Source: Bryoerythrophyllum caledonicum (lineage: Eukaryota > Streptophyta > Bryopsida > Pottiales > Pottiaceae). Taken from it: a DNA stretch of 64,000 nt. The stretch lies in assembly GCA_963971425.1 (NCBI GenBank), contig OZ020514.1:19875406-19939405 (forward strand). Reading direction: 5' to 3'. Each line of letters begins with the position of its first letter. Positions within the stretch are counted from its first letter, which is position 1. This document shows positions 1 to 64,000 of this stretch, piece after piece. Position numbers and translations under genes: made by a program. A model generated the notes under the pieces. That model was not told the origin of the DNA, made no database searches, and saw only the letters and a program-made list of their open reading frames with translations.

Positions 1-390
1 TTCTTCTTTTGGACTACTTGAACAACAAGAGCGAGTGGTATATTTTTTATCTTTTCTTTTTCCTACATATTCCTTTTTAGGATTTTTTAATGCTGCGAGT
101 ACTAACTCTTCAGGGGTAAACTGTGGCTTCTTTGATTCTGATTGAGGAGAATTTGGAGGATCGGGCAGTGTCTTATGTGTTTTCTCCCTTTTAATTTGTC
201 CCAATGCCTTTGCTAAGGCTTTTTCTAATTCATCATTTAATTTGAATGGAGAATGAGTTGTAGCAGTGTTAAAGGTAGGATTGTGTACTCCCAATACTAT
301 AGAGGGTTGTTTTTTCTCTGCCCTTTTCTTAAGACGTTGAGCTCTCTCAACTTTTTGTTTTTCTCTTTTCTCTTTGTCTTTTCCTGACAT
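1..390 (-). CDS. Lys/Glu-rich ORF of LTR element, 3' part outside the window
   Basis: An open frame starts at an ATG whose first base is 390 and runs without a stop for all 130 visible codons to the edge of the window. It begins MSGKDKEKREKQ and is strongly charged, with a lysine/glutamate-rich start, a middle with PDPPNSPQSES, and a lysine-rich stretch before the edge. It is the fourth frame downstream of the LTR and primer binding site, so it could be the start of gag or a gag-pol polyprotein. No zinc knuckle or protease motif is in the visible part, so the identity is open. The frame lies 42 nt downstream of the end of the preceding ORF. Confidence 0.6.
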   Translation of the reverse strand, partial: MSGKDKEKREKQKVERAQRLKKRAEKKQPSIVLGVHNPTFNTATTHSPFKLNDELEKALAKALGQIKREKTHKTLPDPPNSPQSESKKPQFTPEELVLAALKNPKKEYVGKRKDKKYTTRSCCSSSPKEE

Positions 391-432
391 TAGTAATCCC
401 CATAGAGTTTTTATCTTAATTTTGATTTTGAT

Positions 433-735
433 TTATGATTTTTTATGTTTAGAATTTGAATTTAAGCAAAGATAAATAGCCTCCTCTGAAAGATTCATTC
501 CCTTAACATCTTCATGGATATGCCTAGGATAACTTAAGATTGTCAAGAGCTCTCCCATCTCCTCAGCACTCACCGAATGACTTAACTGTCCAAGTAATCC
601 GTCTATCCCGTCCACAAGTATTTTTAATTCTTTCCTATCATTAGGTGCAATAGTTTTATAACGTTGAACTTTGGATATTATGCGTCTTATTATTCTAGAT
701 CTTCTACTCAGAGGACTCTCCCATGGTTGTTCCAT
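433..735 (-). CDS. Small ORF of LTR element (100 aa), unknown function
   Basis: This is a 100-residue open frame with an ATG at 735. It overlaps the end of the preceding ORF (704-1021) by 32 nt in another frame. The N-terminus is basic (SRRSRIIRRIISKVQRYK), followed by a leucine-rich amphipathic stretch (ILVDGIDGLLGQLSHSVSAEEMGELLTIL). I recognise no family. Its position in a compact row of overlapping or abutting small ORFs on the strand of the LTR element argues that it is element-encoded and translated from a shared transcript. Confidence 0.5.
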   Translation of the reverse strand: MEQPWESPLSRRSRIIRRIISKVQRYKTIAPNDRKELKILVDGIDGLLGQLSHSVSAEEMGELLTILSYPRHIHEDVKGMNLSEEAIYLCLNSNSKHKKS

Positions 736-1021
736 AAAGAATTTGGTAATGATACCAAGTTGTTAGGGTAACATTTTCTATTTTTATCATTAATGATAAA
801 GGTTCAATAATTAATTCCTTCGGATATTTAAATTTTCGTAAAAGACTATTAATGATATCAATCCTCTTTTTTGAATTTTTATTATTTTCCTTGATTTTTT
901 CTATCTCCTTCGCCAAAAGGTTAACTAATTTTAATTCATTATATTTTATTTTTTCATAGATTATTAACAATCTTTTCAACCTAGTTCTTAAGTCCTTAGG
1001 TGATTCATTTTCAAGATTCAT
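704..1021 (-). CDS. Small ORF of LTR element (105 aa), coiled-coil-like
   Basis: This is a 105-residue frame with an ATG at 1021, three bases after the stop codon of the 164-aa ORF. The sequence is lysine, glutamate and leucine rich in heptad-like spacing for about its first 60 residues (TRLKRLLIIYEKIKYNEL, then KLVNLLAKEIEKIKENNKNS), so a coiled coil is likely. No family is recognised. The layout of a 164-aa ORF, a roughly 100-aa coiled-coil ORF, another small ORF and then a larger frame recalls the small upstream ORFs of badnavirus-like pararetroviruses. Here, however, a true LTR precedes them. Confidence 0.5.
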   Translation of the reverse strand: MNLENESPKDLRTRLKRLLIIYEKIKYNELKLVNLLAKEIEKIKENNKNSKKRIDIINSLLRKFKYPKELIIEPLSLMIKIENVTLTTWYHYQILYGTTMGESSE

Positions 1022-1024
1022 TGA

Positions 1025-1519
1025 TTAAAGACATAATAAATCAAAAGCTATAGTCAAGGGAAGTTCTGGGTCTTTGGACAAAAAATCCGGAAAAAACACC
1101 TTAGTTTGGAAGTTAAGTTTACTATAAATAAAGATATAAGTTTCTTTATCAAACTTAAATCCGTTCCAAGCTCCAATACCTTTAGAAATTAAAGGTTGGG
1201 ATTGAAGTTTTAATCTACCGTACTGAACAAAAAGAAATTGTAGTTTGTATTTCAAATAAAATGTCTTTTTCTTGACAATTACTTCATTAAATCCTTCACC
1301 TTTATCCCACACTTTATTTAGAATTATTTGTTTAATTTCTATTGGTAATTGTTCAAACTTTTCCTTAAAGTTTCTATCAATTTTTAGGTGTGCCCCATAA
1401 AATTGAAAACCTTGACCATAATACGCACCTCTATAAACACAATATAGGGCGCTAAATAAATATGGTCCTTTGAAGAAGTCACTTAGACTTTCTTCATCAA
1501 TTTCCCATGAAAAAGACAT
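1025..1519 (-). CDS. First ORF of LTR element (164 aa), possibly movement-protein-like
   Basis: A complete 164-residue frame starts with ATG at 1519, about 200 nt downstream of the primer binding site, so it is the first ORF of the element. It is rich in aromatic residues and beta-prone. The last 60 residues alternate hydrophobic and polar residues, with a segment FFPDFLSKDPELPLTIAFDL. That ending loosely resembles the C-terminal strands of 30K-type movement proteins (pattern PxFxxSLxDPxLxxALTL). This is a low-confidence inference by eye with no other diagnostic motif. What is solid is an intact, undisrupted ORF in an element otherwise unlike a standard gag-pol retrotransposon. Confidence 0.5.
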   Translation of the reverse strand: MSFSWEIDEESLSDFFKGPYLFSALYCVYRGAYYGQGFQFYGAHLKIDRNFKEKFEQLPIEIKQIILNKVWDKGEGFNEVIVKKKTFYLKYKLQFLFVQYGRLKLQSQPLISKGIGAWNGFKFDKETYIFIYSKLNFQTKVFFPDFLSKDPELPLTIAFDLLCL

Positions 1520-1720
1520 GTTCTCCTAACTTTTCCTCCCATGGGTTCTCACACAAGGTATGTCCAATTCACTTTTGGATCAAATCCTTAATTTTTGTAT
1601 TTTTTATAATGAACCTCCTTGTTCATTAATACACTTTAATTCACAGTAATACTTAAGTATTCAACTTAATTAATGACAACTTTCTTCAATTAAAAATTAC
1701 TTAATACTTGGCGGTACCAT

Positions 1721-1737
1721 CCCCAGCATGGTCGCCA
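1721..1737 (-). promoter_or_regulatory. Primer binding site of the LTR element
   Basis: Read on the minus strand the sequence is TGGCGACCATGCTGGGG, starting with the TGG complementary to a tRNA CCA end. It lies six bases inside the LTR boundary at 1744, where a minus-strand primer binding site is expected. It resembles the TGGCGCC..GCCGGGGA type of site used by many plant Ty3/gypsy elements, with differences. The exact priming tRNA cannot be named from memory. Confidence 0.7.
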
Positions 1738-2170
1738 AAAAAATGTAGTTCGAAAAATTCACCTTCGCAAAACACCCAAGACTCATACTAGTCTCTCCAT
1801 GATTCTAAATTCTTCCCGGGATGGTCTAGCGTCAACCGTTAAGTAGTTTGTCTTTAATTGTAGGTCAAAAAGCTATCTTTCTATTGAATTACTTAAGTTT
1901 ATGCACTCGTTTTTAGGAAATTAAGCCTTAAAACATATCACACTTAACATTCCACTCTTAAGGTATTAATTCCAAGGATTTAAGTGCTTAGGTAGAGCCT
2001 TGCTCTTGAGTTAACTATGAATATGCACGTTTGTTAGTTTCCTATACTTTTGCCATCTTCGGCTCTTGGATACTATCCATTGCACTCATGGTTGATTCCT
2101 TAATTAATTCCATTTAGAATTCACGAACTTACCTCGTGCAATTCGCTCCACTTTTCACGTACATCCACGA

Positions 2171-2206
2171 GTCACGTACTCACGTACTCACGTACTCACG
2201 TACTTA
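2171..2206. repeat. Tandem 10-bp repeat inside the LTR
   Basis: Four successive copies of a unit reading TCACGTACTC, the last one changed, lie within the LTR. The unit contains CACGTA, close to a G-box-like ACGT core. It could act as a promoter element of the LTR; that role is inferred only from position. Confidence 0.75.
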
Positions 2207-2269
2207 TCACAAGTGTTAGTCTCGAACACCACACAAGTTAGATTAAGCCTCTAAATATTTCTACTCTAA

Positions 2270-2700
2270 GTCCGGACTTAAGTTTAACCTATCTATTAGT
2301 CCTTAACACTTAAATGCAAAAAGAGTATCTTCACTCTTACACTTGCATGACTTAAGTTCTGTAACTCAGACTTAAGTTTTATCATTCAGAATTAAGTCTT
2401 CCCTCACTGTAGACTTAAGTTCTAACACTCAGACTTAAGTCCTATCGTTTATACTTAAGTTCTTTCTCACTCTGGACTTAAGTCCTTCCTCACTCTAGAC
2501 CTAAGTTTTACCACTTAGGCTTAAGTTCTATTCCACTGTAGACTTAAGTTCTATCACTCGGACTTAAGTCCTGTCACTTATACTTAAGTTATTTTTCACT
2601 CTAGACTTAAGTTTTCTTATTTATACATGCATAAGACTCTCGTCTTATGTCTTAATACTTAAGTTTCCACACTTGAACTTAAGTCTTACATCATTTACTT
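2270..2700. repeat. Degenerate array of CTTAAGT-containing repeats in the LTR
   Basis: The palindromic core ACTTAAGT or GACTTAAGT recurs roughly every 20-30 bases, embedded in imperfect repeats such as CTCACTCTGGACTTAAGTCC. Longer blocks of about 100 bases also recur with changes. This is a locally expanded minisatellite in the U3/R part of the LTR. Confidence 0.8.
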
Positions 2701-3984
2701 ATGCATTCCTCACATTAATGCATTAAGTTTCTTACTCCAAATTAATTTCTAAATGCCTTACATACACTTAGAATTATTACATTAATATTCACAATGTCAC
2801 TTTGACATAGTTAGGATCTTCCCTAACTTTATCTCTTGAAGTTTTAATATTATTAAGTATTCATATTTCACTCATATGTAATACATTATATTTAATTCAT
2901 CACACACAATTTCATGTCACATAATTAATTAGGATAGTATCCTAATTTTTACAATGAAGATCTAAATAAATAATTAATGCATTTATGCATAGGAATTTAT
3001 TCACAATTAATACCTCATGCATATATTTGCATTTACAAAACAAAATATCAAATTTATTCAATGAAGTTCAAATATTATTGTAATTATATATATGATTCAA
3101 GTCACACACAAGACTCTACACATGCAAATTCAATAATAATTATATATTAATAATTTCACACATAACATAATACTCTTACAACATAAGAGATTTCTTCAAC
3201 TACTAGCTTTTTCACCTAAGCTAGGACTCACTTCAATCTTCCTCCAAGGAGTTTCTATGGTAATGGCCAAGAATACTAAAAATTCAAGCTAGTCATTCTA
3301 CTCAAATCCAAGAGGCACACCTCTTGAAAAAACGGTTTTGCCTATATTTAACCATTGAGATTAATTCCACTAAATCCTCACATCTATTCATATCTAGATA
3401 TGAAAAGGCACACCCTTTCCAAAGGGTGCGAGTTCAACCCTTTTCCCATTAATCCTTCTATCTTAGATATGAAGAGGTACTTTTCAATTAATTAAGTACT
3501 TAATGTAAACTTAATCATTAATTATTTAATTCTCCATATATCTACAACCCTTTTTACACTGAATTTTATGAAAAAAGCTATTTTTAGGATTTAGGCTCTA
3601 CAAGGACCTTAGCGACTGCGACTACTATATCATCAATAGCCAGCATAGCGTTGCAGCATCAAAGGCGATGATAAACGGCAACGTCCCGGAGATAATGAAA
3701 AAGCACTTCTGAGCATGGCAATGTTACATTACATTGTCTGGACGGAGGATCCGGAGAAGCTGAGGAAGATATCCGCATATTATAATCGCGTAAATCACTT
3801 GGTCCAATTCAAGCCGACGTGGGCAACCAATATCCTCTGCTCTGGGGCTTTGTGGATCCAAGCTCGAAGACCAATGCTGAAGCACTGTGCCACAGGCATT
3901 CGCGGGTCTCACAAGTCAGGTCGGAGAACGGCACTTGAGATTGCCAATGACAAGAAGTTTGAGGTAATATTCTTTAACCAAGGT

Positions 3985-4019
3985 CATGCACGTTAGCTCG
4001 ACTCGAGCTAACCTGCATG
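3985..4019. repeat. Intronic palindrome 1
   Basis: A near-perfect inverted repeat in intron 1: a core GTTAGCTCGA-C-TCGAGCTAAC at 3992-4012, extended by CATGCA/TGCATG arms with one mismatched pair between. It belongs to a family of similar motifs in the introns of this region. Confidence 0.85.
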
Positions 4020-4083
4020 TTTGCTCACTATCTGTATAGTGTTGAATATAGATTCAAATTGCTTGTATTGTATACCCTCAGGT

Positions 4084-4114
4084 TGCAAGTTAGCTCCACT
4101 CGAGCTAACTTGCA
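4084..4114. repeat. Intronic palindrome 2
   Basis: Two perfect 13-bp arms (TGCAAGTTAGCTC and its complement) flank a 5-nt loop, in the same intron as palindrome 1. The arms share the GTTAGCTC..GAGCTAAC core with the neighbouring copy. Confidence 0.85.
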
Positions 4115-5569
4115 GTTTCCGGACCCTGCTGGACATGTTTATTTTCTGCTGTAATTGTAAACTAAATCGACCCTGTTTATATTCTGCGTAGCCATTTTTT
4201 AACGTGGTTTGTGAGCGCTTTGCAATGATCGACATTGCGAAGAGCCAGACAACGCTCAAGAAAGCCGGAAAGGCGAAGGAGCTCTCGATTATGAACGAGA
4301 TAAAGATCATCACCGCGATCGATGAGACCTTCAAGCTCTGGTCGGATGCCATCTCTTTTGCGGCACAGGGCGACCCCATCAACGTCGATTCGACTTCAAT
4401 GCCCATGGCAAAGTTCAAGGACGCCAAGTCTTGGGTCTCGAAGAAGGATGGGGTGCTGACGCGCGAGTTCTTCAAGTTTATCGGCAACATGATTGAGGCT
4501 GATCACGCGAAAATGTATAAGCACATTCTCAATCGCTCAGGGCCATCGCGGAAATTGGTTTATCCTAAGGTGGTTGTGAAGCGGCCGTAATCTGTGCTCG
4601 AGGATTGCTACACTGCCCGGGACTAGGTCGATTGGAGGAAGAGGAAGGAGGTCGCTTGAATGGATCTTCAAGTGATCAGACCGGAGTTGGGCCTCTTCAA
4701 CAGCGCTAGAGCATACATTCGGGCCAACTAGTGGACGTTCAAGAAGGACTACAACGTCAGCAAGGCCTCAAAGCGTGCCCTCTTGGACTCGGGTCCACCA
4801 GATTTGTACTGCGCCAACTAGAGGCTGACGCAGTTTTGCAACTGCAGATGTGAAGATCTCTCTCCGTATACTAAGGAGATCTTCAAAGTCTTCCTCGATG
4901 TGCGGTCGCAATTTGTTCCACCTCAGGGGGCCTTGCACTTTTGTCCGTACAAGGCGGCGACAAATTTGCTCGGCACGTGGCCTTGGGATTCGTGGCGCAA
5001 CCAAGGCTGCAACATGAAGCTCGGCATCATCGACTTCTGAAACATCCATGGTTTCTCTCGGAAGGCAAAGTCGTTGTTGGAGAAGCCCTTCTTCGACGAG
5101 TTCATGACGATGTTCGCATCAAAAGGGCAGCCTCCCCTCACCAATCCTCCAGCTTGGCTTTTCAGTTGCGGCGACGAGCAATCCCAAATTCAAGTGAAGG
5201 CGTTTGCTGAGGGCCCCTCATTGTGCCATGGATACGATGTGTTGCAGTCGAAGTATCTTCCCTCCGAGAACGAGCACTTAAGGGGATTTGCCCCAAAGAG
5301 CAACAACGCTTTTGATCCTATTGGCCTCCTCTTCCTCTTCAGGAAAGAGCTCATACAGATCCCGGCTGTGAGAGAGACCTACGCTGCTCCGGAGCATGTG
5401 TTACACACCAAGATTCGCAAGCACAATAAGCTGGCGTACTCCATGAATATAAACGAGCTGAAGATGGAGTTCTTCATCAAGGTCCTGGAACTGTTTTGCA
5501 AGAAGGGAGAGGCAATTGTCCAGCCATTTGGCAGGACAAAATTACTAACGGCGAGTGTGGTAAGTTTTC

Positions 5570-5602
5570 CTATAGTTTAGCTCGAGTCAAGCTAAACTGT
5601 AG
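5570..5602. repeat. Intronic palindrome 3
   Basis: Arms CTATAGTTTAGCT and AGCTAAACTGTAG pair over 12 of 13 positions around a short loop. The motif starts 10 bases into intron 2, close to the donor site. Confidence 0.8.
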
Positions 5603-5670
5603 ATACCTTCCTGAGTCGTGCATTGGTTGTTTCACACTGGTCCTTCTTATGCTTTTTGTTGCGTGGAACT

Positions 5671-5689
5671 TTAGCTTGAGTCAAGCTAA
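5671..5689. repeat. Intronic palindrome 4
   Basis: A perfect 19-nt palindrome, TTAGCTTGA-G-TCAAGCTAA, in intron 2. Degenerate relatives (..GACCTAAA.. or ..GAGCTAAA..) occur near 5797, 6910, 8246, 8970 and 9042. Confidence 0.8.
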
Positions 5690-7009
5690 TGTGCCGGCTT
5701 AGACTTAGATGTTTTGATATAGATGTTAGAAATCGCGTCGTGTCCTTTGAAGTTGAGATTGCTAGGATTTAGTATCTATATTGCTTTGCATTCACTTTAA
5801 CTCAATTCGACCTAAACTGTTACTTATCTAATCCATTCGTGTGCAGATGTTGGATCTCGAGGCATTTTGCATCTTCCACGACACCGATGAGAAGACCTTG
5901 ACGACGCTGTAGAGGTTGCGTTGACGTTGAATCGGGCCGATTTTGTCGTAGGTGCTTATCATGTCAACGAGGAGATATTCCCCAAGCTTGGCATGGCCGT
6001 TGCCAAGGGGAATGGAAAAGCTAGTGTTGACCTCGTCGATGAGGAGGAAGATGTGGACCCGATCTCCCTGGTTGTGTGTTTGAGCTCGAGCAAGGCCACT
6101 TTGGATGATGAATCCCATGACGACTTCAATGACGCCACTCCGCCGAAGTTTCAGAGTGGCTCTCAATCTGAAGCGGGAGACACAATTGGTACCTTGCGGT
6201 AGCCACTTGAGTTCCCGGAGTTGGATTTGTTGGATATCTCCGAGAGGCCTCATTCAGCTCCCACCTTGGGCGGGTCATCCGCTCGGCCCGCGGCCAAGAA
6301 GAGGAAAGTCGCCAGCGCGAGCGACTGCTCTTCGTTGGCTACGACGAGCAACGCTTAGGACGACAACAAGTTGATCACCCTGGAGAAGAAGCTCGGAAAG
6401 GAGGCCACCCATCGGAGGTTGATAGAGCAGCGGCTGGCGGAGCGTGACAAGGAGTTGAGGAGCTTGCAGCGGAGGCGTGACGAGGAGATGAAGAGGGACC
6501 AAGACCAGAGGCATGCCGACATGATGCTCATGCTAGAGAGATTCATGTCGGCTAAGTTGCTTGCTGTCGCCACAACTTCACCCGTAGTAAATGTTGCGAT
6601 CTCCCAGCCTCCCCTCTCAGCAGAAGAAGGGATTGGGAGTCTGTCCCGCGATTCGCTGCTGCCGTCTCCAGCGGGTTCCTCCCCCGTCTACATGGGGCCT
6701 CAATCGCTTCCTATTTCTCCATCCTTGTCGAACTGCCCCTCTTCCCCTCCGAAGTCGCCCGCTCGGGACGTATCTGTCGTTGATGTCCCTAGCTCATCGT
6801 AAGATTAGTGTAACGTGGTTGCGAGTGTATAGACGCAGAACATTTTGTAAATGTCCGACTTTGTACACCAATTTTTTTGTAAATATTCCAGTGCTCAGTA
6901 AGCACTTCAACTCGACTCAAGCTAAACTTCTCAACATCTAACGACTCAGAATTGTATCACTGTCCTATGTGCGCATCTGCTGATAGGTTGAAGTTATTGA
7001 ACTTTTTCA

Positions 7010-8098
7010 GATCTAAGTTTCGGTGATAACGCGCGATCGCTCACCTGGTCATAGATGAGGTCGTCCAAACTACAGTCCCTGTCGTAGAAGAGGTCGTCCA
7101 AGCTTCGGCCGTGCTTGTAGACGAGATCAATCATGATTATGCTCTCCTGGAGCCACCTCTTCTTGTCCTGGAACCGTGCCCGCAAATGGTTGTCGGCCAC
7201 TCGGAACCCCTTGGCAGCATGCAGGGTTCGTTGGGATTGATGGGGGTCCGAGACGAAATGCTGCAAGACGATGAAGTTCTCGAGGTATTCTTATATCACT
7301 TTTCACTCTCCGCCATGACTCCTCCCCCTGTTTGTCTCTTTCGTTCTACATTTTATTGATCCGTCGTTGTGAATGAATCTATAGTAATATTGTTCTTTCT
7401 CTAGGCATTTTCGAACCAGGTCTGCGAGGCATCAATAAGTGGTGTCAGTAATATAGAAGAAATACCTAGAGTCCTATCAAATTTCGAGGGCATGTAGTTG
7501 AATTTTGTGCTCGACCTCAATGGGATTCTATGCACGTGTGAGCCGTCGTGGCAGGCCACGGGGTTCAGGAACTCTGACTTGTCCTTACACTTGGCTTTGC
7601 TGCCGACCAAAGTAGGCCCTAAACTAGTCCGAGTGCGCCTAAGTTGTGCTATATTCCTCACAAAGTTGTCTAAGTTTGCCATCATCACGATCTTGAGTTC
7701 AATGATGATATCTACAACACATCAGGTATGTAAATATCTTTTTCTGCATTGTCCTTCGTATCCTCTCTGGATCTTTGGTCAGAAGAATTGCGATAGGGTT
7801 CCCGAGCGTAGAGTCGGTACCAGAACAATCTATATGAAGGAATTTGGCACTCAGAAGGACATCTTCTTGAAGACCTTATCGAACCATCTCTTCAATAGGT
7901 TGGGTCGTGAGTATACTTCGGCGAATACGCTTGTCATTGACGACAGCCCGATTAAGCATATGCTCAATTTGCCGGAAAATGTCCTTCTTCTTCCATCATG
8001 GTCGCACAAACATGATGGCACGAGAGATAATTCTGTACTGCTGGAGGAATTGCTGCCATATCTCTCTGACCTTCATCTGCTTCCAAGTGGCCTAGCGT
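7010..8098 (+). pseudogene. FCP1/NLI-type phosphatase-like gene, disrupted
   Basis: Exon 7010-7284 encodes an acidic stretch (VVEEVVQASAVLVDEINHDY) and ends at a GTATTC donor. Intron 7285-7404 ends CTAG. Exon 7405-8098 starts AFSNQVCEAS, has a TAG at about 7494, then reads FVLDLNGILC, the DxDx(T/V) signature of FCP1-homology (HAD) phosphatases. The second catalytic Asp is Asn, so the enzyme would be impaired. Further on come FAIITILSSMM, WIFGQKNC, KEFGTQKDIFLKTL and an intact IDDSPIKH acidic motif near 7935-7960, all in the order known for plant FCP1-like proteins. The family dephosphorylates the RNA polymerase II tail or other phosphoproteins. No start codon is evident, the frame has one internal stop, and TAG TAA TGA close the exon. 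Confidence 0.65.
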
Positions 8099-8484
8099 AG
8101 TAATGAGCCGAACATCCCTCGGGCCGGGAGATGTTCTATAATGATCAGAAGACGTGCGGTCAGTCTGCGAGTATCTGGAACGCAATCCAAGCCTATCAGA
8201 ATCTGTGCTCCTAATGCCGTTGGAATCGCTTAAATCCTTATTACACTTTAGGTCGGATAGAGCTAAACTGTATCGATTTACTGCTGCTCCATTTTGTAAA
8301 TTTTGTTGGACCATTTTTTGTGTATGTATTTTTTTTTATAAATGAAACCGAGATGTTTTCCACTTTGTTTGTTGTACGGATTGGATACCTACTACTGATG
8401 GAATGTCGTCCTATTTTGAATGATTGGAGTATTCATCTATTGATTTGAGGTATGTGAGCGTCACTTTGGTTGAAAATTCTACAG
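8099..8484. other. Gap between FCP1-like gene and next exon
   Basis: There is no convincing gene here. It contains a degenerate copy of the intronic palindrome near 8246 and a T-rich tract ending in a splice-acceptor-like TTCTACAG, so it may be an intron or spacer. Confidence 0.4.
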
Positions 8485-9338
8485 GACTCTGACTGTCGGG
8501 CGTCTGTGGATTCCTTGCTGGGCCTAGAGGAGTTTGCCCTTTCCCTTCGGAGTAAAGGACTTTTATTGCACTCTACTGCAATCGCGCAGTCAACCATGGA
8601 TTATTCGACCATGGCAGTGGATGACGGAGTTGTTGAAAGCCCTATTGCGCGGGAGCCAATTCATGAAAGGAACAACTCACCTTCGCCGCAGTGGCCTCGT
8701 TTAGTTCCAGGGTCCCCGCGTCTAAATCCGGATAATTGTACTCCGGCAAAGCGTATTTTTTATGACGGTTTAAGGGATGCTACTTACCCACGCTCGCTCA
8801 CGGTGCGTGTTATGCTCGCCTCCAAGTTATTGCACTATTGAGTCCTTCTTGCCTAGGCAATATTGGTTTGTTGTTGAGCTACATTGCACTCATGTAGTTT
8901 TGCTTCATTTAAGCTTATTTTTATTTGTTGGATGTTAAACGTACTCTGTGAATTTACCCTTCAACATTTTAGCTCCATTTGACCTAAAGTGCACTAGGAT
9001 GGATCTTAATGATACAGTTCTCATGTGTGCCGTATATGAGTATTCGACCTAAAGTGTATTTGTTTGGATTGTATGTGGCATCTATTGTGTAGGAACGATC
9101 TGGTAAATGTCTCCGCCCCCGTATTCTCTTAGGAAGTACTGCTGGAAAAAAATGCTCTCTTTCAGCTCCCACCCGCCGCCACTCGCTGCACAAATCAAAC
9201 ACTGACGAGGAGCGTAGGTGGGGTTTGCGGAGTCTTCTAGATCGTCCATTAATGCAAGAAAATGGCGCAACATGGACTAGGCAACGTCAGAGGGCTTTTC
9301 TGAAGACTCATATAGAGGCTTATGGAGGAACTCCCTAG
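8485..9338 (+). CDS. Unknown two-exon gene next to the hAT insertion
   Basis: Exon 8485-8802 follows an acceptor TTCTACAG and encodes DSDCRASVDSLLGLEEFALS, then a Ser/Pro-rich region. It ends at CACG|GTGCGT. The intron is 8803-9092 (ends TGTAG) and contains two degenerate copies of the local intronic palindrome. Exon 9093-9338 is open, rich in Arg/Lys (RQRQRAFLKTHIEAYGGTP), and stops at TAG. The hAT element begins 37 bases later, in the presumed 3' UTR. No family is recognised, and upstream exons may lie within 8100-8484. The exon structure is inferred only from splice-like sites and open frames. Confidence 0.4.
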
Positions 9339-9366
9339 ACCATTTAATTAATGATAGGACGATTGT

Positions 9367-9374
9367 GTTTTGCC
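9367..9374. repeat. Target-site duplication, left (GTTTTGCC)
   Basis: The 8-bp sequence GTTTTGCC precedes the terminal inverted repeat at 9375 and is repeated exactly after the other end at 21323-21330. Eight bases is the standard duplication length for hAT transposons. Confidence 0.95.
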
Positions 9375-9539
9375 CATGGTTGTCATAACCGACGAGTTGA
9401 GGTGATCGTACGGGACAACCAGACGGGTGGTCCGGATCGGAAGGACGGACGGTTCGGACGGATTGCCTGAAGTGCGCCCAATAATTTTTTGCAAGTAAGA
9501 AATTTTTACTATGATGGCAACGTCACATTTGGACGTGTC

Positions 9540-9668
9540 ACGCCACCGTGGCAGTAGGGCGGGGACGTCTCCATGAGGAGCGGGGACGTCTCCGCCCGGG
9601 GGCGTGGACGCCGCCACTAGGGACGGGGACGTCCCCGCCCCTCATGTAGGCGTCCCCGCCCCTGCATG
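9540..9668. repeat. Subterminal GC-rich GGGGACGTC cluster, left end
   Basis: Five or so copies of GGGGACGTC(T/C)CCGCCCC-like units, including the palindrome GGGGACGTCCCC, sit 165-295 bases inside the transposon end. hAT transposases typically bind short subterminal repeats, which is the probable role here. Confidence 0.8.
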
Positions 9669-9889
9669 ATTGAGCGGGAAGACATTAATGTGTGGAAGCA
9701 AAATATGTTTATTACATTAAATCATTTCACGATATAACAACAATTTCCTGATTTCATACTTCCAAACCAAGTAATATTGGCGCTAGTTATCTAAGAAACC
9801 TTTTTCTCTCCTAGCTTCCTCTATGAATTATCACAACTCTCTTGATTTGGCATACATATACATACTTACTTTTCTTCTCCTTTAATTAT

Positions 9890-12800
9890 TCAAAGGGCCA
9901 ATCTACGCACTCCTTCGGTGGACGGGCCACCCATAATCGCATCTCGAAGGACAATAGCATCATCATCTCGTGCCTCATCGCAATCTGGACGGTTGTCATC
10001 ATCAGCTCCTTCATCGCTCTCATCTTCGTATTCTTCATTACTACCATCCGTAGTCCAAAAGCCCTCTACTTCAGAGTTGTCATTGCAAAGCTCTACAACT
10101 GTTTCACCATCGCAACGCGAAGGTCTGAATCTCTTTTGACGATGTGCGTGAGGATCATTGCCATTGGAATTTATGGTTGGGCCGCCTGTAGGACGAATTG
10201 CTCGATTCGGAACAACAAACGCCAGAGTTGTTGAAGAGCGTCTTGGAACATTCGTGTCCAGAAATGATTGAACAACCACGTTCGGATCTCGTGCCCCTAT
10301 TCCAAGGAGGGGACGTCTACAAAGCCTTGAGGATGATGCTTTGCCGTTGTTTCTTCCTCCACGGCCTCTAGCCGCTCTACGGGCATTAGTCCTTCCACTA
10401 CCTTGTTGATATTGACCCATTGGATGAATTGGCCCCGCTCTAGCGGCCAAAGGAGGTCTGCTATTTCTGGCAATAGTAGCGAAAGTGTTTAGACGCGCTC
10501 CCTCAACGCCTACACTTTGTTGGAAAGGTCCATACATGGCATTCGCCGTTCTAGGAGAAGAGGAATTCCGGGAAGGCGGCCTTGGTGTATTCTGGTCATT
10601 AATAATAGTAGGCAACACCACAACCGGAGATGGTTGTGGCTCAAGGTCCTCTGTGAATGCAAAAGCATCAGAGGCGTCTACATATTCCGGGTAAGAACGC
10701 CTTCGCTGATTAACAACCCTTTCATTTCTTGGAGCCGTCCCTACAATTGTTGTGTTTTCAACATTTGCGTCAGAGTCTCCTTGAACGACTCCATTGCTAC
10801 GAAATGATGCACCTATTCCAATAGGGCTCCCCTGACCATACTAATTTTCAACCAATCTCTGGTTGTTTCGAGTTGCAGTATTTTCTGCGTTCACTCTGGC
10901 TCCGTTGTTGTCGGCATCTCCATTTCCACCTCGATAATCTGATGGGGAACTATCATCGTCGCGAACGTTTCCCGACATTGCCCCCCCCATGTTTCACGCT
11001 CTTCAAGGTTAGTCACATTTAGGATGTTGCTCTCTGAGGAAGTAGACAAAGGATGTACTTCATGAATGCCCTCATTTTGAGAAAGATGAGGCGAAGGACT
11101 ACAACGAGGACTTTGATTCCAAGGTCCCCAACGACCTTGAGCCAATTCGGCCCCTGGTCTTCGTTGAAGGCATCGGCTATTGGTATAAATATAGTCCTAC
11201 ATATTGATGAAGGCATCGGCTATTGGTATAAATATACCAAAATCGATTAGTAGCGGAAAAGGCCCCTGGTCTTTGTTGAAGGAATCGGCTATTGGTATAA
11301 ATATATACCAATGACGCAGCCTTTTCCGCTACTAATCGATTTTGGCTCTTGTTGTGGACAAACAAATACATACTCCAGTTTTGTTCGCAAGAGCTAGTTG
11401 AACACGTAAGGGCTAGAATACGAACAGCTATTTTAGACAAAGCCTTGTCTGCGATCGTGGCCCACTATGGTGGAGATGAAGCTTTGTCTAGCGGATGTTA
11501 GATGCCTCGGTAGGGCCATATAGTCTTGTGCCCTGGTCGTACTTTGTTAACTCATATTGGACGTCGTCATAAGAGATGTCCAATACCGCCATCATTTTGC
11601 GAACAACCCGATTCAATGCTCTTTGTGCGATTCTGTCAGCCCTAAGCGCCACATTATCCTTGAGGTACGGATTCAAAAGAGCCACGGCGTAGTGAACATC
11701 GGTAAAAACCATTGGCCATCGGGCATCAAAAGATTGCTCAAGAGTGGATGCTATGTCAGCTCGTAGAGTAAAGGGTGACTCTCTCAAAGAGTACACGTGT
11801 TCTCGCAAATTATGCATCACGAGCCATGCACAATCCATGGCTGGTTCTCGGCCATCAAACACATGCAATGCCTTCAAAACATCCCCAGTCATGTGCACGT
11901 AATTCTGACATCGTTGCCAAAAGGCCACATCTTCGATGGTGTGCACCACATTACGCGAAGCGGTTACTGCTTGCTCTCCATTATGTTTATTCCGTAGGGT
12001 TGCAAAGTAGTTCACAACATGGGGGTGGTCTTTGAACTGCTCCAACACTCCTTTGAGTCTCATCAATCGATCCAACATAAGAAAATTACAAGCAAAGCGG
12101 GTTTCACTCGGCACTACAATATGGAGGTTTGGACTCAACTCACAAAGTGTCCCCATTGTCACATGATGGTTTCTAATATATTGGCACAATTTCTTTGCCT
12201 TCTCTATAAAATCTTTAATTTCTTGGACCTTTGCCCAATCTTCCAACATGAGATCCAATGCATGTGCCATGCACCCCTGCTTGTGAATGTGAGGGTATGT
12301 GAGAATAATATCATCCATCGCTTCAAGCATGTTGGCAGCATTGTCTATACAAATGTGTGTCACATTCTTTTTACCGACCTTCTCAATGTAAACTTTCACT
12401 TGGTCCACTATGTACCGCATGGGCTTCTTTTGAGCATTGGTGTCTATGCTCCCCAAGAATACGTCATCAGTGAGGCACGACATCATTAAATTCATGAGGG
12501 GCCTCCGGTTGACATCATCCCAACCAACCGCGCATATCAACACCCCATTATTCTTGATTGCAAAACCAAATTTGGCTTCAATCTCTTTCTCAATTTGCAA
12601 CCTCTTAGGTTCAATCAATCTAGTCCTCAACTGGTGATATGAAGGAGGAATGTACTCAAAATTTGCTACAGATGTTGCCCTCACCGCATCGATGAACGCC
12701 TGATTTCACGCCACATTAAAAGGCACATTCGCCTAATAGAGAAAGGTCGCCCACTTCTCATCAAGTTCCTTCCTCTTTGCAACGTTAAAAGCATCAAGCA

Positions 12801-13269
12801 TCCGTTGTTGATGTAGTTGCCCAGATCTAGTGGAATTCGAGGTGGTAAGACCACCCGACACATGTGAAGGGTCCTTTCCTTCAGAGAGATTAGGCACTCC
12901 TTCCCGAGGCCCACTTGTTACCCCACCCGCCACATTATTTTGAGCGTCGGATTGGCTTGAAGTGTCAATAGTTGGTGCCCTCGATGGACCACTTGGACCT
13001 GAATCTCCGCTATACATGTCCCCGCCCGTCATTTGTTGCAGAATAATGTTTCCACAGTTGGCAAATCGATGTCGCACATGGGGAGGTAGGCTACGACAAA
13101 TCGACCTCTCTGACTTGGCTCCATATTCAAAGTGAGCGCACGCACGCTCACATTTGTAGCTAATAGTAAAGTTGCAGAAAACACAACTCACTATGCCCCC
13201 CTTGTCACCAAAATTGTACCAAGGTTCCCATTCTTTTGTTTGCTTCCTTTGACTACCCATTGCATTCAC
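9890..13269 (-). pseudogene. hAT transposase (BED finger, DUF659, dimerisation domain), disrupted
   Basis: Reading from ATG 13269: a BED zinc finger near 13195-13070 (CVFCNF..CAHFEYG), a low-complexity linker, then LHQQRMLDAFNVAKRK and, after in-frame TAG (about 12734) and TGA (about 12697), ANVPFNVA..NQAFIDAV and the DUF659/RNase-H-like core (PPSYHQLRTRLI, ICAVGWDDVN, HICIDNAANM, GCMAHALDLMLEDW). A frameshift separates the core's end (11488) from the C-terminal dimerisation domain at 11440-11280 (AVRILALTCSTSSCEQNWS, then LVYIYTNSRFL). A Gly/Asn-rich and acidic tail seems to continue to about 9890 after a local rearrangement. Family knowledge: cut-and-paste transposase acting on the terminal repeats. 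A TATA-like TATAAAAG lies near 13520 on the minus strand. Confidence 0.85.
11167..11343. repeat. Local repeat/inverted-repeat rearrangement in the transposase
   Basis: The string ATCGGCTATTGGTATAAATAT occurs three times with small changes. A 25-bp arm (starting AAAATCGATTAGTAGC, about 11238-11262) recurs as its exact reverse complement at about 11319-11343. The block lies at the end of the dimerisation domain and breaks the frame. Confidence 0.85.
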
Positions 13270-13519
13270 GGCTTATGCCAAATACCCCCGGCTTCTCTCG
13301 TCTAAGCCAAAATATAAGGCTAGTTCTAGTTTAGAATTGGGTGAAAAATCAGTTGTGATAGCGCTGGTGCACTGCTTGAACCAATTTTTACATCACCTCA
13401 GCCGCACACCAGTGGCGCCTGCAACCCAAGTAGACTCGTAAGGAGCTCAAACTGAATTGAGGTCCAAGGGATAGAGGCCAAGGTGATGAGCGTGAGCACA
13501 AACCGCCCTCCCCGATCCT

Positions 13520-13620
13520 TTTATACACAAGACAAGTACGGGTGGGACCTGACGCGCCAAGGGCGGGGACGTCTCCGCCCCTGCGTGGGTATGGGCGGGG
13601 ACGTCTCCCCAATCCAGGAG
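13520..13620. repeat. Internal GC-rich cluster upstream of the transposase
   Basis: Two copies of GGGCGGGGACGTCTCC lie about 300 bases upstream of the transposase ATG, next to a minus-strand TATA-like TATAAAAG. The same motif forms the subterminal clusters of this element, suggesting a promoter/operator bound by the transposase or a leftover element end. Confidence 0.75.
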
Positions 13621-13624
13621 AAGG

Positions 13625-13880
13625 AGGCCTTTGGGGCATTTTGGGTGCTTAGGCACTCCTCCTCTCCATGGAGAGGGTGGAGGTTTTAATATAGGGTGCC
13701 TTACTTTTGGTTACGACGAGATTGCAACGCACTCAAAATAACAAGCAGATTATGTCTAGGAAGGAAGGCTAAATGGAAAGTACGACTTTTGTCCTTTGAC
13801 GGGATGCTCTCCAATAATGAACACCTTTATTAGCTCCTTATTAGTTTTGGGGCGGACATAAGAGACTAGAAATGAATGCA
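13625..13880. repeat. Upstream module, copy 1 (direct repeat with 15185-15450)
   Basis: About 250 bases are clearly homologous in order and sequence to 15185-15450. Shared landmarks are GAGGCACTCCTC.TCTCCATG, TATAGGGTGC.TTA.TTTTGGTT, GCGGATTATGTCT or similar, ATGGAAAGTAC, ATGCTCTCCAATAA and TTAGTTTTGG.GCG.ACATAAGAG. Each copy lies next to a GGGGACGTC cluster, on the side away from the gene. Confidence 0.85.
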
Positions 13881-13920
13881 CCACTTGCCATAGGAAATTG
13901 GAAAAATATTGAAAGATTAT

Positions 13921-14149
13921 GCAAGTCCCCATCCATAAGGGGTAGTATAAGCTTCTAGTAGAATGTGATGTGCAAGATCTCTAAATAAAAACTTCAAACA
14001 CAAGTGCCCCACAAAAGATTAGGAATGTACCACATACCATTAAAAAAAATAAAAATCAAGTAGTGAATAGCATGGGAGCTATGCAAGTCCCAATCCATAA
14101 GGGATAGTACAAACTTCTAGTAGAATGCAATGTGCAAGTTCTCTAAATA
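13921..14149. repeat. Pair of ~70-bp direct repeats
   Basis: Units at 13921-13990 and 14078-14149 share GCAAGTCCC.ATCCATAAGGG, TAGTA.AA.CTTCTAGTAGAATG and TGTGCAAG.TCTCTAAATAAAA. They lie in the noncoding stretch between the transposase and the next gene. No other feature was seen in 13881-14257. Confidence 0.85.
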
Positions 14150-14257
14150 AAACATACCATTACAAACAAAAAGGATATTTAAAATCATATAATGTTTAGA
14201 GAAAAGTATTGTTTGCAAAAAAAATTTGCTACGTCCTTAACCTATAAATACTCCTAG

Positions 14258-14911
14258 TCAGTAGTAACGTTGGTGAAGGGCTCGTTTGTTCCTCCTCAGC
14301 CTACTACGTGCTTGTGCCTTTTCGCTTGCGACTTGGACTTGGATTCCGTCGGAGTCTGCATCTGAACTCAACGTGTTAGTATCGTAGTTGGGTGTGTCGT
14401 CCATCACAGTCATGAATTTGCCCAATCCACCTCCAGATACTTGTGCCATCCCATAGGAATTATTCCATATTCTGGGCGAGGAATTTTTTTTCCCCGGCAT
14501 CGACTTCAGAGTGGACCAATCCACTCTCTTGCCCAACTTCACCTCCGCATGAACACCCCACGCAATGAAGAGATTTACTTCATTGTGTTTGTTGAATGGG
14601 ACTTCGTACAACACCTGGTATATTTCAATGCACCGACTTTTAAACGCCTCGTCGACACAGTGTTTCAGGTTTGCCTTGTGGAAGCGTCGGTGATAGTTGT
14701 GTCGCTCCTCTAGGAAAGCCTTGTTGATGTGGCACCACTCGATGAAGTTTGCGCAATCATCAAAACTCCATGGCTCCTGTACGTCTTCCCAACCTCGAAA
14801 AGCCAACTTCGCGGGATTACGAAGAACGTGCAACCGATTCCAATGGGCGTTCACCGCTCGTGCACGGGTCTTGCCTTTCTCCTCCTTGGCCAATTGTCCG
14901 GGTGAAGACAT
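14258..14911 (-). CDS. 217-aa hAT cargo protein, paralog of the RING protein's N-terminus
   Basis: Chosen start MSSPGQLAKEEKGKTRAR at 14911 is the first ATG of the conserved part; the frame runs upstream into GC repeat sequence, so longer starts are unlikely. The protein has a basic N-terminus, then RGWEDVQEPWSFDDCANF, HNYHRRFHKANLKHCVDEA, CIEIYQVLYEVPF and VHAEVKLGKRVDWSTLK, followed by an acidic Ser/Asp-rich tail and a basic end. The middle 110 residues match the first part of the coiled-coil/RING pseudogene at 16370-18620 closely. No known family is recognised. It is intact, unlike its neighbours. Its upstream DNA holds a GGGGACGTC cluster and the duplicated upstream module. Confidence 0.6.
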   Translation of the reverse strand: MSSPGQLAKEEKGKTRARAVNAHWNRLHVLRNPAKLAFRGWEDVQEPWSFDDCANFIEWCHINKAFLEERHNYHRRFHKANLKHCVDEAFKSRCIEIYQVLYEVPFNKHNEVNLFIAWGVHAEVKLGKRVDWSTLKSMPGKKNSSPRIWNNSYGMAQVSGGGLGKFMTVMDDTPNYDTNTLSSDADSDGIQVQVASEKAQARSRLRRNKRALHQRYY

Positions 14912-15054
14912 GGTTTGCACGTGTTGAAGCAAAAATCTGGCGTGGATGGATGAATAAAGACCTCGCACGACGCCAACATCCAGCTCAATGAAGAGATGGA
15001 TGGATAGGAGTATGCGAGGCGGGAACAAATGAAGACTTTCTCCATTAAAATAGT

Positions 15055-15180
15055 AATCCGGTAGGGGCGGAGACATCCCCGCCTCTGCCTCGGTAGGGAC
15101 AAAGATGTCTTTGCCCCACAGGGTAGGGGCGGGGACGTTTGTTTGAATTTTTTTGGGGGGGGGACGTCCCCACATAACTC
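15055..15180. repeat. Internal GC-rich cluster upstream of the 217-aa gene
   Basis: Degenerate GGGGCGG(A/G)GAC.TCCCCGCC and GGGGACGTCCCCAC units, the same type as at the transposon ends, lie 145-270 bases upstream of the gene start at 14911. Confidence 0.75.
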
Positions 15181-15184
15181 TTGA

Positions 15185-15450
15185 AGGAGCGTTTGAGGCC
15201 ATTGTTGCTTGGCCGAGGCACTCCTCATCTCCATGCGGCGGGTGCACAATTAAATATGGGGTGCATTATTTTTGGTTCCGACAAGATCGTAATGCACTTC
15301 AAATAACACGCGGATTATGTCTTTCCCTAGTTCTAACCTAGGAGGAAGGCGAAATGGAAAGTACAATTTTTGTACTTTGATGGCATGCTCTCCAATAAGG
15401 AACACCTTCATTAGCTCCCTATTAGTTTTGGAGCGAACATAAGAGTGTAG
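15185..15450. repeat. Upstream module, copy 2
   Basis: This is the second copy of the module described at 13625-13880, in the same orientation and about 1.57 kb away. It includes a TATA-like ATATTTAAT on the minus strand near 15250. Confidence 0.85.
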
Positions 15451-15499
15451 AAAATTATTTCCTTTCAATTTTTTTTTAAAAAATCTTGTCTTTAGTGGA

Positions 15500-16110
15500 A
15501 AATAACGCTTCAACCCCAGTCAAAGATTTTCACATATTGCCACACATTGTCGGGCAAGGTACCAAAAACAAAAACGTCTTACCACATAAAACTTAGAGAT
15601 TTTAACTATTTATACTTTTGATTTTTTCCACAACAATATGTGGTGTAGACCTTCATATTGACCGTTTGGATCATCAATCTGATACATATCAAGTATTTAA
15701 AAACTAAAGCGTTAATTGGCCATTTTTGAGCTTCCACTACTAGCATAGTTGACTTGAATAAGGTACACCCTTTTTCTACCTCTAACAATTGGTGTACAAG
15801 GAACTAAAATCATCCTAAAATACCATTAGTAATGGATTTAGGCCTTATGTTGTGCAAAAATTTGATACCAAGTGAAGTTAAAGTGTCTTGATCCACCAAA
15901 CGTAGGGAAGAAAATGAACCATTTGCTTGACTTCAAACACTAAAATCTTTCAATCCGTGCGATCAAAGTTTATGAAATTTTGTAGGGACATTAACAAAGA
16001 AGTATTTATTGAGATCCTACGGTTAGATGTAGAAATAAAAAGGTTTTGACTCCCTACTTAGGCATTATACTGTAGCCCGGCAATTTTGAAGTGTTTTTGG
16101 TGCAAAAATG
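15500..16110 (+). repeat. Noncoding interspersed repeat, copy 1
   Basis: The stretch is homologous, in order, to 48540-49110. Shared strings include CACATATTG or ACATATTGTTGGGCAAGGTA, AACTTAGAGAT.TT, AATTGGTGTACAA, ATGAAAATGAACC and CCTACGGTTA. It has no open frame. It may be a remnant of an unidentified element inside the hAT. Nothing else is seen between 16110 and 16369. Confidence 0.75.
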
Positions 16111-16369
16111 CCTTGGTCCTTTAGGGATTAAAAATGTTTGGAGGTTTAAAACTTGGTCCACACCATTTTTTTTTATACAAATGCACAAATCCTTATGAGG
16201 CTTACTTACATCCATAATCACACCACTATTATCAAGTAAAGAAGAGACTACTATTCATATTATTTTACTAAGCATAATGTAGTACAAAAATGGGAAAATA
16301 CATTAAACGCTAGAAGATATAGCATTGTAAGAAAAATGTCTCTTGGTACGGCAAAAACAAAAAATACAC

Positions 16370-18620
16370 CTAGTCAATATTCATCGGGCTATTAGTAGTG
16401 CCACTCGCCCCTGCCTCGTTGTTGTGTGCCCCTACATGCATTGGGAGGTCTTCATCCGAGCCCAATACAAGTCTACGAGACGCCGATTGTGTTTTCCTCG
16501 CTAGTCCATCTTCATCCAACACAGCCCATAGGATTTAGGATTGCATGAGCTGGTAGAGCGCTTGCCGTGTATCTGGACTGTGCACATTGAGCAAGAAGTC
16601 GATTCCATCATTTCGGAAAATTTCTTTCCACTCTGATTCCGATAATTGCCTTAGTTCTTGCGGGTCCGGTTGGTCAACGTCGTGAGAAATGCGATCCTCA
16701 TTGTCGTTTGTGATGCGAACTCCGTCAACGGCCCACAACCATTGCCGTGGATGAGGTCCAAATCGAAATTGCTCCCCGTTCTCGTCCCAATGGCCATTAA
16801 AGCATTGGTAGAAGAAATTTTGTTTTCCTTGACCGTATTTGTCCTTTAACGGGATCAAATTCTTGCACACCCGGACAATCTGCTTGGGGTCCCTTTCCCA
16901 ACCCCACTCGTTTGAGAGATGCATCTTATCCAACGAGTGCATCTTTAGTTTCTAGCTCCACACCAAATCCTTTCCCCACATCTGTGATTGATCAGGGGCG
17001 TTCGTCATATTGAACTCCCTATACGGGGGCACGTATGGAACTAATCCAAAAAGTTCGTACAATCGCTCCTGGAAAGGGGCCTTGCACAATGAGCACCGCC
17101 AGCGTACAACCATCAAGCTAATCAAGCAAAATGGATGGTACAAGTGCTCACAAGTGCCTAGATGCATCCCACATTCTGGACCAAATGGGTTTAGACAAAT
17201 CGAGCAAGTCGTACCGTCGGATACAAAGCTCGAAGGTTGTGGCCACAATAACATGGGGTTGCCCCGATGGTCGAGGATGGATGAAACCTCCTTTTTGAAA
17301 TCCCAATTGTAACGGGACCAATCGATGGTTGTTTGTCCACCGGCGGTCTTTACCATTGCCATTTCATCCATCTTGAAAAGATCATCTATGAGGGCCCACG
17401 ACGTCAAACCAAACACCCTCTCTTGGTTGTTTTCGGTATAGTTGTTGTCGATTTTTTGGAATTCCGCCACCAATTGTCGGGATTGATCGACCGTGAAGAC
17501 GCACGCTAACTTCCATCGATAGTAATGTTCTACCAATACATCCAAGCAACTTTGTAGTCTTGAATTCTCTTCAAGCGCTTTAGCGAGCTCTTTGCCGCCG
17601 TCACCTTCTTCTTTGTTGACGATAGCTTTGTCTGCATTGGTAGGGGCCTCGTCAAATGACAATGAATTGTCTTGGGTTGACACGTGTACAAGCCCTTTCT
17701 CCTCCCGTCGTGGATTTCGATCTTCTGTGGTCATTGTACTAGCTTGTAGCGCAAGCCGGAGCTCCTCTATAGCACGTCGTTGCTGGTCAATAACAATGTT
17801 TTTGTCATTGACTTCAACTCTCAACTTGCGAACCTCATCGTGCAATGACAATAGTTCTGTCCTCTTCCCTTCCAATTGGTTCAGCAAGGTTTGGATAGTG
17901 TCGGCAAAACTAGCACCAGTAGAGGCTTCGAACATTCGATCAACAACCGCGGGGGATTGCATCTAAGCTACAACTTCATTAATGGTATTGTTAACAACTA
18001 CGTTAACCATCTGTTCCGCCCTCCTTCGTTTGGTGCGCGCTTGTGTCTTTTGGCTCCTTGTGATTGAAACACAGGATTCGTCAAAGTTTTTATCCGTGTT
18101 TGAGGGATTGGTTTCGTACGTGTCGACCGGTTCACTCTTCGCCATCAATTTGACCAATCCACCTTCTGGATACCTCCGAGTCCCCATTGGAATCAATCCA
18201 TTCGCCGGAGAAGGAACTTTTATGCAATCTCCCATTGCTTTCAAGGTGGACCAATCCACCCTCTTGCCCAACTTTACCTTCGCGTGGACACCTTGCGCAA
18301 GGAAGAGATTTACTTCATTGCGTTTGATATATGGAATGTTGTACAAGACCTGGTATACTTCAATGCACCAATTTTTGAACGCCTCGTCGGTATACTTCCA
18401 TAAATTTGCCTTGCAAAAGCGTCGGTGATAATTGTGTTGATCCTCTGGGAAGCCTTGTCGATATGGCACCACTTGCTGAAGTTTGCGCAATCCTCGAAAC
18501 TCCATGGCTCTAGAACTTCTTTCCAACCTTTAAAAGCACATGCAACCTCTTCCGCTGTTTGTTTCCCGATGGTAGTCGACTCTTGTCACGTTCTTCTTTA
18601 TTCATTTTTATCGGCGTGGC
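16370..18620 (-). pseudogene. Coiled-coil RING-H2 protein (hAT cargo), disrupted
   Basis: The N-terminus (MNKEERDKSR.. at about 18612) lacks a segment present in the 14258-14911 paralog, and a one-base deletion near 18450 shifts the frame. From there one frame continues to a TAG at 16370, cut by TAG (about 17964), TAG (about 16948) and TAA (about 16537). Order: shared N-terminal domain (VKLGKRVDWSTLKAM), basic linker, coiled coil (17900-17700), Trp-rich region, and a RING-H2 finger at about 17215-17085 with CSIC, C-x-H-x2-H-x2-C (CEHLYHPFC) and CSLC. A C-terminal domain follows with CFNGHWDENGEQFRFGPHP and an Asn/Ser-rich end. RING-H2 domains recruit E2 enzymes for ubiquitin transfer. It is divergent from the kinase-like gene across a GC-rich spacer. 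Confidence 0.7.
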
Positions 18621-18784
18621 ATGGGTGGGGAAAATCAGAATAACGTATGTGATGCGAATGGATGAAGTCCTCACACGACGCCCACAACCAACTCAATTAG
18701 GAGGTGGATGAAGAGGGAGCATGTGAGGCGGGGACAATTAGGGGCGTGCACGATATTATATAGCTGATAGACGAAGCACTAGTC

Positions 18785-18925
18785 TAGGGTCCACGGGCTA
18801 GGGCGGGGACATCTCGGCGGGAGGGGCGGGGACGTCTCCGCCCCTCCCGCGGGGACGTCCCCGCTCCTGCTCGAATAGGGTGGGGACGTCTGTGCCCCTG
18901 CCCGTGTGGAGCGGGGACGTCTTCA
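18785..18925. repeat. GC-rich cluster in the bidirectional spacer
   Basis: At least five GGGGACGTC-type units, including CGGGGACGTCCCCG, lie between the divergent RING and kinase-like genes. The minus-side flank (18635-18735) resembles 14930-15030, that is, the upstream DNA of the paralogous gene. Confidence 0.8.
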
Positions 18926-19079
18926 CAAAAAGTTAAGGAAACCACATAAATAGGGGACTTTTGTCCTTATTCTCTACCAAGTCCACTCCCTAGGCCTCAC
19001 GTGTCAGTTCGCTTTGCGACCTGAAAGTGAGTTCCGTGGGTGGTCGGGCTTGGCCCATAAATGCACCCAGAGTCTTTGC

Positions 19080-19100
19080 AGTTTTTTATAAAACCATCAA
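19080..19100 (+). promoter_or_regulatory. TATA-like element before the kinase-like gene
   Basis: A TTTTTTATAAAACC string ends about 45 bases before the ATG at 19140. Spacing would fit a very short leader. It is a sequence match only. Confidence 0.4.
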
Positions 19101-19139
19101 CTTGGAATTTCGACCACGATAGGGAGTTGACTATCACGT

Positions 19140-20687
19140 ATGGCGGGAGAAGGAAGTAGGTCGATGGAGAAGCGCCCTCAATTTATGGATATGGATGATG
19201 TGGGTGAGACGGTGCTTCCGTCCACCAATACAGAGTTGATGTCGGGATCATTGAATCCGTCGTCATCGAGCGGGAAGAGGCGGAAGAAGTCACCAAATTC
19301 GGACATCCCCTCGCACAAATACATGGTTGAATGTAGAGGGATTGCCGTCGAGTTTTACAACCGCCAAACGAGAGGGGCATTGATGAGGAGCTATTTGAAC
19401 CAGATTGAAGAGGGATACCACAAGTTGACAGTTGACATGGGACACGAATTAATGTCAAACCTTGATAAATCTAAGAAATTTAATAATTTCTCAGATTATT
19501 GGTTGCAGTCGGAGTGGTTGGACACACAAGTGACCGCACTAACCACCAATATTATTGCGAACTGGTGTTACGTCACAGAGAAGAAGGAGGATGGAAGCAA
19601 TTGGAACATGGAGGAGAACGCACTGGTGGCGAAGATGAGGATGATCTAGGGCTTCGTTCAACAATACTCTTCTTCCCGTAAGAAGAAACTGGCTCATTGG
19701 AAAGCAACTATTGAGGAGCAAATTTTGGCTCACTGCGTCGGTGGAACTTTCAAGTGGCTTGAAAGTTGCACTAAGGTGATTCCAATGCCAGGACAGAAAG
19801 CGGTGGGTGGCTATGGGGTTGTACGAAAGGTGATGATAACCAAATTGGAAAACGTTCCAATTTGGATATACTTTGCCGGAAAGACTCTGACCAACACCAA
19901 CGAGAGGGAGAAGCGCCAAGACATCATCAACGAGGCTGGAGGGTGTCCGATGGTGCATCTAGGGATCATTAGACTTGCGTACATCCACCCGAAAACTATG
20001 GAAGGATACACGCTCAGCTGGAATGGGGGATCTCTGGCTTCTTTTTGGTCCAAGTTTGACTGGAAAGTGGACAAAGCATTGCCGTTTGAACAGATTGAGA
20101 TGCATCCAAATACCGGGTTGTCAATCCAAGAGCTTCGGTGGGTAAAAGCTTACCGCAAAAATCGAGTGAACCTCGCGCTATCGTTGCTTGTCATTGTGGA
20201 GAAATGCCACGACGCGTATTATATACACAATGACATCTCTCCATCAAATGTTTTGCTCCACTTTGATGAGTGGAAACCCGATACGATGTACGTAGGAATT
20301 TTTAATTGGAGGCTTTCTAGTCTGGTTGTGGAGAATGAGCCATCAAGGTATGGTTATGAATTCAAGGAGCAGCTTCAACTTGAGAGAGAGTGGCAATGAT
20401 TTGTGGCACCAGGTCTGTTCTATGTTTTTGGGCCGTGGGACTCCACCAACTCGCTTGAAGTCATGCAATGGTCACACCTCTACTCCAAGGCAGCAGATGC
20501 ATTTGCGGTGGGTTGGATTTGTTCTCGCAGTTGGAAAGAAGAATGGGACACTTTGTATTTCACCGCCAAAAACACGAAGCAATATCTACACCTGAAGCTA
20601 CACTTTGTCGGGTTGCAAAAAGATGTGAAAGAACAGTCTTCTGTGCCAGATGTTATAGACACATTAATGAAACCCCCGTACGGCTAG
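19140..20687 (+). pseudogene. Protein-kinase-like hAT cargo with degenerate DFG motif
   Basis: One frame of 515 codons from ATG 19140 to TAG 20687 is cut by TAG at 19647 and TGA at 20397. The N-terminal 150 residues hold a basic RRKK signal and an unknown helical domain. A kinase fold follows: glycine loop GGYGVVRKV (about residues 222-230), a lysine in YFAGKT, a glutamate in IINEAGG, and the catalytic loop HNDISPSNVLL (H363, D365, N370). The DFG equivalent is NWR (N389), so the magnesium-binding Asp is lost and the product would be a pseudokinase, unless that change is part of the decay. An activation-segment-like GYEFKEQLQLE and a C-lobe with FVAPGLFYVFGPWDSTNSLEVMQ follow. It lies between the GC cluster and the right transposon end. 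Confidence 0.7.
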
Positions 20688-21322
20688 ACTATGCCTCTAT
20701 GTTGTTACCGACAATAGTTTTTTGTTAATTAGTTGCATTAGTTTTGCATGTGGTGGTTAAGTAGGCGGTACGGCATCTTTGTAGAAGAGTATGTGAACTT
20801 GGAAATTGCCATACCTCTCATTTGATCAATTTTGGATACGTCCAAATTTTAAATTTTCAGTCCGAGATTTGCATTTCTTCACGCACAAATAATTGGGTAT
20901 AAATATTTTCTTCACATATAATATGTCAATGCGAGGCTATCAACCTAGTACACATGTGAACCGCTCTAATTCAAAGTAAAAAATTCTTGCAAGACTCTAT
21001 CGATAGTTAAAATTGTACACCCTCCAAATTCCACAGTTTTCACTACCAATTTCCTGTAACTTTAAACACTATAATCTAACCCATGAAGGGGCGGGGACGT
21101 CTCCGCCCCACCTCCCTCTTGGCATTAGTCCCCGCCCCTACTCAAACATGTCCATGTCCTGCGTGGCAGCAATGTGGTGCCAACATGGCTGCCACGTCGC
21201 CTGTCTTTTACCTTGCGGTTAAGTCAACCCTTTGTTGACTGTATCGGATGGGCGAGAGCTCTACCGGACGGGCGAATCGAATGGACGGGCGAACCGGACG
21301 TCCGTCCCTTATGACAACTCTG
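20688..21322. repeat. Right end of the hAT element with subterminal GC-rich repeats
   Basis: There is no gene. A GGGGCGGGGACGTCTCCGCCCC unit lies at 21089-21110 and a weaker one near 21130. Next come direct repeats of GGACGGGCGAA and CCGGACG, and the terminal TTATGACAACTCTG. The terminal GGACGGACG / CGGACG-rich zone is mirrored at the left end (9410-9460). Confidence 0.8.
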
Positions 21323-21330
21323 GTTTTGCC
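21323..21330. repeat. Target-site duplication, right (GTTTTGCC)
   Basis: Identical to 9367-9374; it marks the right boundary of the hAT element. Confidence 0.95.
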
Positions 21331-22028
21331 TCAGGATAAATGAGTGTTGTGTATGACTTTTTTTCATGAAGTTTTGAATAAAGCTTGGATTAATGGCATA
21401 TGCTTATTTTACCGTTACCATTTTTTTGGACATTCGGCTAATTTGGTCCATCCATGGAATGAAATATAGTATTTTTGGTACATAGTCTTTATGCTTTATA
21501 CCTACAAATGTCTGTAGATATTGATACTTCGAAGATCATATATCTTCAAAGTCGTGGAACTCTCCCATTATAACGAATATGGTGTTTTAATGAAAAAGTG
21601 GATATAAAAAAGTAACTTCGGTAGAAAAGATTGTATTTGATGTGACAATAAAAAATCTACCCTTCTTCACACAAAAGTATTCAGTAAACTACAAGATCTC
21701 AAAGTCTAGGAGAAAGGTTCTACTGTTCCAAACAACTAATTAAGACCTCTATTTTTCTTTTAGTATATATATATTTATTTTGTATTTATTTTTTCTCTAT
21801 ATCAAGAAAAACAGGGTCCACCGTCCAAAGTTACTTTTATTATGCCCTATGAAAATTATAATATGCTAAAAAAATATCATTGAACTTCACAAGTTGTTAG
21901 TGAAGGGAAAAAGGGTTCTTCGGTGGCAAGGAACCCTTTCATCCCTCCAAACTTCTGTGTAATTTCAAACATAAAATATTAAAGTGGCAAAAACTTGTCG
22001 TTACTACTATGTCCAAGACTAGAAAAAC
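21331..22028. other. AT-rich spacer after the hAT element
   Basis: No coding region or clear repeat is seen. It represents the former downstream neighbour of the 8485-9338 gene, separated by the transposon. Confidence 0.4.
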
Positions 22029-23330
22029 TTAGAGAGTATAGTTGCAAAGAAGGATTTGAACTTCATCGAAGCTTTGACTTGATGCGTGTATATACTTGTT
22101 GTCAATAGAGTTTGCCTTGGATAGGAATCGGTAGACATAATACAAGTGTTTGCAGCTCATCCACGCTTTCCGTTTGCCTAATGCTTCATACCTCATAGTA
22201 ACAAAATCTTCACATGTGCAAAGATGAGAAATCACAAAGAGCAACAACGTATGTCTTTTTTTTGGGATAGATACTAGAGTCCATGGTAATAATTCTTCCA
22301 TAACCAGGATATGGAATTGGCGTCACGTTCATGAGAGTAGCCTTGACGTTTTGGGATGTTTCTCATTTATTGCAATTGTCTACAGTTGGAGCACCTTCAT
22401 GCTGCTTGATGGTCTTACCATATTGCTTGATTGGATGTGCAGCACTGTCTGATGGATTTGAAATCGTACTATTAGCAGCAGCTGCACTAGGTGAGTTATG
22501 GAAGAGATGCTGGGGAGACATGTCGAAGTCCTTCATCTGTAGTTGGAAACCTCCTTCTTCTAATAAGAGGATCTTGCCTTTTGTCAAATTTGTGCTTTGT
22601 GCAACGGGCCAAACCTTTGGAAAATCAGGTCAGTCATGCACCCACTTGACTTAGGATCCGTGAATACATCGCATGATATCATTGGGGAAACACCAAAAAC
22701 TAAAGTTGATGATTGCCCTACTTCCATACTCAGTCATGCGGCCGTTGTAAGTTGGTGCAAGAGTACCATTCTTCTTATCCTTGTAGACCCATGCGCCACA
22801 CTTATTCTTGTGCCCCTCTTGAAGCCGTGACATTTCTTCCCAACTTTCTTGTAGAGTCCAATGTGCCACTGCAGTGGGTTGCACTCAATCTCAAGAATAA
22901 AAGTTGCATGCAGATGATAGGAAGGTGGAGATTCCATGGAAGTGGTAACGACATTCAAAGTTCTAGCATCGTTTGGGCATGTGTTGAACAAGATTGAACA
23001 CAAAGATGGGAGAAGTTAACTTTGTCATGGCGGTGGGAGTCTCCATCCAATGCCGGCGAAAGATCCAACTTGCGTTTCTTTTATCCAAATACCTCTTCAC
23101 CTTCCAAATGGGGAACTCTAGTGGTGAATCTATCTGCCCATAGAAGCATACTAATTGCGGCAACTATCTTTACCGGGTCCTTTGATCGCTTAGCTGCCCA
23201 AAGTCGGAGCTCGTGAAGGTGGAGCCCGGTGCCGGATGCATGATCCTGAAGAAACGCCCAATAATTGGTGGATTGCATCATCGCCTGCATCATGTCGTCT
23301 ATCGTAGCTACATAAAGGCAAGTCCCTTGG
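22029..23330 (-). pseudogene. Degraded gene with SWIM-type zinc finger
   Basis: Coding-like frames on the minus strand alternate with stops and shifts. An N-terminal piece (23320-23081) reads TIDDMMQAMMQSTNYWAFLQDH and LWAAKRSKDPVKIVAA. The middle (22884-22651) reads EEMSRLQEGHKNKCGAWVY and YGSRAIINFSFWCFPND. The end (22301-22029) has LCTCEDF..MSCKHLYYVYRFL, matching the CxCx(n)CxH pattern of SWIM fingers. SWIM domains occur in MuDR/FAR1-like transposases and other DNA- or protein-binding proteins; no transposase core was recognised. An upstream extension may reach 23420. Confidence 0.45.
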
Positions 23331-24045
23331 TTGTCCGATATTCATAACCACTTGTTGTGCACGGCATGTATGGGGTTGTAAGATTTCATCTCCACCACTT
23401 GCTCAATGTCCAATTTTTGTATAGCATGGCATCCATTTTAAGATTTAATATTACAGTGCAGGAAAGGGGAGCATGTGATTACCTATGGGTAAGAGTTTAG
23501 GAACACAACAATAGCCCAAGAAAAACTAGTGATAGAAATTAAGGTGACGGGATTCAGGGTTATACCATGTCCATAAAACCTCCCCATTGGCAATAGCAAA
23601 AGTGCAAAAAACCTAATCAATCGTCTCATTTACACACTACATCTTCACATGCCGCACGCGATGAGAGCCTCCAATCTTTGATGCCGAGGTAAAGTTCTTC
23701 CGCCTCTTTCAATAACTTGGCGTCTTTATATTGTCTACACAAGAAGACATATTGTTCTCAAAACTCAGGTTTGATGAGCTTATTTGTGTGTTTGTTTAGG
23801 AAGGTCACCCAATGAAGGAGACACAATCTCTCATTGTCAACCATTTTTAGATTTGGGTCGCCATACCCATAGATGATGCGGACTGTCTTTTAATATACTT
23901 GGGCGTTGCCCGCCATGAAGCCCTTGAAGTTAGGGTTCGGAATTGTTGCAAGTTGTAGAGTAAGTATTCCTCCGGATAGCACTTAGTTGTGGCTAAATGT
24001 ATCCAAAGTATCCGCTCTAAGTTTGTTCCCACAGAGACCTAATGT
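23331..24045. other. Spacer
   Basis: No convincing gene is seen. Short minus-strand coding-like fragments (for example KKSYNPIHAVHNKW-like near 23380) suggest further decay products of the SWIM-finger gene. Confidence 0.3.
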
Positions 24046-24780
24046 TGCTTTTCTAATTGAATAAAAAAACTAACTACCAAACACTACTCCACAGGTAAGC
24101 TTTCCGATTCATCCCTTTGCTCTCAATCCGGATCCTTTCGGATTCCGGAGTTCTTACAATAGCTTCCGGAACTAGTTTTTGGACAACCGGAGGGTAATTT
24201 GATTTATCTTTGTTCCTACTTAGAAAGTCTTCCGGACGGTTTAAATGAGTGATCGGAAGGCCACTGATCTTGTTTTGTATAAGTGGCCGGATTCCCCACT
24301 GTCTTGTGACTTAAAGTGGCTAGACACCCATTGCCTCGTAACTTATAGTGGCCAGACACCCACTCTCCCTACTTCACTAACTAGTGGACGATTGTTGCAG
24401 TCGAACCTACGCTCTCACATCATCCGGATGGCCATCCGAATGCGGTCACGCAGAGGTTGATCCGGACTACAACGACATTCCAGTTGATACTACAGTGGTT
24501 CTACTGAGCGAGGTTTAGAGTTTATAATTGAACTTCCTTCTAGACATACACATCGGGCTATTTCCCTATCGTAGAAGGAGATTCCAACCTCAACCGGAAT
24601 CCGGGTATACACGGATATTTTGTGCCCTAGAGACTACAAGGCCCACCCCTGCAATATGTCTCTTCCCCCTCCTGGCTGCTTCCGGACTCCGCAGCTACCC
24701 CGCAACTGACTCTCTACCTAACCTCTCCTCCAGATCTTCCGGGCAATCTCTCAATGCAAGTCCTAACCAGTTGTTCTAAG
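24046..24780 (+). repeat. LTR-like repeat B, copy 1
   Basis: About 700 bases are homologous (roughly three-quarters identical by eye) to the reverse complement of 50250-50950. Landmarks: CCAAACACTACTCCACAGGT, CTTACAATAGCTTC, GGAAGGCCACTGATC.TGTT, CCCACTGTCTTGTGACTTAAA, CATCCGGATGGCCATCC and CTTCTAGACATACACATC. It is rich in TCCGGA-type words. It is probably part of an LTR retroelement; no terminal dinucleotides were proven. Confidence 0.7.
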
Positions 24781-25236
24781 TACAACCCATTCAACACTCA
24801 ACACATAGAACTTAAATCACCATACTCCAGCCACAATGGATTCGCTTCCTTACAAGAAAAAGACCCTTAATGATCCCAAGTTCGAGAAGAGAAATTGTGA
24901 TAGATGGAAAATGCCTTTAATGAGAGAAAACAAGATGATGAGTTGTCTAAAACTCATCTATTAAGTACTAACTAAATTCCCAAATCAAGAATCTACCTTA
25001 CCGTCGAGAAATACGGGAAATCCTATCCTAATAACAAAAAGAATTCTTTATCCCTAAACATCCGAAAATCCGATCTCAGATCCAAAAATTATGGATCTCA
25101 GATCCGGTTATCCACTGGTAAAGAAGTTCATGGAACTTGTTAACCTTAGGTTTGGCAGCAGGGTGGAATCGTGAGCCCCATCGTTTAATTGCTACAAAAC
25201 CTTAGAAATTGAAAATTCCTAACTTTGACCCTAAGC
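24781..25236. other. Spacer after repeat B
   Basis: No gene is seen. It includes TCCGGTTATCC and repeated GATCTCAGATCC words near 25070-25110, similar in composition to the flanking element. Confidence 0.35.
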
Positions 25237-27218
25237 CTAGCTATGGGGTCTTCTTGTTCCGCCCGCTCCTGTGCAACGGGGATGCTTCCACCGTTTCCCT
25301 CGCCTTGTCGGTCTTCTCCAGAGTTGAATAATGTGCTTGCCTCCTACTTTCGGAAGTTGGGGTTTCCGGCTCTGGTTTGTCGGATGAGGGTGCCGCCTGG
25401 GTGGCCTTCTCTGCCATGCTGTCATGGTCCCCACTATAGCCTTGACACTCGAGGTCTCCTTCGGAAGACCCGTGGATAATAGGGTGGTCGTCTTCCGGCG
25501 GGTGGAGGAGGGGAAGGAAGGAGGTATCCAGAAGACTAGCGGAGTTCCTTGAAACAACGCCGCCGGAAGAGGATTCTTCCCAATCTTTGCCGTCTCCAGA
25601 TTGTTATGAAGAGCCTTGCTCCAGTGTCCGGGTGAAGCCACATTTGCTGTGCCAAAAGTTTCATTCGCCAACCTCTTATTCTTGCCAGAAGATTTCCGTG
25701 CCTTCCTTGACGGTTCTACGACATCCGGGGATGAGTCGAGGTCAATTGGGGACTTTGACACAATCAATTCCTCCCGGACTACGATGTTGGCTGCAATGTC
25801 TACCAGCAGCTGCATCTGCTCCCATGTCTTCTCATCTTCCGAGCATGGTCCATGAAGAACCGGATGATCTTCCCACGGTTCACCTTACCTTCCTTCTCCA
25901 AGCGCTCGTTGAAGAGCAGACTCCGGTTGACCGTGTCCACTGGAAAGCTCAACGCCGTCCGAACCCCCACGAAACCTTAAGCACATGCGGTGGCCCTATC
26001 TTCCGCTTCCTTCTGTGCTGCTCGTATCTCCGTCAACGTGGCTTTGGTCATCGCCAAGTCTTGCTGTAGCTTTGCCCGGGATTGGACTATCGGTAATTGT
26101 TGTTCCTCCAACACCAGCAACCGCGCCTCAATATGCCGGAGATCCTTCAACCGGGGCATGACCTCCGATAAATCATTGACCTTGAGCTCGTCCACATTTT
26201 TGTATATCAGTGTTCAGCTATCAGCGAGGTACTGGTTGATCCGTGTCGTCCTCCATGCTACGTGCCGGATTAACTCCATGATGTCCTCTACAGGCTTCTC
26301 GGTGAGTTCCGGAGGTTTGGGGGTTCCTATGTATTCTTGTCGTGTGGAGAGGCCTGCCGCATTCGCACCTTCGGAGGTCGTGTCCATCCGAGTCGGTGAT
26401 GATCCCATTGGCGTTGCCTTTGGCTGCACTGACCAACTTCGTTTGCAGACGGGAGGATTTTCCGCGGGTAGAGGCGGCTCCGCATCTTCGGTCTCCTCCT
26501 ATGAGTCAGTCTCCATCCCTCCATACTTCTGGATGGTCAGAAGTTTGTTGTATTTGTCTTGCTCATCCGGCTTCAGTAATTTGTGCTGGAAATAGAGGTG
26601 AGTCAAGTAGGCCGAAAGCGGTGACCCAACCTTCTTTGTCCGGTGGAGGCTCTTGACCAATCTGTCTACAAGGTCATGCATCAAGGACGACCAGTCAACG
26701 GTGATCTTACCCGGCATTGCTCCTAGGAAGACACTCGCCCACTTGAAGACTAGTCGCTTGGGCTTCTCCGGATAGAAGATTGGGATTAGAGACCCAATCA
26801 CGATCTGGGCTCAAGGGTCGACGAGATCACTTGTCGTGAAGCTGTCCTTAGGGTCAGCATGTCGACGGAACTCTCCATCCACGATGTCGTCTTTCTTCTC
26901 CGCCACCTTGACGTCTCTGTTTTCGAAGCCATACGTGAGCTTCCACTCCGACCGGGTCCACTTCTCCAAGTGTGCCCGGAGACATCCGTCATATTGGTTG
27001 TCCAGATCCCCGATCAACCTTGTAACCATCCGTTCCTCCTTTGTTCTCCACGACACCTTCAGGAGCCCGGAACTCCCCATCTTTTTGACGAAATGAAATA
27101 ACACGTGCAGGTCCTTGTCTTCCGTTGGATACTCCGGCACCACCTTCACGATTAGCGGCGCTCCGGCGGTTGCGCTCTTCACCCTTCGTGGTTTCCCGGC
27201 TTGCTCTCCTCCGGCCAT
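25237..27218 (-). pseudogene. Element-associated protein family, member 1, disrupted
   Basis: From ATG 27218 (MAGGEQAGKPRRVKSATAG) one frame runs to about 25845 with stops near 26810 (TGA), 26499 (TAG), 26215 (TGA) and 25977 (TAA). It then continues one frame over (EDEKTWEQMQLLVDIAANIVV) to 25237. Conserved blocks shared with member 2 (30167-31948): RLIGDLDNQYDGCLRAH..KW..W.L.YGF, DIVDGEFRRHADPKD, and SPLSAYLTHLYFQHKLL. After these come an acidic region and two coiled-coil segments. I do not recognise the family. It may be a plant transposon-associated ORF inside an LTR-like element, since repeat B lies nearby. Confidence 0.5.
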
Positions 27219-27335
27219 GGCGGTCACTCTTCCTTCCGTTTGATCGCACCTACATGCACTGTCCTCACAAAAGCACCCAAACTACTACTAGATGCTGAAA
27301 AGCAATTGAAAAAAAGGGTAAAGAACAAGGAAGAG

Positions 27336-27374
27336 AGAAGAAGAAGAAGAAGAAGAAGAAGAAGAAGAAGAAGG
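27336..27374. repeat. AAG trinucleotide microsatellite
   Basis: About twelve AGA/AAG repeats lie in the presumed 5' leader of the minus-strand gene starting at 27218. Confidence 0.9.
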
Positions 27375-27731
27375 AGTCGAAACAACAACTCTGAAGGATT
27401 CCCGTTTCTACCCCTTTTTATAATGGGCGCGACGTACAAAATCCATAGCGGCTCTCACGTTGCTTCTGAAAATGTCATAATGACGGTTTCGCTTTTTGAT
27501 ATCTTCCGGAATACTCCAGAATTTTTTCGGTTATCCGGATGTCTAGTTTCCAAAAAGTTGCTATCGACAACGGTTTCTAACAATTCTCTTTTAACACAGA
27601 ATTCCTATTTCCTATTTCTTCTCTAGTTATACTAGTCTACACTATTTGAATCACTAATTTTTTTAATTTTTCTTTCTTCACCGGATTTTAAAGGTTAATT
27701 TTGGAACCTTGTGGGAACGGATTCCCACAAG

Positions 27732-27762
27732 GATTCCGTGGCGGTTTTAGGGTTTAGGGTTT
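27732..27762 (+). repeat. Short TTTAGGG-like stretch
   Basis: TTTTAGGGTTTAGGGTTTAGG is two to three copies of the plant telomere unit, followed by degenerate TTTAGG words. At this length it is more likely chance or an intronic motif than a telomere relic. Confidence 0.5.
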
Positions 27763-27799
27763 AGGATTTAGGCTGGAGGGATTTAATGTGGATTTAGGA

Positions 27800-28514
27800 T
27801 TTAGTGTTTATGGCTAGATGATGTCGTATAAGGGTGAGAGGTGGCCGCGGGTTGTTGAGGGTGGTTTTGGATACAAAACCTCTTGTTGTGGTGGTTTTCT
27901 GGTGTTGGCCTTGGGGGACGCAGTTTGTTCAAGGATGATTAATTCACCATGTCGTGTGTTTACCTTGGCGGGACTCGTGGCAAGGGCCTAGTTGCCTCGG
28001 CCTTCCCTTGGGACTTTCGGAATCGAGATAGTGTGGAACTGTGTACGGGCGGGATTTAAGGTCGATGGTTTTGTTCCATGCTATCGAGTCCAGATCTATA
28101 TCCACTTGAATAGAGTAGTCATGACGATTGTAACTCTAAGAGTTTTTCAATTCCTCAGGAACTAGGAGGCATTTTCAATAATCAAGTCTTTCATGTCCGG
28201 GTCGTGGCGGTATCCGAGTATCGTTGCATGCCATGCTCTTTGGACCTAAACCCTATTAGTTTTCTAGTTGTGAGCGTTGTATGAGCACGGCGAAGGCACT
28301 TGAGATTTTGGAATCTGATTGTTTTAAGTTCCTTGGGAACGTGGAGGCACTCCCCTCATCGATTTGTAGTCTGTCAAAGTTGCTGGCACGCTCACTATTG
28401 GAGCAACTCCAAGTTTATGGTAATGAGTTTTCCAAATTGAGCACTACGGAGGCTGCGGTATTGAGTTTGAATGACAATGCTCACAACCGTATGCTTGTGG
28501 ACGTATGCTTATAA
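27800..28514 (+). pseudogene. Possible leucine-rich-repeat gene fragment
   Basis: The frame at 28281-28514 reads LESDCFKFLGNVEALPSSI and CSLSKLLARSLLEQLQVYG, with the LPSSI..L..L pattern common in plant LRR proteins. The preceding 450 bases contain short open pieces (YLGGTRGKGLVASAF, PQELGGIFNNQVF) that may be further decayed repeats. No nucleotide-binding or kinase motif is visible. The call is weak. Confidence 0.3.
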
Positions 28515-29199
28515 ATATAAGCTATCAGTCTGAATGACGGCGGCAAAGTGTTCCAAGGAGAGAGATTAAATTGCTCGATACTGAGGAAGGCAATTTTGAA
28601 CTAAATAACCTTTGTAACGTGTTGAATGCACTTATAATTTATGGATTTGCTTTGGGCTTAATCTTCCCCTAGAGGACTTTGAGCGTCAATTTCTTCATCC
28701 TCCTTAGGGCCGAGGAGCCACATCGATGGTCTCTTGAGTTTGACACGGTGCATGTGCACCATTTTATAAGCGACTTATTGCAAGATTTGGAGCCCAAGCA
28801 ATTTTAGAGTATGAATTCAAAATACTGATAGACGATTCCAACTTCTAAACGTTATTTGTTATTGAATGGTTATTGTTGTAGGTGAGAGGGGAAGAAGTAG
28901 ATTGCTATGAGTCACTTACTTGACGAAGATTCATAGGTATGGTTTATAGTTTTCATACCATATAGAAGTAAGGAATGGAAGATGTAACTTAATAGTGGAT
29001 TGTTGTTGTTGTGTTTGATGTCCATTTGACTGTTTCAAAAATATTTGCAAATGGGCGAGCTTGGAGCCATGGAGCAAGATTCAAAGGCATTAAAGAATGT
29101 TGAGGATGAAGACACTCCACAGAGTGAGTCAGTTAATGTTGCCAGTGATGGAGGAAATGCGAAGCAGAAGAAAATGTTTGTCGAGGACGTTGCAGTCAA
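28515..29199. other. Spacer
   Basis: No gene is seen; it is moderately AT-rich. The last 150 bases may be the degraded upstream flank of repeat A. Confidence 0.3.
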
Positions 29200-29560
29200 A
29201 GATTCCAACGCACATTAGAGAGGGACAATGTACAAAACTCTCCCCTCGTAGATTAGAGTGGCGAAAGACTCCACTATCAATCCTAACACCTCCTACACAT
29301 CACAAGCACACACATTAGGGTGGTGTCTACCGCCTTACAACTGTAGGGAAGTTGCCGAACAGCCAGTCACGCAAGAGGTATTTCGACCCCTTGCTAACTA
29401 CAACAACAAGAATCCTAGAGAACCGGGATCCGGTTATGACCTAGTATGGTTTCTAACCTTCTCCTGGAATCCCAAAGAAACCCCAATCCCTCACCTCTCC
29501 TTTCCACCGCAATCCAGGCTTCACGAAGGTTACACAACCATTCCAATTGAGGTATGTTAG
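29200..29560 (+). repeat. LTR-like repeat A, copy 1
   Basis: The stretch is homologous to the reverse complement of 51850-52210. Shared landmarks are CTCCCCTCGTAGATTAGAGTGG, AAGACTCCACTATC, GGTGGTGTCTAC, ACAACTGTAGGGAA and CACGCAAGA.GTATTT. Together with repeat B it outlines a dispersed element present in both orientations in this window. Confidence 0.7.
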
Positions 29561-30166
29561 TGATAAGGACCACTTCAGAGCTCACATGAAAAGAGATAGA
29601 AAGGTGTCAAGATTGAGGACACAAACTTAACATTATAAATATGCACCGCATCTAATACAACCTTAGAGAACGGTGCTCCGTAGTTGGGTGCTTGGAAACC
29701 CTCTTCTTAACACTAAAATAACGGGAACCGGATTCTTGCTACAGCGGCTGCCATGCAAGGCGTCCGACCTACACACCAAATCCAAGTTCCCGGGTCCGCA
29801 ATCTCACCACGCTCTCACGATTAGGTTAACTAACGAGACCCGAGCACCCTCACGACTAACAACTAAATACCCTGCCTTCGAGTACAAAAGACAAAACCAA
29901 GAACTCCAAATTGAGCCTCGTAGACACCTCATTCCCACGATGATCACCTACCCATCAGACAAAACGGTCCCTAACAACTGATTTGCCACTTTCTAACTAC
30001 CACCAACCAGATTCAAAAGTTACGGATTAGATCCACCTTTCCCGAAACAAGTTCCAGTTCCGAGTAAAAACCCTAATTTCTAGGTCACCATTGTGACCGT
30101 TTAACCCTACCACTAGACTTCTAACTATCTACGGCTAGTTTCTTGAGCACAAGACAGGGTGTGGCC
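29561..30166. other. Spacer between repeat A and the next gene
   Basis: No convincing gene is seen. An open stretch at 29673-29981 lacks recognisable features and is probably noncoding element DNA. Confidence 0.35.
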
Positions 30167-31948
30167 CTACTCCTTGTCTTCCTGATCCTGATCTTTGTCC
30201 TCTTCCGAAGAGTCTGAAAGCTTCACCGTTGAAGTTCCGACTTGGGGTAACGCCTCTTCTTTTTCTTTGCCTTTGTCCTCCGGCTTCTGCACCTCAATCC
30301 GCTAGCTCGCAAGCGTCCTCTCCTCCACTTCCTGTGTAACAATCTGTGAAGCTGATCGAGTTTTCCGCATGGGGGTTGCCCTCTCGGAAACGAAAATGGT
30401 CTGCCTCTTGGAATCTCGTGAGTCCAGAGTGTTGTCCTCCACCTTGCTCGTCAACCCCTTCCGAAATCTCACCTTCGGCTGAGATAATGGAGGAAGCTTG
30501 TCCTTCCGCTTCTTGGATTTCGGACGAGGAGTTCCGAATCCGGCTTCCAGTTCTGAAACCGTAAGTACTTCCGGAAGCGCCTCCGCCGGCTTTGAGTCGG
30601 GAGACAACTTTCCAATGTCGCGGAAGATCCCTACGTGGATCTTCCGGCACTCCAACACCTTCTCTATCTTTGCATGAAATTCCACCAGCACCTTAACGAG
30701 CTTCTTTGCTATTGGAGCGTCAAGTTTCGAGGCTTCGTTGAATCCGACGTTGAACAGCCTCGCTTTTAGCAACACGCCGCCCGGTTGATACACAAACTCT
30801 GTTACACGGGTGAGAGCAATCCCGGAATCGTTAGCTCTCCCCATCGCCACAACCAACTCCTTCTTCTTCTTGTCCATGGCCGTCTTCATCTTCCGGTTCC
30901 GGTTCTTCAAGGAGACGAGACAAGCCTCCAACTACTCTACGTTCTGGGGTTGCAGATTCCTCTCCAGATGCCCCCACAACTCAATTGCGCCCACGTCTCC
31001 CGCAATCCGACAGGCCTGAGTCATGATCACTTCAATTCGCTCGTAGGTTTCCTTGGCCTTCTTGTATCCTTCTGTAATGATGTGGAAAGGATCTTCATCC
31101 TCTCTCTCCTTGCTGACCTTCTTCCTGCGAATCGGCGGTGTGGTGTTGCACCTCTTAGTCCGCTTCCTCCTCTTCCTCGCGTTGGCTAATGGAGGTTGAA
31201 CGTCGTCTTCGGAAGAATTCGAATCCGATTTTTGTTCAAGTTTTGCATCTGGTTCCGCATCCTCCCAGCCGTGGCTCGCGAGCACCTAGGGCGTCTCGTA
31301 GGCGATCTTCTTGTTGTCGCACAACATGACCTTGTGATGGTAGAGGTGATATAGGAATGGGGAGATTGGGGTAGGTCGCACCTTCTGCAATCCGGTTAGA
31401 AATTTCCCCACTAATTTCCCAACGATATCTCCGCATGCTACATGCCTCTCACATGTGTACGCTCCCCAGCTCGTATTGGCTAATGCCGTGGTCGTCTTAG
31501 AGGGCCGATCCGAAAACAAGATCGAGATTAAAAACTCCATTACTCTTTTGACCTTTGGATCTTTGGAGTCCGCCACAATCAACCTATCCTTCAGATCTGC
31601 TTTCCGAGTGAACTTCCCATCTATGAATGACTTCCTACAAGAGCACATACCTTCTTCTTGTATTGAGAATCCGTACACGGCGCTCCACATTGTCGAGGTC
31701 CACTTCTTTGGCCTCTCCCGGATGGTGCCCTCAAACTTGTTGGAGACTCCATCGATCAGCTCCCGGACGATCACATCGTCCTTGAAACCCCATGGCTGCA
31801 CCCAAAATCTAAAGCAACCCATCCTCTTTGGATCCGCGTCCAGCGCCTTCCGATCGTTCTCGGATTCGAGAATCACTAGAACCACAGTCCAGAGATTCAC
31901 GATTGCCTCAGTCCTCACCTTGTTGTTGTTCGCCTTCTTAAACGTCAT
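30167..31948 (-). pseudogene. Element-associated protein family, member 2, with in-frame stops
   Basis: ATG 31948 is the first Met after an in-frame stop. The frame stays open for 594 codons to TAG at 30167 apart from three TAG stops, near 31286, 30932 and 30303. The N-terminal 220 residues share blocks with member 1: IVRELIDGVSNKFEG..KKW..W.AVYGF, FIDGKFTRKADLKD, SPFLYHLYHHKVML. The C-terminal half is highly charged with several basic clusters (NARKRRKRTKRC, PIRRKKVSKERED) that look nuclear-targeting. It has a helical region and ends in an acidic tail (SDSSEEDKDQDQEDKE). No known domain is recognised. Confidence 0.5.
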
Positions 31949-32499
31949 CTTTGTAATTCCTCGGCTGAATTCGAACCCTTACTCTTCCCAAAAGATCCGC
32001 AAACAAATCCGCACTTCCTGATTCCTAACCCGCAAATGGCAGCAATCCTGGCTACAATGCTCTCACATACAAACCCCCAGCTGCCCACGCTCGCTCGCTT
32101 GCCACTAATAAATTCAAAACACACTAAGAAAGATGACTCGGAAGAACCCTGGGGTTAACTATTAATTCCCATTCCGGTAATCATTATTGAAATCCGAACC
32201 CGCGGCCGGTTATGGCTATTGGACCCGGTTATGGTTCTAAACGTTAGATCCTAATCCTCGTGATAACCAATTGAGATCGGATTGTGGTCACCAATATCCA
32301 AATTCCTCCTTAGGATTTTAATGATTTTTGATTTTAAGCAACGAGAATTTACAATAGTTTTTAGTAAAACTATCTATTTACGATGGGGGTGTTCCTTATT
32401 TCCAAAAAAATACCACCCATTCTTCCCTTGACTTATACTAAGACGACAATTCTTTGAAAACTAGGTTTTGACATTGGCCCTTTCACACCAAAGACCCTT
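31949..32499. other. Spacer before the second hAT remnant
   Basis: No gene is seen. TCCGGT-rich words continue to about 32290, then AT-rich DNA. The 5' terminus of the second hAT was not found here. Confidence 0.35.
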
Positions 32500-33440
32500 T
32501 ATCCTAACCTACCTCCGTTGATGAGAGAAAGATTTTGTTATTACAAAGGCCACGTTCCGCAACAGATGACACTCGAAGAGATGGTTGTAGGAGATTCAAT
32601 TCCAGGAGGTCCATCTAAAGCAACATATTTTGATAAATCATGTTAATCTGTTGTATAGAATGAAGACACAAGGGGAGTCGCAAGCCAGAATCTGGAAGAA
32701 GGGGCTAACCTTTCTGCACAAAATGACCCGTTACATTGGTCTAGTAGTGTAGTTTCATCAAACTCCATGAGATCTGGGTCCATGCATCAAAGAGGAATAG
32801 AAGATGCCTTTGCATTGCAAAGAGGAAGGAGTTGGACGGTAAGTAGGCATCTTTTTTCTATATGGCAAATGTGCAATTCAACATGGCGAGGCAACTTGCC
32901 TTCATTGAAGACGTGAGAGCAATATTTGTGGCAAGGTTTAAATACAATCCCACTTCTTATTACCAGCTGAGGACTAGATTCATTGCCCCAAAGTGGATGC
33001 AAATTGAAGGGAAGATTGAAGCCAAAATTGGTTTTGCGGTTAAGAACTACAGGGTTACAATATGCGCTATGGGTTGGGATGTTGTTAATTGGAGGCCCCT
33101 CATAAATGTAATGATTTCATGCCCCGCGGGCGATGTATTCTTGGAGAGCATTGACACTAGAATGAAAAAAAATCCATGTGCTACATTGCAGACCAAACTA
33201 AAGTATTTATCAACAAGGATGGTTCCATGTATGTAACGCAAGTTTGTACTGATGATGCCGCAAACACGCTTTGAGCAATGAACAACATCACTAACACGTA
33301 CCCTCACAATTCCAAGCAAGGATATTTCGCACATGCGTTGGATCCCATATTGGAAGATTGGGCCAAGGTCCAAGAATTCACTTAATCATTCAAAGACTTG
33401 ATTGAGTGGTCGAAAAGATTGTGCTAGTGGATAGAAGTCA
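32500..33440 (+). pseudogene. 5' part of a second hAT transposase
   Basis: The plus-strand frames are homologous to the transposase at 9890-13269. QQMTLEEMVVGDS and SNSMRSGSMHQRGIEDAF match LQQMTGGDMYSGDS and the SGQLHQQRMLDAF region. After a frame change, YYQLRTRFIAPKWMQIEG, TICAMGWDVVNWRP and DVFLESIDT match the DUF659 core. Similarity continues to LEDWAKVQE near 33380 and stops at about 33440. The BED finger is missing, several stops are present, and the copy is older than the 9-13 kb one. Confidence 0.75.
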
Positions 33441-34018
33441 GCTAGGATTACTCACTTTTGGGCAAAAAATTATATGTGAAAGTATACTTTTTTAGGCCAA
33501 AAAAACTTGATTTCATCCAAATTAATAGAAGAAAGGTTTTTCTTGAGAAAAAAATATGTTTCAAGATGGATTAATATATGATGTATTTGATTGAAAAGGA
33601 ATTAAAATAAGAATCAACAATGATCCCTAGTTTAGAAGCCCTAAAAAAATATCTTTTTTTACCAATAAAAGTGAAAATAATTTCCGATCTAGATTTTTCA
33701 ATTATAATATATGAATACATTGTGGCGTAAATGTGTCTTGAAATTTTTGAAGTATTCTACTTTTTAGAACGCTAAAAATAAGTATATTTGATAAATGTCA
33801 TGTACTTGTGACAAGTATATACCAATGAAAGATATACCTATATTGGCCAAACCATAAGTCAGAACTCAACATTTTTAGAGCTCTTGTATTTTAAATCAAG
33901 GAAACTATCACATTCCATCAATAGAATTCCAACATTGGTCCCACAGCCACACTATGCAGCAATGGAAGGTTTGTGACTCTTTTCTAAATCATTTGTGACA
34001 AAATAAATATACCACCTT
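33441..34018. other. AT-rich insert between hAT fragment and CACTA element
   Basis: Not recognisable as hAT sequence, although transposase homology resumes right after the CACTA element. It may be a further small insertion or fully decayed transposase DNA. Confidence 0.35.
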
Positions 34019-34389
34019 CACTATAAGAAAACCATGTGTAGGTGGCGTCAAGGTTGCAACGTGTTGTGTTTTCTGAGATGTCAGACATTTGTCGGACAAC
34101 GGCCGCAATATTTGAAATTTTTTTTGACGTTGCATGACACGTGTTTGTATTAAAGGCAAAATGCATAGATGTCATTGTGGATAGACACGTTTTGGAGGAC
34201 GTCAGTAACAACGTGGTCACATCTAACTCTCTAAGTGCAACATCATAGAAAACGCGGGAGGTCCACGTCAGCCACTACATTCATTTTCACTGTAGAATGC
34301 CTGCATACCGCTGCCCAAAAGTAAAAAACTTGAAGAAAATGAGCAGCTCTTCTACATAGATAGGCAAAACTTATTTGTATGGAAACATT

Positions 34390-35620
34390 TACTTTGCTTA
34401 CATGGGATAAATTATTCTGATGGACTTACAGGAACATATAGAACTAAAAATTTCATTAGTGGCTCAACTTAGATACACATGATACATTATACATATATTT
34501 AGTATACATAATATTTTTAAGTTGATAAAATATGGGATTATTTGCTCATTAATTTAAATTGAATTACACAACATGTTTGTTATTATAGCAATTCTAGTCA
34601 TACATTCTTTAAATTAATTTTTTCAGAAGAATGAATTCCAAAAAATGACAAATGTTTAAGTGGTCTTGGGTTGTTAAAAAATTATGAAAGTGGAAAAAAG
34701 AAATGAGGAAGGTGTAAGTGGTCTTGTGGTGTTTCAAATTCCAAGAGTAATTAACAAAAATTGGGAATGGACGAACTACTGTAAGTTTGTTCTATAAATT
34801 GCAAGAGCGACTAAGAAAATGGGAAAGGTGAAAGTAGTCCTTGGCTTTAGGATTATTGAAAAGAGTGAATTAAAATGGGTAAGATTTAGAGATGTTGAGT
34901 TGTTTTAAAAATTTGAAGAATTAGACAAAAAATTTATGGACATGAATGAAGTGGAATATAAATGATTCAAAATGTCCCTAACTTGAATAAGGAAAAGTTA
35001 TAAATTTATAAGTGGTCTTCAGTTTTAAGATAGCTCAAAAGAGTGAATAAAAAACTTTAGATATGGTTGAAGGGGTCTTGGGATCTTCTAACAATTCCAA
35101 GAGTAAATGAATAAAATGGGAAAGGTGTAAGTGGTCTTTGAGTTTTTTAAAACTCACAAGAATGGATAAATTTTATTAGGAAAGGCACCGTGGGTTTTCT
35201 TTGGGTACGTGTTTACAAGTTACAATACTTAAAAGAGTGGATACAGAAATGAACCAAGTGGCAATGGGTCTTGGAGTGTTCTATACGTAAATTGAGTGAT
35301 TAAAGACAATGGAAAGGTGAAAGTGGTCTTTGGGTATCTTAAAACTCACAAAAATAAATAAACTCAATTAGGTAAGGTATAAGTTGTCTTCTGGATAAAT
35401 TATTCAAATGGACTTACAGGAACACTTGAAAATAAAAATATGTTAATGGCTCAACTTAAATGCACATGTTACATATATTTAGTATACATAATATTTTTAA
35501 GTTGATTAAATATGGGATTATTTTCTCATTAATTTAAATAATATCATAGAGCATGCTGGTTAATATAGTAGTTCTAGTAATTCATTCTTTGAATTCATGA
35601 ACTTAGTGGCAAATGTTGAG
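34390..35620 (+). repeat. Long direct repeat inside the CACTA element
   Basis: About 230 bases at 34390-34620 recur at 35390-35615. Shared strings are GGATAAATTATTC, TGGACTTACAGGAACA, ATATTTAGTATACATAATAT and AAATATGGGATTATTT. The spacing is about 1 kb, with degenerate units of the array between them. Confidence 0.85.
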
Positions 35621-36740
35621 TGGTTGTTAAGAAATTGCAAAAGTGGGGGAAAAAATGAAGAAGGTGAAAGTGGACTTTAAGTTTAGGAAAACTAAAAAGA
35701 GTGTATTATAAAAAATGGGTAAGGTTTAGAGGTGTTGGGTTGTTTTAAAAATTCGATGACAAACATAAATGACAGCCCACTGCCATTAAAAAAAAAACCG
35801 AAATGAATGCATTGGTCTTCAGCTTCTCTGAAAATTGCAAGAGTGAATGAAATAAAATGGAGAATGAATAAGTTGTCTTTGGCTCGAGAAAAACTCAAAG
35901 ACTGAGTAAAAACATCAGAAATGGTTGAATTGGTCATCAAGTGTTTCTTACATCTGAAGATTGTAAAAAAATTAAAAATGTGTTAGTGTATATCGGGTGT
36001 TTTTTAAATAGAAATCCATTGATGAAATAATTAAGAAACAGTGAAGTGCTTTTCATATGTTTGGAAATTTGGAAGGCTAAAAAAAATAAAATGGGAATGC
36101 ATGAGTGGTCTTGGGTAGTTAGAGAAATTACAAGAGTGACTAGAAAATATTGGGAAATCAAACAATGGTCTTCTGTTTAGTCAAAACTAAAAAAGTGAAT
36201 AGAAAAAATGAAAAATGGATGAAGTGCTCTTAAAGGGTTTCAAAGATTTGAATATTGAAAAAAAAATTGGAACTCTGTAATTGTTTTTTAGGTCTTTTGA
36301 ATTGCTCCAAGTTTTTAAAAAAATGGAAAAACTTAAAGTTTTCTTAGGGGGTTTTAGAAGTGAATTAATAAAGCAGGAAAGGTTGAAGTGATCTTTGTTG
36401 AAGTGCTTCTCGTTTGTTTTACAAGTGAAGACTGAAAAAAAATGGAAAAACTTGAAGTACCCTTTTGGTGTTTAGAAACTTAGAAGGTTAAAAACAAAAT
36501 AATGCACATGGATGAAGTGGTCTTGGGCTGTTATCAAATTTGCAAGACCGAATGACAAAAATTGGGAAATTGTCAAGTGGTTTACCGTTTACACAAAACT
36601 CAAAACAATGAATAAAAAGAATGGGAAATGGTTGAATTGCTCATGGGTTTAGGCATAAGTCTCAATATTATATAAAAAAGGGAAAGTGTGTAAATGCTCA
36701 TTGGGTGTTTTTAAACTAAAAACATTGAATAAAAAAAGGC
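34650..36740 (+). repeat. Degenerate tandem array of ~60-80-bp units
   Basis: Units follow the pattern GTGGTCTTGGG, a T/A-rich stretch, AAGAGTGAAT, AAAAATGGGAAAGGT and again GTGGTCTT. They repeat about 25-30 times with strong divergence. No open frame spans it. Confidence 0.75.
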
Positions 36741-37238
36741 AAAGGTTGTGGGAAAAATGGGGTGTTTATAAAGTTGAAATAGTAAATGCAAAAGTTCTAC
36801 ATGAGTCTACTTAACTGAGGAACATATTTTGCACTTCCTTATCACATTGTTTATTTTCATTGGCCTAGCTACTTCTTCATAGTTTTCCTTTCCAGTACAA
36901 ACATTTCAAAATGCTGATGAATAGAGCTATGTATATTCCTCACTTTCAAATTGGATAAACTTAAAAGAGATTCATAGAGCGGCCAAGGATGTAACGATTT
37001 GAAGAGAATAGATAACCACACATGTTGTATTAATCGCTTTCCTACATTGCAAAATACACCAAAATCAATAATATTCAAATCATTCACTTATAACTTGAAG
37101 TTTGTAAAGTACAGATGCCGTTACAATTGCCATCATTTAAGACTAGACATCATCAAAGACGTCACCAAATATGTGTATGAAAATGTCACTACAAACATGG
37201 AGTATCCAAAATGGTGTCGTCCATGACATTGGTGTCGA

Positions 37239-37353
37239 CATCCTCGACGGAACTACGTCATCCTCAACAAAACTACGTCATCATCAACAGAACTACGTTA
37301 TCCTCAACAAAACTACGTCATCCTCAATAGAACTACGACATCCTCAACAGAAT
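37239..37353 (+). repeat. 20-bp minisatellite
   Basis: Five full and one partial copies of CATCCTCAACARAACTACGT lie head to tail inside the CACTA element. Confidence 0.9.
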
Positions 37354-37899
37354 TGTTGTAGAAGACCACTTAGAGCAAAAGTATTTAAATAGGAAGATGA
37401 ATATCATCAAAGGCCGGATCACCTTTCATCCATAGTGGATGAAATTTGTCGCATGGAAGGGAGAGCCGAAGGGCAACTTACAAAAGCAACCTCCACATCA
37501 TCCACACTTTACTTTTGGAAGTGTAGGTAAGAACAAAGTGAACTTAGGTGATAGCAATGGCAGGTGGGGAGCGGCGAAGTTCACTACAATGTTAAGAGAA
37601 GAGAGATTAGGAGAACAACAAGGAGAAGAGAGAGGTAATTTGAAGGTTGGAGCAAAGCAATGGCGGCTATGGCGGCGGCTATAGCTAGAGCCATTGTGCG
37701 GAGAGGACAGAACTAGCTGGGAGCAAGGAAGGCGATATGCGGCAGATCAAGACGGCAAGGGGAGAGCTCAAAGGGAAGAAGAACAAGGGCAAGAGGAGAT
37801 TTGGCCATATCCAGCTAACCCCAACCATAGCTGACCTGAGCCATGGCTAGGAAACCCTAGCGATAGCCAAGTTCAATGCTCGCCTCCACGGACAAGCTG

Positions 37900-38720
37900 C
37901 AGCTGCAGCAAGGGTGAGCTCAAGTATTTGTAAGTTTACACGTTAGTACCTCCTTCTCCTGTGCTTTTTTTATACTCACAAAAGAATTATTGACGTCTTT
38001 CCTTGATGTGAATGTGTGCGCTTTGTCATGTTGACCATGGTGCTAGGGAGGCTATAGTTCGACCCCGAAGTAGATGTGAAAGTGGCAAAAGAGTACTAGT
38101 GGTAGCAAGTGGACAAGCGCAAGGTCCATCCTGATTACGCAAGAGAGATTGATAAGGTACGTAGTCGTATCGCCGAGATCGAATATATCAAGCTGTGAAT
38201 ACGGGCAATGAAGTGGTGGGTGAAGAGAACATAAAAGAGCAAGAGGCGGTTGAACCCCTTTTCAGCAATCAGGCACACGTTCCGGGTACGCACGAAGACC
38301 ATAAACCCCTTCTTTGGAAATTCTTTGAATCCTCTTGCCGTTGAAAATGATGTACTTTGCAACTTGAATGCCGTAGACATGACATCTTCACGTCAGTTGT
38401 GACATGGTGGTTGACATTGCAAATAACATAGTGTTATGTCATTGAAGACAAGGGCAGTTCTTCTAATTTACATGGAGCGTTGTTGTGAAATTAAAGATTG
38501 TCCTTTGCACTTTAATATGTCATCTCTATGAACTCTTGTAGGAAGAGAGTGAAGCACAAGGTGAGCCATCAATCTGCCCATGACGTGCTACGAAGACAGC
38601 AAAGCAGACAGCTACTGTGGTAGGAAGCAATGGCCCAACACCAAAGCCAGCCAATCTACCCAAGCCTCTACAACTTCTGCTAAACAAGTGATGCTGGCAT
38701 GACTTCATTGATGTCACAAT
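37900..38720 (+). pseudogene. Exon-like fragments carried by the CACTA element
   Basis: Segments without stops and with coding-like composition: VDKRKVHPDYAREIDKVRS and IAEIEYIKL near 38105-38190, then, in another frame, NEVVGEENIKEQEAVEPLF and SNQAHVPGTHEDHKPLLWK (38200-38345). A third segment, EESEAQGEPSICP..RATKTAKQTATVVGS (38541-38690), follows a CTTGTAG acceptor-like site. No family is recognised. GC content is higher than the flanks, which fits captured host gene pieces (Pack-type CACTA), but this is inference. Confidence 0.35.
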
Positions 38721-39659
38721 GTACAGGCAGTGTCTTTTGGGATGTTTGAAACAACATCTCCCATTTTTTATTGCATTAGATGAGACTTGATGTATATGTC
38801 ATAGTTGGATTTAGTAGAACATGAAGCTGTATTATTTGCCGTTGTTATAGACGACGAATGCAACAACGGTGTTGCCGGGTTCACCATTGTGCATGTTCCT
38901 AGAAATATCAAAGCCAACAACCGATGTTGATGGTATGTCCATCTTTCACATCAGTGCTAATATCATGGCTTCTGGTACTCATGTTTAGTCCACGCTAAAG
39001 TGGACACTACATATTTAGCCATACTTGTTGTGCATGTTAAAATAAATGTTGAAATAAACAAAGAGAATGTGCAAGTGAACATGGACTCCACCATGGCAAA
39101 TGTCAATGTGAACATATTGCCGGACAAGTTGTTGACATTTGGCAGCAACTCTCAATGTTCAATGTGGTGTCGTAAAAAACGTGCCATCATTAAGGAAAAC
39201 GTATTCCATAACATGGACATCTTCGACTTAACGTCAATTCTAACAACCCTGGGTAGAGATAAAATGCCCGAAAATTGATGACATTAGCTGACGTGGACTA
39301 TATACGTCATGCCAAGAGGATCCACATCAGCAAAGTACAAAATTCCACGCCATTGCCCGGTCAAATTGGTGTTAGATGAAAAAAAGCCCCACGTGGCAAC
39401 ACCTAACAAAATCATTGCTTATGTGGACACGTACATCCGTCCAAAAAGAGCCTTTCCCAAAGCAATTTAGACCTCGTTCTTTTGGACGTCATGATGTTGA
39501 CAACCCCAAATCATCCTTGTCACGTAAAATTTGACATGTTTTTTGGCTGTCTAGGTAGACGGATTTTAGGTGACATCAACATTAACGTTAGAGCATGTTT
39601 TTTTGACATTCATACACGTTTTTGGGCGTGTTACATAAAACGCGGTTTTCTTTATAGTG

Positions 39660-41500
39660 CTTAGTGGACTTTCACCCCGGGGCATAAAGAAATATCATGC
39701 GACATTGTCGGTATTTTGCAAGTTGAGTCCGAACCTACGACTTGTAGTGCTTAACAAAACCAAATTCGCTTGTAATTTTCTCATGTTTGTCCAAATGGCC
39801 AAACGTAAGGCAATGTTCTAGCGATCACTTGTTCGGCTAGCTCTTGTGAAAGGAATTGGAGTATGGATTCCTTTGTGCACAACAAGAGACAAAATTGGTT
39901 AGCCTTGGAAAAGGCAGAATCATTGGTGTACATTTACACCGATAGCCGTGTCCTGCGTAAAAAAGCAGTGCCTAATTGGATTCGTTGATATGAAACAAGT
40001 ATCCTCTTTGAGGATTCTGACCCGAATGCTTTGGGCCCCATTCCAATTGGTGAATGCTATCATGACTTTTATGCAATGCGAGCATATGACAAGGAGAAGG
40101 ATGATATGGAAGCAAACTGGGTACCTTGAGGATATCCGCCAAATTTAGATTTTTAGAGGGAGGGTGTCGATCACTTTGAAGAGACAAAAAATTACTACGG
40201 AGATGACAACGATTTAGAAGACCAAGGTGAGGGTGCTTGGAGCCTTTGTCCAATAGATTGTACTCAAATTCCATTGCCTTTTGCTACCTAGAGATGAGAA
40301 CGTCATTGTGGAACAACCTGTGTTTTTTCCTTAAGAGAGCAATAATCCAAACGTGGTTAATCAATATGATAATGAAATCCCCATGTTCAACAACGTCAAT
40401 GACAACAATCCTTTTTCGGGAAACGGCGGTGGAAATGGAGATGCCCACGACAATGGAAGCGATAGAAACATGGGGAACACAACAACTCAAAATTGTAAAA
40501 GATATGTATATGACCACGATGGAAATAGAAGGCCCGGGGGAATAGGTGCATCAATCCATAGCAACACACTCCTTCAACGACAAAACAACAGAGGTGTTCT
40601 AAACTCGAGCATGGTTGAACTTGCCTCTAGAGTGGAAGCGGTTGTACTAAGGCGTTTCGACCGTAACTATCAAGACCCCAACAAAGTTTTTGCATTTGTG
40701 GACGACCTCGACCAAGAACCTGCACTGGATACGGTGCGTAGTGTTGTCCTTGATGAGATCACACCGACGCCGCGTGCCCAAAATCCTACTTCTTTTGCAA
40801 CTTTGAATGCGAGTCAAAGACATTCCAAGAGGGTAAGCTTGAGAGGAGAATGTCTAAGACCCAAATTTAAACTCTACTAATGCTAGTACTGGTAGAAGAC
40901 CCCCAACGGCCCCTAGACCTACTATGGATCAATATCAACGCGGCCTTGGAAGACATCAAGTCGTTGCAAGACCAAAGGCTATGGAAGAACAAGAGGCCGT
41001 GGCATAAGAAACAACGGCAAAGCGTCAACTTCTAGACGTGCTAAACGTACGCTCCTCGGAATAAAGGTGAGGGACCCAAATGTCGTGGTGCAACCGTTCT
41101 CAAGCACATTTGTTTGAGAAGCCAATTCTTCAATGCCACCGTTTATTGTAGTCCATGTTACTTGTCCTACCACCGGCCCCCTATAAATTCCAACACAAGA
41201 GAATCCTACAACACAACGACTGAAGAGACTAAAATGTGCAAATCGTGGAAAAACCTTGGAGCTGCAAAATGAAAACTCAAATGGGGAAGGCTATTGGAGC
41301 ACAGGCAATAGCAATTGCAAAAATAAAAATGCCAATAATGAAGGTGGCAATGATGAAGACGCCAACAATGAAAGTGGCGATGATGAAGACACCAACGATG
41401 AGGCACCATCTGATGATGATGTTGTCATGCAAGATGCTAATTTTGTTGGCCCACCTAGCAAATAAGTGTGTAGGTCAAGTTGTTTGAATAATTGAGGATC
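39660..41500 (+). pseudogene. 3' part of the second hAT transposase, internally deleted
   Basis: Immediately after the CACTA border the frame reads CKLSPNLRLVVLNKTKFAC and NFLMF, matching CELSPNLHIVVPSETRFAC of the first transposase. It then jumps to the dimerisation domain (AITCSASSCERNWSMDSFV, then LVYIYTDSRVL, 39817-39935), so some 250 residues are deleted. Downstream, NPFSGNGGGNGDAHDNGSD and GIGASIHSN, plus QYQRGLGRHQVVARP, parallel the Gly/Asn-rich tail of the first copy. Several stops are present. Confidence 0.75.
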
Positions 41501-41744
41501 ACCGATGGTAGCTTTGTAGGTCTCCAAGAATTAAAGAGAATATAGAAATTCAAAGAAAGTTCTAGAGGAAAAAAGAGGCAGTGTCTTAGTAAATCAAAAA
41601 AAATGTCAGCCCCTATATTAGAATTGTCATTGGGATGTTATACCTCAAAATGAAAGTTTTTAATAAATAGTTTTGGTTATTACAAACATTGAGGCACATA
41701 TGTTTTAAAATTTTATGCTCCTCATTAATACCAAAGGTGACGAT

Positions 41745-42144
41745 AACGACAACGCCTTGAACAGAGACGTCTCCACCCCAACAATAACGTCTACACCCTA
41801 AACAGGGACGTCTGCGCCCCAACGATAATGTCCACACCCAAAACGGGGACGTCCCCGTCCAACAATAACATCCATGCCCTCGATAGTGATGTCCGCGCCC
41901 CGACAATAAAGTCCGCGCCTCAACGCTGACGTCCCTGCTTTATTGGAAGTATCAACGTTGGACTTTAGTCCACCATGGAACAACATGTCATGATGTCACG
42001 TACAGACATGTCATTTATAGCCAACTATTTCATCCTTGAACAAATTACTGTGTATTCAACAGACAAACCGTCCAGTCCATCCGCCAGCCTGGTCTGATAT
42101 GTCCATCCAATTTGCGCCTTGATTCGTCCTTTATGACAACCCCA
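41745..42144 (+). repeat. Right end of the second hAT: subterminal repeats and terminal inverted repeat
   Basis: Tandem degenerate units such as AACGGGGACGTCCCCGTCC and GACGTCTGCGCCCCAACGATAAT (41755-41945), about 26-52 bases long, correspond to the GGGGACGTC clusters of the first element. The end reads GTCCTTTATGACAACCCCA. Its reverse complement GGTTGTCATAAAGGACG matches the first element's termini. The 5' end of this copy was not found. Confidence 0.75.
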
Positions 42145-42159
42145 AATGGCGGGTGCGAT

Positions 42160-43240
42160 AAGTCAACCTACAGCATTGATTCCGGTCAGATAACCAATGA
42201 TTGGATGAGAGGCAAGGACAATGGTGCTATTGGCGGCGGGGTAGATGTAGTTGGCGGTGTTTTATGAGGGAGTGGGGGGCAGCTCTTGATGCAAATATAG
42301 GGGGTGCAGGCAAAGCCGATTGCGCGAATGCAGAGAGTGAAAAACTTCATGGTGTCATTTGCAATGCAGTGGTGGTGGATACCTCCGACAATATCATCCG
42401 ATGCATCCTGGTAGGAAGTCATGATTTAGCTTGGAGGCTACAAGCTTGAATCCACAAGAAGCTTCTGCAACGCTTTGTTACGCTTCTCCAACTTGGCCTT
42501 GAAAGCCATCTTTAGATGCAACATGAGATCCTCATGCATTCTAAAGTTCTTTGCATGCTTCCATTCTTGATCCACTCGTCTCTCCTCCATCTCCGCATGC
42601 CTCATGTCCATCTCTTCTTACAGCCGCAGTTGCTCCACTTGGATCCAATGAGTCTCTCATGCACTGTGGTCAGCAGGTCCTTTGACTTGTCCTGCACAAC
42701 ACTCCAAAGTGGAAGTAAACGTGATTGTTTCAATGAAACATAGACAACCACAGTCCTTGCCCTCTATCGTTATGCAAAGGCTTGGTGCTCAACAACAACA
42801 AAAGTAGGTAACAATAGAGTGTCGTCATTGAAATCTGCATTATCCTCGTTGATGACGACTATAGGTTTAGATGCATCTCCAAAGTAGCGTGCTACACAAG
42901 AGGACTTCCTTATCAATGGAGTTTTGTCGTTAACCTCTTTATTAGACTTGCTCTTCGAGCGAATTGAGTCTTTGGTTGCTGCAACATTGTCTACAAGAAC
43001 CTTAGAGGATTGCTTTGAGAGGTTGGACTTGATGAAGACATTGGGCTTGTTGTCACTGTCCTCTTAAGCAAGTTGTTTATCCTTCTAAGTACCTTTGATA
43101 GGATACTTCTGAGAATTGACTACATATCCATTTGGCACAAAGTAATTTGATTTAGCATCACTACGTATTGAGTTATCTCTTCAAAGATGTTGTTGTCTTT
43201 AGACTTGTGAAAGATAAACGCTTTTAGCAAGTTCATTTGT
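42160..43240 (-). pseudogene. Decayed paralog of the last exon of the 3.6-kb ParB-like gene
   Basis: On the minus strand, MNLLKAFIFHKSKDNNIFEE (about 43240) parallels MLDLEAFCIFHDTDEKTL at the start of exon 3 of the 3603-6802 pseudogene. After a frame change come FVPNGYVVNSQKYPIKGT, a Lys/Ser-rich stretch (SKSNKEVNDKTPLIRKS), an acidic stretch (VVINEDNADFNDDTLLL) and a coiled coil (EEMDMRHAEMEERRVDQE..). That domain order is the same as in the first copy. The DNA upstream of the putative exon start has a degenerate intronic motif (TTTAACTCAACTCAAG). Homology is by eye and modest. Confidence 0.45.
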
Positions 43241-43879
43241 GTATAGCCAAAATCATAAGTCAACTTGAGTTGAGTTAAAGAACATTACAATTGATTAAAA
43301 ATATTTCAAACATAGACTTGTACAATCAACTTCAATCGAAATGAACAACACAAACAATGAAGGCTGAACCACACTTCTTGCAAAGGACGTCAGAAAACTA
43401 CATGCATTGTAGGGTTATTTTCCTCAAGCCAAAATAATTGAACAGAACTTACCAACGCTACTATTACAACTATTGATCCTGCAAATGCTAAAGATACATC
43501 TCTAGGCTTTGAACATAGATCTAATGCTCAAAAGTAGAACTCCATATAGAGTTTGGACTTATCGTTTCAGAACTCCAACTTTAGGTTCTTCTGCGGCTTG
43601 GTGTACTTTGTTTGCATATATTCCATATTCGTTTGTTTCATCCGTTATTGTACTATTCCAATTTCATATTGTTGTCCCATTATTTATAGTCTTGGTACAA
43701 GAATCTCTTAACCATATTATAATCCATATATATTTCTATTCTAATTGCCTTCTACTTATTTCATTGCTTAGCAAACACATCATGCTTGAAACTATTGCTA
43801 ACATTACCACATGAAAAGATGAATTAACAATGTAACATTACATTCCACAAAACCTCCATATAACTATGTCATTTTAAAA

Positions 43880-46300
43880 GTTGTAAATTCTTGCTTCATC
43901 TATGCCTAAACTTCATATTCCTCATAGAATTGATGACAACGTAACCCACTATTCCAATTAAGAGGTTTCTCCTATTCTCAATAGTTTAGGAATTTCTTTG
44001 GAACTTGATGTAACGGGAGGTTTCATCGATTGAACTTGTGCCCCGGTGGCCTAATATCTCGTAAACCCATAATTTCATTGAACCTTGTACTAATAGGAGA
44101 ACAATACATCAGACATACAGATTGTCTCATGGAACTTCCAAACATGCACGTGATAAGAAAGTTATGGCCTCATTGGCCTACTATCTGTATTCCTTTGGAC
44201 CAAACTGTCCTCGGCATAAGCTGCATATGTCATTGACAAATGTTGGTTTAGGATCGCATGTATGGATTATAGTTCTCTCAGATTCGACAAATGTGACAAG
44301 AAGAAATTGAAGGGCACCCATTGTTCTTCCACTTCCAAAGCCTAGTCAAGGCCATAGCCCATTCCGTTGTCTTTGGAAAAGTAAGCGCAATCCATCATCT
44401 CCGCCACATCGCCCCAAATAGTTATCTTTACAGGATCACGCCCAACTTCTCTTACTATACTCTTGAATCTCTTCAATGAGGCTTCCACAAGTTTGCACAA
44501 TGCTTTTGATTTGGCAGCATATTTTTAAAGATTATATGTTGCTTTCGAGACCATTGTTTCTCTATCCTAAAGGCGATGAACCCAACCCAACCAAGGCATT
44601 GTGTTCTCATGGCATGGTGTGTAATCCACCGTTGTCAATGTCCTCCGCAATGACTTTAGTTCTGCTTGTGCCTCATTTCTCTCCTTATTTGGCACTTCCA
44701 ACTTTTGTAACACCATTTCCATATCCTCCCCCTGGCCACTATTACTTGCTCTTTTCATTCCTTTTTCGGTTGTACGAGGCTGCAACCAATCACTACTGCC
44801 ACCCCAACACAAGAAGGTTGAGAGGGACCTTTCCCAATCCTCGACATGTTATCCGCTTCATCATTTTGTGAATACTTGGAAAGAAAAAGACTATCCGATG
44901 TATAAGTGGAAATCTCAACCGCTACCACATCCACCTCACATACCTCCACATCCGTTGTTTTCATCCTTGTACCTTGGATTTTTGTGTGACGTTTAGATTC
45001 CATGCATATCTCCTTCCTCTTATACTTCTGCAATTTCTTCTCAAATTCACTAGTAAAGGCAGTCTGTTTCCTCACCTAAGCTTACAACTCCATCACGATT
45101 TATATAATCTCAGCCTTTTCTTCTAGCAACGGCTTTATAGTTGAAGGCATCTTATCAAAATCAAGCGCGGCTTGTAACATATGCTAAGACTTTAGCCATT
45201 TCCACAAAATTTGGAGCCATAGCTGAGAAGATCGTTGCCCCACGCATCTAAGTAACTACAACTCTCAGTACTTCAATTATATTCTTTAAAATCCCATCAA
45301 CCCTTGGTCTCACTCCCTCTACATTTGCTCCGACATCACCCTCTTCTTCTACCTTTGCAAATGCTTTAGTCCACTCCATATTGAATTTGAGCAACGTCTT
45401 CAACTCATCCTTGTTAAGCATGGTTCAAAGCATTTCTACGATGGAAGGTATAGTATTCTCCCCCGTCATGGAGTTAATGAGGTGTGATGTTAATCTTGTT
45501 GGAATTGCAATACTTGGCCCAACATTAATTGTCTCCTCACTGATAGTATCTAGCATTTGAACTTTTGCAATTGAAGGTTTCACAGACTCTATAGTCTTAA
45601 CTTCTAGTTGAGGAGTAACAATGTCTTCTCCTCGACCCAATCTAATATCCTGAACACCTATTTCCATAGGATCTTTGCATGTCTTCTCGTCCACGTACGA
45701 TGTTGAAGAAATTATTGACAATATGTTGGCCACACATTCTCTAATTTTTCTTGGGACTCCGGATCTACCGTCACATCATCCAAACGCTCCTTTAAATATT
45801 GAATGCCATCCAGAAGCTCTTTTAAACATTAAATGCCATTGTGCACTGTTTGTGCGTTGGCAGGTACGTCATGTATCATAAACTTTGGATGCGGTAAACT
45901 ACCCCATGAGTTCTGTTCTTGAGCTGTTCCAAAATGATTAAAGTGGCAATTGATTCTTCAGTATATAAATCAAGAATATGCTTCTTTGTCCTGGCAATCT
46001 TAAGTGGAATGTGTGCAGTAGTTGGGAACGTGGTCCAATCCACCTTCTATCTTAATATCAGCTTGGTATAAACCATTGATACCAAGGTGTAATTAAACAA
46101 CCCCTTACTTCTTGGAAAATCTCCAAAGCGTGAAAAGCTCCTTTCTATTAAATCCTCTTCTTTAAGCCTACGTTTCTATCCAAGCCTAGGTCTTTGTGCG
46201 CCGTCACCTCTTCCGCCGACATCGTAGCTATTGTATTCAAGAATACACACACAAGATTTGCCTCGTTTTACATGAACTCCGCAATTTAAAAAACACTAAA
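43880..46300 (-). pseudogene. Decayed minus-strand coding DNA
   Basis: Several stop-free pieces have protein-like composition: CKLVEASLKRFKSIVREVG and ITIWGDVAEMMDCAYFSKD (44520-44345), a heptad-like segment MVLQKLEVPNKERNEAQAE (about 44710), and FKELLDGIQYLKERLDDVT near 45800. Frames change often. These may be upstream exons of the paralog at 42160-43240 or an unrelated gene; no domain was recognised. Nothing recognisable lies in 43250-43870. Confidence 0.35.
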
Positions 46301-49300
46301 GGCGTCTAACGTGTATCACAATTGGATCCCCACCACTTCACCAAGTAGGCGCAGCAAGTACAAGGGCAATTGCAACACATCCAACTTGGATAGGAAAGAG
46401 TGGAAGTAAAGGGAGAAAGCGTAGCGGTCGGCTCCTCTAGGAGAAGGACGACTAGACCTAGATCCGCGGCCGTCCGAAGCGGCGGTCGGCCAGTGGCGCG
46501 CGGTCGGCACAGCTCGTTTGGAAGGCTCGATCGTTCGTTGGTTCAGGTGGAGGGCCAACCCTAAACCGCTCGTCCAACCTAAAGAACCATTTTCTCTACT
46601 TAGAACGACACTGTAATCTTTTGAAATTTGCCAATTCACACTTTATTTTTTGTGAATTTAATATGTTTTAGACTCATAATCCGAATGGTCAATAAGAAGG
46701 GTTACACCACATATTGTTGTAAGAAAATTAAAAGTAAAATATACAAATATATCTAGGTTTTATGTAGAAAAGAACAAGTTTTTTTTGTACCTTGCACGAC
46801 AATGAGTGACAATGTATGAAAATGTTTGACTTAAGTTGGTATGCTATTTTTTACTACAGACAATTACTTTTTTTTTACAATATCAAGGGAAACAATATTA
46901 CTTGCGAGTATTGAAAATCTCACATTCAGTAGAGTGTCTTAGCAAAAGTTTTTGGAGGTGCTCTTAGGTGAAAGTACACTAAAGGGGGTACAAAGTGGGC
47001 AAAAATAATACACTCCATAGTATGTTTGTTTTGAAGCCCTTTGTTAAATTGTTGTTGAATACTAACCGTCCATTGATTAGGTGTGAAGAAATCATGGCCA
47101 ACAAAATATTAGGTGAACAAAAAATATCTTGAACAAAGTGCTGATTTTTGGGACTTTGTGTTGTCATAACACATGTTGCTCTGTAAGTCGCCCAACCCTT
47201 TCCCGAGATGAGAATACTGTAGACTATAGAGACTAAAAGCGTACCAAACATACTACGCAGTGTATGTGTTGAATCAAGGCACCGAAAACTAGGTTTTGAA
47301 GAAAATGATGGAAAAAAAAAGTATTTTTGAAAACAATTTATGTTTTAAGATATATTTTTGTATGCTAAAGAAGGTTCAATAAGAATTTGGAGAAAAAATC
47401 AACATCTAACCCCCATTAAAAGTATTTTTGAAAATCAGCCCATTTTTTGCTTTTACAAGCAAATTTAAGTCTCAGATCATTATTTTTCATTTGGAATGAC
47501 CAAAAAGAACATGTTGTGCATGTAATCTGAAAGTTCTCGGGAATTGTGAACTTCTGATTTGCCACAAGATGTATATTTGTTACATTTTAAAAACTGTGAC
47601 AAGTATATAATACAAACAAATATACTTCTTGACATTGAATTGTAGACCGATTCGGTGAAAATTTATTATATGTGTGATGGCATAGAAGTCAGGACTCACA
47701 CTTTATAGACCAACATCTGAAATCAAAAGCAAGTTGGGCATGTGATGCAAAAGAGCAGTTGTGACATGTTTGACAACTGTCTGTAACAATTTTTTCGTAC
47801 CACCTAAGTCGATTATCATCCTCAAGGTACTTGCTCTCTCAACTTGAAATTCAAAACCCTATAACTTTTTCATTAAATGTCGGATTTAGGAAAAAATTGT
47901 TTTCCCACTAAGGTCTTGGTAATGCCTTTCTATAGCAAAAATTTCAAAGAGGAATGTGAGCACGATAGAAAGCTGACCAAAATTTCAAAAAGCCCATTCT
48001 TGACACTTGGTCCTTTAGAGGTTAAATAAGTCTAAACTAAGATCGTACGATTAAGTTTGAAAAGTTAAAGCTTTTATTTTCCTTCACACTCATTGCACTA
48101 CAACAAGCTCTTCTGAAGTGTTCTTGGCGTAGAAATGTGTTGTTGTCTTAGGGGTTAATACAAAAAACCACAAAATGAAGATGAAATACATGCAATAATG
48201 GACAATATTGTTTGATATAGGTCATTCATGATGTCGAGTGAACTACTAATATTCCATGAAAAATCATCAATTGCCATTCTCAGAAATGTTGATTTCTATC
48301 AATGAAAGTTGTGTACATGTTGATTCTTGAAGGTGATGTTTTACAACACCGAAAAGGCAACATAAAATAAATTTGGCTTTATTCCAACTTTCTTTTTAAC
48401 ACATTAAAATTTAGCCCACTTATGCTCACTATATGTTTTTTTCAACGAAAGTGGCTCAAAATTGGACATAGTTTTTTTGTCACAATATATAGAATCTAAC
48501 AAGTCTTGAAGATGCCAGAAATGAACTTCCTCTTTTGTGAAAAATAGCACATCAACCCAAGTCAGACAATTTTACATATTGTTGGGCAAGGTAGCCATAA
48601 AGAACCATGTTCTTCTCCGCATAGAACTTAGAGATCTTCTTATTTTTTACATTATATTTTTATTACTACAAAATTAGGAGTGACCCTTCTTATTTACCGT
48701 ATGGATTTTCATCCTTAAACATACCTAGTTCTAAAAAACAAACAAAAGTTGAGCCTGCGATTTTTGAACCTCCATTCCTTCCAAAATTGTTTTGAAGGTG
48801 CTACCCCCCTTGGTCTACGTTTAGAAATTGGTGTACAACAATACAAGGACATAACATTATGATTAGCATGGTGGTAATAATCATAAATCTGGTGTAGTGC
48901 AAAAACATTAGAGCAAGGAAGTCAAATTATGTTGATCCGCCATACGCCAGGATGAAAATGAACCTTATTTTCTACATCAAACCCTGTAATCTTTCAAACT
49001 CTGCGGTAAAAGTTAATAAAATCTTTTGATGACATCAGTAAATAGGTCTTCATTAACATCCTATGGTTAATTTTGGAAAGCCAAAGTTTATTTCCCCTCC
49101 TTTCTCATGCCGAATCATGTAACAGGTAAGGCTATAAAGTATACAATCATCAAAACATCACTACCCATGCTATAAAAATCAGAAAGCTTGTGAGTGGTCA
49201 AACCATGGAAGGTACTAAAGTAGTTGTTGAAACTATTTTATTTTTTTGAAAATCAAATATAAAGTGATTACAAAAAACTCCAATGTATCTATACATATCA

Positions 49301-50249
49301 ACTTCAAGGCCATGTTATTTTAGATTTGTGGTTTAATATACAGTGATTCTCAAATAGAGTTTAAAAAATGATGATAGTTTCATCATAGCACAAGAAATGT
49401 AGGGTGATATTAAATGCATATAAATAGTTGAATTCTTATCAAATTAATGAAATATTCTATACACCACACTTAACAGACGATAGTGCTAATGCTCATTGCC
49501 ATGCATGTATATGTCCTTGCACAATTATCTACCAACCAAGATTTCCTCGTTTCCATTTCTTTAAGAACCTATTCACAAACCAAAACAAACACAAAGCTCC
49601 ACAAAGTTCTATATATATGGCCTATGTCCATTTATGATTATTATATGCACCTTTAGATTAAGGAATTCTATGTTCTCATCTCTCCCAAATTTATATTTTG
49701 GGAATGCAATAGTTTCGCAACCCATCTATTTAGCATTGCGTGATAGACCTATTATGTTCCAACCACACATTTCTAATCCTTTGACTTTAGAAGTTTCCTT
49801 ATTTTTTTATCAACACCTATTAGAAAATTTAATTGACAATAGAAAAATACATATCATTCAAAAGATTAGCCCCATAGAAATTTATGACTTATGAAATTTT
49901 ATATGCGTTCTAATAAACATATACACACATATAAATATACGTATTTAATTATAATTATTGTTTTCAAATCCTCGTAATGTTTCCCTAGAGAACTGAAGTG
50001 ATGCAAGACCTTCATGTTAATCATTGTACAATGGACATACATAATTTTTTTATGTAGAAAGATGCGGAATTCCGCATGTTTCTGCATACTATGTCACTTG
50101 AGTCCCCAACTAGGCTAAAGTGATCGGAATGAGGTGCCTCAACCTTAGTAGGAATGGAATGTCTACCCGGGCGATAAACCTCCCCTCTCACATTGAAGAT
50201 CTAGATGCCATTTTGTGCTTTTGTGAATCGTGATGCCATTTTATGCCTT
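46301..50249. other. AT-rich region without genes
   Basis: A short GC-rich island (46430-46560) and long AT-rich DNA are seen. The stretch 48540-49110 is the second copy of the noncoding repeat at 15500-16110. I see no convincing coding region on either strand. Confidence 0.5.
48540..49110 (+). repeat. Noncoding interspersed repeat, copy 2
   Basis: Homologous in the same orientation to 15500-16110 (see that entry). It shows the repeat exists outside the hAT element. Confidence 0.75.
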
Positions 50250-50950
50250 CAATGTGAGAGGGAAGAACGCCCGAAAGAGCTGTAGAAGAGATTAGGGAAA
50301 GCCGAGACATTCTTGAGGGTCCGGAGGTAGCCAAGAGGGGAAGAGATGTATTGCAAATGTGTCTCAAGGGTAGTCTCTAGGGCACCAAATATCCTTGTAA
50401 ACCCGGATTTTGGTTGAGGCCGGAATCTCTTCCTACGATAGGAAAAAAGCCTGATGTGTATGTCTAGAAGGAAATCCTCTTCCAAACCATAAGGTTCACT
50501 CAGTAGAACCACCATAGTACTGACCGTAGTGTCGTTGTAGTCCGGATTTTCCTTTGCGTGACCGCATCTGGATGGCCATCCGGATGTTGTGAGAGTGTGG
50601 GTCCGGCAGGAATATTTGTCCACTGGTTAGCGGAGTAGGGAGAGTAGGTGTCTAGCCACTTTAATTTACGAGGCAGTGGGTATCTAGCCCCTTTAAGTCA
50701 CAAGACAGTGGGAAATCCGGCCACTTACACAAAACATGATCAGTGGCCTTCCGGTCAATCGTTTGAGCCGTTCGGAAGACTCTTTGAGGAGGAACATAGA
50801 TAAATAAAACTCCCTTCCGACTAATATCCGGAAGTTAGTTCCAGAAGCTATTGTAAGAACTCCGATATCTAGAAGGATCCGAATATTGAGCAAAGCAATG
50901 AGTAGAAAAGCTAACCTGTGGAGTAGTGTTTGGTACTCTAGTTTTTGATA
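50250..50950 (-). repeat. LTR-like repeat B, copy 2 (inverted)
   Basis: This is the reverse-complement homolog of 24046-24780. Its minus-strand sense order is followed by GAGGGGAGG-rich DNA that differs from copy 1. Confidence 0.7.
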
Positions 50951-51573
50951 GTTCATTCAGGAAAGGAACAATAATTCTCTATGGGAACGACATTGGTGCG
51001 ATTTACTATGGTTGTATTTAATGACAATTAAGTGCTAATTGACGACATGCAACACATACACTAACCTTGACGGAACCTTCTTTTTTACCTTGGAAGTCAC
51101 TTATAAGTAATGAGTGCTTCACTGAGATAGTTTTGGTTGTTTGAAATTAGTCGATTTTGCTAGTTTTATGTTTTTATCAATTTTATTGATTGGCCATGAT
51201 AGTCAAATCCTTAAACGATAAAAGTGTTAAGGAAAGGTTAAGGAATAATTGGATTAGGAAAAGGAAAAGGTGTTTTTAAACATCCGGTTAAAACAAGATA
51301 GGGCTACGGATTTGGAACCAGTATCTAAATCGGAACCGGAACCCGAAACCGGAAATTGGATGCGGAAACAGGAAACTGGAACCGGCTCCGTGATTTGCGG
51401 ATCTGGTTAGGTTACTATTGAATGGTTTCTGGCGGCCGTTTTTGGGACTTTGAGGGCCGTGTTGACCTCGTGTAATAGTCGGATTTTTAGGACCATGAGG
51501 AATATTTTGTGTACATAAGGAGAATGGTTGCAAGCCATTTCCATCTTTAATCTTCATCCCTTATCTTTGCAAT

Positions 51574-51895
51574 TGTTGTGCTCCCAAGTATCCTAGTAGA
51601 GGTGTGACGTCCATTGTGAATGGTTGAGTGCCTTGGTCATGCCCAAGTGTTGTTGTTAGGATAAGTAGGTTCTAAATCCGGTTTTCTTTAGAATTCCGTG
51701 AAAAAAATTACAAGTCAATTTATTCTTTAACCGTCATCTCCACCTTCGTGTGTCTCATACCTTCACATTTGTTGTGCTTCCAAGTATCCTTGTAGAGGTG
51801 TGAACCCCATTAGCAAATGGTTGAGTGCCTTGGTGATGCCCGAGTGTTGTGGTAGGAAGGGTGTGTTGAAGAATCTGGTTTCCTTTGGATTTTGA
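51574..51895 (+). repeat. Direct duplication of ~125 bp
   Basis: TTGTTGTGCT.CCAAGTATCC.TGTAGAGGTGTGA and GGTTGAGTGCCTTGGT.ATGCCC.AGTGTTGT occur at about 51574-51700 and 51769-51895 in the same order, about 195 bases apart. 50951-51573 holds only degenerate TCCGGT-rich DNA. Confidence 0.85.
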
Positions 51896-52210
51896 GAATG
51901 GATCGCAAGTCCTTTCTGCTTGTGTGTTCTTCTTGTTGTTGTTTTGCGGCGTTCCCTACAGTTGTGAGATACATGCAAGATCACTTGTTTGTAACCGGAT
52001 TCGGAACCGGAAGGAAGTTGTCGTTGTAGTAATAAAAGGGTTCAAATACTTCTTGCGTGACCGGCTCTCTGGCGGCGTCCCTACAATTGTGAGGAAGTAG
52101 ACACCACCCTCGTGCATGTGTGTGTTGTGTTTAGGAGTGGTCAAGGTGGATAGTGGAGTCTTTTGCCACTCTAATCTACGAGAGGAGAGTTTTGAACACC
52201 GTCCTTCTCC
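51850..52210 (-). repeat. LTR-like repeat A, copy 2 (inverted)
   Basis: Homologous to the plus strand at 29200-29560. ACAATTGTAGGGA/ACAACTGTAGGGA occurs twice, 130 bases apart. The flank 52211-52587 shows no gene. Confidence 0.7.
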
Positions 52211-52587
52211 CAATGTGGACGCGCCCTCCGATAGCTAATATCATGAGGTTAAACTAGAGTTTGATTACTGTTACTTGTTGAGAGGAATCCACATACATAA
52301 CAGTAACCGGAAACATGAAGAAAGTAATGGCTTTCCAATTAACCGGAAAGGATGGTTGATCGGTCTTGAATAGTATTTTTAGTAACTATTGGAAAATCAC
52401 TCAATAGTTAAGGTTCGTTCTCAGGGAGGTATTTAATTAGGTTTCTAACATAGGTGTCAACTCCAATTTTGGAATAGTCGAATTTTATATTCAATTTGGG
52501 TATTAAAATTCCACACATCACATCAATGGAGAACTGCCTCACATCTTTTCATAATTCAACCATAGGCTAACCTCCTATTGGTTTCTG

Positions 52588-53090
52588 CTAATAATCTTGA
52601 TTCAATTGGTCTTCTTGCTCATAATATTCTCCCAACATCCAGCATACAGCAGCTTCCAAATTGACTGGTTCTCGCATCTCTTCAATTGGCTCAAACTTCA
52701 ATAACCATTGATAATCTTCTTCTTGAAGCGCTGCTCCTATTGGTGTTCCACGGTTATTCTCCAACAAGATGAATATTTCTTCGCAAGCTCTTCTTTTTTC
52801 CTCTTTACTCACACTTCTTACAAGTCTCCCTAAATAGTGGGCTCTCCCATATTTCCTACTCAACAATTCCCACAATATTTCAATTAATTGCCTCTTGGTG
52901 AGCCTTATTCCAGGCATTACTTCCAATCACTCGGCATGACTTCCCCATTGGTTTTGTTCTAAAAATTCCACAACGACAATCACATAACAATCTTCTCCTA
53001 TTGGTTCACCAACCATCTCCAGAATCTCATCAATATCCAATGGTAAATTTGTCTTCACTGATTTACTCTCAATTGGTACAACTACTCAAA
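52588..53090 (-). CDS. Small ORF downstream of the Ty3 element (about 165 aa), one stop
   Basis: The frame reads VPIESKSVKTNLPLDIDEIL, EDCYVIVVVEFLEQNQWG, an in-frame TGA near 52930, then LEVMPGIRLTKRQLIEILW and ending EYYEQEDQLNQDY. It is acidic and helical, with no recognised family. It shares the CCAATTGG-rich composition of the element upstream and lies 3' of a larger accessory ORF on the same strand. No start codon was assigned. Confidence 0.4.
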
Positions 53091-53639
53091 AGTACAACAC
53101 ATTCTTCTAACAAATCAGCCCATGGGACCTGGCATCACACATGCATCCATTCTCGCAAATAAACACCATAAATCAATAACTCCAATCAGTCACAATTCTC
53201 ACATTCTCCAATTACTCAATCACATACAATAGTTAATAGCTCTTTTACTACTCCAAATATTCTTCACAATTGAACACAATCTCAAAAATTAAAAACATAA
53301 AATACTCAAGTAAACTTCTTATCGGAGGAAGGAGCTCCAGCACCCAAGCATGAAAAGCTGGGAATCCCATCAGGCAAAAATCCATTTTTACCTCTGACTA
53401 ACAGTTAAGGTGGGTCCTATGGGAAAACTGCCACCTATTGGTATCTTCTAATATGCGCTAACTACTAACTACTTGGGTATTTCCATAGTAACTACAGCCT
53501 TTTACTACTAGTTGCTACTTCCTAATTGATAAAAAGTCTAAACTAACTCAACACTTTATAAAACTAAAAATTCCTATAGAGTCTATCTACCACATAGCCT
53601 TCCTCTCAGCTGTTTGCGTCCCCGCAAACAACTACTTCT
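53091..53639. other. Noncoding stretch between accessory ORFs
   Basis: No gene is seen. A 20-bp palindrome-like TGTTTGCGTCCCCGCAAACA lies at about 53608-53628. ATTGG words continue. Confidence 0.4.
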
Positions 53640-56132
53640 TGTCAATTGTCCTTTTTTTTATTTCCTCATGTCTGAGTTCCACTCGAAGATGCCTTTTTAA
53701 TGTTGGCCGCACTTGGAGTTGATTGCTTCACACCAGCTACAACACTATTTGTGACCAACGTCAAGTGGGCATTCGCTTTCCATGATAAGGGAAGCCGCCA
53801 TGGTGGAAAAGGAGCACCCTACAACATTGCCTCTTTGTTCTTAGCCTGCCATTCCCGTACTAATTGGAACCATCCTTCACGCATCCTGCAGAAACCCCCA
53901 CTATTATCCCCGTCTAGAAAGTGGCCCATAGCCTTCAGCCGCAACCCGTTCTTGTCATCTAGCATAACCTGATGTGCACCTGGCAAAAATTGGGTGTTAC
54001 ACATAAGCTCCAACACTCGAATCTTTCTTATAGACATATAGTGAAGCTTGGTATAAATCTGCATGTCTTGCATATTCCACGCTCCCAACTTAATATCCAA
54101 TACAAGCTTGAACTTCAAACACCAATAGGCCATCATCCGACAGAAAACTGCAGCCCTGAAGCACACCGGATCTCTATGCTTGTGGTGTAATACCTAAAAT
54201 TTTGTGTACGCATCCACGCACTGCTCCGTGGTAAACATATCTCTAGGGATAATTGGCCAATTATACCAAATTGTATCCACCTTGGCTTCAGCACGGCAAT
54301 TGTAACGTTGTGGGCATCTACAAAAACGACGATCAATGTCCACCACATAGGGCGTTCCCGGTTTCCGTAGGTGATTCTCATTCTGAATCTCCACCTCAAT
54401 GTTGCCTGTAATATGATCTTGCATGTTGTAATGATCCTTGCCGATCCAATGGAGAGCCTCCCAACTTAACAGCTCCGGTTGATCCGTTTGACAAACAAAC
54501 AAATTCTTCCATCTTCCCAAAAAACACGCATCCGCATTAGTGGAGGTTGTCGACGGCTGCCATACATCCAAATCAATTGAAATGCCTATCAAGGATTCTG
54601 GTCGAACTTGGAACGCAACCTGATTCTTCAATGTAGCATCCCATGCTAAATCCCATGGGAGAAGCATATTGAAATTCTTCGCCGCCATGGCTTGCTTCAA
54701 CTTGTTACTTAACCTGTACCATTCGATAAGTGTAGAAATATTGGGATGGATGTACATCCGAATATTTCGTGCTCATTACCCGCTCTTGATTTTGTCGTAT
54801 CAACTCCAGCACCCAATCTTCTGAATAGAAAATGCCCGCCAAATAGGTGATTTCATACTTCCACGCCTCGATTGGTAATATGCTCCAATTGGTGGTGATT
54901 TCCCTTGCTACTCCATCGGAGAAGTCCTTGCAGTCGAGGTTCCTCGTTTTCTCCCCATACTCCTCATCTCGTTTTTTCCTTGCCACCTGGTTCATCTCCA
55001 ATTCGCGGTGGTAAAGGAGTACCCGCACTCCGACATCTCCAATAAACATATATGCTTGAATATAATTTTCCAACTGGAGGTCTCCTCACACTAAAATTTC
55101 CACCAACAGGTCCTCCATTGTGTATTGTTTCGCAAGACTCCAGACTTGTCAAAACTGTCTATGGCTTAGTACATCCCTATAGGTTAAACCTGCAATTAGA
55201 AAAAACTCTTGACGATCCCAGGCATACGCATGCTCCACGGTCCTTGCTGAACGGAGATACGTTGACAACGCCATTAAATCTTCAACTGTAATTACTCGAC
55301 CTATAGGCTTAATCAACGCCATTGCATCCACTTGCTAGTCCGATTGGCTTATTCCTGATTCTCCAAGGCTCTCGTCTTGCGTCGTAAAACCATCCTATCG
55401 ATTGTGTAACTCTGTAACCATCGCCTCCTTGATACAAATCACTTCTTTCAACTTACGAATCTCCCCATCCTTTTTAGCTCCTGAAATATTGACCTTTGCA
55501 AAGATTTTGCGTGATTGGGCTTGCAGTTCTTCCGCGTTTTCCATCCTTGTCCTAAACAACATCTTCTGCTTCAATTGTGCCTCTAATTGCCGCTCCAATT
55601 GTTCCTTCTTCTCCCGCAACTCTTCTTCTTGCTTCTTTTGGATCTCCAATTTGTTCTTCCAATTCCAGTCCTTCTCTTCTTGTTGTCGCTCCAACAGCTC
55701 CACCTTGACCTGCAATGCCGTCACCAATTCTTCTTGCGGTCCAGCTGCCCGCAACCGCTCCTTCGCATCTTGGTAATCTTTCTGTTGCTTACTCAATTCT
55801 GCCTCCATTTGGTGGTGCTTTGTCTTCAATTGTTTAAATTGTTCTTGATAACACACCTCCAATTGGACTTACTCCGCTTGCACTGCCAATTGACGTAGAA
55901 AAATTGGATCCATTAAGTTACCACTTGTCGTGGTTGACTGACCTGGATCAAGCTCGACCTTCACCGCAGCCGCTGTCAACAGCACCAAGTTGGATGGTGC
56001 AGACTCCACCGCTCCTTGCTCTCTCAATTTCTCCACTTCCATTTTGGATTTCTTCAATTGGCGTTCCTTCTTTTCCTGCACATCGTCCCCTCCAGAGTCG
56101 TCCGATAGGGTGATCACCTCGTTTCCGCTCAT
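53640..56132 (-). pseudogene. Large accessory ORF after Ty3 pol, with SUMO-interaction-like motif and coiled coil
   Basis: From ATG 56132 (MSGNEVITLSDDSGGDD) the frame stays open except for stops near 55867, 55393, 55333, 55147 and 55083, with a frame change near 54755, to about 53640. Total is roughly 820 codons. EVITLSDDSGGDD fits a SUMO-interacting motif (hydrophobic VITL followed by acid and serine). Residues about 95-250 are a long Gln/Glu/Lys coiled coil. The rest is a Trp-rich globular region (NWSILPIEAWKYEITYLAG, FLGRWKNLFVCQTDQPELL, GGFCRMREGWFQLVREW) that I do not recognise. Its position 3' of pol on the same strand is that of env-like or extra ORFs in plant Ty3 elements. Confidence 0.5.
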
Positions 56133-56756
56133 TACGCTCCAATCAGGTACACCTTGCTTAAAATTCCTTCAAACCCGCTTCAATTGGCGTCGAACAAAAT
56201 CTGTCTCTCGACTCATATCCTTATCAACTCTCAATTTAGCAACCCATCTCTCAAATTTTCCTTATCTCTCCTTAGTTTCCCACAAATTGGTCACTCTTAA
56301 ACGCTCAACACATTGACAATAGGTTATTCTTCTCACAGTTACTCAACTCGGCAAGACACTAACCTATTGATAGACTCACCTACTAGTCTAATCAATATAC
56401 ACCCAATCCTCCCAATTTAACGTGTTGTTCCATCACTCCCATCTTGTCCTTTTCCAATTACTCTGATTTGACCTATTACAGTTACTCCCATCCCTTTTAC
56501 TTGACTACTTTTCTTTCCCATTGGAACTGCATTTATGACCATATCTTTTCCATTCATTGGAGTATCATTTCCATCTTGTACTTTGTAATATATGTATGTT
56601 TATTTTATTATATATATATATTTTTATTTTTATTTTTTTTATTTTTTATTTTATTTTTTTTCATCATTTTTTATTCATCATTTTTTTTTCATCAAAATTT
56701 TTTTTTTTTGTAAATAAATCTCTCCTTCACAGCAATTGGAAAGCCGCCCTCGGCTT
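56133..56756. other. T-rich tract between pol and the accessory ORF
   Basis: From about 56590 to 56715 the plus strand is almost pure T with A, that is, A-rich on the element's sense strand. No LTR terminus could be identified here. Confidence 0.5.
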
Positions 56757-58365
56757 AATTATGATAAACTTTAAGGCAGTATCCATTGATGCGGGTGGGT
56801 AATAAATTTCCCTCAAAGTCTTTTAATTGGACAGACCCATTGGAATTAACATCTACAACCTCATAAGGGCCTATTCAATGCATTTGTAATTTTCCAGGAA
56901 ATTCAAAAAAATGACTATCATATAATAAAACTAAATCACCTATTTTAAACTGTTTTGGGCGCAACTTGGAATCATAAAAAGTTTTTCTCTTTTGCTGAGT
57001 CACACAAATATTGTAAAGTGCTAGTCTTCTCTCCTCATCCAATTGTTCTAATTGGGTTAACCTATGGGCTAAACTATTGTCATCATCCAATCTGGAATCT
57101 AGAGCTATTCTCAAAGTAGGAATTTCAAATTCAATTGGTAATATAGCTTCCTGGCCATAGACAAATTGGAAAGGGGTATACTTGGTTGTTACTTTAAAGG
57201 ACGTCCTATAGGCCCACAATTCCCACCATAACTTCTCATCCCAATCGGTAGCAGCCCCAACAATGGTTTTTGTTAGGATTTTATACACTATCCCATTGGT
57301 TTTCTTTGTCTGCCCATTGGCTTGCGGATGATAGGGACTTGTCTTCCTATGTTTTATAAAGAAGTTATTAGTCAAAATCTCTATGGTGTCATTTAAAAAG
57401 TGGGTTCCCCTATCACTTATTAATTCTTTGGGACACCCATAGCGTGAAAGAATATTTTCATACAAGAATCTGGCAACCATTTTGGCATCATCATTTTTGG
57501 TAGCTGCTGTCTCTGCCCATTTGGTGGCATAGTCAGTAGCTACTAAAATATATCTATTCCACCCATGTCTAGTTGCTGAAGCAATTGGTCCAACAAAGTC
57601 TATTCTCCATTTTTCAAATGGTGCCAATGCCAATAAGGGTTGTAATGGCATGGCCGATGTGGGAGTGGGTTTACCAACCCTTTGACATGGGTCACATTTC
57701 CTTGCAAAACTATTGGCATCTTTAAACAAGGTGGGCCACCAGTACCCAGCCAATAAGGCTTTCCTAGCAGTGCCTTCTCCTGCAAAATGCCCCCCACAAA
57801 CATTGTTGTGGCAACCCTCTAAAACCAATTGGATTTCCGAGCTGTAAATACAACGTCGTAAAACCTCATCCTTACCCTTTTTGTACAACACACTATTTAT
57901 CAATGTATATGGTTTACTTTTCCAAATCAAATTATTAACCTGTTTTAGGGTGAATTCCAATGGGACTTTATTAGTAGATAAATATTCGAGAATATTTCTA
58001 TATTCCAATTGGATTACATCCACTTCAAACAACTCTGCATCTGGTAGGTTGTCATCAATTGGGGTTAGTCTATCAATACGTAGAGGCTCCAATCGGGACA
58101 AATGGTCAGCATTGGCATGGCTTTTGCTAGGCCATACCACAATGTCAAAATTAAATTCCTGAAAGAGTAACACCCATCGGGCCAACCTACCACTTAAATC
58201 TGGTTTGTTAATTAAATATTTTAATGCATCGTGGTCCACATAAAAAGTAAAATGATAACCCAATAAGTAATGGCGGAATTTTTGCACAGCTAAAACCATT
58301 TTCAAGGCCTCTCTCTCAGTTGTTGAATAATTCTTCTCAGCCGCAATCATTTTGGCGACTGGCAA
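56757..58365 (-). pseudogene. Ty3 RNase H and integrase with mutated catalytic Glu
   Basis: RNase H: NYSTTEREALKMVLAVQKF, then YVDHDALKYLINKP and ADHLSRLE. Integrase: the HHCC finger (HNNVCGGHFAG..CDPCQRVG, about 57800-57675), core WRIDFVGP with the first Asp, ISDRGTHF with the second, and HPQANGQTKKTN where the expected Glu is Lys (AAG, 57304-57306). A C-terminal KRKTFYDSKLRPKQFKIGD follows, then a TGA near 56873 and, still in frame, IGPYEVVDVNSNGSVQLKD..VYHN with a stop at 56757. Confidence 0.85.
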
Positions 58366-59462
58366 AATAAATGGGATGATCCATATATTTTTTATCCTTT
58401 TGGCTTAACACACATCCCAATAATGCAATATTAGATGCATCCACATGCACATGGAATGGTTCTTCCCAATTTGGACGTATCAAAACAGGTGAAGTATTTA
58501 ATTTTTCTTTCAGTTGGATAAAGGCTCGCTCACACTCTCGAGTCCAGGTTGGTTTTACTCCCTTTTCTAATTTTTTAAACAAATTGGTTAATGGTGCCAC
58601 GATTTGGGCATAACCAGCTACTCCCCTCCTATAGTAACTTCCCAAACTGACAAAACTCCTTACCCCAGTAACTATTGTTGGACGGGGTGTATTTACTATT
58701 AGGTTTATTTTATCCGGATCGGTACTAATTCCTTCTTTACTTACAATGTGGCCCAATAATTTCCCATAGGGCACTATAAACTGACATTTGGACGCATTAA
58801 GGGATATACCATACTTTTCACATTGCTCTAAACATAATTCTAATTTTTCCTTATGAGTTTCTTTATGACTAAAAACACAAAAATGATCAAGAAATATTTC
58901 CATAAAATGACGTAAAAATTGCTGAAAAGCAACTGTCATGACCCTTTGAAAGGTAGCGGGAGCATTACAAAGCCCAAAGGGCATAAGCCTATAGGCAAAT
59001 GTACCCCAATCGGTTGTCAATGTGGTTTTCAATTGGTCCTCAGGAGCTATACTGACCTGGTTGTAACCCAAAAATCCATCAAGAAAAGAGTAACAATCAT
59101 GCCCTGCCACTGCATCTAAAATAGTGTCAATAAATGGCAATGGAAAATAATCTTTTTTAGTGGCTGCATTAAGGCGTCTAAAATCTTGACATATACGGAT
59201 CTTACCATTTTTCTTTTGGACCACAACAATGGGGCTTACCCACTCACTAAAAGGTACAGGGTAAATAAAACCAATCTCCAACAATTTACCTATTTCTTCT
59301 TTGACCATCGAAAAATATTTTGGATTCAATATGTGTTGTCTTTGTCTAATTGGTTTGGACCCGTCATCAAGGTTAATATGGTGTTGGCATACCTCGGGTG
59401 GTATCCATTTTAAATCAGTATAATTCCATGCAAAATTAGAGGCATGTATTCTGAAAAATTCT
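58337..59462 (-). pseudogene. Ty3 reverse transcriptase with mutated catalytic Asp
   Basis: Preceding ATG 59329 are KEFFRIHASNFAWNYTDL and RQRQHILNPKY, the usual start of the RT domain. Motifs: VVQKKNGKIRICQDFRRLN, PFIDTILDAVAGHDCYSFLD, GTFAYRLMPFGLCNAPATF. The FxDD box reads FLDH: the second Asp codon is CAT (58883-58885), so polymerisation would be abolished. An extra A in an A-run near 58350 shifts the frame before RNase H. Confidence 0.85.
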
Positions 59463-59464
59463 TT

Positions 59465-61159
59465 TCAATCTTTTAATTCACCAGGACTTAAGTCACAATT
59501 AATATGTATTAGTTTTATATTATTTTTATCCCCAATATTAAGTTCCATGCACTGGTCTTTTGGAACATGCTTCGCTATTGGTGTTGGATCAGAAGAGTAA
59601 TCCCAAATTGGCTCACTCTCATATGGAGGTTCTAAATCGGAGTGTGTAGACCCAATAGTATAAACTGTCCTATTGGTTAACCATAACTCAATAACTTTAT
59701 CAGAGTCATCATCTTCACCACATGGGACAAAAATCTCACCCATACCCATCTCCACATAATTTCCCACCGGTAACTTTTGGCCAATAGATTTATTAATTGC
59801 ATGAACTCTGTGGGTATCCATGGTTTCTTGCTCATCATCAGAGTCATACTCCAATTGGGAAGTTACTTTAGGGAATTCCCATTGGATTTCACCTGAATAT
59901 TTCTTTGGATACATACTTAATTTAGTTTTATTTTTACTTTCACCAATTATTATAAGGCCCCTTCCCCAATCTTCAATTGCTTTGGCTTGATATAACCATG
60001 GTCTCCCCAATAGGATTGGATAAGACGTAATCAAAGAGTTTGGTTGAAAGACTATGAAATCTATCCAATAATTTATTCCAGCAATTATGGTTTTAACTCC
60101 CCGTAAGACTCCCATAGGTTTTACACGGCTTTGGTCAGCCATGCGTAAGACCAATTTGGTCTCTTGTAAACCCGTGAGATGTAGAGCTAACATAATATCC
60201 CTATTCATTAGATTAACACTCGACCCTCCATCCGATTGTACTCCTGTTACAACTAATCCCTCAATATTTACATCTTATGTGGGAGCTCCAGGATCTAAGC
60301 TTATTGTCACCTCATTAACTACAGGTTTATTACGTTTTCTTATTAAAGTAGATTGCAATAAAGACCTACAAATGGGAACTATTCCAAGTAATTGTCTTAC
60401 AGATATATCAGCCTTTATTCTACCCAAATCTTCTAACAAATCATATTGTGCCACATTTTGCATTATACCAATTGGTTTAGATCTCCTTCCCCTAGGTTTG
60501 TTTACTGTCATGGTTTCTTCCAATGGAACGGGAAGGTTACGTTTTACCCAATTTGGATGTTCTGTCTGGATTATCCTAGGGGTCATTTCTTCTGTGGTAA
60601 CTTGAACTATTGGGGTTCTCTGTTTTTCCAATGGGTGATTAAAGATCCCTGGTGCTGGGTTAAATTTGGTATGTTTTTGGTTTACTATTGGATTTAATGA
60701 TTTACTCCCCCTCGGCACTGAATTACCGATAGGTACATTATACTCAAGTGGTGCTTTACCCATTGGTACCGCAATAGAATCTGTACCCATGGGTCGTCGG
60801 ATTTCCTCAATTGGCCCATCATTCCCAATAGTTAATTTTGATTCTTGGTTTTCTTCCACCACAATTGGTAAACTAACATCCGCCATTTCCAATGGTTGAT
60901 TTTCCTCATGCTTCTGTTTATTTACTCTAGCACGAGTAATCACTCCTTCCACATTATTAATTGTTTCAACCATTTTTTTAACATTTGGTGGAATGTATTT
61001 ATTTATTTCTACTTCAAGTTGTTGCTCACCCACCATTCCTACATAATTTACCCCACAATTGTGTGTAGTCACATTATTATCTGGACTAGTTTCCAATAAT
61101 ACCAATTTAGCACTTGTGTCTTTATTACGTACTAACCCATCATTATCCCTTGGACCCAT
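59465..61159 (-). pseudogene. Ty3 spacer and aspartic protease
   Basis: From MGPRDNDGLVRNK at 61159 the frame runs through a linker rich in PIG/PMG repeats, a TAA near 60273, then QSDGGSSVNLMNRDIM (active-site DGG at about 60234-60226) and PILLGRPWLYQAKAIEDWG, both typical of Ty3 retropepsins. The linker's repeated Pro-Ile/Met-Gly codons account for some of the CCAATTGG words. A TGA near 59463 separates it from RT. Confidence 0.75.
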
Positions 61160-61163
61160 TTAT

Positions 61164-62403
61164 CTTAGTACATTACATTGGGCACTGGAGTGTCCCTCTT
61201 GCTTACAATTTCCACATTGGGGTATATAGAGAATACTAGCCCTAGCATTGGGACATTTCTAGCATAATGACCCCATTGTTTGCAGTTATAACATTGAACA
61301 TTAGGATTGTTTTCCCAACTTGGTTTTTAACTGCCATAGGTTGGTCCATTTTAGTTGGGATTCCCAAATGGCATAGCAGACCATCCCAGGTTCTGATTAG
61401 GAATATACCTATTGGGATTCCTTCTATATCCCCCATTGTTAAAATTATTATTATTAACAAAGTTTGGATTGGGATTTTGATTTCCATTGTTATTTCTATT
61501 TTTATACCAAATCCTCTGATTGTTTCCATTATTATTATTACCGTTAGGATTCCAATTTTTGGTTTCAATATTGGCATTATATCTCATTTGATCATTAGTG
61601 TCATCTACTTGATACACTTGATGATTTCTACTTCCATTTCTTATCTCATTTCACAAATTATTTCTTAACTTATTACAATTGGCAATGTCATGATGATCGC
61701 CGCAAAATCTACACTCCGGAGGTTGATTTAATGGAGAAGGGCAATCTGGCAACATATGTCCTTGACCCTTACAATTGGTACACCAAATATTTGCCCGCTC
61801 ATTGGATGGTTGACCCTTTTTCTCTTTAGAATTAGTTACTTGGACTTCTAATTCCTCAAATTTATTTGTTAAAGCCAACAATTGAGATTCCATTGCACTG
61901 GGTGGTGCAGATGGCGTAGGATAAGTAATTTGTGCTATAGCTGGGTTCCCAATTTGGTTATTTGTTTGAACCGGTGCTGCTGTTGTTAAGGGGCCGGTTG
62001 TCGTGGGAATTACTGATGGATGAGAAACAAAATAGGGTGTAGGGGAATATGCTTTATTGATAGGTACATAATCCAGTCCATTATTATAGACATTAGGTGC
62101 TCCCGCAAAATCCGTTTTTCCAGGGGGAAAAATATATTGGACATGAGATTTAACTGCTACTCCCAATAGGTCCTCATAAATGGTTTATTCTAAAACTTTA
62201 GCTCTAGTGTAAGCTGCAGCTAAATTTGCTGGTTGACCCTCTTTTACACTCATCCTTAATCTCGAAGGTATTAACCCTTAAACAAATATTCTCAATTTTT
62301 TCTCATCAGAGACTATTTGAATTTGGGGTATCCTTATAATGATATCACTAAACGGACCATAATATGAATCAATGGTCTCTCCTTGATTCATAGTAAGATC
62401 ACC
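61164..62403 (-). pseudogene. Ty3 gag, 5'-truncated, with zinc knuckles
   Basis: It starts inside the capsid-like region (GETIDSYYGPFSDIIIRIPQ, ..GLIPSRLRMSV, AYTRAKVLE) with TAA stops near 62279 and 62190. Then come a Pro/Thr-rich spacer and CCHC knuckles: CTNCKGQGHMLPDC (about 61780-61740), CRFCGDHHDIANC, CYNCKQWGHYARN.. (near 61290) and CGNCKQEGHSSAQC (about 61215-61175). An Asn-rich stretch separates the pairs. A one-base deletion near 61262 shifts the frame inside the third knuckle. The gag product would bind element RNA. Confidence 0.75.
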
Positions 62404-63542
62404 CGGTCACTACAGTCAATCCGGGTTCGCGGTGTTAGGGCCCGGTTTTAGCCCTGACACCGCGAAGACCGGCCCTTCTCCCCAAGCGCCTTTTCGCCTC
62501 CTTCCCACGATAACTGCCACTCTCGCCCTCAATTATTTCGCGCTGCCCGTCTCTCTTTTCGGCACTTCTCGCCGAAAAGTCCCTTCGCCCCCGCCTTCTC
62601 CGGATCACCGAAGTCTCCTTAACGGCCCGACAGGTGTACTCCAGAATGGCCCGCCCTTCTCGGCAGCCCCAAACTGCCATCCACACCATTTCGTACGACG
62701 CCGTCTTTGGCACGATCATTGTGTCGTGTAGAATCCTTTCGGAAGGGGAGTGATTGTCTGCGCCTAAATTGAGTTCCTCGATCACAATCTTCCCATACAG
62801 GACAGGTCGAATGGAGATTCTAGCGAGACGGCGCCACCAACCGTTGCTGATAACGGGGCAGTAGGGAGGAATTGGAGGCGTCAAGGGAGAAAGAAAGAAG
62901 CTGGCGTGCAAGAGAAGGGGCTGGAGGACCTTGATGCCGCGATTAGGGTTTGGCCCGCACGCAGACTACCTGAAGACACACGGTCACAAGGTTCTTCGGA
63001 TGCGCGATTCGAAGAGTAACGCAATCCAAGCTTATCGCTGATATTCCCTCAGATTGTAGGTCTAGGCTAATCGGTTTAGGCGGCGTAGGCAATAATCATC
63101 ATCGCCATCACCATCACCATCAACGTGAAACCCTAATCCAGGCATGGCAAAGTTTTGTGTGGCGGCACCATTTCCAGCACTTTCGAACAGTGTTTTTTGC
63201 CCTCTAGCGACATATCCAGGATCTTCAAGCTCTGCGTCAACGATCGCTACTTCAAAACTCCAGGATTTTCAAGCCTCTGCGTCAACGATCGCCGACTGAA
63301 CTTTTCGGTAAGTTCCCTGCCTTTCTTGCTTTTTATTTAATTCCATTTCGGTAAGTTCTCTGTCATTCTTACTTTCCATTTCTTTTTGGTGATGCATACG
63401 GGCGGTCCTTCTTCCATTTCGTTTCAAATGTGGGGCGTTGGAAAGTAAGCTGTGTGAAGGTGTAGAAAATTTTGCAAAGCGTCCAGGTTTAGGGTTTAAG
63501 AGTTTTAGGGTTCCCGATAATCGTTTCTTGCGATAAGGTTTC
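62404..63542. other. GC-rich DNA upstream of the right-edge gene
   Basis: Composition changes abruptly at the gag truncation. There is a strong hairpin at 62421-62471, a CAT trinucleotide tract at 63091-63122, and duplicated GTAAGTTCCCTG/GTAAGTTCTCTG strings near 63307 and 63349 that could be donor sites of a 5' UTR intron. No certain gene is seen. Confidence 0.45.
62421..62471. repeat. Strong GC-rich inverted repeat
   Basis: Arms TTCGCGGTGTTAGGGC (62426-62441) and GCCCTGACACCGCGAA (62451-62466) pair with one G-T type mismatch around a 9-nt loop. Outer CCGG halves extend the stem. It lies 20 bases from the point where gag is truncated. Confidence 0.85.
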
Positions 63543-64000
63543 ATGTTCGGCAATGTCCTTCCTCGCAAGACCGTAAAAATGCCGAAGCGGCCGGTGTGTT
63601 TCTGCAAGCCACTGTTTGATGAGATCCCGGTGGAGAACAGGAAAGGGATTCTACCCACCTACAACAAGGAAACGGGGAGGATCGAGCAGCTATTCATCAT
63701 TGAGAACGACCACATTTGGCGCGATAGCTGGGAGGTGATGGAGGCGAGGGACCTTATCCTGGAGCTGCATGGACCGGACTCGCCCATCGTACCGCCTGGA
63801 CAAACCGGCCCCAAGCAGATATTGTGCATTCATTGCAACACGACGCACCAGAAGCACAAGTTCAACCTCCACCGGAACCATGCATTGTGCGAAGGGAAGG
63901 GGAAGGAGGGCGTGAAGATGCCGTCGTATCCCAATTTGGGCGTCAGGGATGTGGCGAACTTTGTGGCACGACTTCGGGATTGCCAGTCGGCTCAAGATGC
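63543..64000 (+). CDS. Partial gene with BED-like zinc finger, runs off the right edge
   Basis: ATG 63543 follows an in-frame TAA, and the frame is open for all 152 remaining codons. It begins MFGNVLPRKTVKMPKRPVCF, continues with ENDHIWRDSWEVMEARDLIL, and has a Cys/His cluster CIHCNTTHQKHKFNLHRNHA followed by LC. The cluster fits C-x2-C..H-x2-H-x2-C, similar to BED or C2H2 fingers. The following PSYPNLGVRDVANFVARLRDC resembles the spacing after BED fingers in hAT-type transposases. Coding GC is much higher than in the rest of the window. Either a host gene or the start of another transposase is possible. Confidence 0.6.
   Translation, partial: MFGNVLPRKTVKMPKRPVCFCKPLFDEIPVENRKGILPTYNKETGRIEQLFIIENDHIWRDSWEVMEARDLILELHGPDSPIVPPGQTGPKQILCIHCNTTHQKHKFNLHRNHALCEGKGKEGVKMPSYPNLGVRDVANFVARLRDCQSAQD

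Follow-up and report, generated by a model that had tools for sequence, protein, structure and literature searches.

Structure of the element

The window analyzed here, a 64,000-nucleotide stretch of Bryoerythrophyllum caledonicum DNA, contains four genes enclosed by a pair of hAT transposon ends. From left to right, these are a hAT transposase gene (9890..13269, minus strand), a gene for a 217-aa protein (14258..14911, minus strand), a RING gene (16535..18605, minus strand), and a kinase gene (19140..20687, plus strand). The 217-aa gene is the only gene frame that is open; the other three are broken. Two related blocks lie among the genes on the minus strand: one at 15216..15453, upstream of the 217-aa gene, and an upstream block at 13651..13872 that resembles it. 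Plant hATs are usually regarded as one-gene transposons; the element described here belongs to a hAT transposon family with several genes, of which it is an old and broken copy.

The left terminal inverted repeat, CATGGTTGTCATAA, occupies 9375..9388 (plus strand), and the right one, CAGAGTTGTCATAA, occupies 21309..21322 (minus strand, read inward from 21322 to 21309). They are flanked by two copies of the target site duplication GTTTTGCC (9367..9374 and 21323..21330) that are identical at 8/8 positions. When the whole window was scanned for paired termini, allowing up to two mismatches in a 10-base core and requiring the same offset of 0–9 bases at both ends and a perfect 8-bp flank, a single pair was returned. 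This pair is the termini at 9375 and 21322, as a first-pass annotation of this DNA had claimed.

Other copies in the source genome

The left terminus has 19 exact matches in the genome, versus 10 for a reversed control pattern. Three further copies have both ends: C9 (12,944 bp, duplication 8/8), C6 (12,119 bp, duplication 7/8, with a 200-base masked stretch close to its right end), and C15 (12,253 bp, duplication 7/8). Their gene order is that of the window copy: transposase (−), 217-aa gene (−), RING gene (−), and kinase (+). All four left ends read CA[TG]GGTTGTCATAA, and the right ends are of the same type, with 1–3 changes. At C1_54, the genes also lie in the same order, but the two ends share no duplication. 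The first-pass annotation had proposed that the 11.9-kb unit moved as one piece and represents a cargo-bearing hAT lineage, and had suggested looking for further copies that are flanked by 8-bp duplications and agree in gene set and order. C9, C6, and C15 are such copies and bear out both proposals, giving four complete copies with the same three extra genes. Because hAT ends, 8-bp duplications, and gene order recur in these four copies, we conclude that the unit moved whole; the family is almost certainly a mobile multi-gene unit.

The alternative considered at that stage was chance nesting, in which two unrelated hAT ends flank separately inserted genes. The window is indeed repeat-rich, and an AT-rich noncoding segment within the element (15486..16059) is kin to dispersed repeats at 46624–46863 and 48531–49069. 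Against nesting stand the three additional copies, with their duplications and common gene order, and the fact that cargo intervals are unbroken between copies. Positions 4679–11518 of the window element align without a break to C15 (88.8%), and positions 5683–11247 align without a break to C6 (89.1%), meaning that the cargo did not enter the window copy piece by piece. Segment 15486–16059 falls within the stretch common to the window copy, C6, and C15, and its separate insertion into the window copy is rejected because both alignments run through it. Moreover, the RING gene adjoins the same kind of end on a contig from another source (L001, see below). The existence of other copies that share the gene set and are flanked by duplications thus excludes chance nesting for practical purposes, and we regard it as extraordinarily improbable.

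We examined 11 other left-end loci for genes with five queries, nine of them over 20 kb and two (C2 and C10_8.3) over 10 kb; seven of the 19 left-end sites (two each on C10, C12, and C15, and one on C14) fell outside this gene reading. A transposase match of >300 aa was found at four of the 11 loci, and within 20 kb these four have matches to the 217-aa protein/N-terminal domain (4/4), the kinase (3/4), and part of the RING gene (2/4). Family members lacking all cargo, or cargo pieces inserted independently, had been named beforehand as findings that would speak against the proposal. Neither was found: all four loci with a long transposase match have an N-terminal domain match, and the cargo interval is unbroken relative to C6 and C15. 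At one of the four, C1_32, transposase and 217-aa matches are present and the RING part and kinase are absent. At another, C1_38, the transposase, N-terminal domain, and kinase matches lie 11–19 kb in from the left end and so may belong to a neighboring copy. At the remaining seven loci, gene matches are slight or absent, and these loci therefore provide neither support nor refutation. Among these, C1_28.5 has transposase fragments only, C4_1.13 has only a kinase tail, in a short form of ~2 kb with a 6/8 duplication, and C1_45.29, C1_45.45, C6_29.1, C10_8.3, and C2_22.3 match none of the five queries. In the loci read, the kinase is co-located in the window copy, C9, C6, C15, C1_54, and C1_38. 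No copy among those read has all four genes open.

Transposase

The transposase gene comprises an N-terminal part, a DUF659 domain, a hAT dimerisation region, and a long tail. In the window copy, which is broken by in-frame stops, DUF659 is matched within 11488–12684 (4.9e-31; 107.9 bits, cut-off 34.7), and the dimerisation region lies near 11.4 kb. In C9, the transposase reads as a single 1178-step frame that contains one internal stop, and the dimerisation region matches PF05699 (27.9 bits, cut-off 21.4); in C15, the frame is interrupted. The N-terminal frame has no Pfam match and, by eye, a look resembling a BED zinc finger. Judged by these domain matches, the gene at one end of the element is a hAT transposase, as first annotated.

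The 217-aa and RING genes

In relatives and other copies, the RING gene encodes one protein, of 761–820 aa where complete, consisting of an N-terminal domain, a coiled coil, the RING, and a C-terminal part. Reading of the sequence places the start of the window gene at about 18605; the gene is broken by in-frame stops and also changes frame inside the N-terminal domain, as split tblastn matches show. The coiled-coil/RING-H2 protein of the first-pass annotation is thus present, but its gene is longer than the ORF noted then. The 217-aa gene is a stand-alone relative of the N-terminal domain of the RING protein, with 77% DNA identity over 398 aligned bases. Hence, there are three cargo genes, as claimed, but they are not all unrelated, and the duplicated pair that had been noticed is this domain recurring as a separate gene. 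The cargo proteins had been described as full-length in design; the RING and kinase genes of the window are broken, and open frames of the cargo genes exist in other copies. C15 has open frames for the 217-aa gene (218 codons), RING (761), and kinase (526), and C6 has an open RING frame of 761 aa; the C9 RING gene has a frame change near its end.

All eight C3H2C3 zinc ligands of the RING-H2 are invariant across eight aligned rows, and the protein has a PDB profile match to RNF24 (5.5e-07). The RING falls below Pfam cut-offs in the proteins scanned, a precomputed RING label is attached to two of seven relatives, and the predicted structure of the protein is poor (mean pLDDT 51).

Kinase

The kinase gene of the window is broken by two in-frame stops and by loss of the catalytic CDWG, in place of which it has FNWR. 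Ten aligned relatives (38–62% identity) all retain the lysine after the glycine loop, the DWG, and the catalytic-loop asparagine, and nine of them retain HND. The C9 kinase has an open frame of 516 aa with all four catalytic features (Lys, HxD, N, and DxG), and the C6 kinase has three stops. A structure model predicts a kinase fold. Outside the copies, the stretches read contain just one frame that could represent a host locus, a distant kinase-like one (36%) beside C15.

Among PDB profiles, the kinase matches vaccinia-related kinase 1 best, but weakly (2e-05). Such a match could point to a virus-transposon hybrid that, like other giant elements, obtained its RING and kinase from a large DNA virus. 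VRK1 is, in spite of its name, a cellular kinase. Scans of IMG/VR with the RING and kinase families yielded 40 and 17 pattern stretches, respectively, with no relative confirmed, and we consider a viral origin very unlikely.

Motif arrays and a relative from another source

The palindrome GACGTC occurs mostly in short arrays near both ends of the element and upstream of its genes, with spacings mostly of 29–33 or 20–23 bp. In the window copy, there is a left subterminal array (9557..9661), motifs upstream of the transposase (13560..13610), motifs upstream of the 217-aa gene (15060..15175; one exact, the rest with mismatches), an array in the interval from which the RING and kinase genes diverge (18795..18926), and a right subterminal motif region (21087..21142). 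Relative to first-order Markov sequences (200 for each), GACGTC is strongly enriched, with 15 occurrences in the window copy (mean 1.7, largest of 200: 7), 23 in C9 (2.0, 7), 19 in C6 (2.2, 8), and 27 in C15 (2.4, 8). Only 3/15, 3/23, and 3/27 of the motifs in the window copy, C9, and C15 lie within coding sequence, which makes up 62–66% of these copies. No termini (≤3 mismatches) that could be relics of fused elements were found in a scan beside the internal arrays of C15.

A RING scan of GTDB contigs gave 19 pattern stretches, one of which was confirmed. This contig, L001, has an open 801-aa RING gene, preceded by a 21-bp-spaced GACGTC array and followed by a terminus, CAGGGTTGTCAAAAAGGACGG, of the same kind as that of the window element. 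The match to the window covers the RING gene, arrays, repeat, and end. L001 has seven GACGTC motifs (Markov mean 0.7, largest of 200: 4). It shows one end only, and nothing in its 4.9 kb matches the transposase or kinase. Its RING has a cysteine in place of one histidine, and no Pfam match. The equivalent kinase scan of GTDB contigs gave 47 pattern stretches, none confirmed.

Selection and decay

Pairwise dN/dS values between copies mix selected and neutral time; with that caveat, the cargo genes, like the transposase, have dN/dS <1 in the better-resolved pairs. For the RING gene, dN/dS is 0.27 (bootstrap range 0.14–0.51) between C6 and C15. In this bootstrapped set, a location filter cut the window RING match to 60 codons; a separate comparison without the window 217-aa row, over 726 codons, gives 0.42 for the window copy. 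For the kinase, C15–window gives 0.54 (0.37–0.75), while the ranges for C15–C9 (0.52; 0.24–1.20) and C15–C6 (0.72; 0.34–2.22) include 1. For the 217-aa gene, window–C15 gives 0.39 (0.26–0.61) and C6–C9 gives 1.09, with a range including 1. The N-terminal 573 codons of the transposase give 0.54 (0.36–0.78) for window–C15; its tail gives 0.50–0.79, with most ranges including 1. At the level of sequence comparison, the extra genes are shown to bear the mark of purifying selection.

We scored 59 near-full-length RING rows, the best of 3818 first-look candidates; the window copy is not among them, and some rows on small contigs are probably duplicates (e.g., three with the same score and stops). 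Of these best-scored rows, 44/59 have at least one stop and 15/59 have no internal stop. Another genetic code as the cause of the in-frame stops is rejected because sense codons occupy those positions in other copies and relatives. The window branch has an excess of C>T/G>A changes (362, vs 201 T>C/A>G). Of these 362, 126 lie in CG and 67 in CHG contexts, vs 20% and 11% of C9 cytosines. Methylation does not account for the 419 transversions found on the same branch.

This mixture bears on whether the extra genes are mere passengers, i.e., three host genes caught by a Pack-like hAT that spread and decay while being of no use to it. Plant hATs are described as capturing gene fragments in a report on Pack-TYPE elements (PMC8903248), the window RING and kinase genes are broken, as are most of the best-scored RING rows, and some left-end loci lack any cargo match. 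Yet dN/dS is <1 for all three genes, with ranges excluding 1 in the better-resolved pairs, and stop-free RING rows persist. Furthermore, the motif of the ends also precedes the cargo genes, and the RING gene sits beside such an end in L001 too. We therefore judge the passenger reading to be improbable. Alternatively, RING and kinase might be selected for host benefit, with the hAT only spreading them; both are typical host signaling domains, and selection on proteins is silent on who benefits. However, many similar copies, mostly with stops, and motif-linked upstream regions fit element-serving genes better, making a host-useful carrier less probable still.

Overall, the best explanation is probably a lineage of hATs whose accessory genes are conserved. 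That the extra genes moved together with the transposase as one unit suggests that they serve the element, which we consider likely.

Comparison with known systems

Like other members of the hAT superfamily (Ac/Tam3-type), the family has 8-bp duplications, short terminal inverted repeats, a dimerisation region with DUF659, and subterminal repeats. It differs in its size (12–13 kb, four genes), in a transposase tail of several hundred residues, and in having palindromic motifs before internal genes too. A search limited to open-access papers listed no description of a plant hAT that carries a RING or kinase gene, and the consulted part of a review of giant eukaryotic transposons (PMC6431247) does not contain the whole word "hAT".

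Accessory genes on fungal hATs are already in print. Kojima 2025 (PMC12730594) describes DNA transposons with accessory enzyme genes, including a hAT group (fungal TET+ hAT7) and IS3EU; in the latter, a transposase gene is accompanied by TET/JBP and alpha-kinase genes, and the gene order is conserved. The family described here has such accessory genes in common with them, but carries a RING gene, a eukaryotic-type protein kinase, and a stand-alone relative of the N-terminal domain, and has an 8-bp duplication rather than the 7-bp duplication of TET+ hAT7. No TET/JBP Pfam match was found among the family's frames scanned. Pack-TYPE hATs also place hAT ends around non-transposase coding sequence but are non-autonomous and carry gene fragments (PMC8903248), whereas this family encodes a transposase and its other genes are conserved and full length.

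VANDAL elements (MULEs) with VANC anti-silencing proteins carry accessory gene(s) and short motifs, often tandem, located in noncoding parts, i.e., introns, intergenic, and terminal regions, according to Hosaka 2017 (PMC5735166). The resemblance lies in the accessory gene(s) and in tandem motifs in noncoding regions, with the GACGTC arrays as putative targets; the superfamily, motif, and proteins are different. The VANC domains DUF1985 and DUF287 had no Pfam match among the frames scanned.

Possible mechanism

An element-encoded protein may bind the GACGTC arrays, either the transposase or the N-terminal domain common to the 217-aa and RING proteins. With one protein binding all arrays, transposition and transcription of the element would answer to the same factor. 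The RING protein could be directed to the element and work there as an E3 ubiquitin ligase, while phosphorylation of a partner might fall to the kinase; together, they would oppose host silencing or tune the transposase level. The 217-aa protein, having the N-terminal domain without the RING, could be an adaptor or a brake. A role of the cargo in anti-silencing in particular is a tentative proposal. More speculative is a self-governing hAT, in which one type of palindromic motif would mark both ends and the promoter regions, and array-targeted N-domain/RING and kinase proteins would remove or block host silencing by means of ubiquitin and phosphate, a possible hAT counterpart of VANDAL/VANC acting through post-translational modification. 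A high-copy hAT family that keeps a conserved RING ligase and kinase would offer a natural experiment on how a DNA transposon copes with host silencing or with its own dosage. Open frames are at hand for testing the family, and the common GACGTC arrays directly predict where an element protein should bind.

Cargo genes are mobilized together with the hAT transposase

The unit at window positions 9375–21322 has hAT-like ends and is flanked by a perfect 8-bp duplication. It carries four genes: a transposase gene (9890–13269, minus strand), a gene for a 217-aa protein (14258–14911, minus strand), a RING gene (16535 to about 18605, minus strand), and a kinase gene (19140–20687, plus strand). DUF659 was found in the transposase of the window copy, and the hAT dimerization region was detected in a second copy, C9. 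It follows from this structure that the whole unit was transposed by a hAT transposase. In the window copy, a locally duplicated stretch with a perfect inverted repeat of 27 bp (11149–11345) breaks the transposase just past the dimerization region.

The coiled-coil/RING ORF described in the first-pass annotation corresponds to the central portion of a longer protein. In three relatives from other sources, the RING protein is a single chain of 761, 806, or 820 aa that begins with a distinct N-terminal domain (“N-domain”). The 217-aa gene is a repeat of this N-domain.

We searched for further copies in the source assembly, which spans 437 Mb in 894 contigs. The left terminus had 19 exact matches versus 10 for a reversed control. 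Besides the window copy, 11 left-end loci were read, nine over 20 kb and two over 10 kb. C9 is the one complete copy among them, with a length of 12,944 bp, the same four genes, and a duplication, GCCTAGAT, that matches at 8 of 8 positions. A long transposase match was present in four of the 11 loci; within the stretch read, all four of these had the N-domain, three the kinase, and two the RING part. Seven of the 11 loci showed little or no gene match.

A search of the source genome with a RING protein query (P0005) gave 3818 first-look candidates and, among them, 59 scored rows, of which 15 are free of internal stops. Two of these 15, C6 and C15, were read, and both are complete copies. C6 is 12,119 bp long, has the flanks GCTATAAG/GCTGTAAG, and includes 200 masked bases close to its right end; C15 is 12,253 bp long and has the flanks ACCCTTTG/GCCCTTTG. 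Their gene set, order, and orientation are all identical to those of the window unit; having been picked by a stop-free RING gene, they are uninformative on the frequency of cargo loss. Another locus, C1_54, has the full gene set in order, but its RING end is doubled and its flanks are unmatched, so it is probably a composite. The earlier proposal that the unit moves as one piece with its cargo genes was thus right on its main point, since C9, C6, and C15 are further complete copies that share the unit's gene content and gene order. The window unit belongs to a real multi-gene hAT family.

GACGTC arrays at the ends and before internal genes

Subterminal repeats of hAT elements are known transposase sites. 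Allowing up to two mismatches, GGGGACGTCYCCGC has 27 matches in the window versus 0.19 by chance, with both strands of this near-palindrome counted; 24 of the 27 are in the unit, and three belong to the end of a related element at about 41.8 kb. Eight of the 19 left-terminus matches were obtained with sequence, including the window's own, and each of the eight is followed inward by one or more GACGTC motifs within 0.4 kb, where arithmetic gives an expectation of about 0.1 per 0.4 kb, assuming equal base frequencies. In C9 and C15, short GACGTC arrays occupy the regions close to the ends and those preceding the transposase gene and the 217-aa gene, as well as the interval between the RING and kinase genes. 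The window copy has fewer exact GACGTC motifs, with a single one before the 217-aa gene and a single one in the right subterminal block; in C6, the position of the right array falls within the masked stretch. Spacings are mostly 29–33 bp or 20–23 bp, with two of 42–43 bp, which we read as close to whole helical turns. The arrays before internal genes suggest that the cargo is tied to the element's own control.

Association of the RING gene with these motifs extends to L001, a contig of independent source that is filed under a cyanobacterial MAG and that we read as a eukaryotic contaminant. Its open RING gene (801 aa; best segment 37% identical to the window's RING) is preceded by a GACGTC array with 21-bp spacing and followed by the terminus CAGGGTTGTCAAAAAGGACGG. 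The association therefore predates the source genome's copies. L001 includes just one element end, and the contig had no match to the transposase or kinase. A short repeat, likely a small separate element, is found twice on L001 in opposite orientations, once within the contig and once directly outside the element end (816–910 and 4832–4906). An AT-rich noncoding repeat is common to the unit (15486–16059), dispersed window copies (46624–46863 and 48531–49069), and L001 (466–1444); in both the unit and L001, it lies just upstream of a GACGTC array.

Maintenance of the cargo genes and history of the window copy

C15 has an interrupted transposase frame and open frames for the 217-aa protein, the RING protein (761 aa), and the kinase (526 aa). 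The RING gene of C6 is open, and its kinase has three stops; the kinase of C9 is open, and its RING gene shifts frame late. In the better-resolved copy pairs, dN/dS is <1 for every cargo gene and close to that of transposase codons 1–573, with ranges that are broad for young pairs and in some cases span 1. The transposase tail is looser than the first 573 codons, with dN/dS of 0.50–0.79. Key residues of the kinase and RING are kept in relatives elsewhere, a precomputed protein-kinase label is attached to 16 of the 17 relatives of the kinase, and the kinase itself is predicted to adopt a kinase fold (mean pLDDT 77). Directly outside the C15 copy, a 465-aa open frame (281–1678 of L032, the sequence with this copy) has a 36% match to the kinase family, which suggests a second, distant kinase-bearing family.

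With masked letters excluded, the window copy diverges by 10.4% from C9 and 9.9% from C6, and C9 and C6 diverge by 2.3%. Transitions in the window copy are biased to C>T/G>A, and these toward CG and CHG, a pattern that fits a methylated, silenced plant-type copy. Between the window and other copies, dS is 0.30–0.33 in the 217-aa gene against 0.10–0.11 in the transposase; the higher value hints at exchange between subfamilies.

Possible mechanism

An element-encoded protein may bind the GACGTC arrays, while the RING protein would ubiquitinate, and the kinase phosphorylate, their partners; together, these modifications could counter silencing or tune the transposase. The closest worked-out precedent is VANC of VANDAL elements, which targets tandem motifs located in noncoding and terminal regions (PMC5735166). 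Accessory genes also have precedents: TET/JBP genes are borne by fungal DNA transposons, including a hAT group, and an alpha-kinase is among the accessory genes of IS3EU elements (PMC12730594).

Related and other pieces elsewhere in the window

A truncated related element at 39690–42145 retains a transposase C-terminal stretch, four GACGTC motifs at 41.77–41.93 kb, and the terminus TTATGACAACC at 42131–42141. A diverged transposase-related fragment lies at 32555–33376 and is 69.7% identical to 12220–13043. Finally, the window contains frames at 56875–59329 that we take to resemble Ty3/gypsy reverse transcriptase and integrase.
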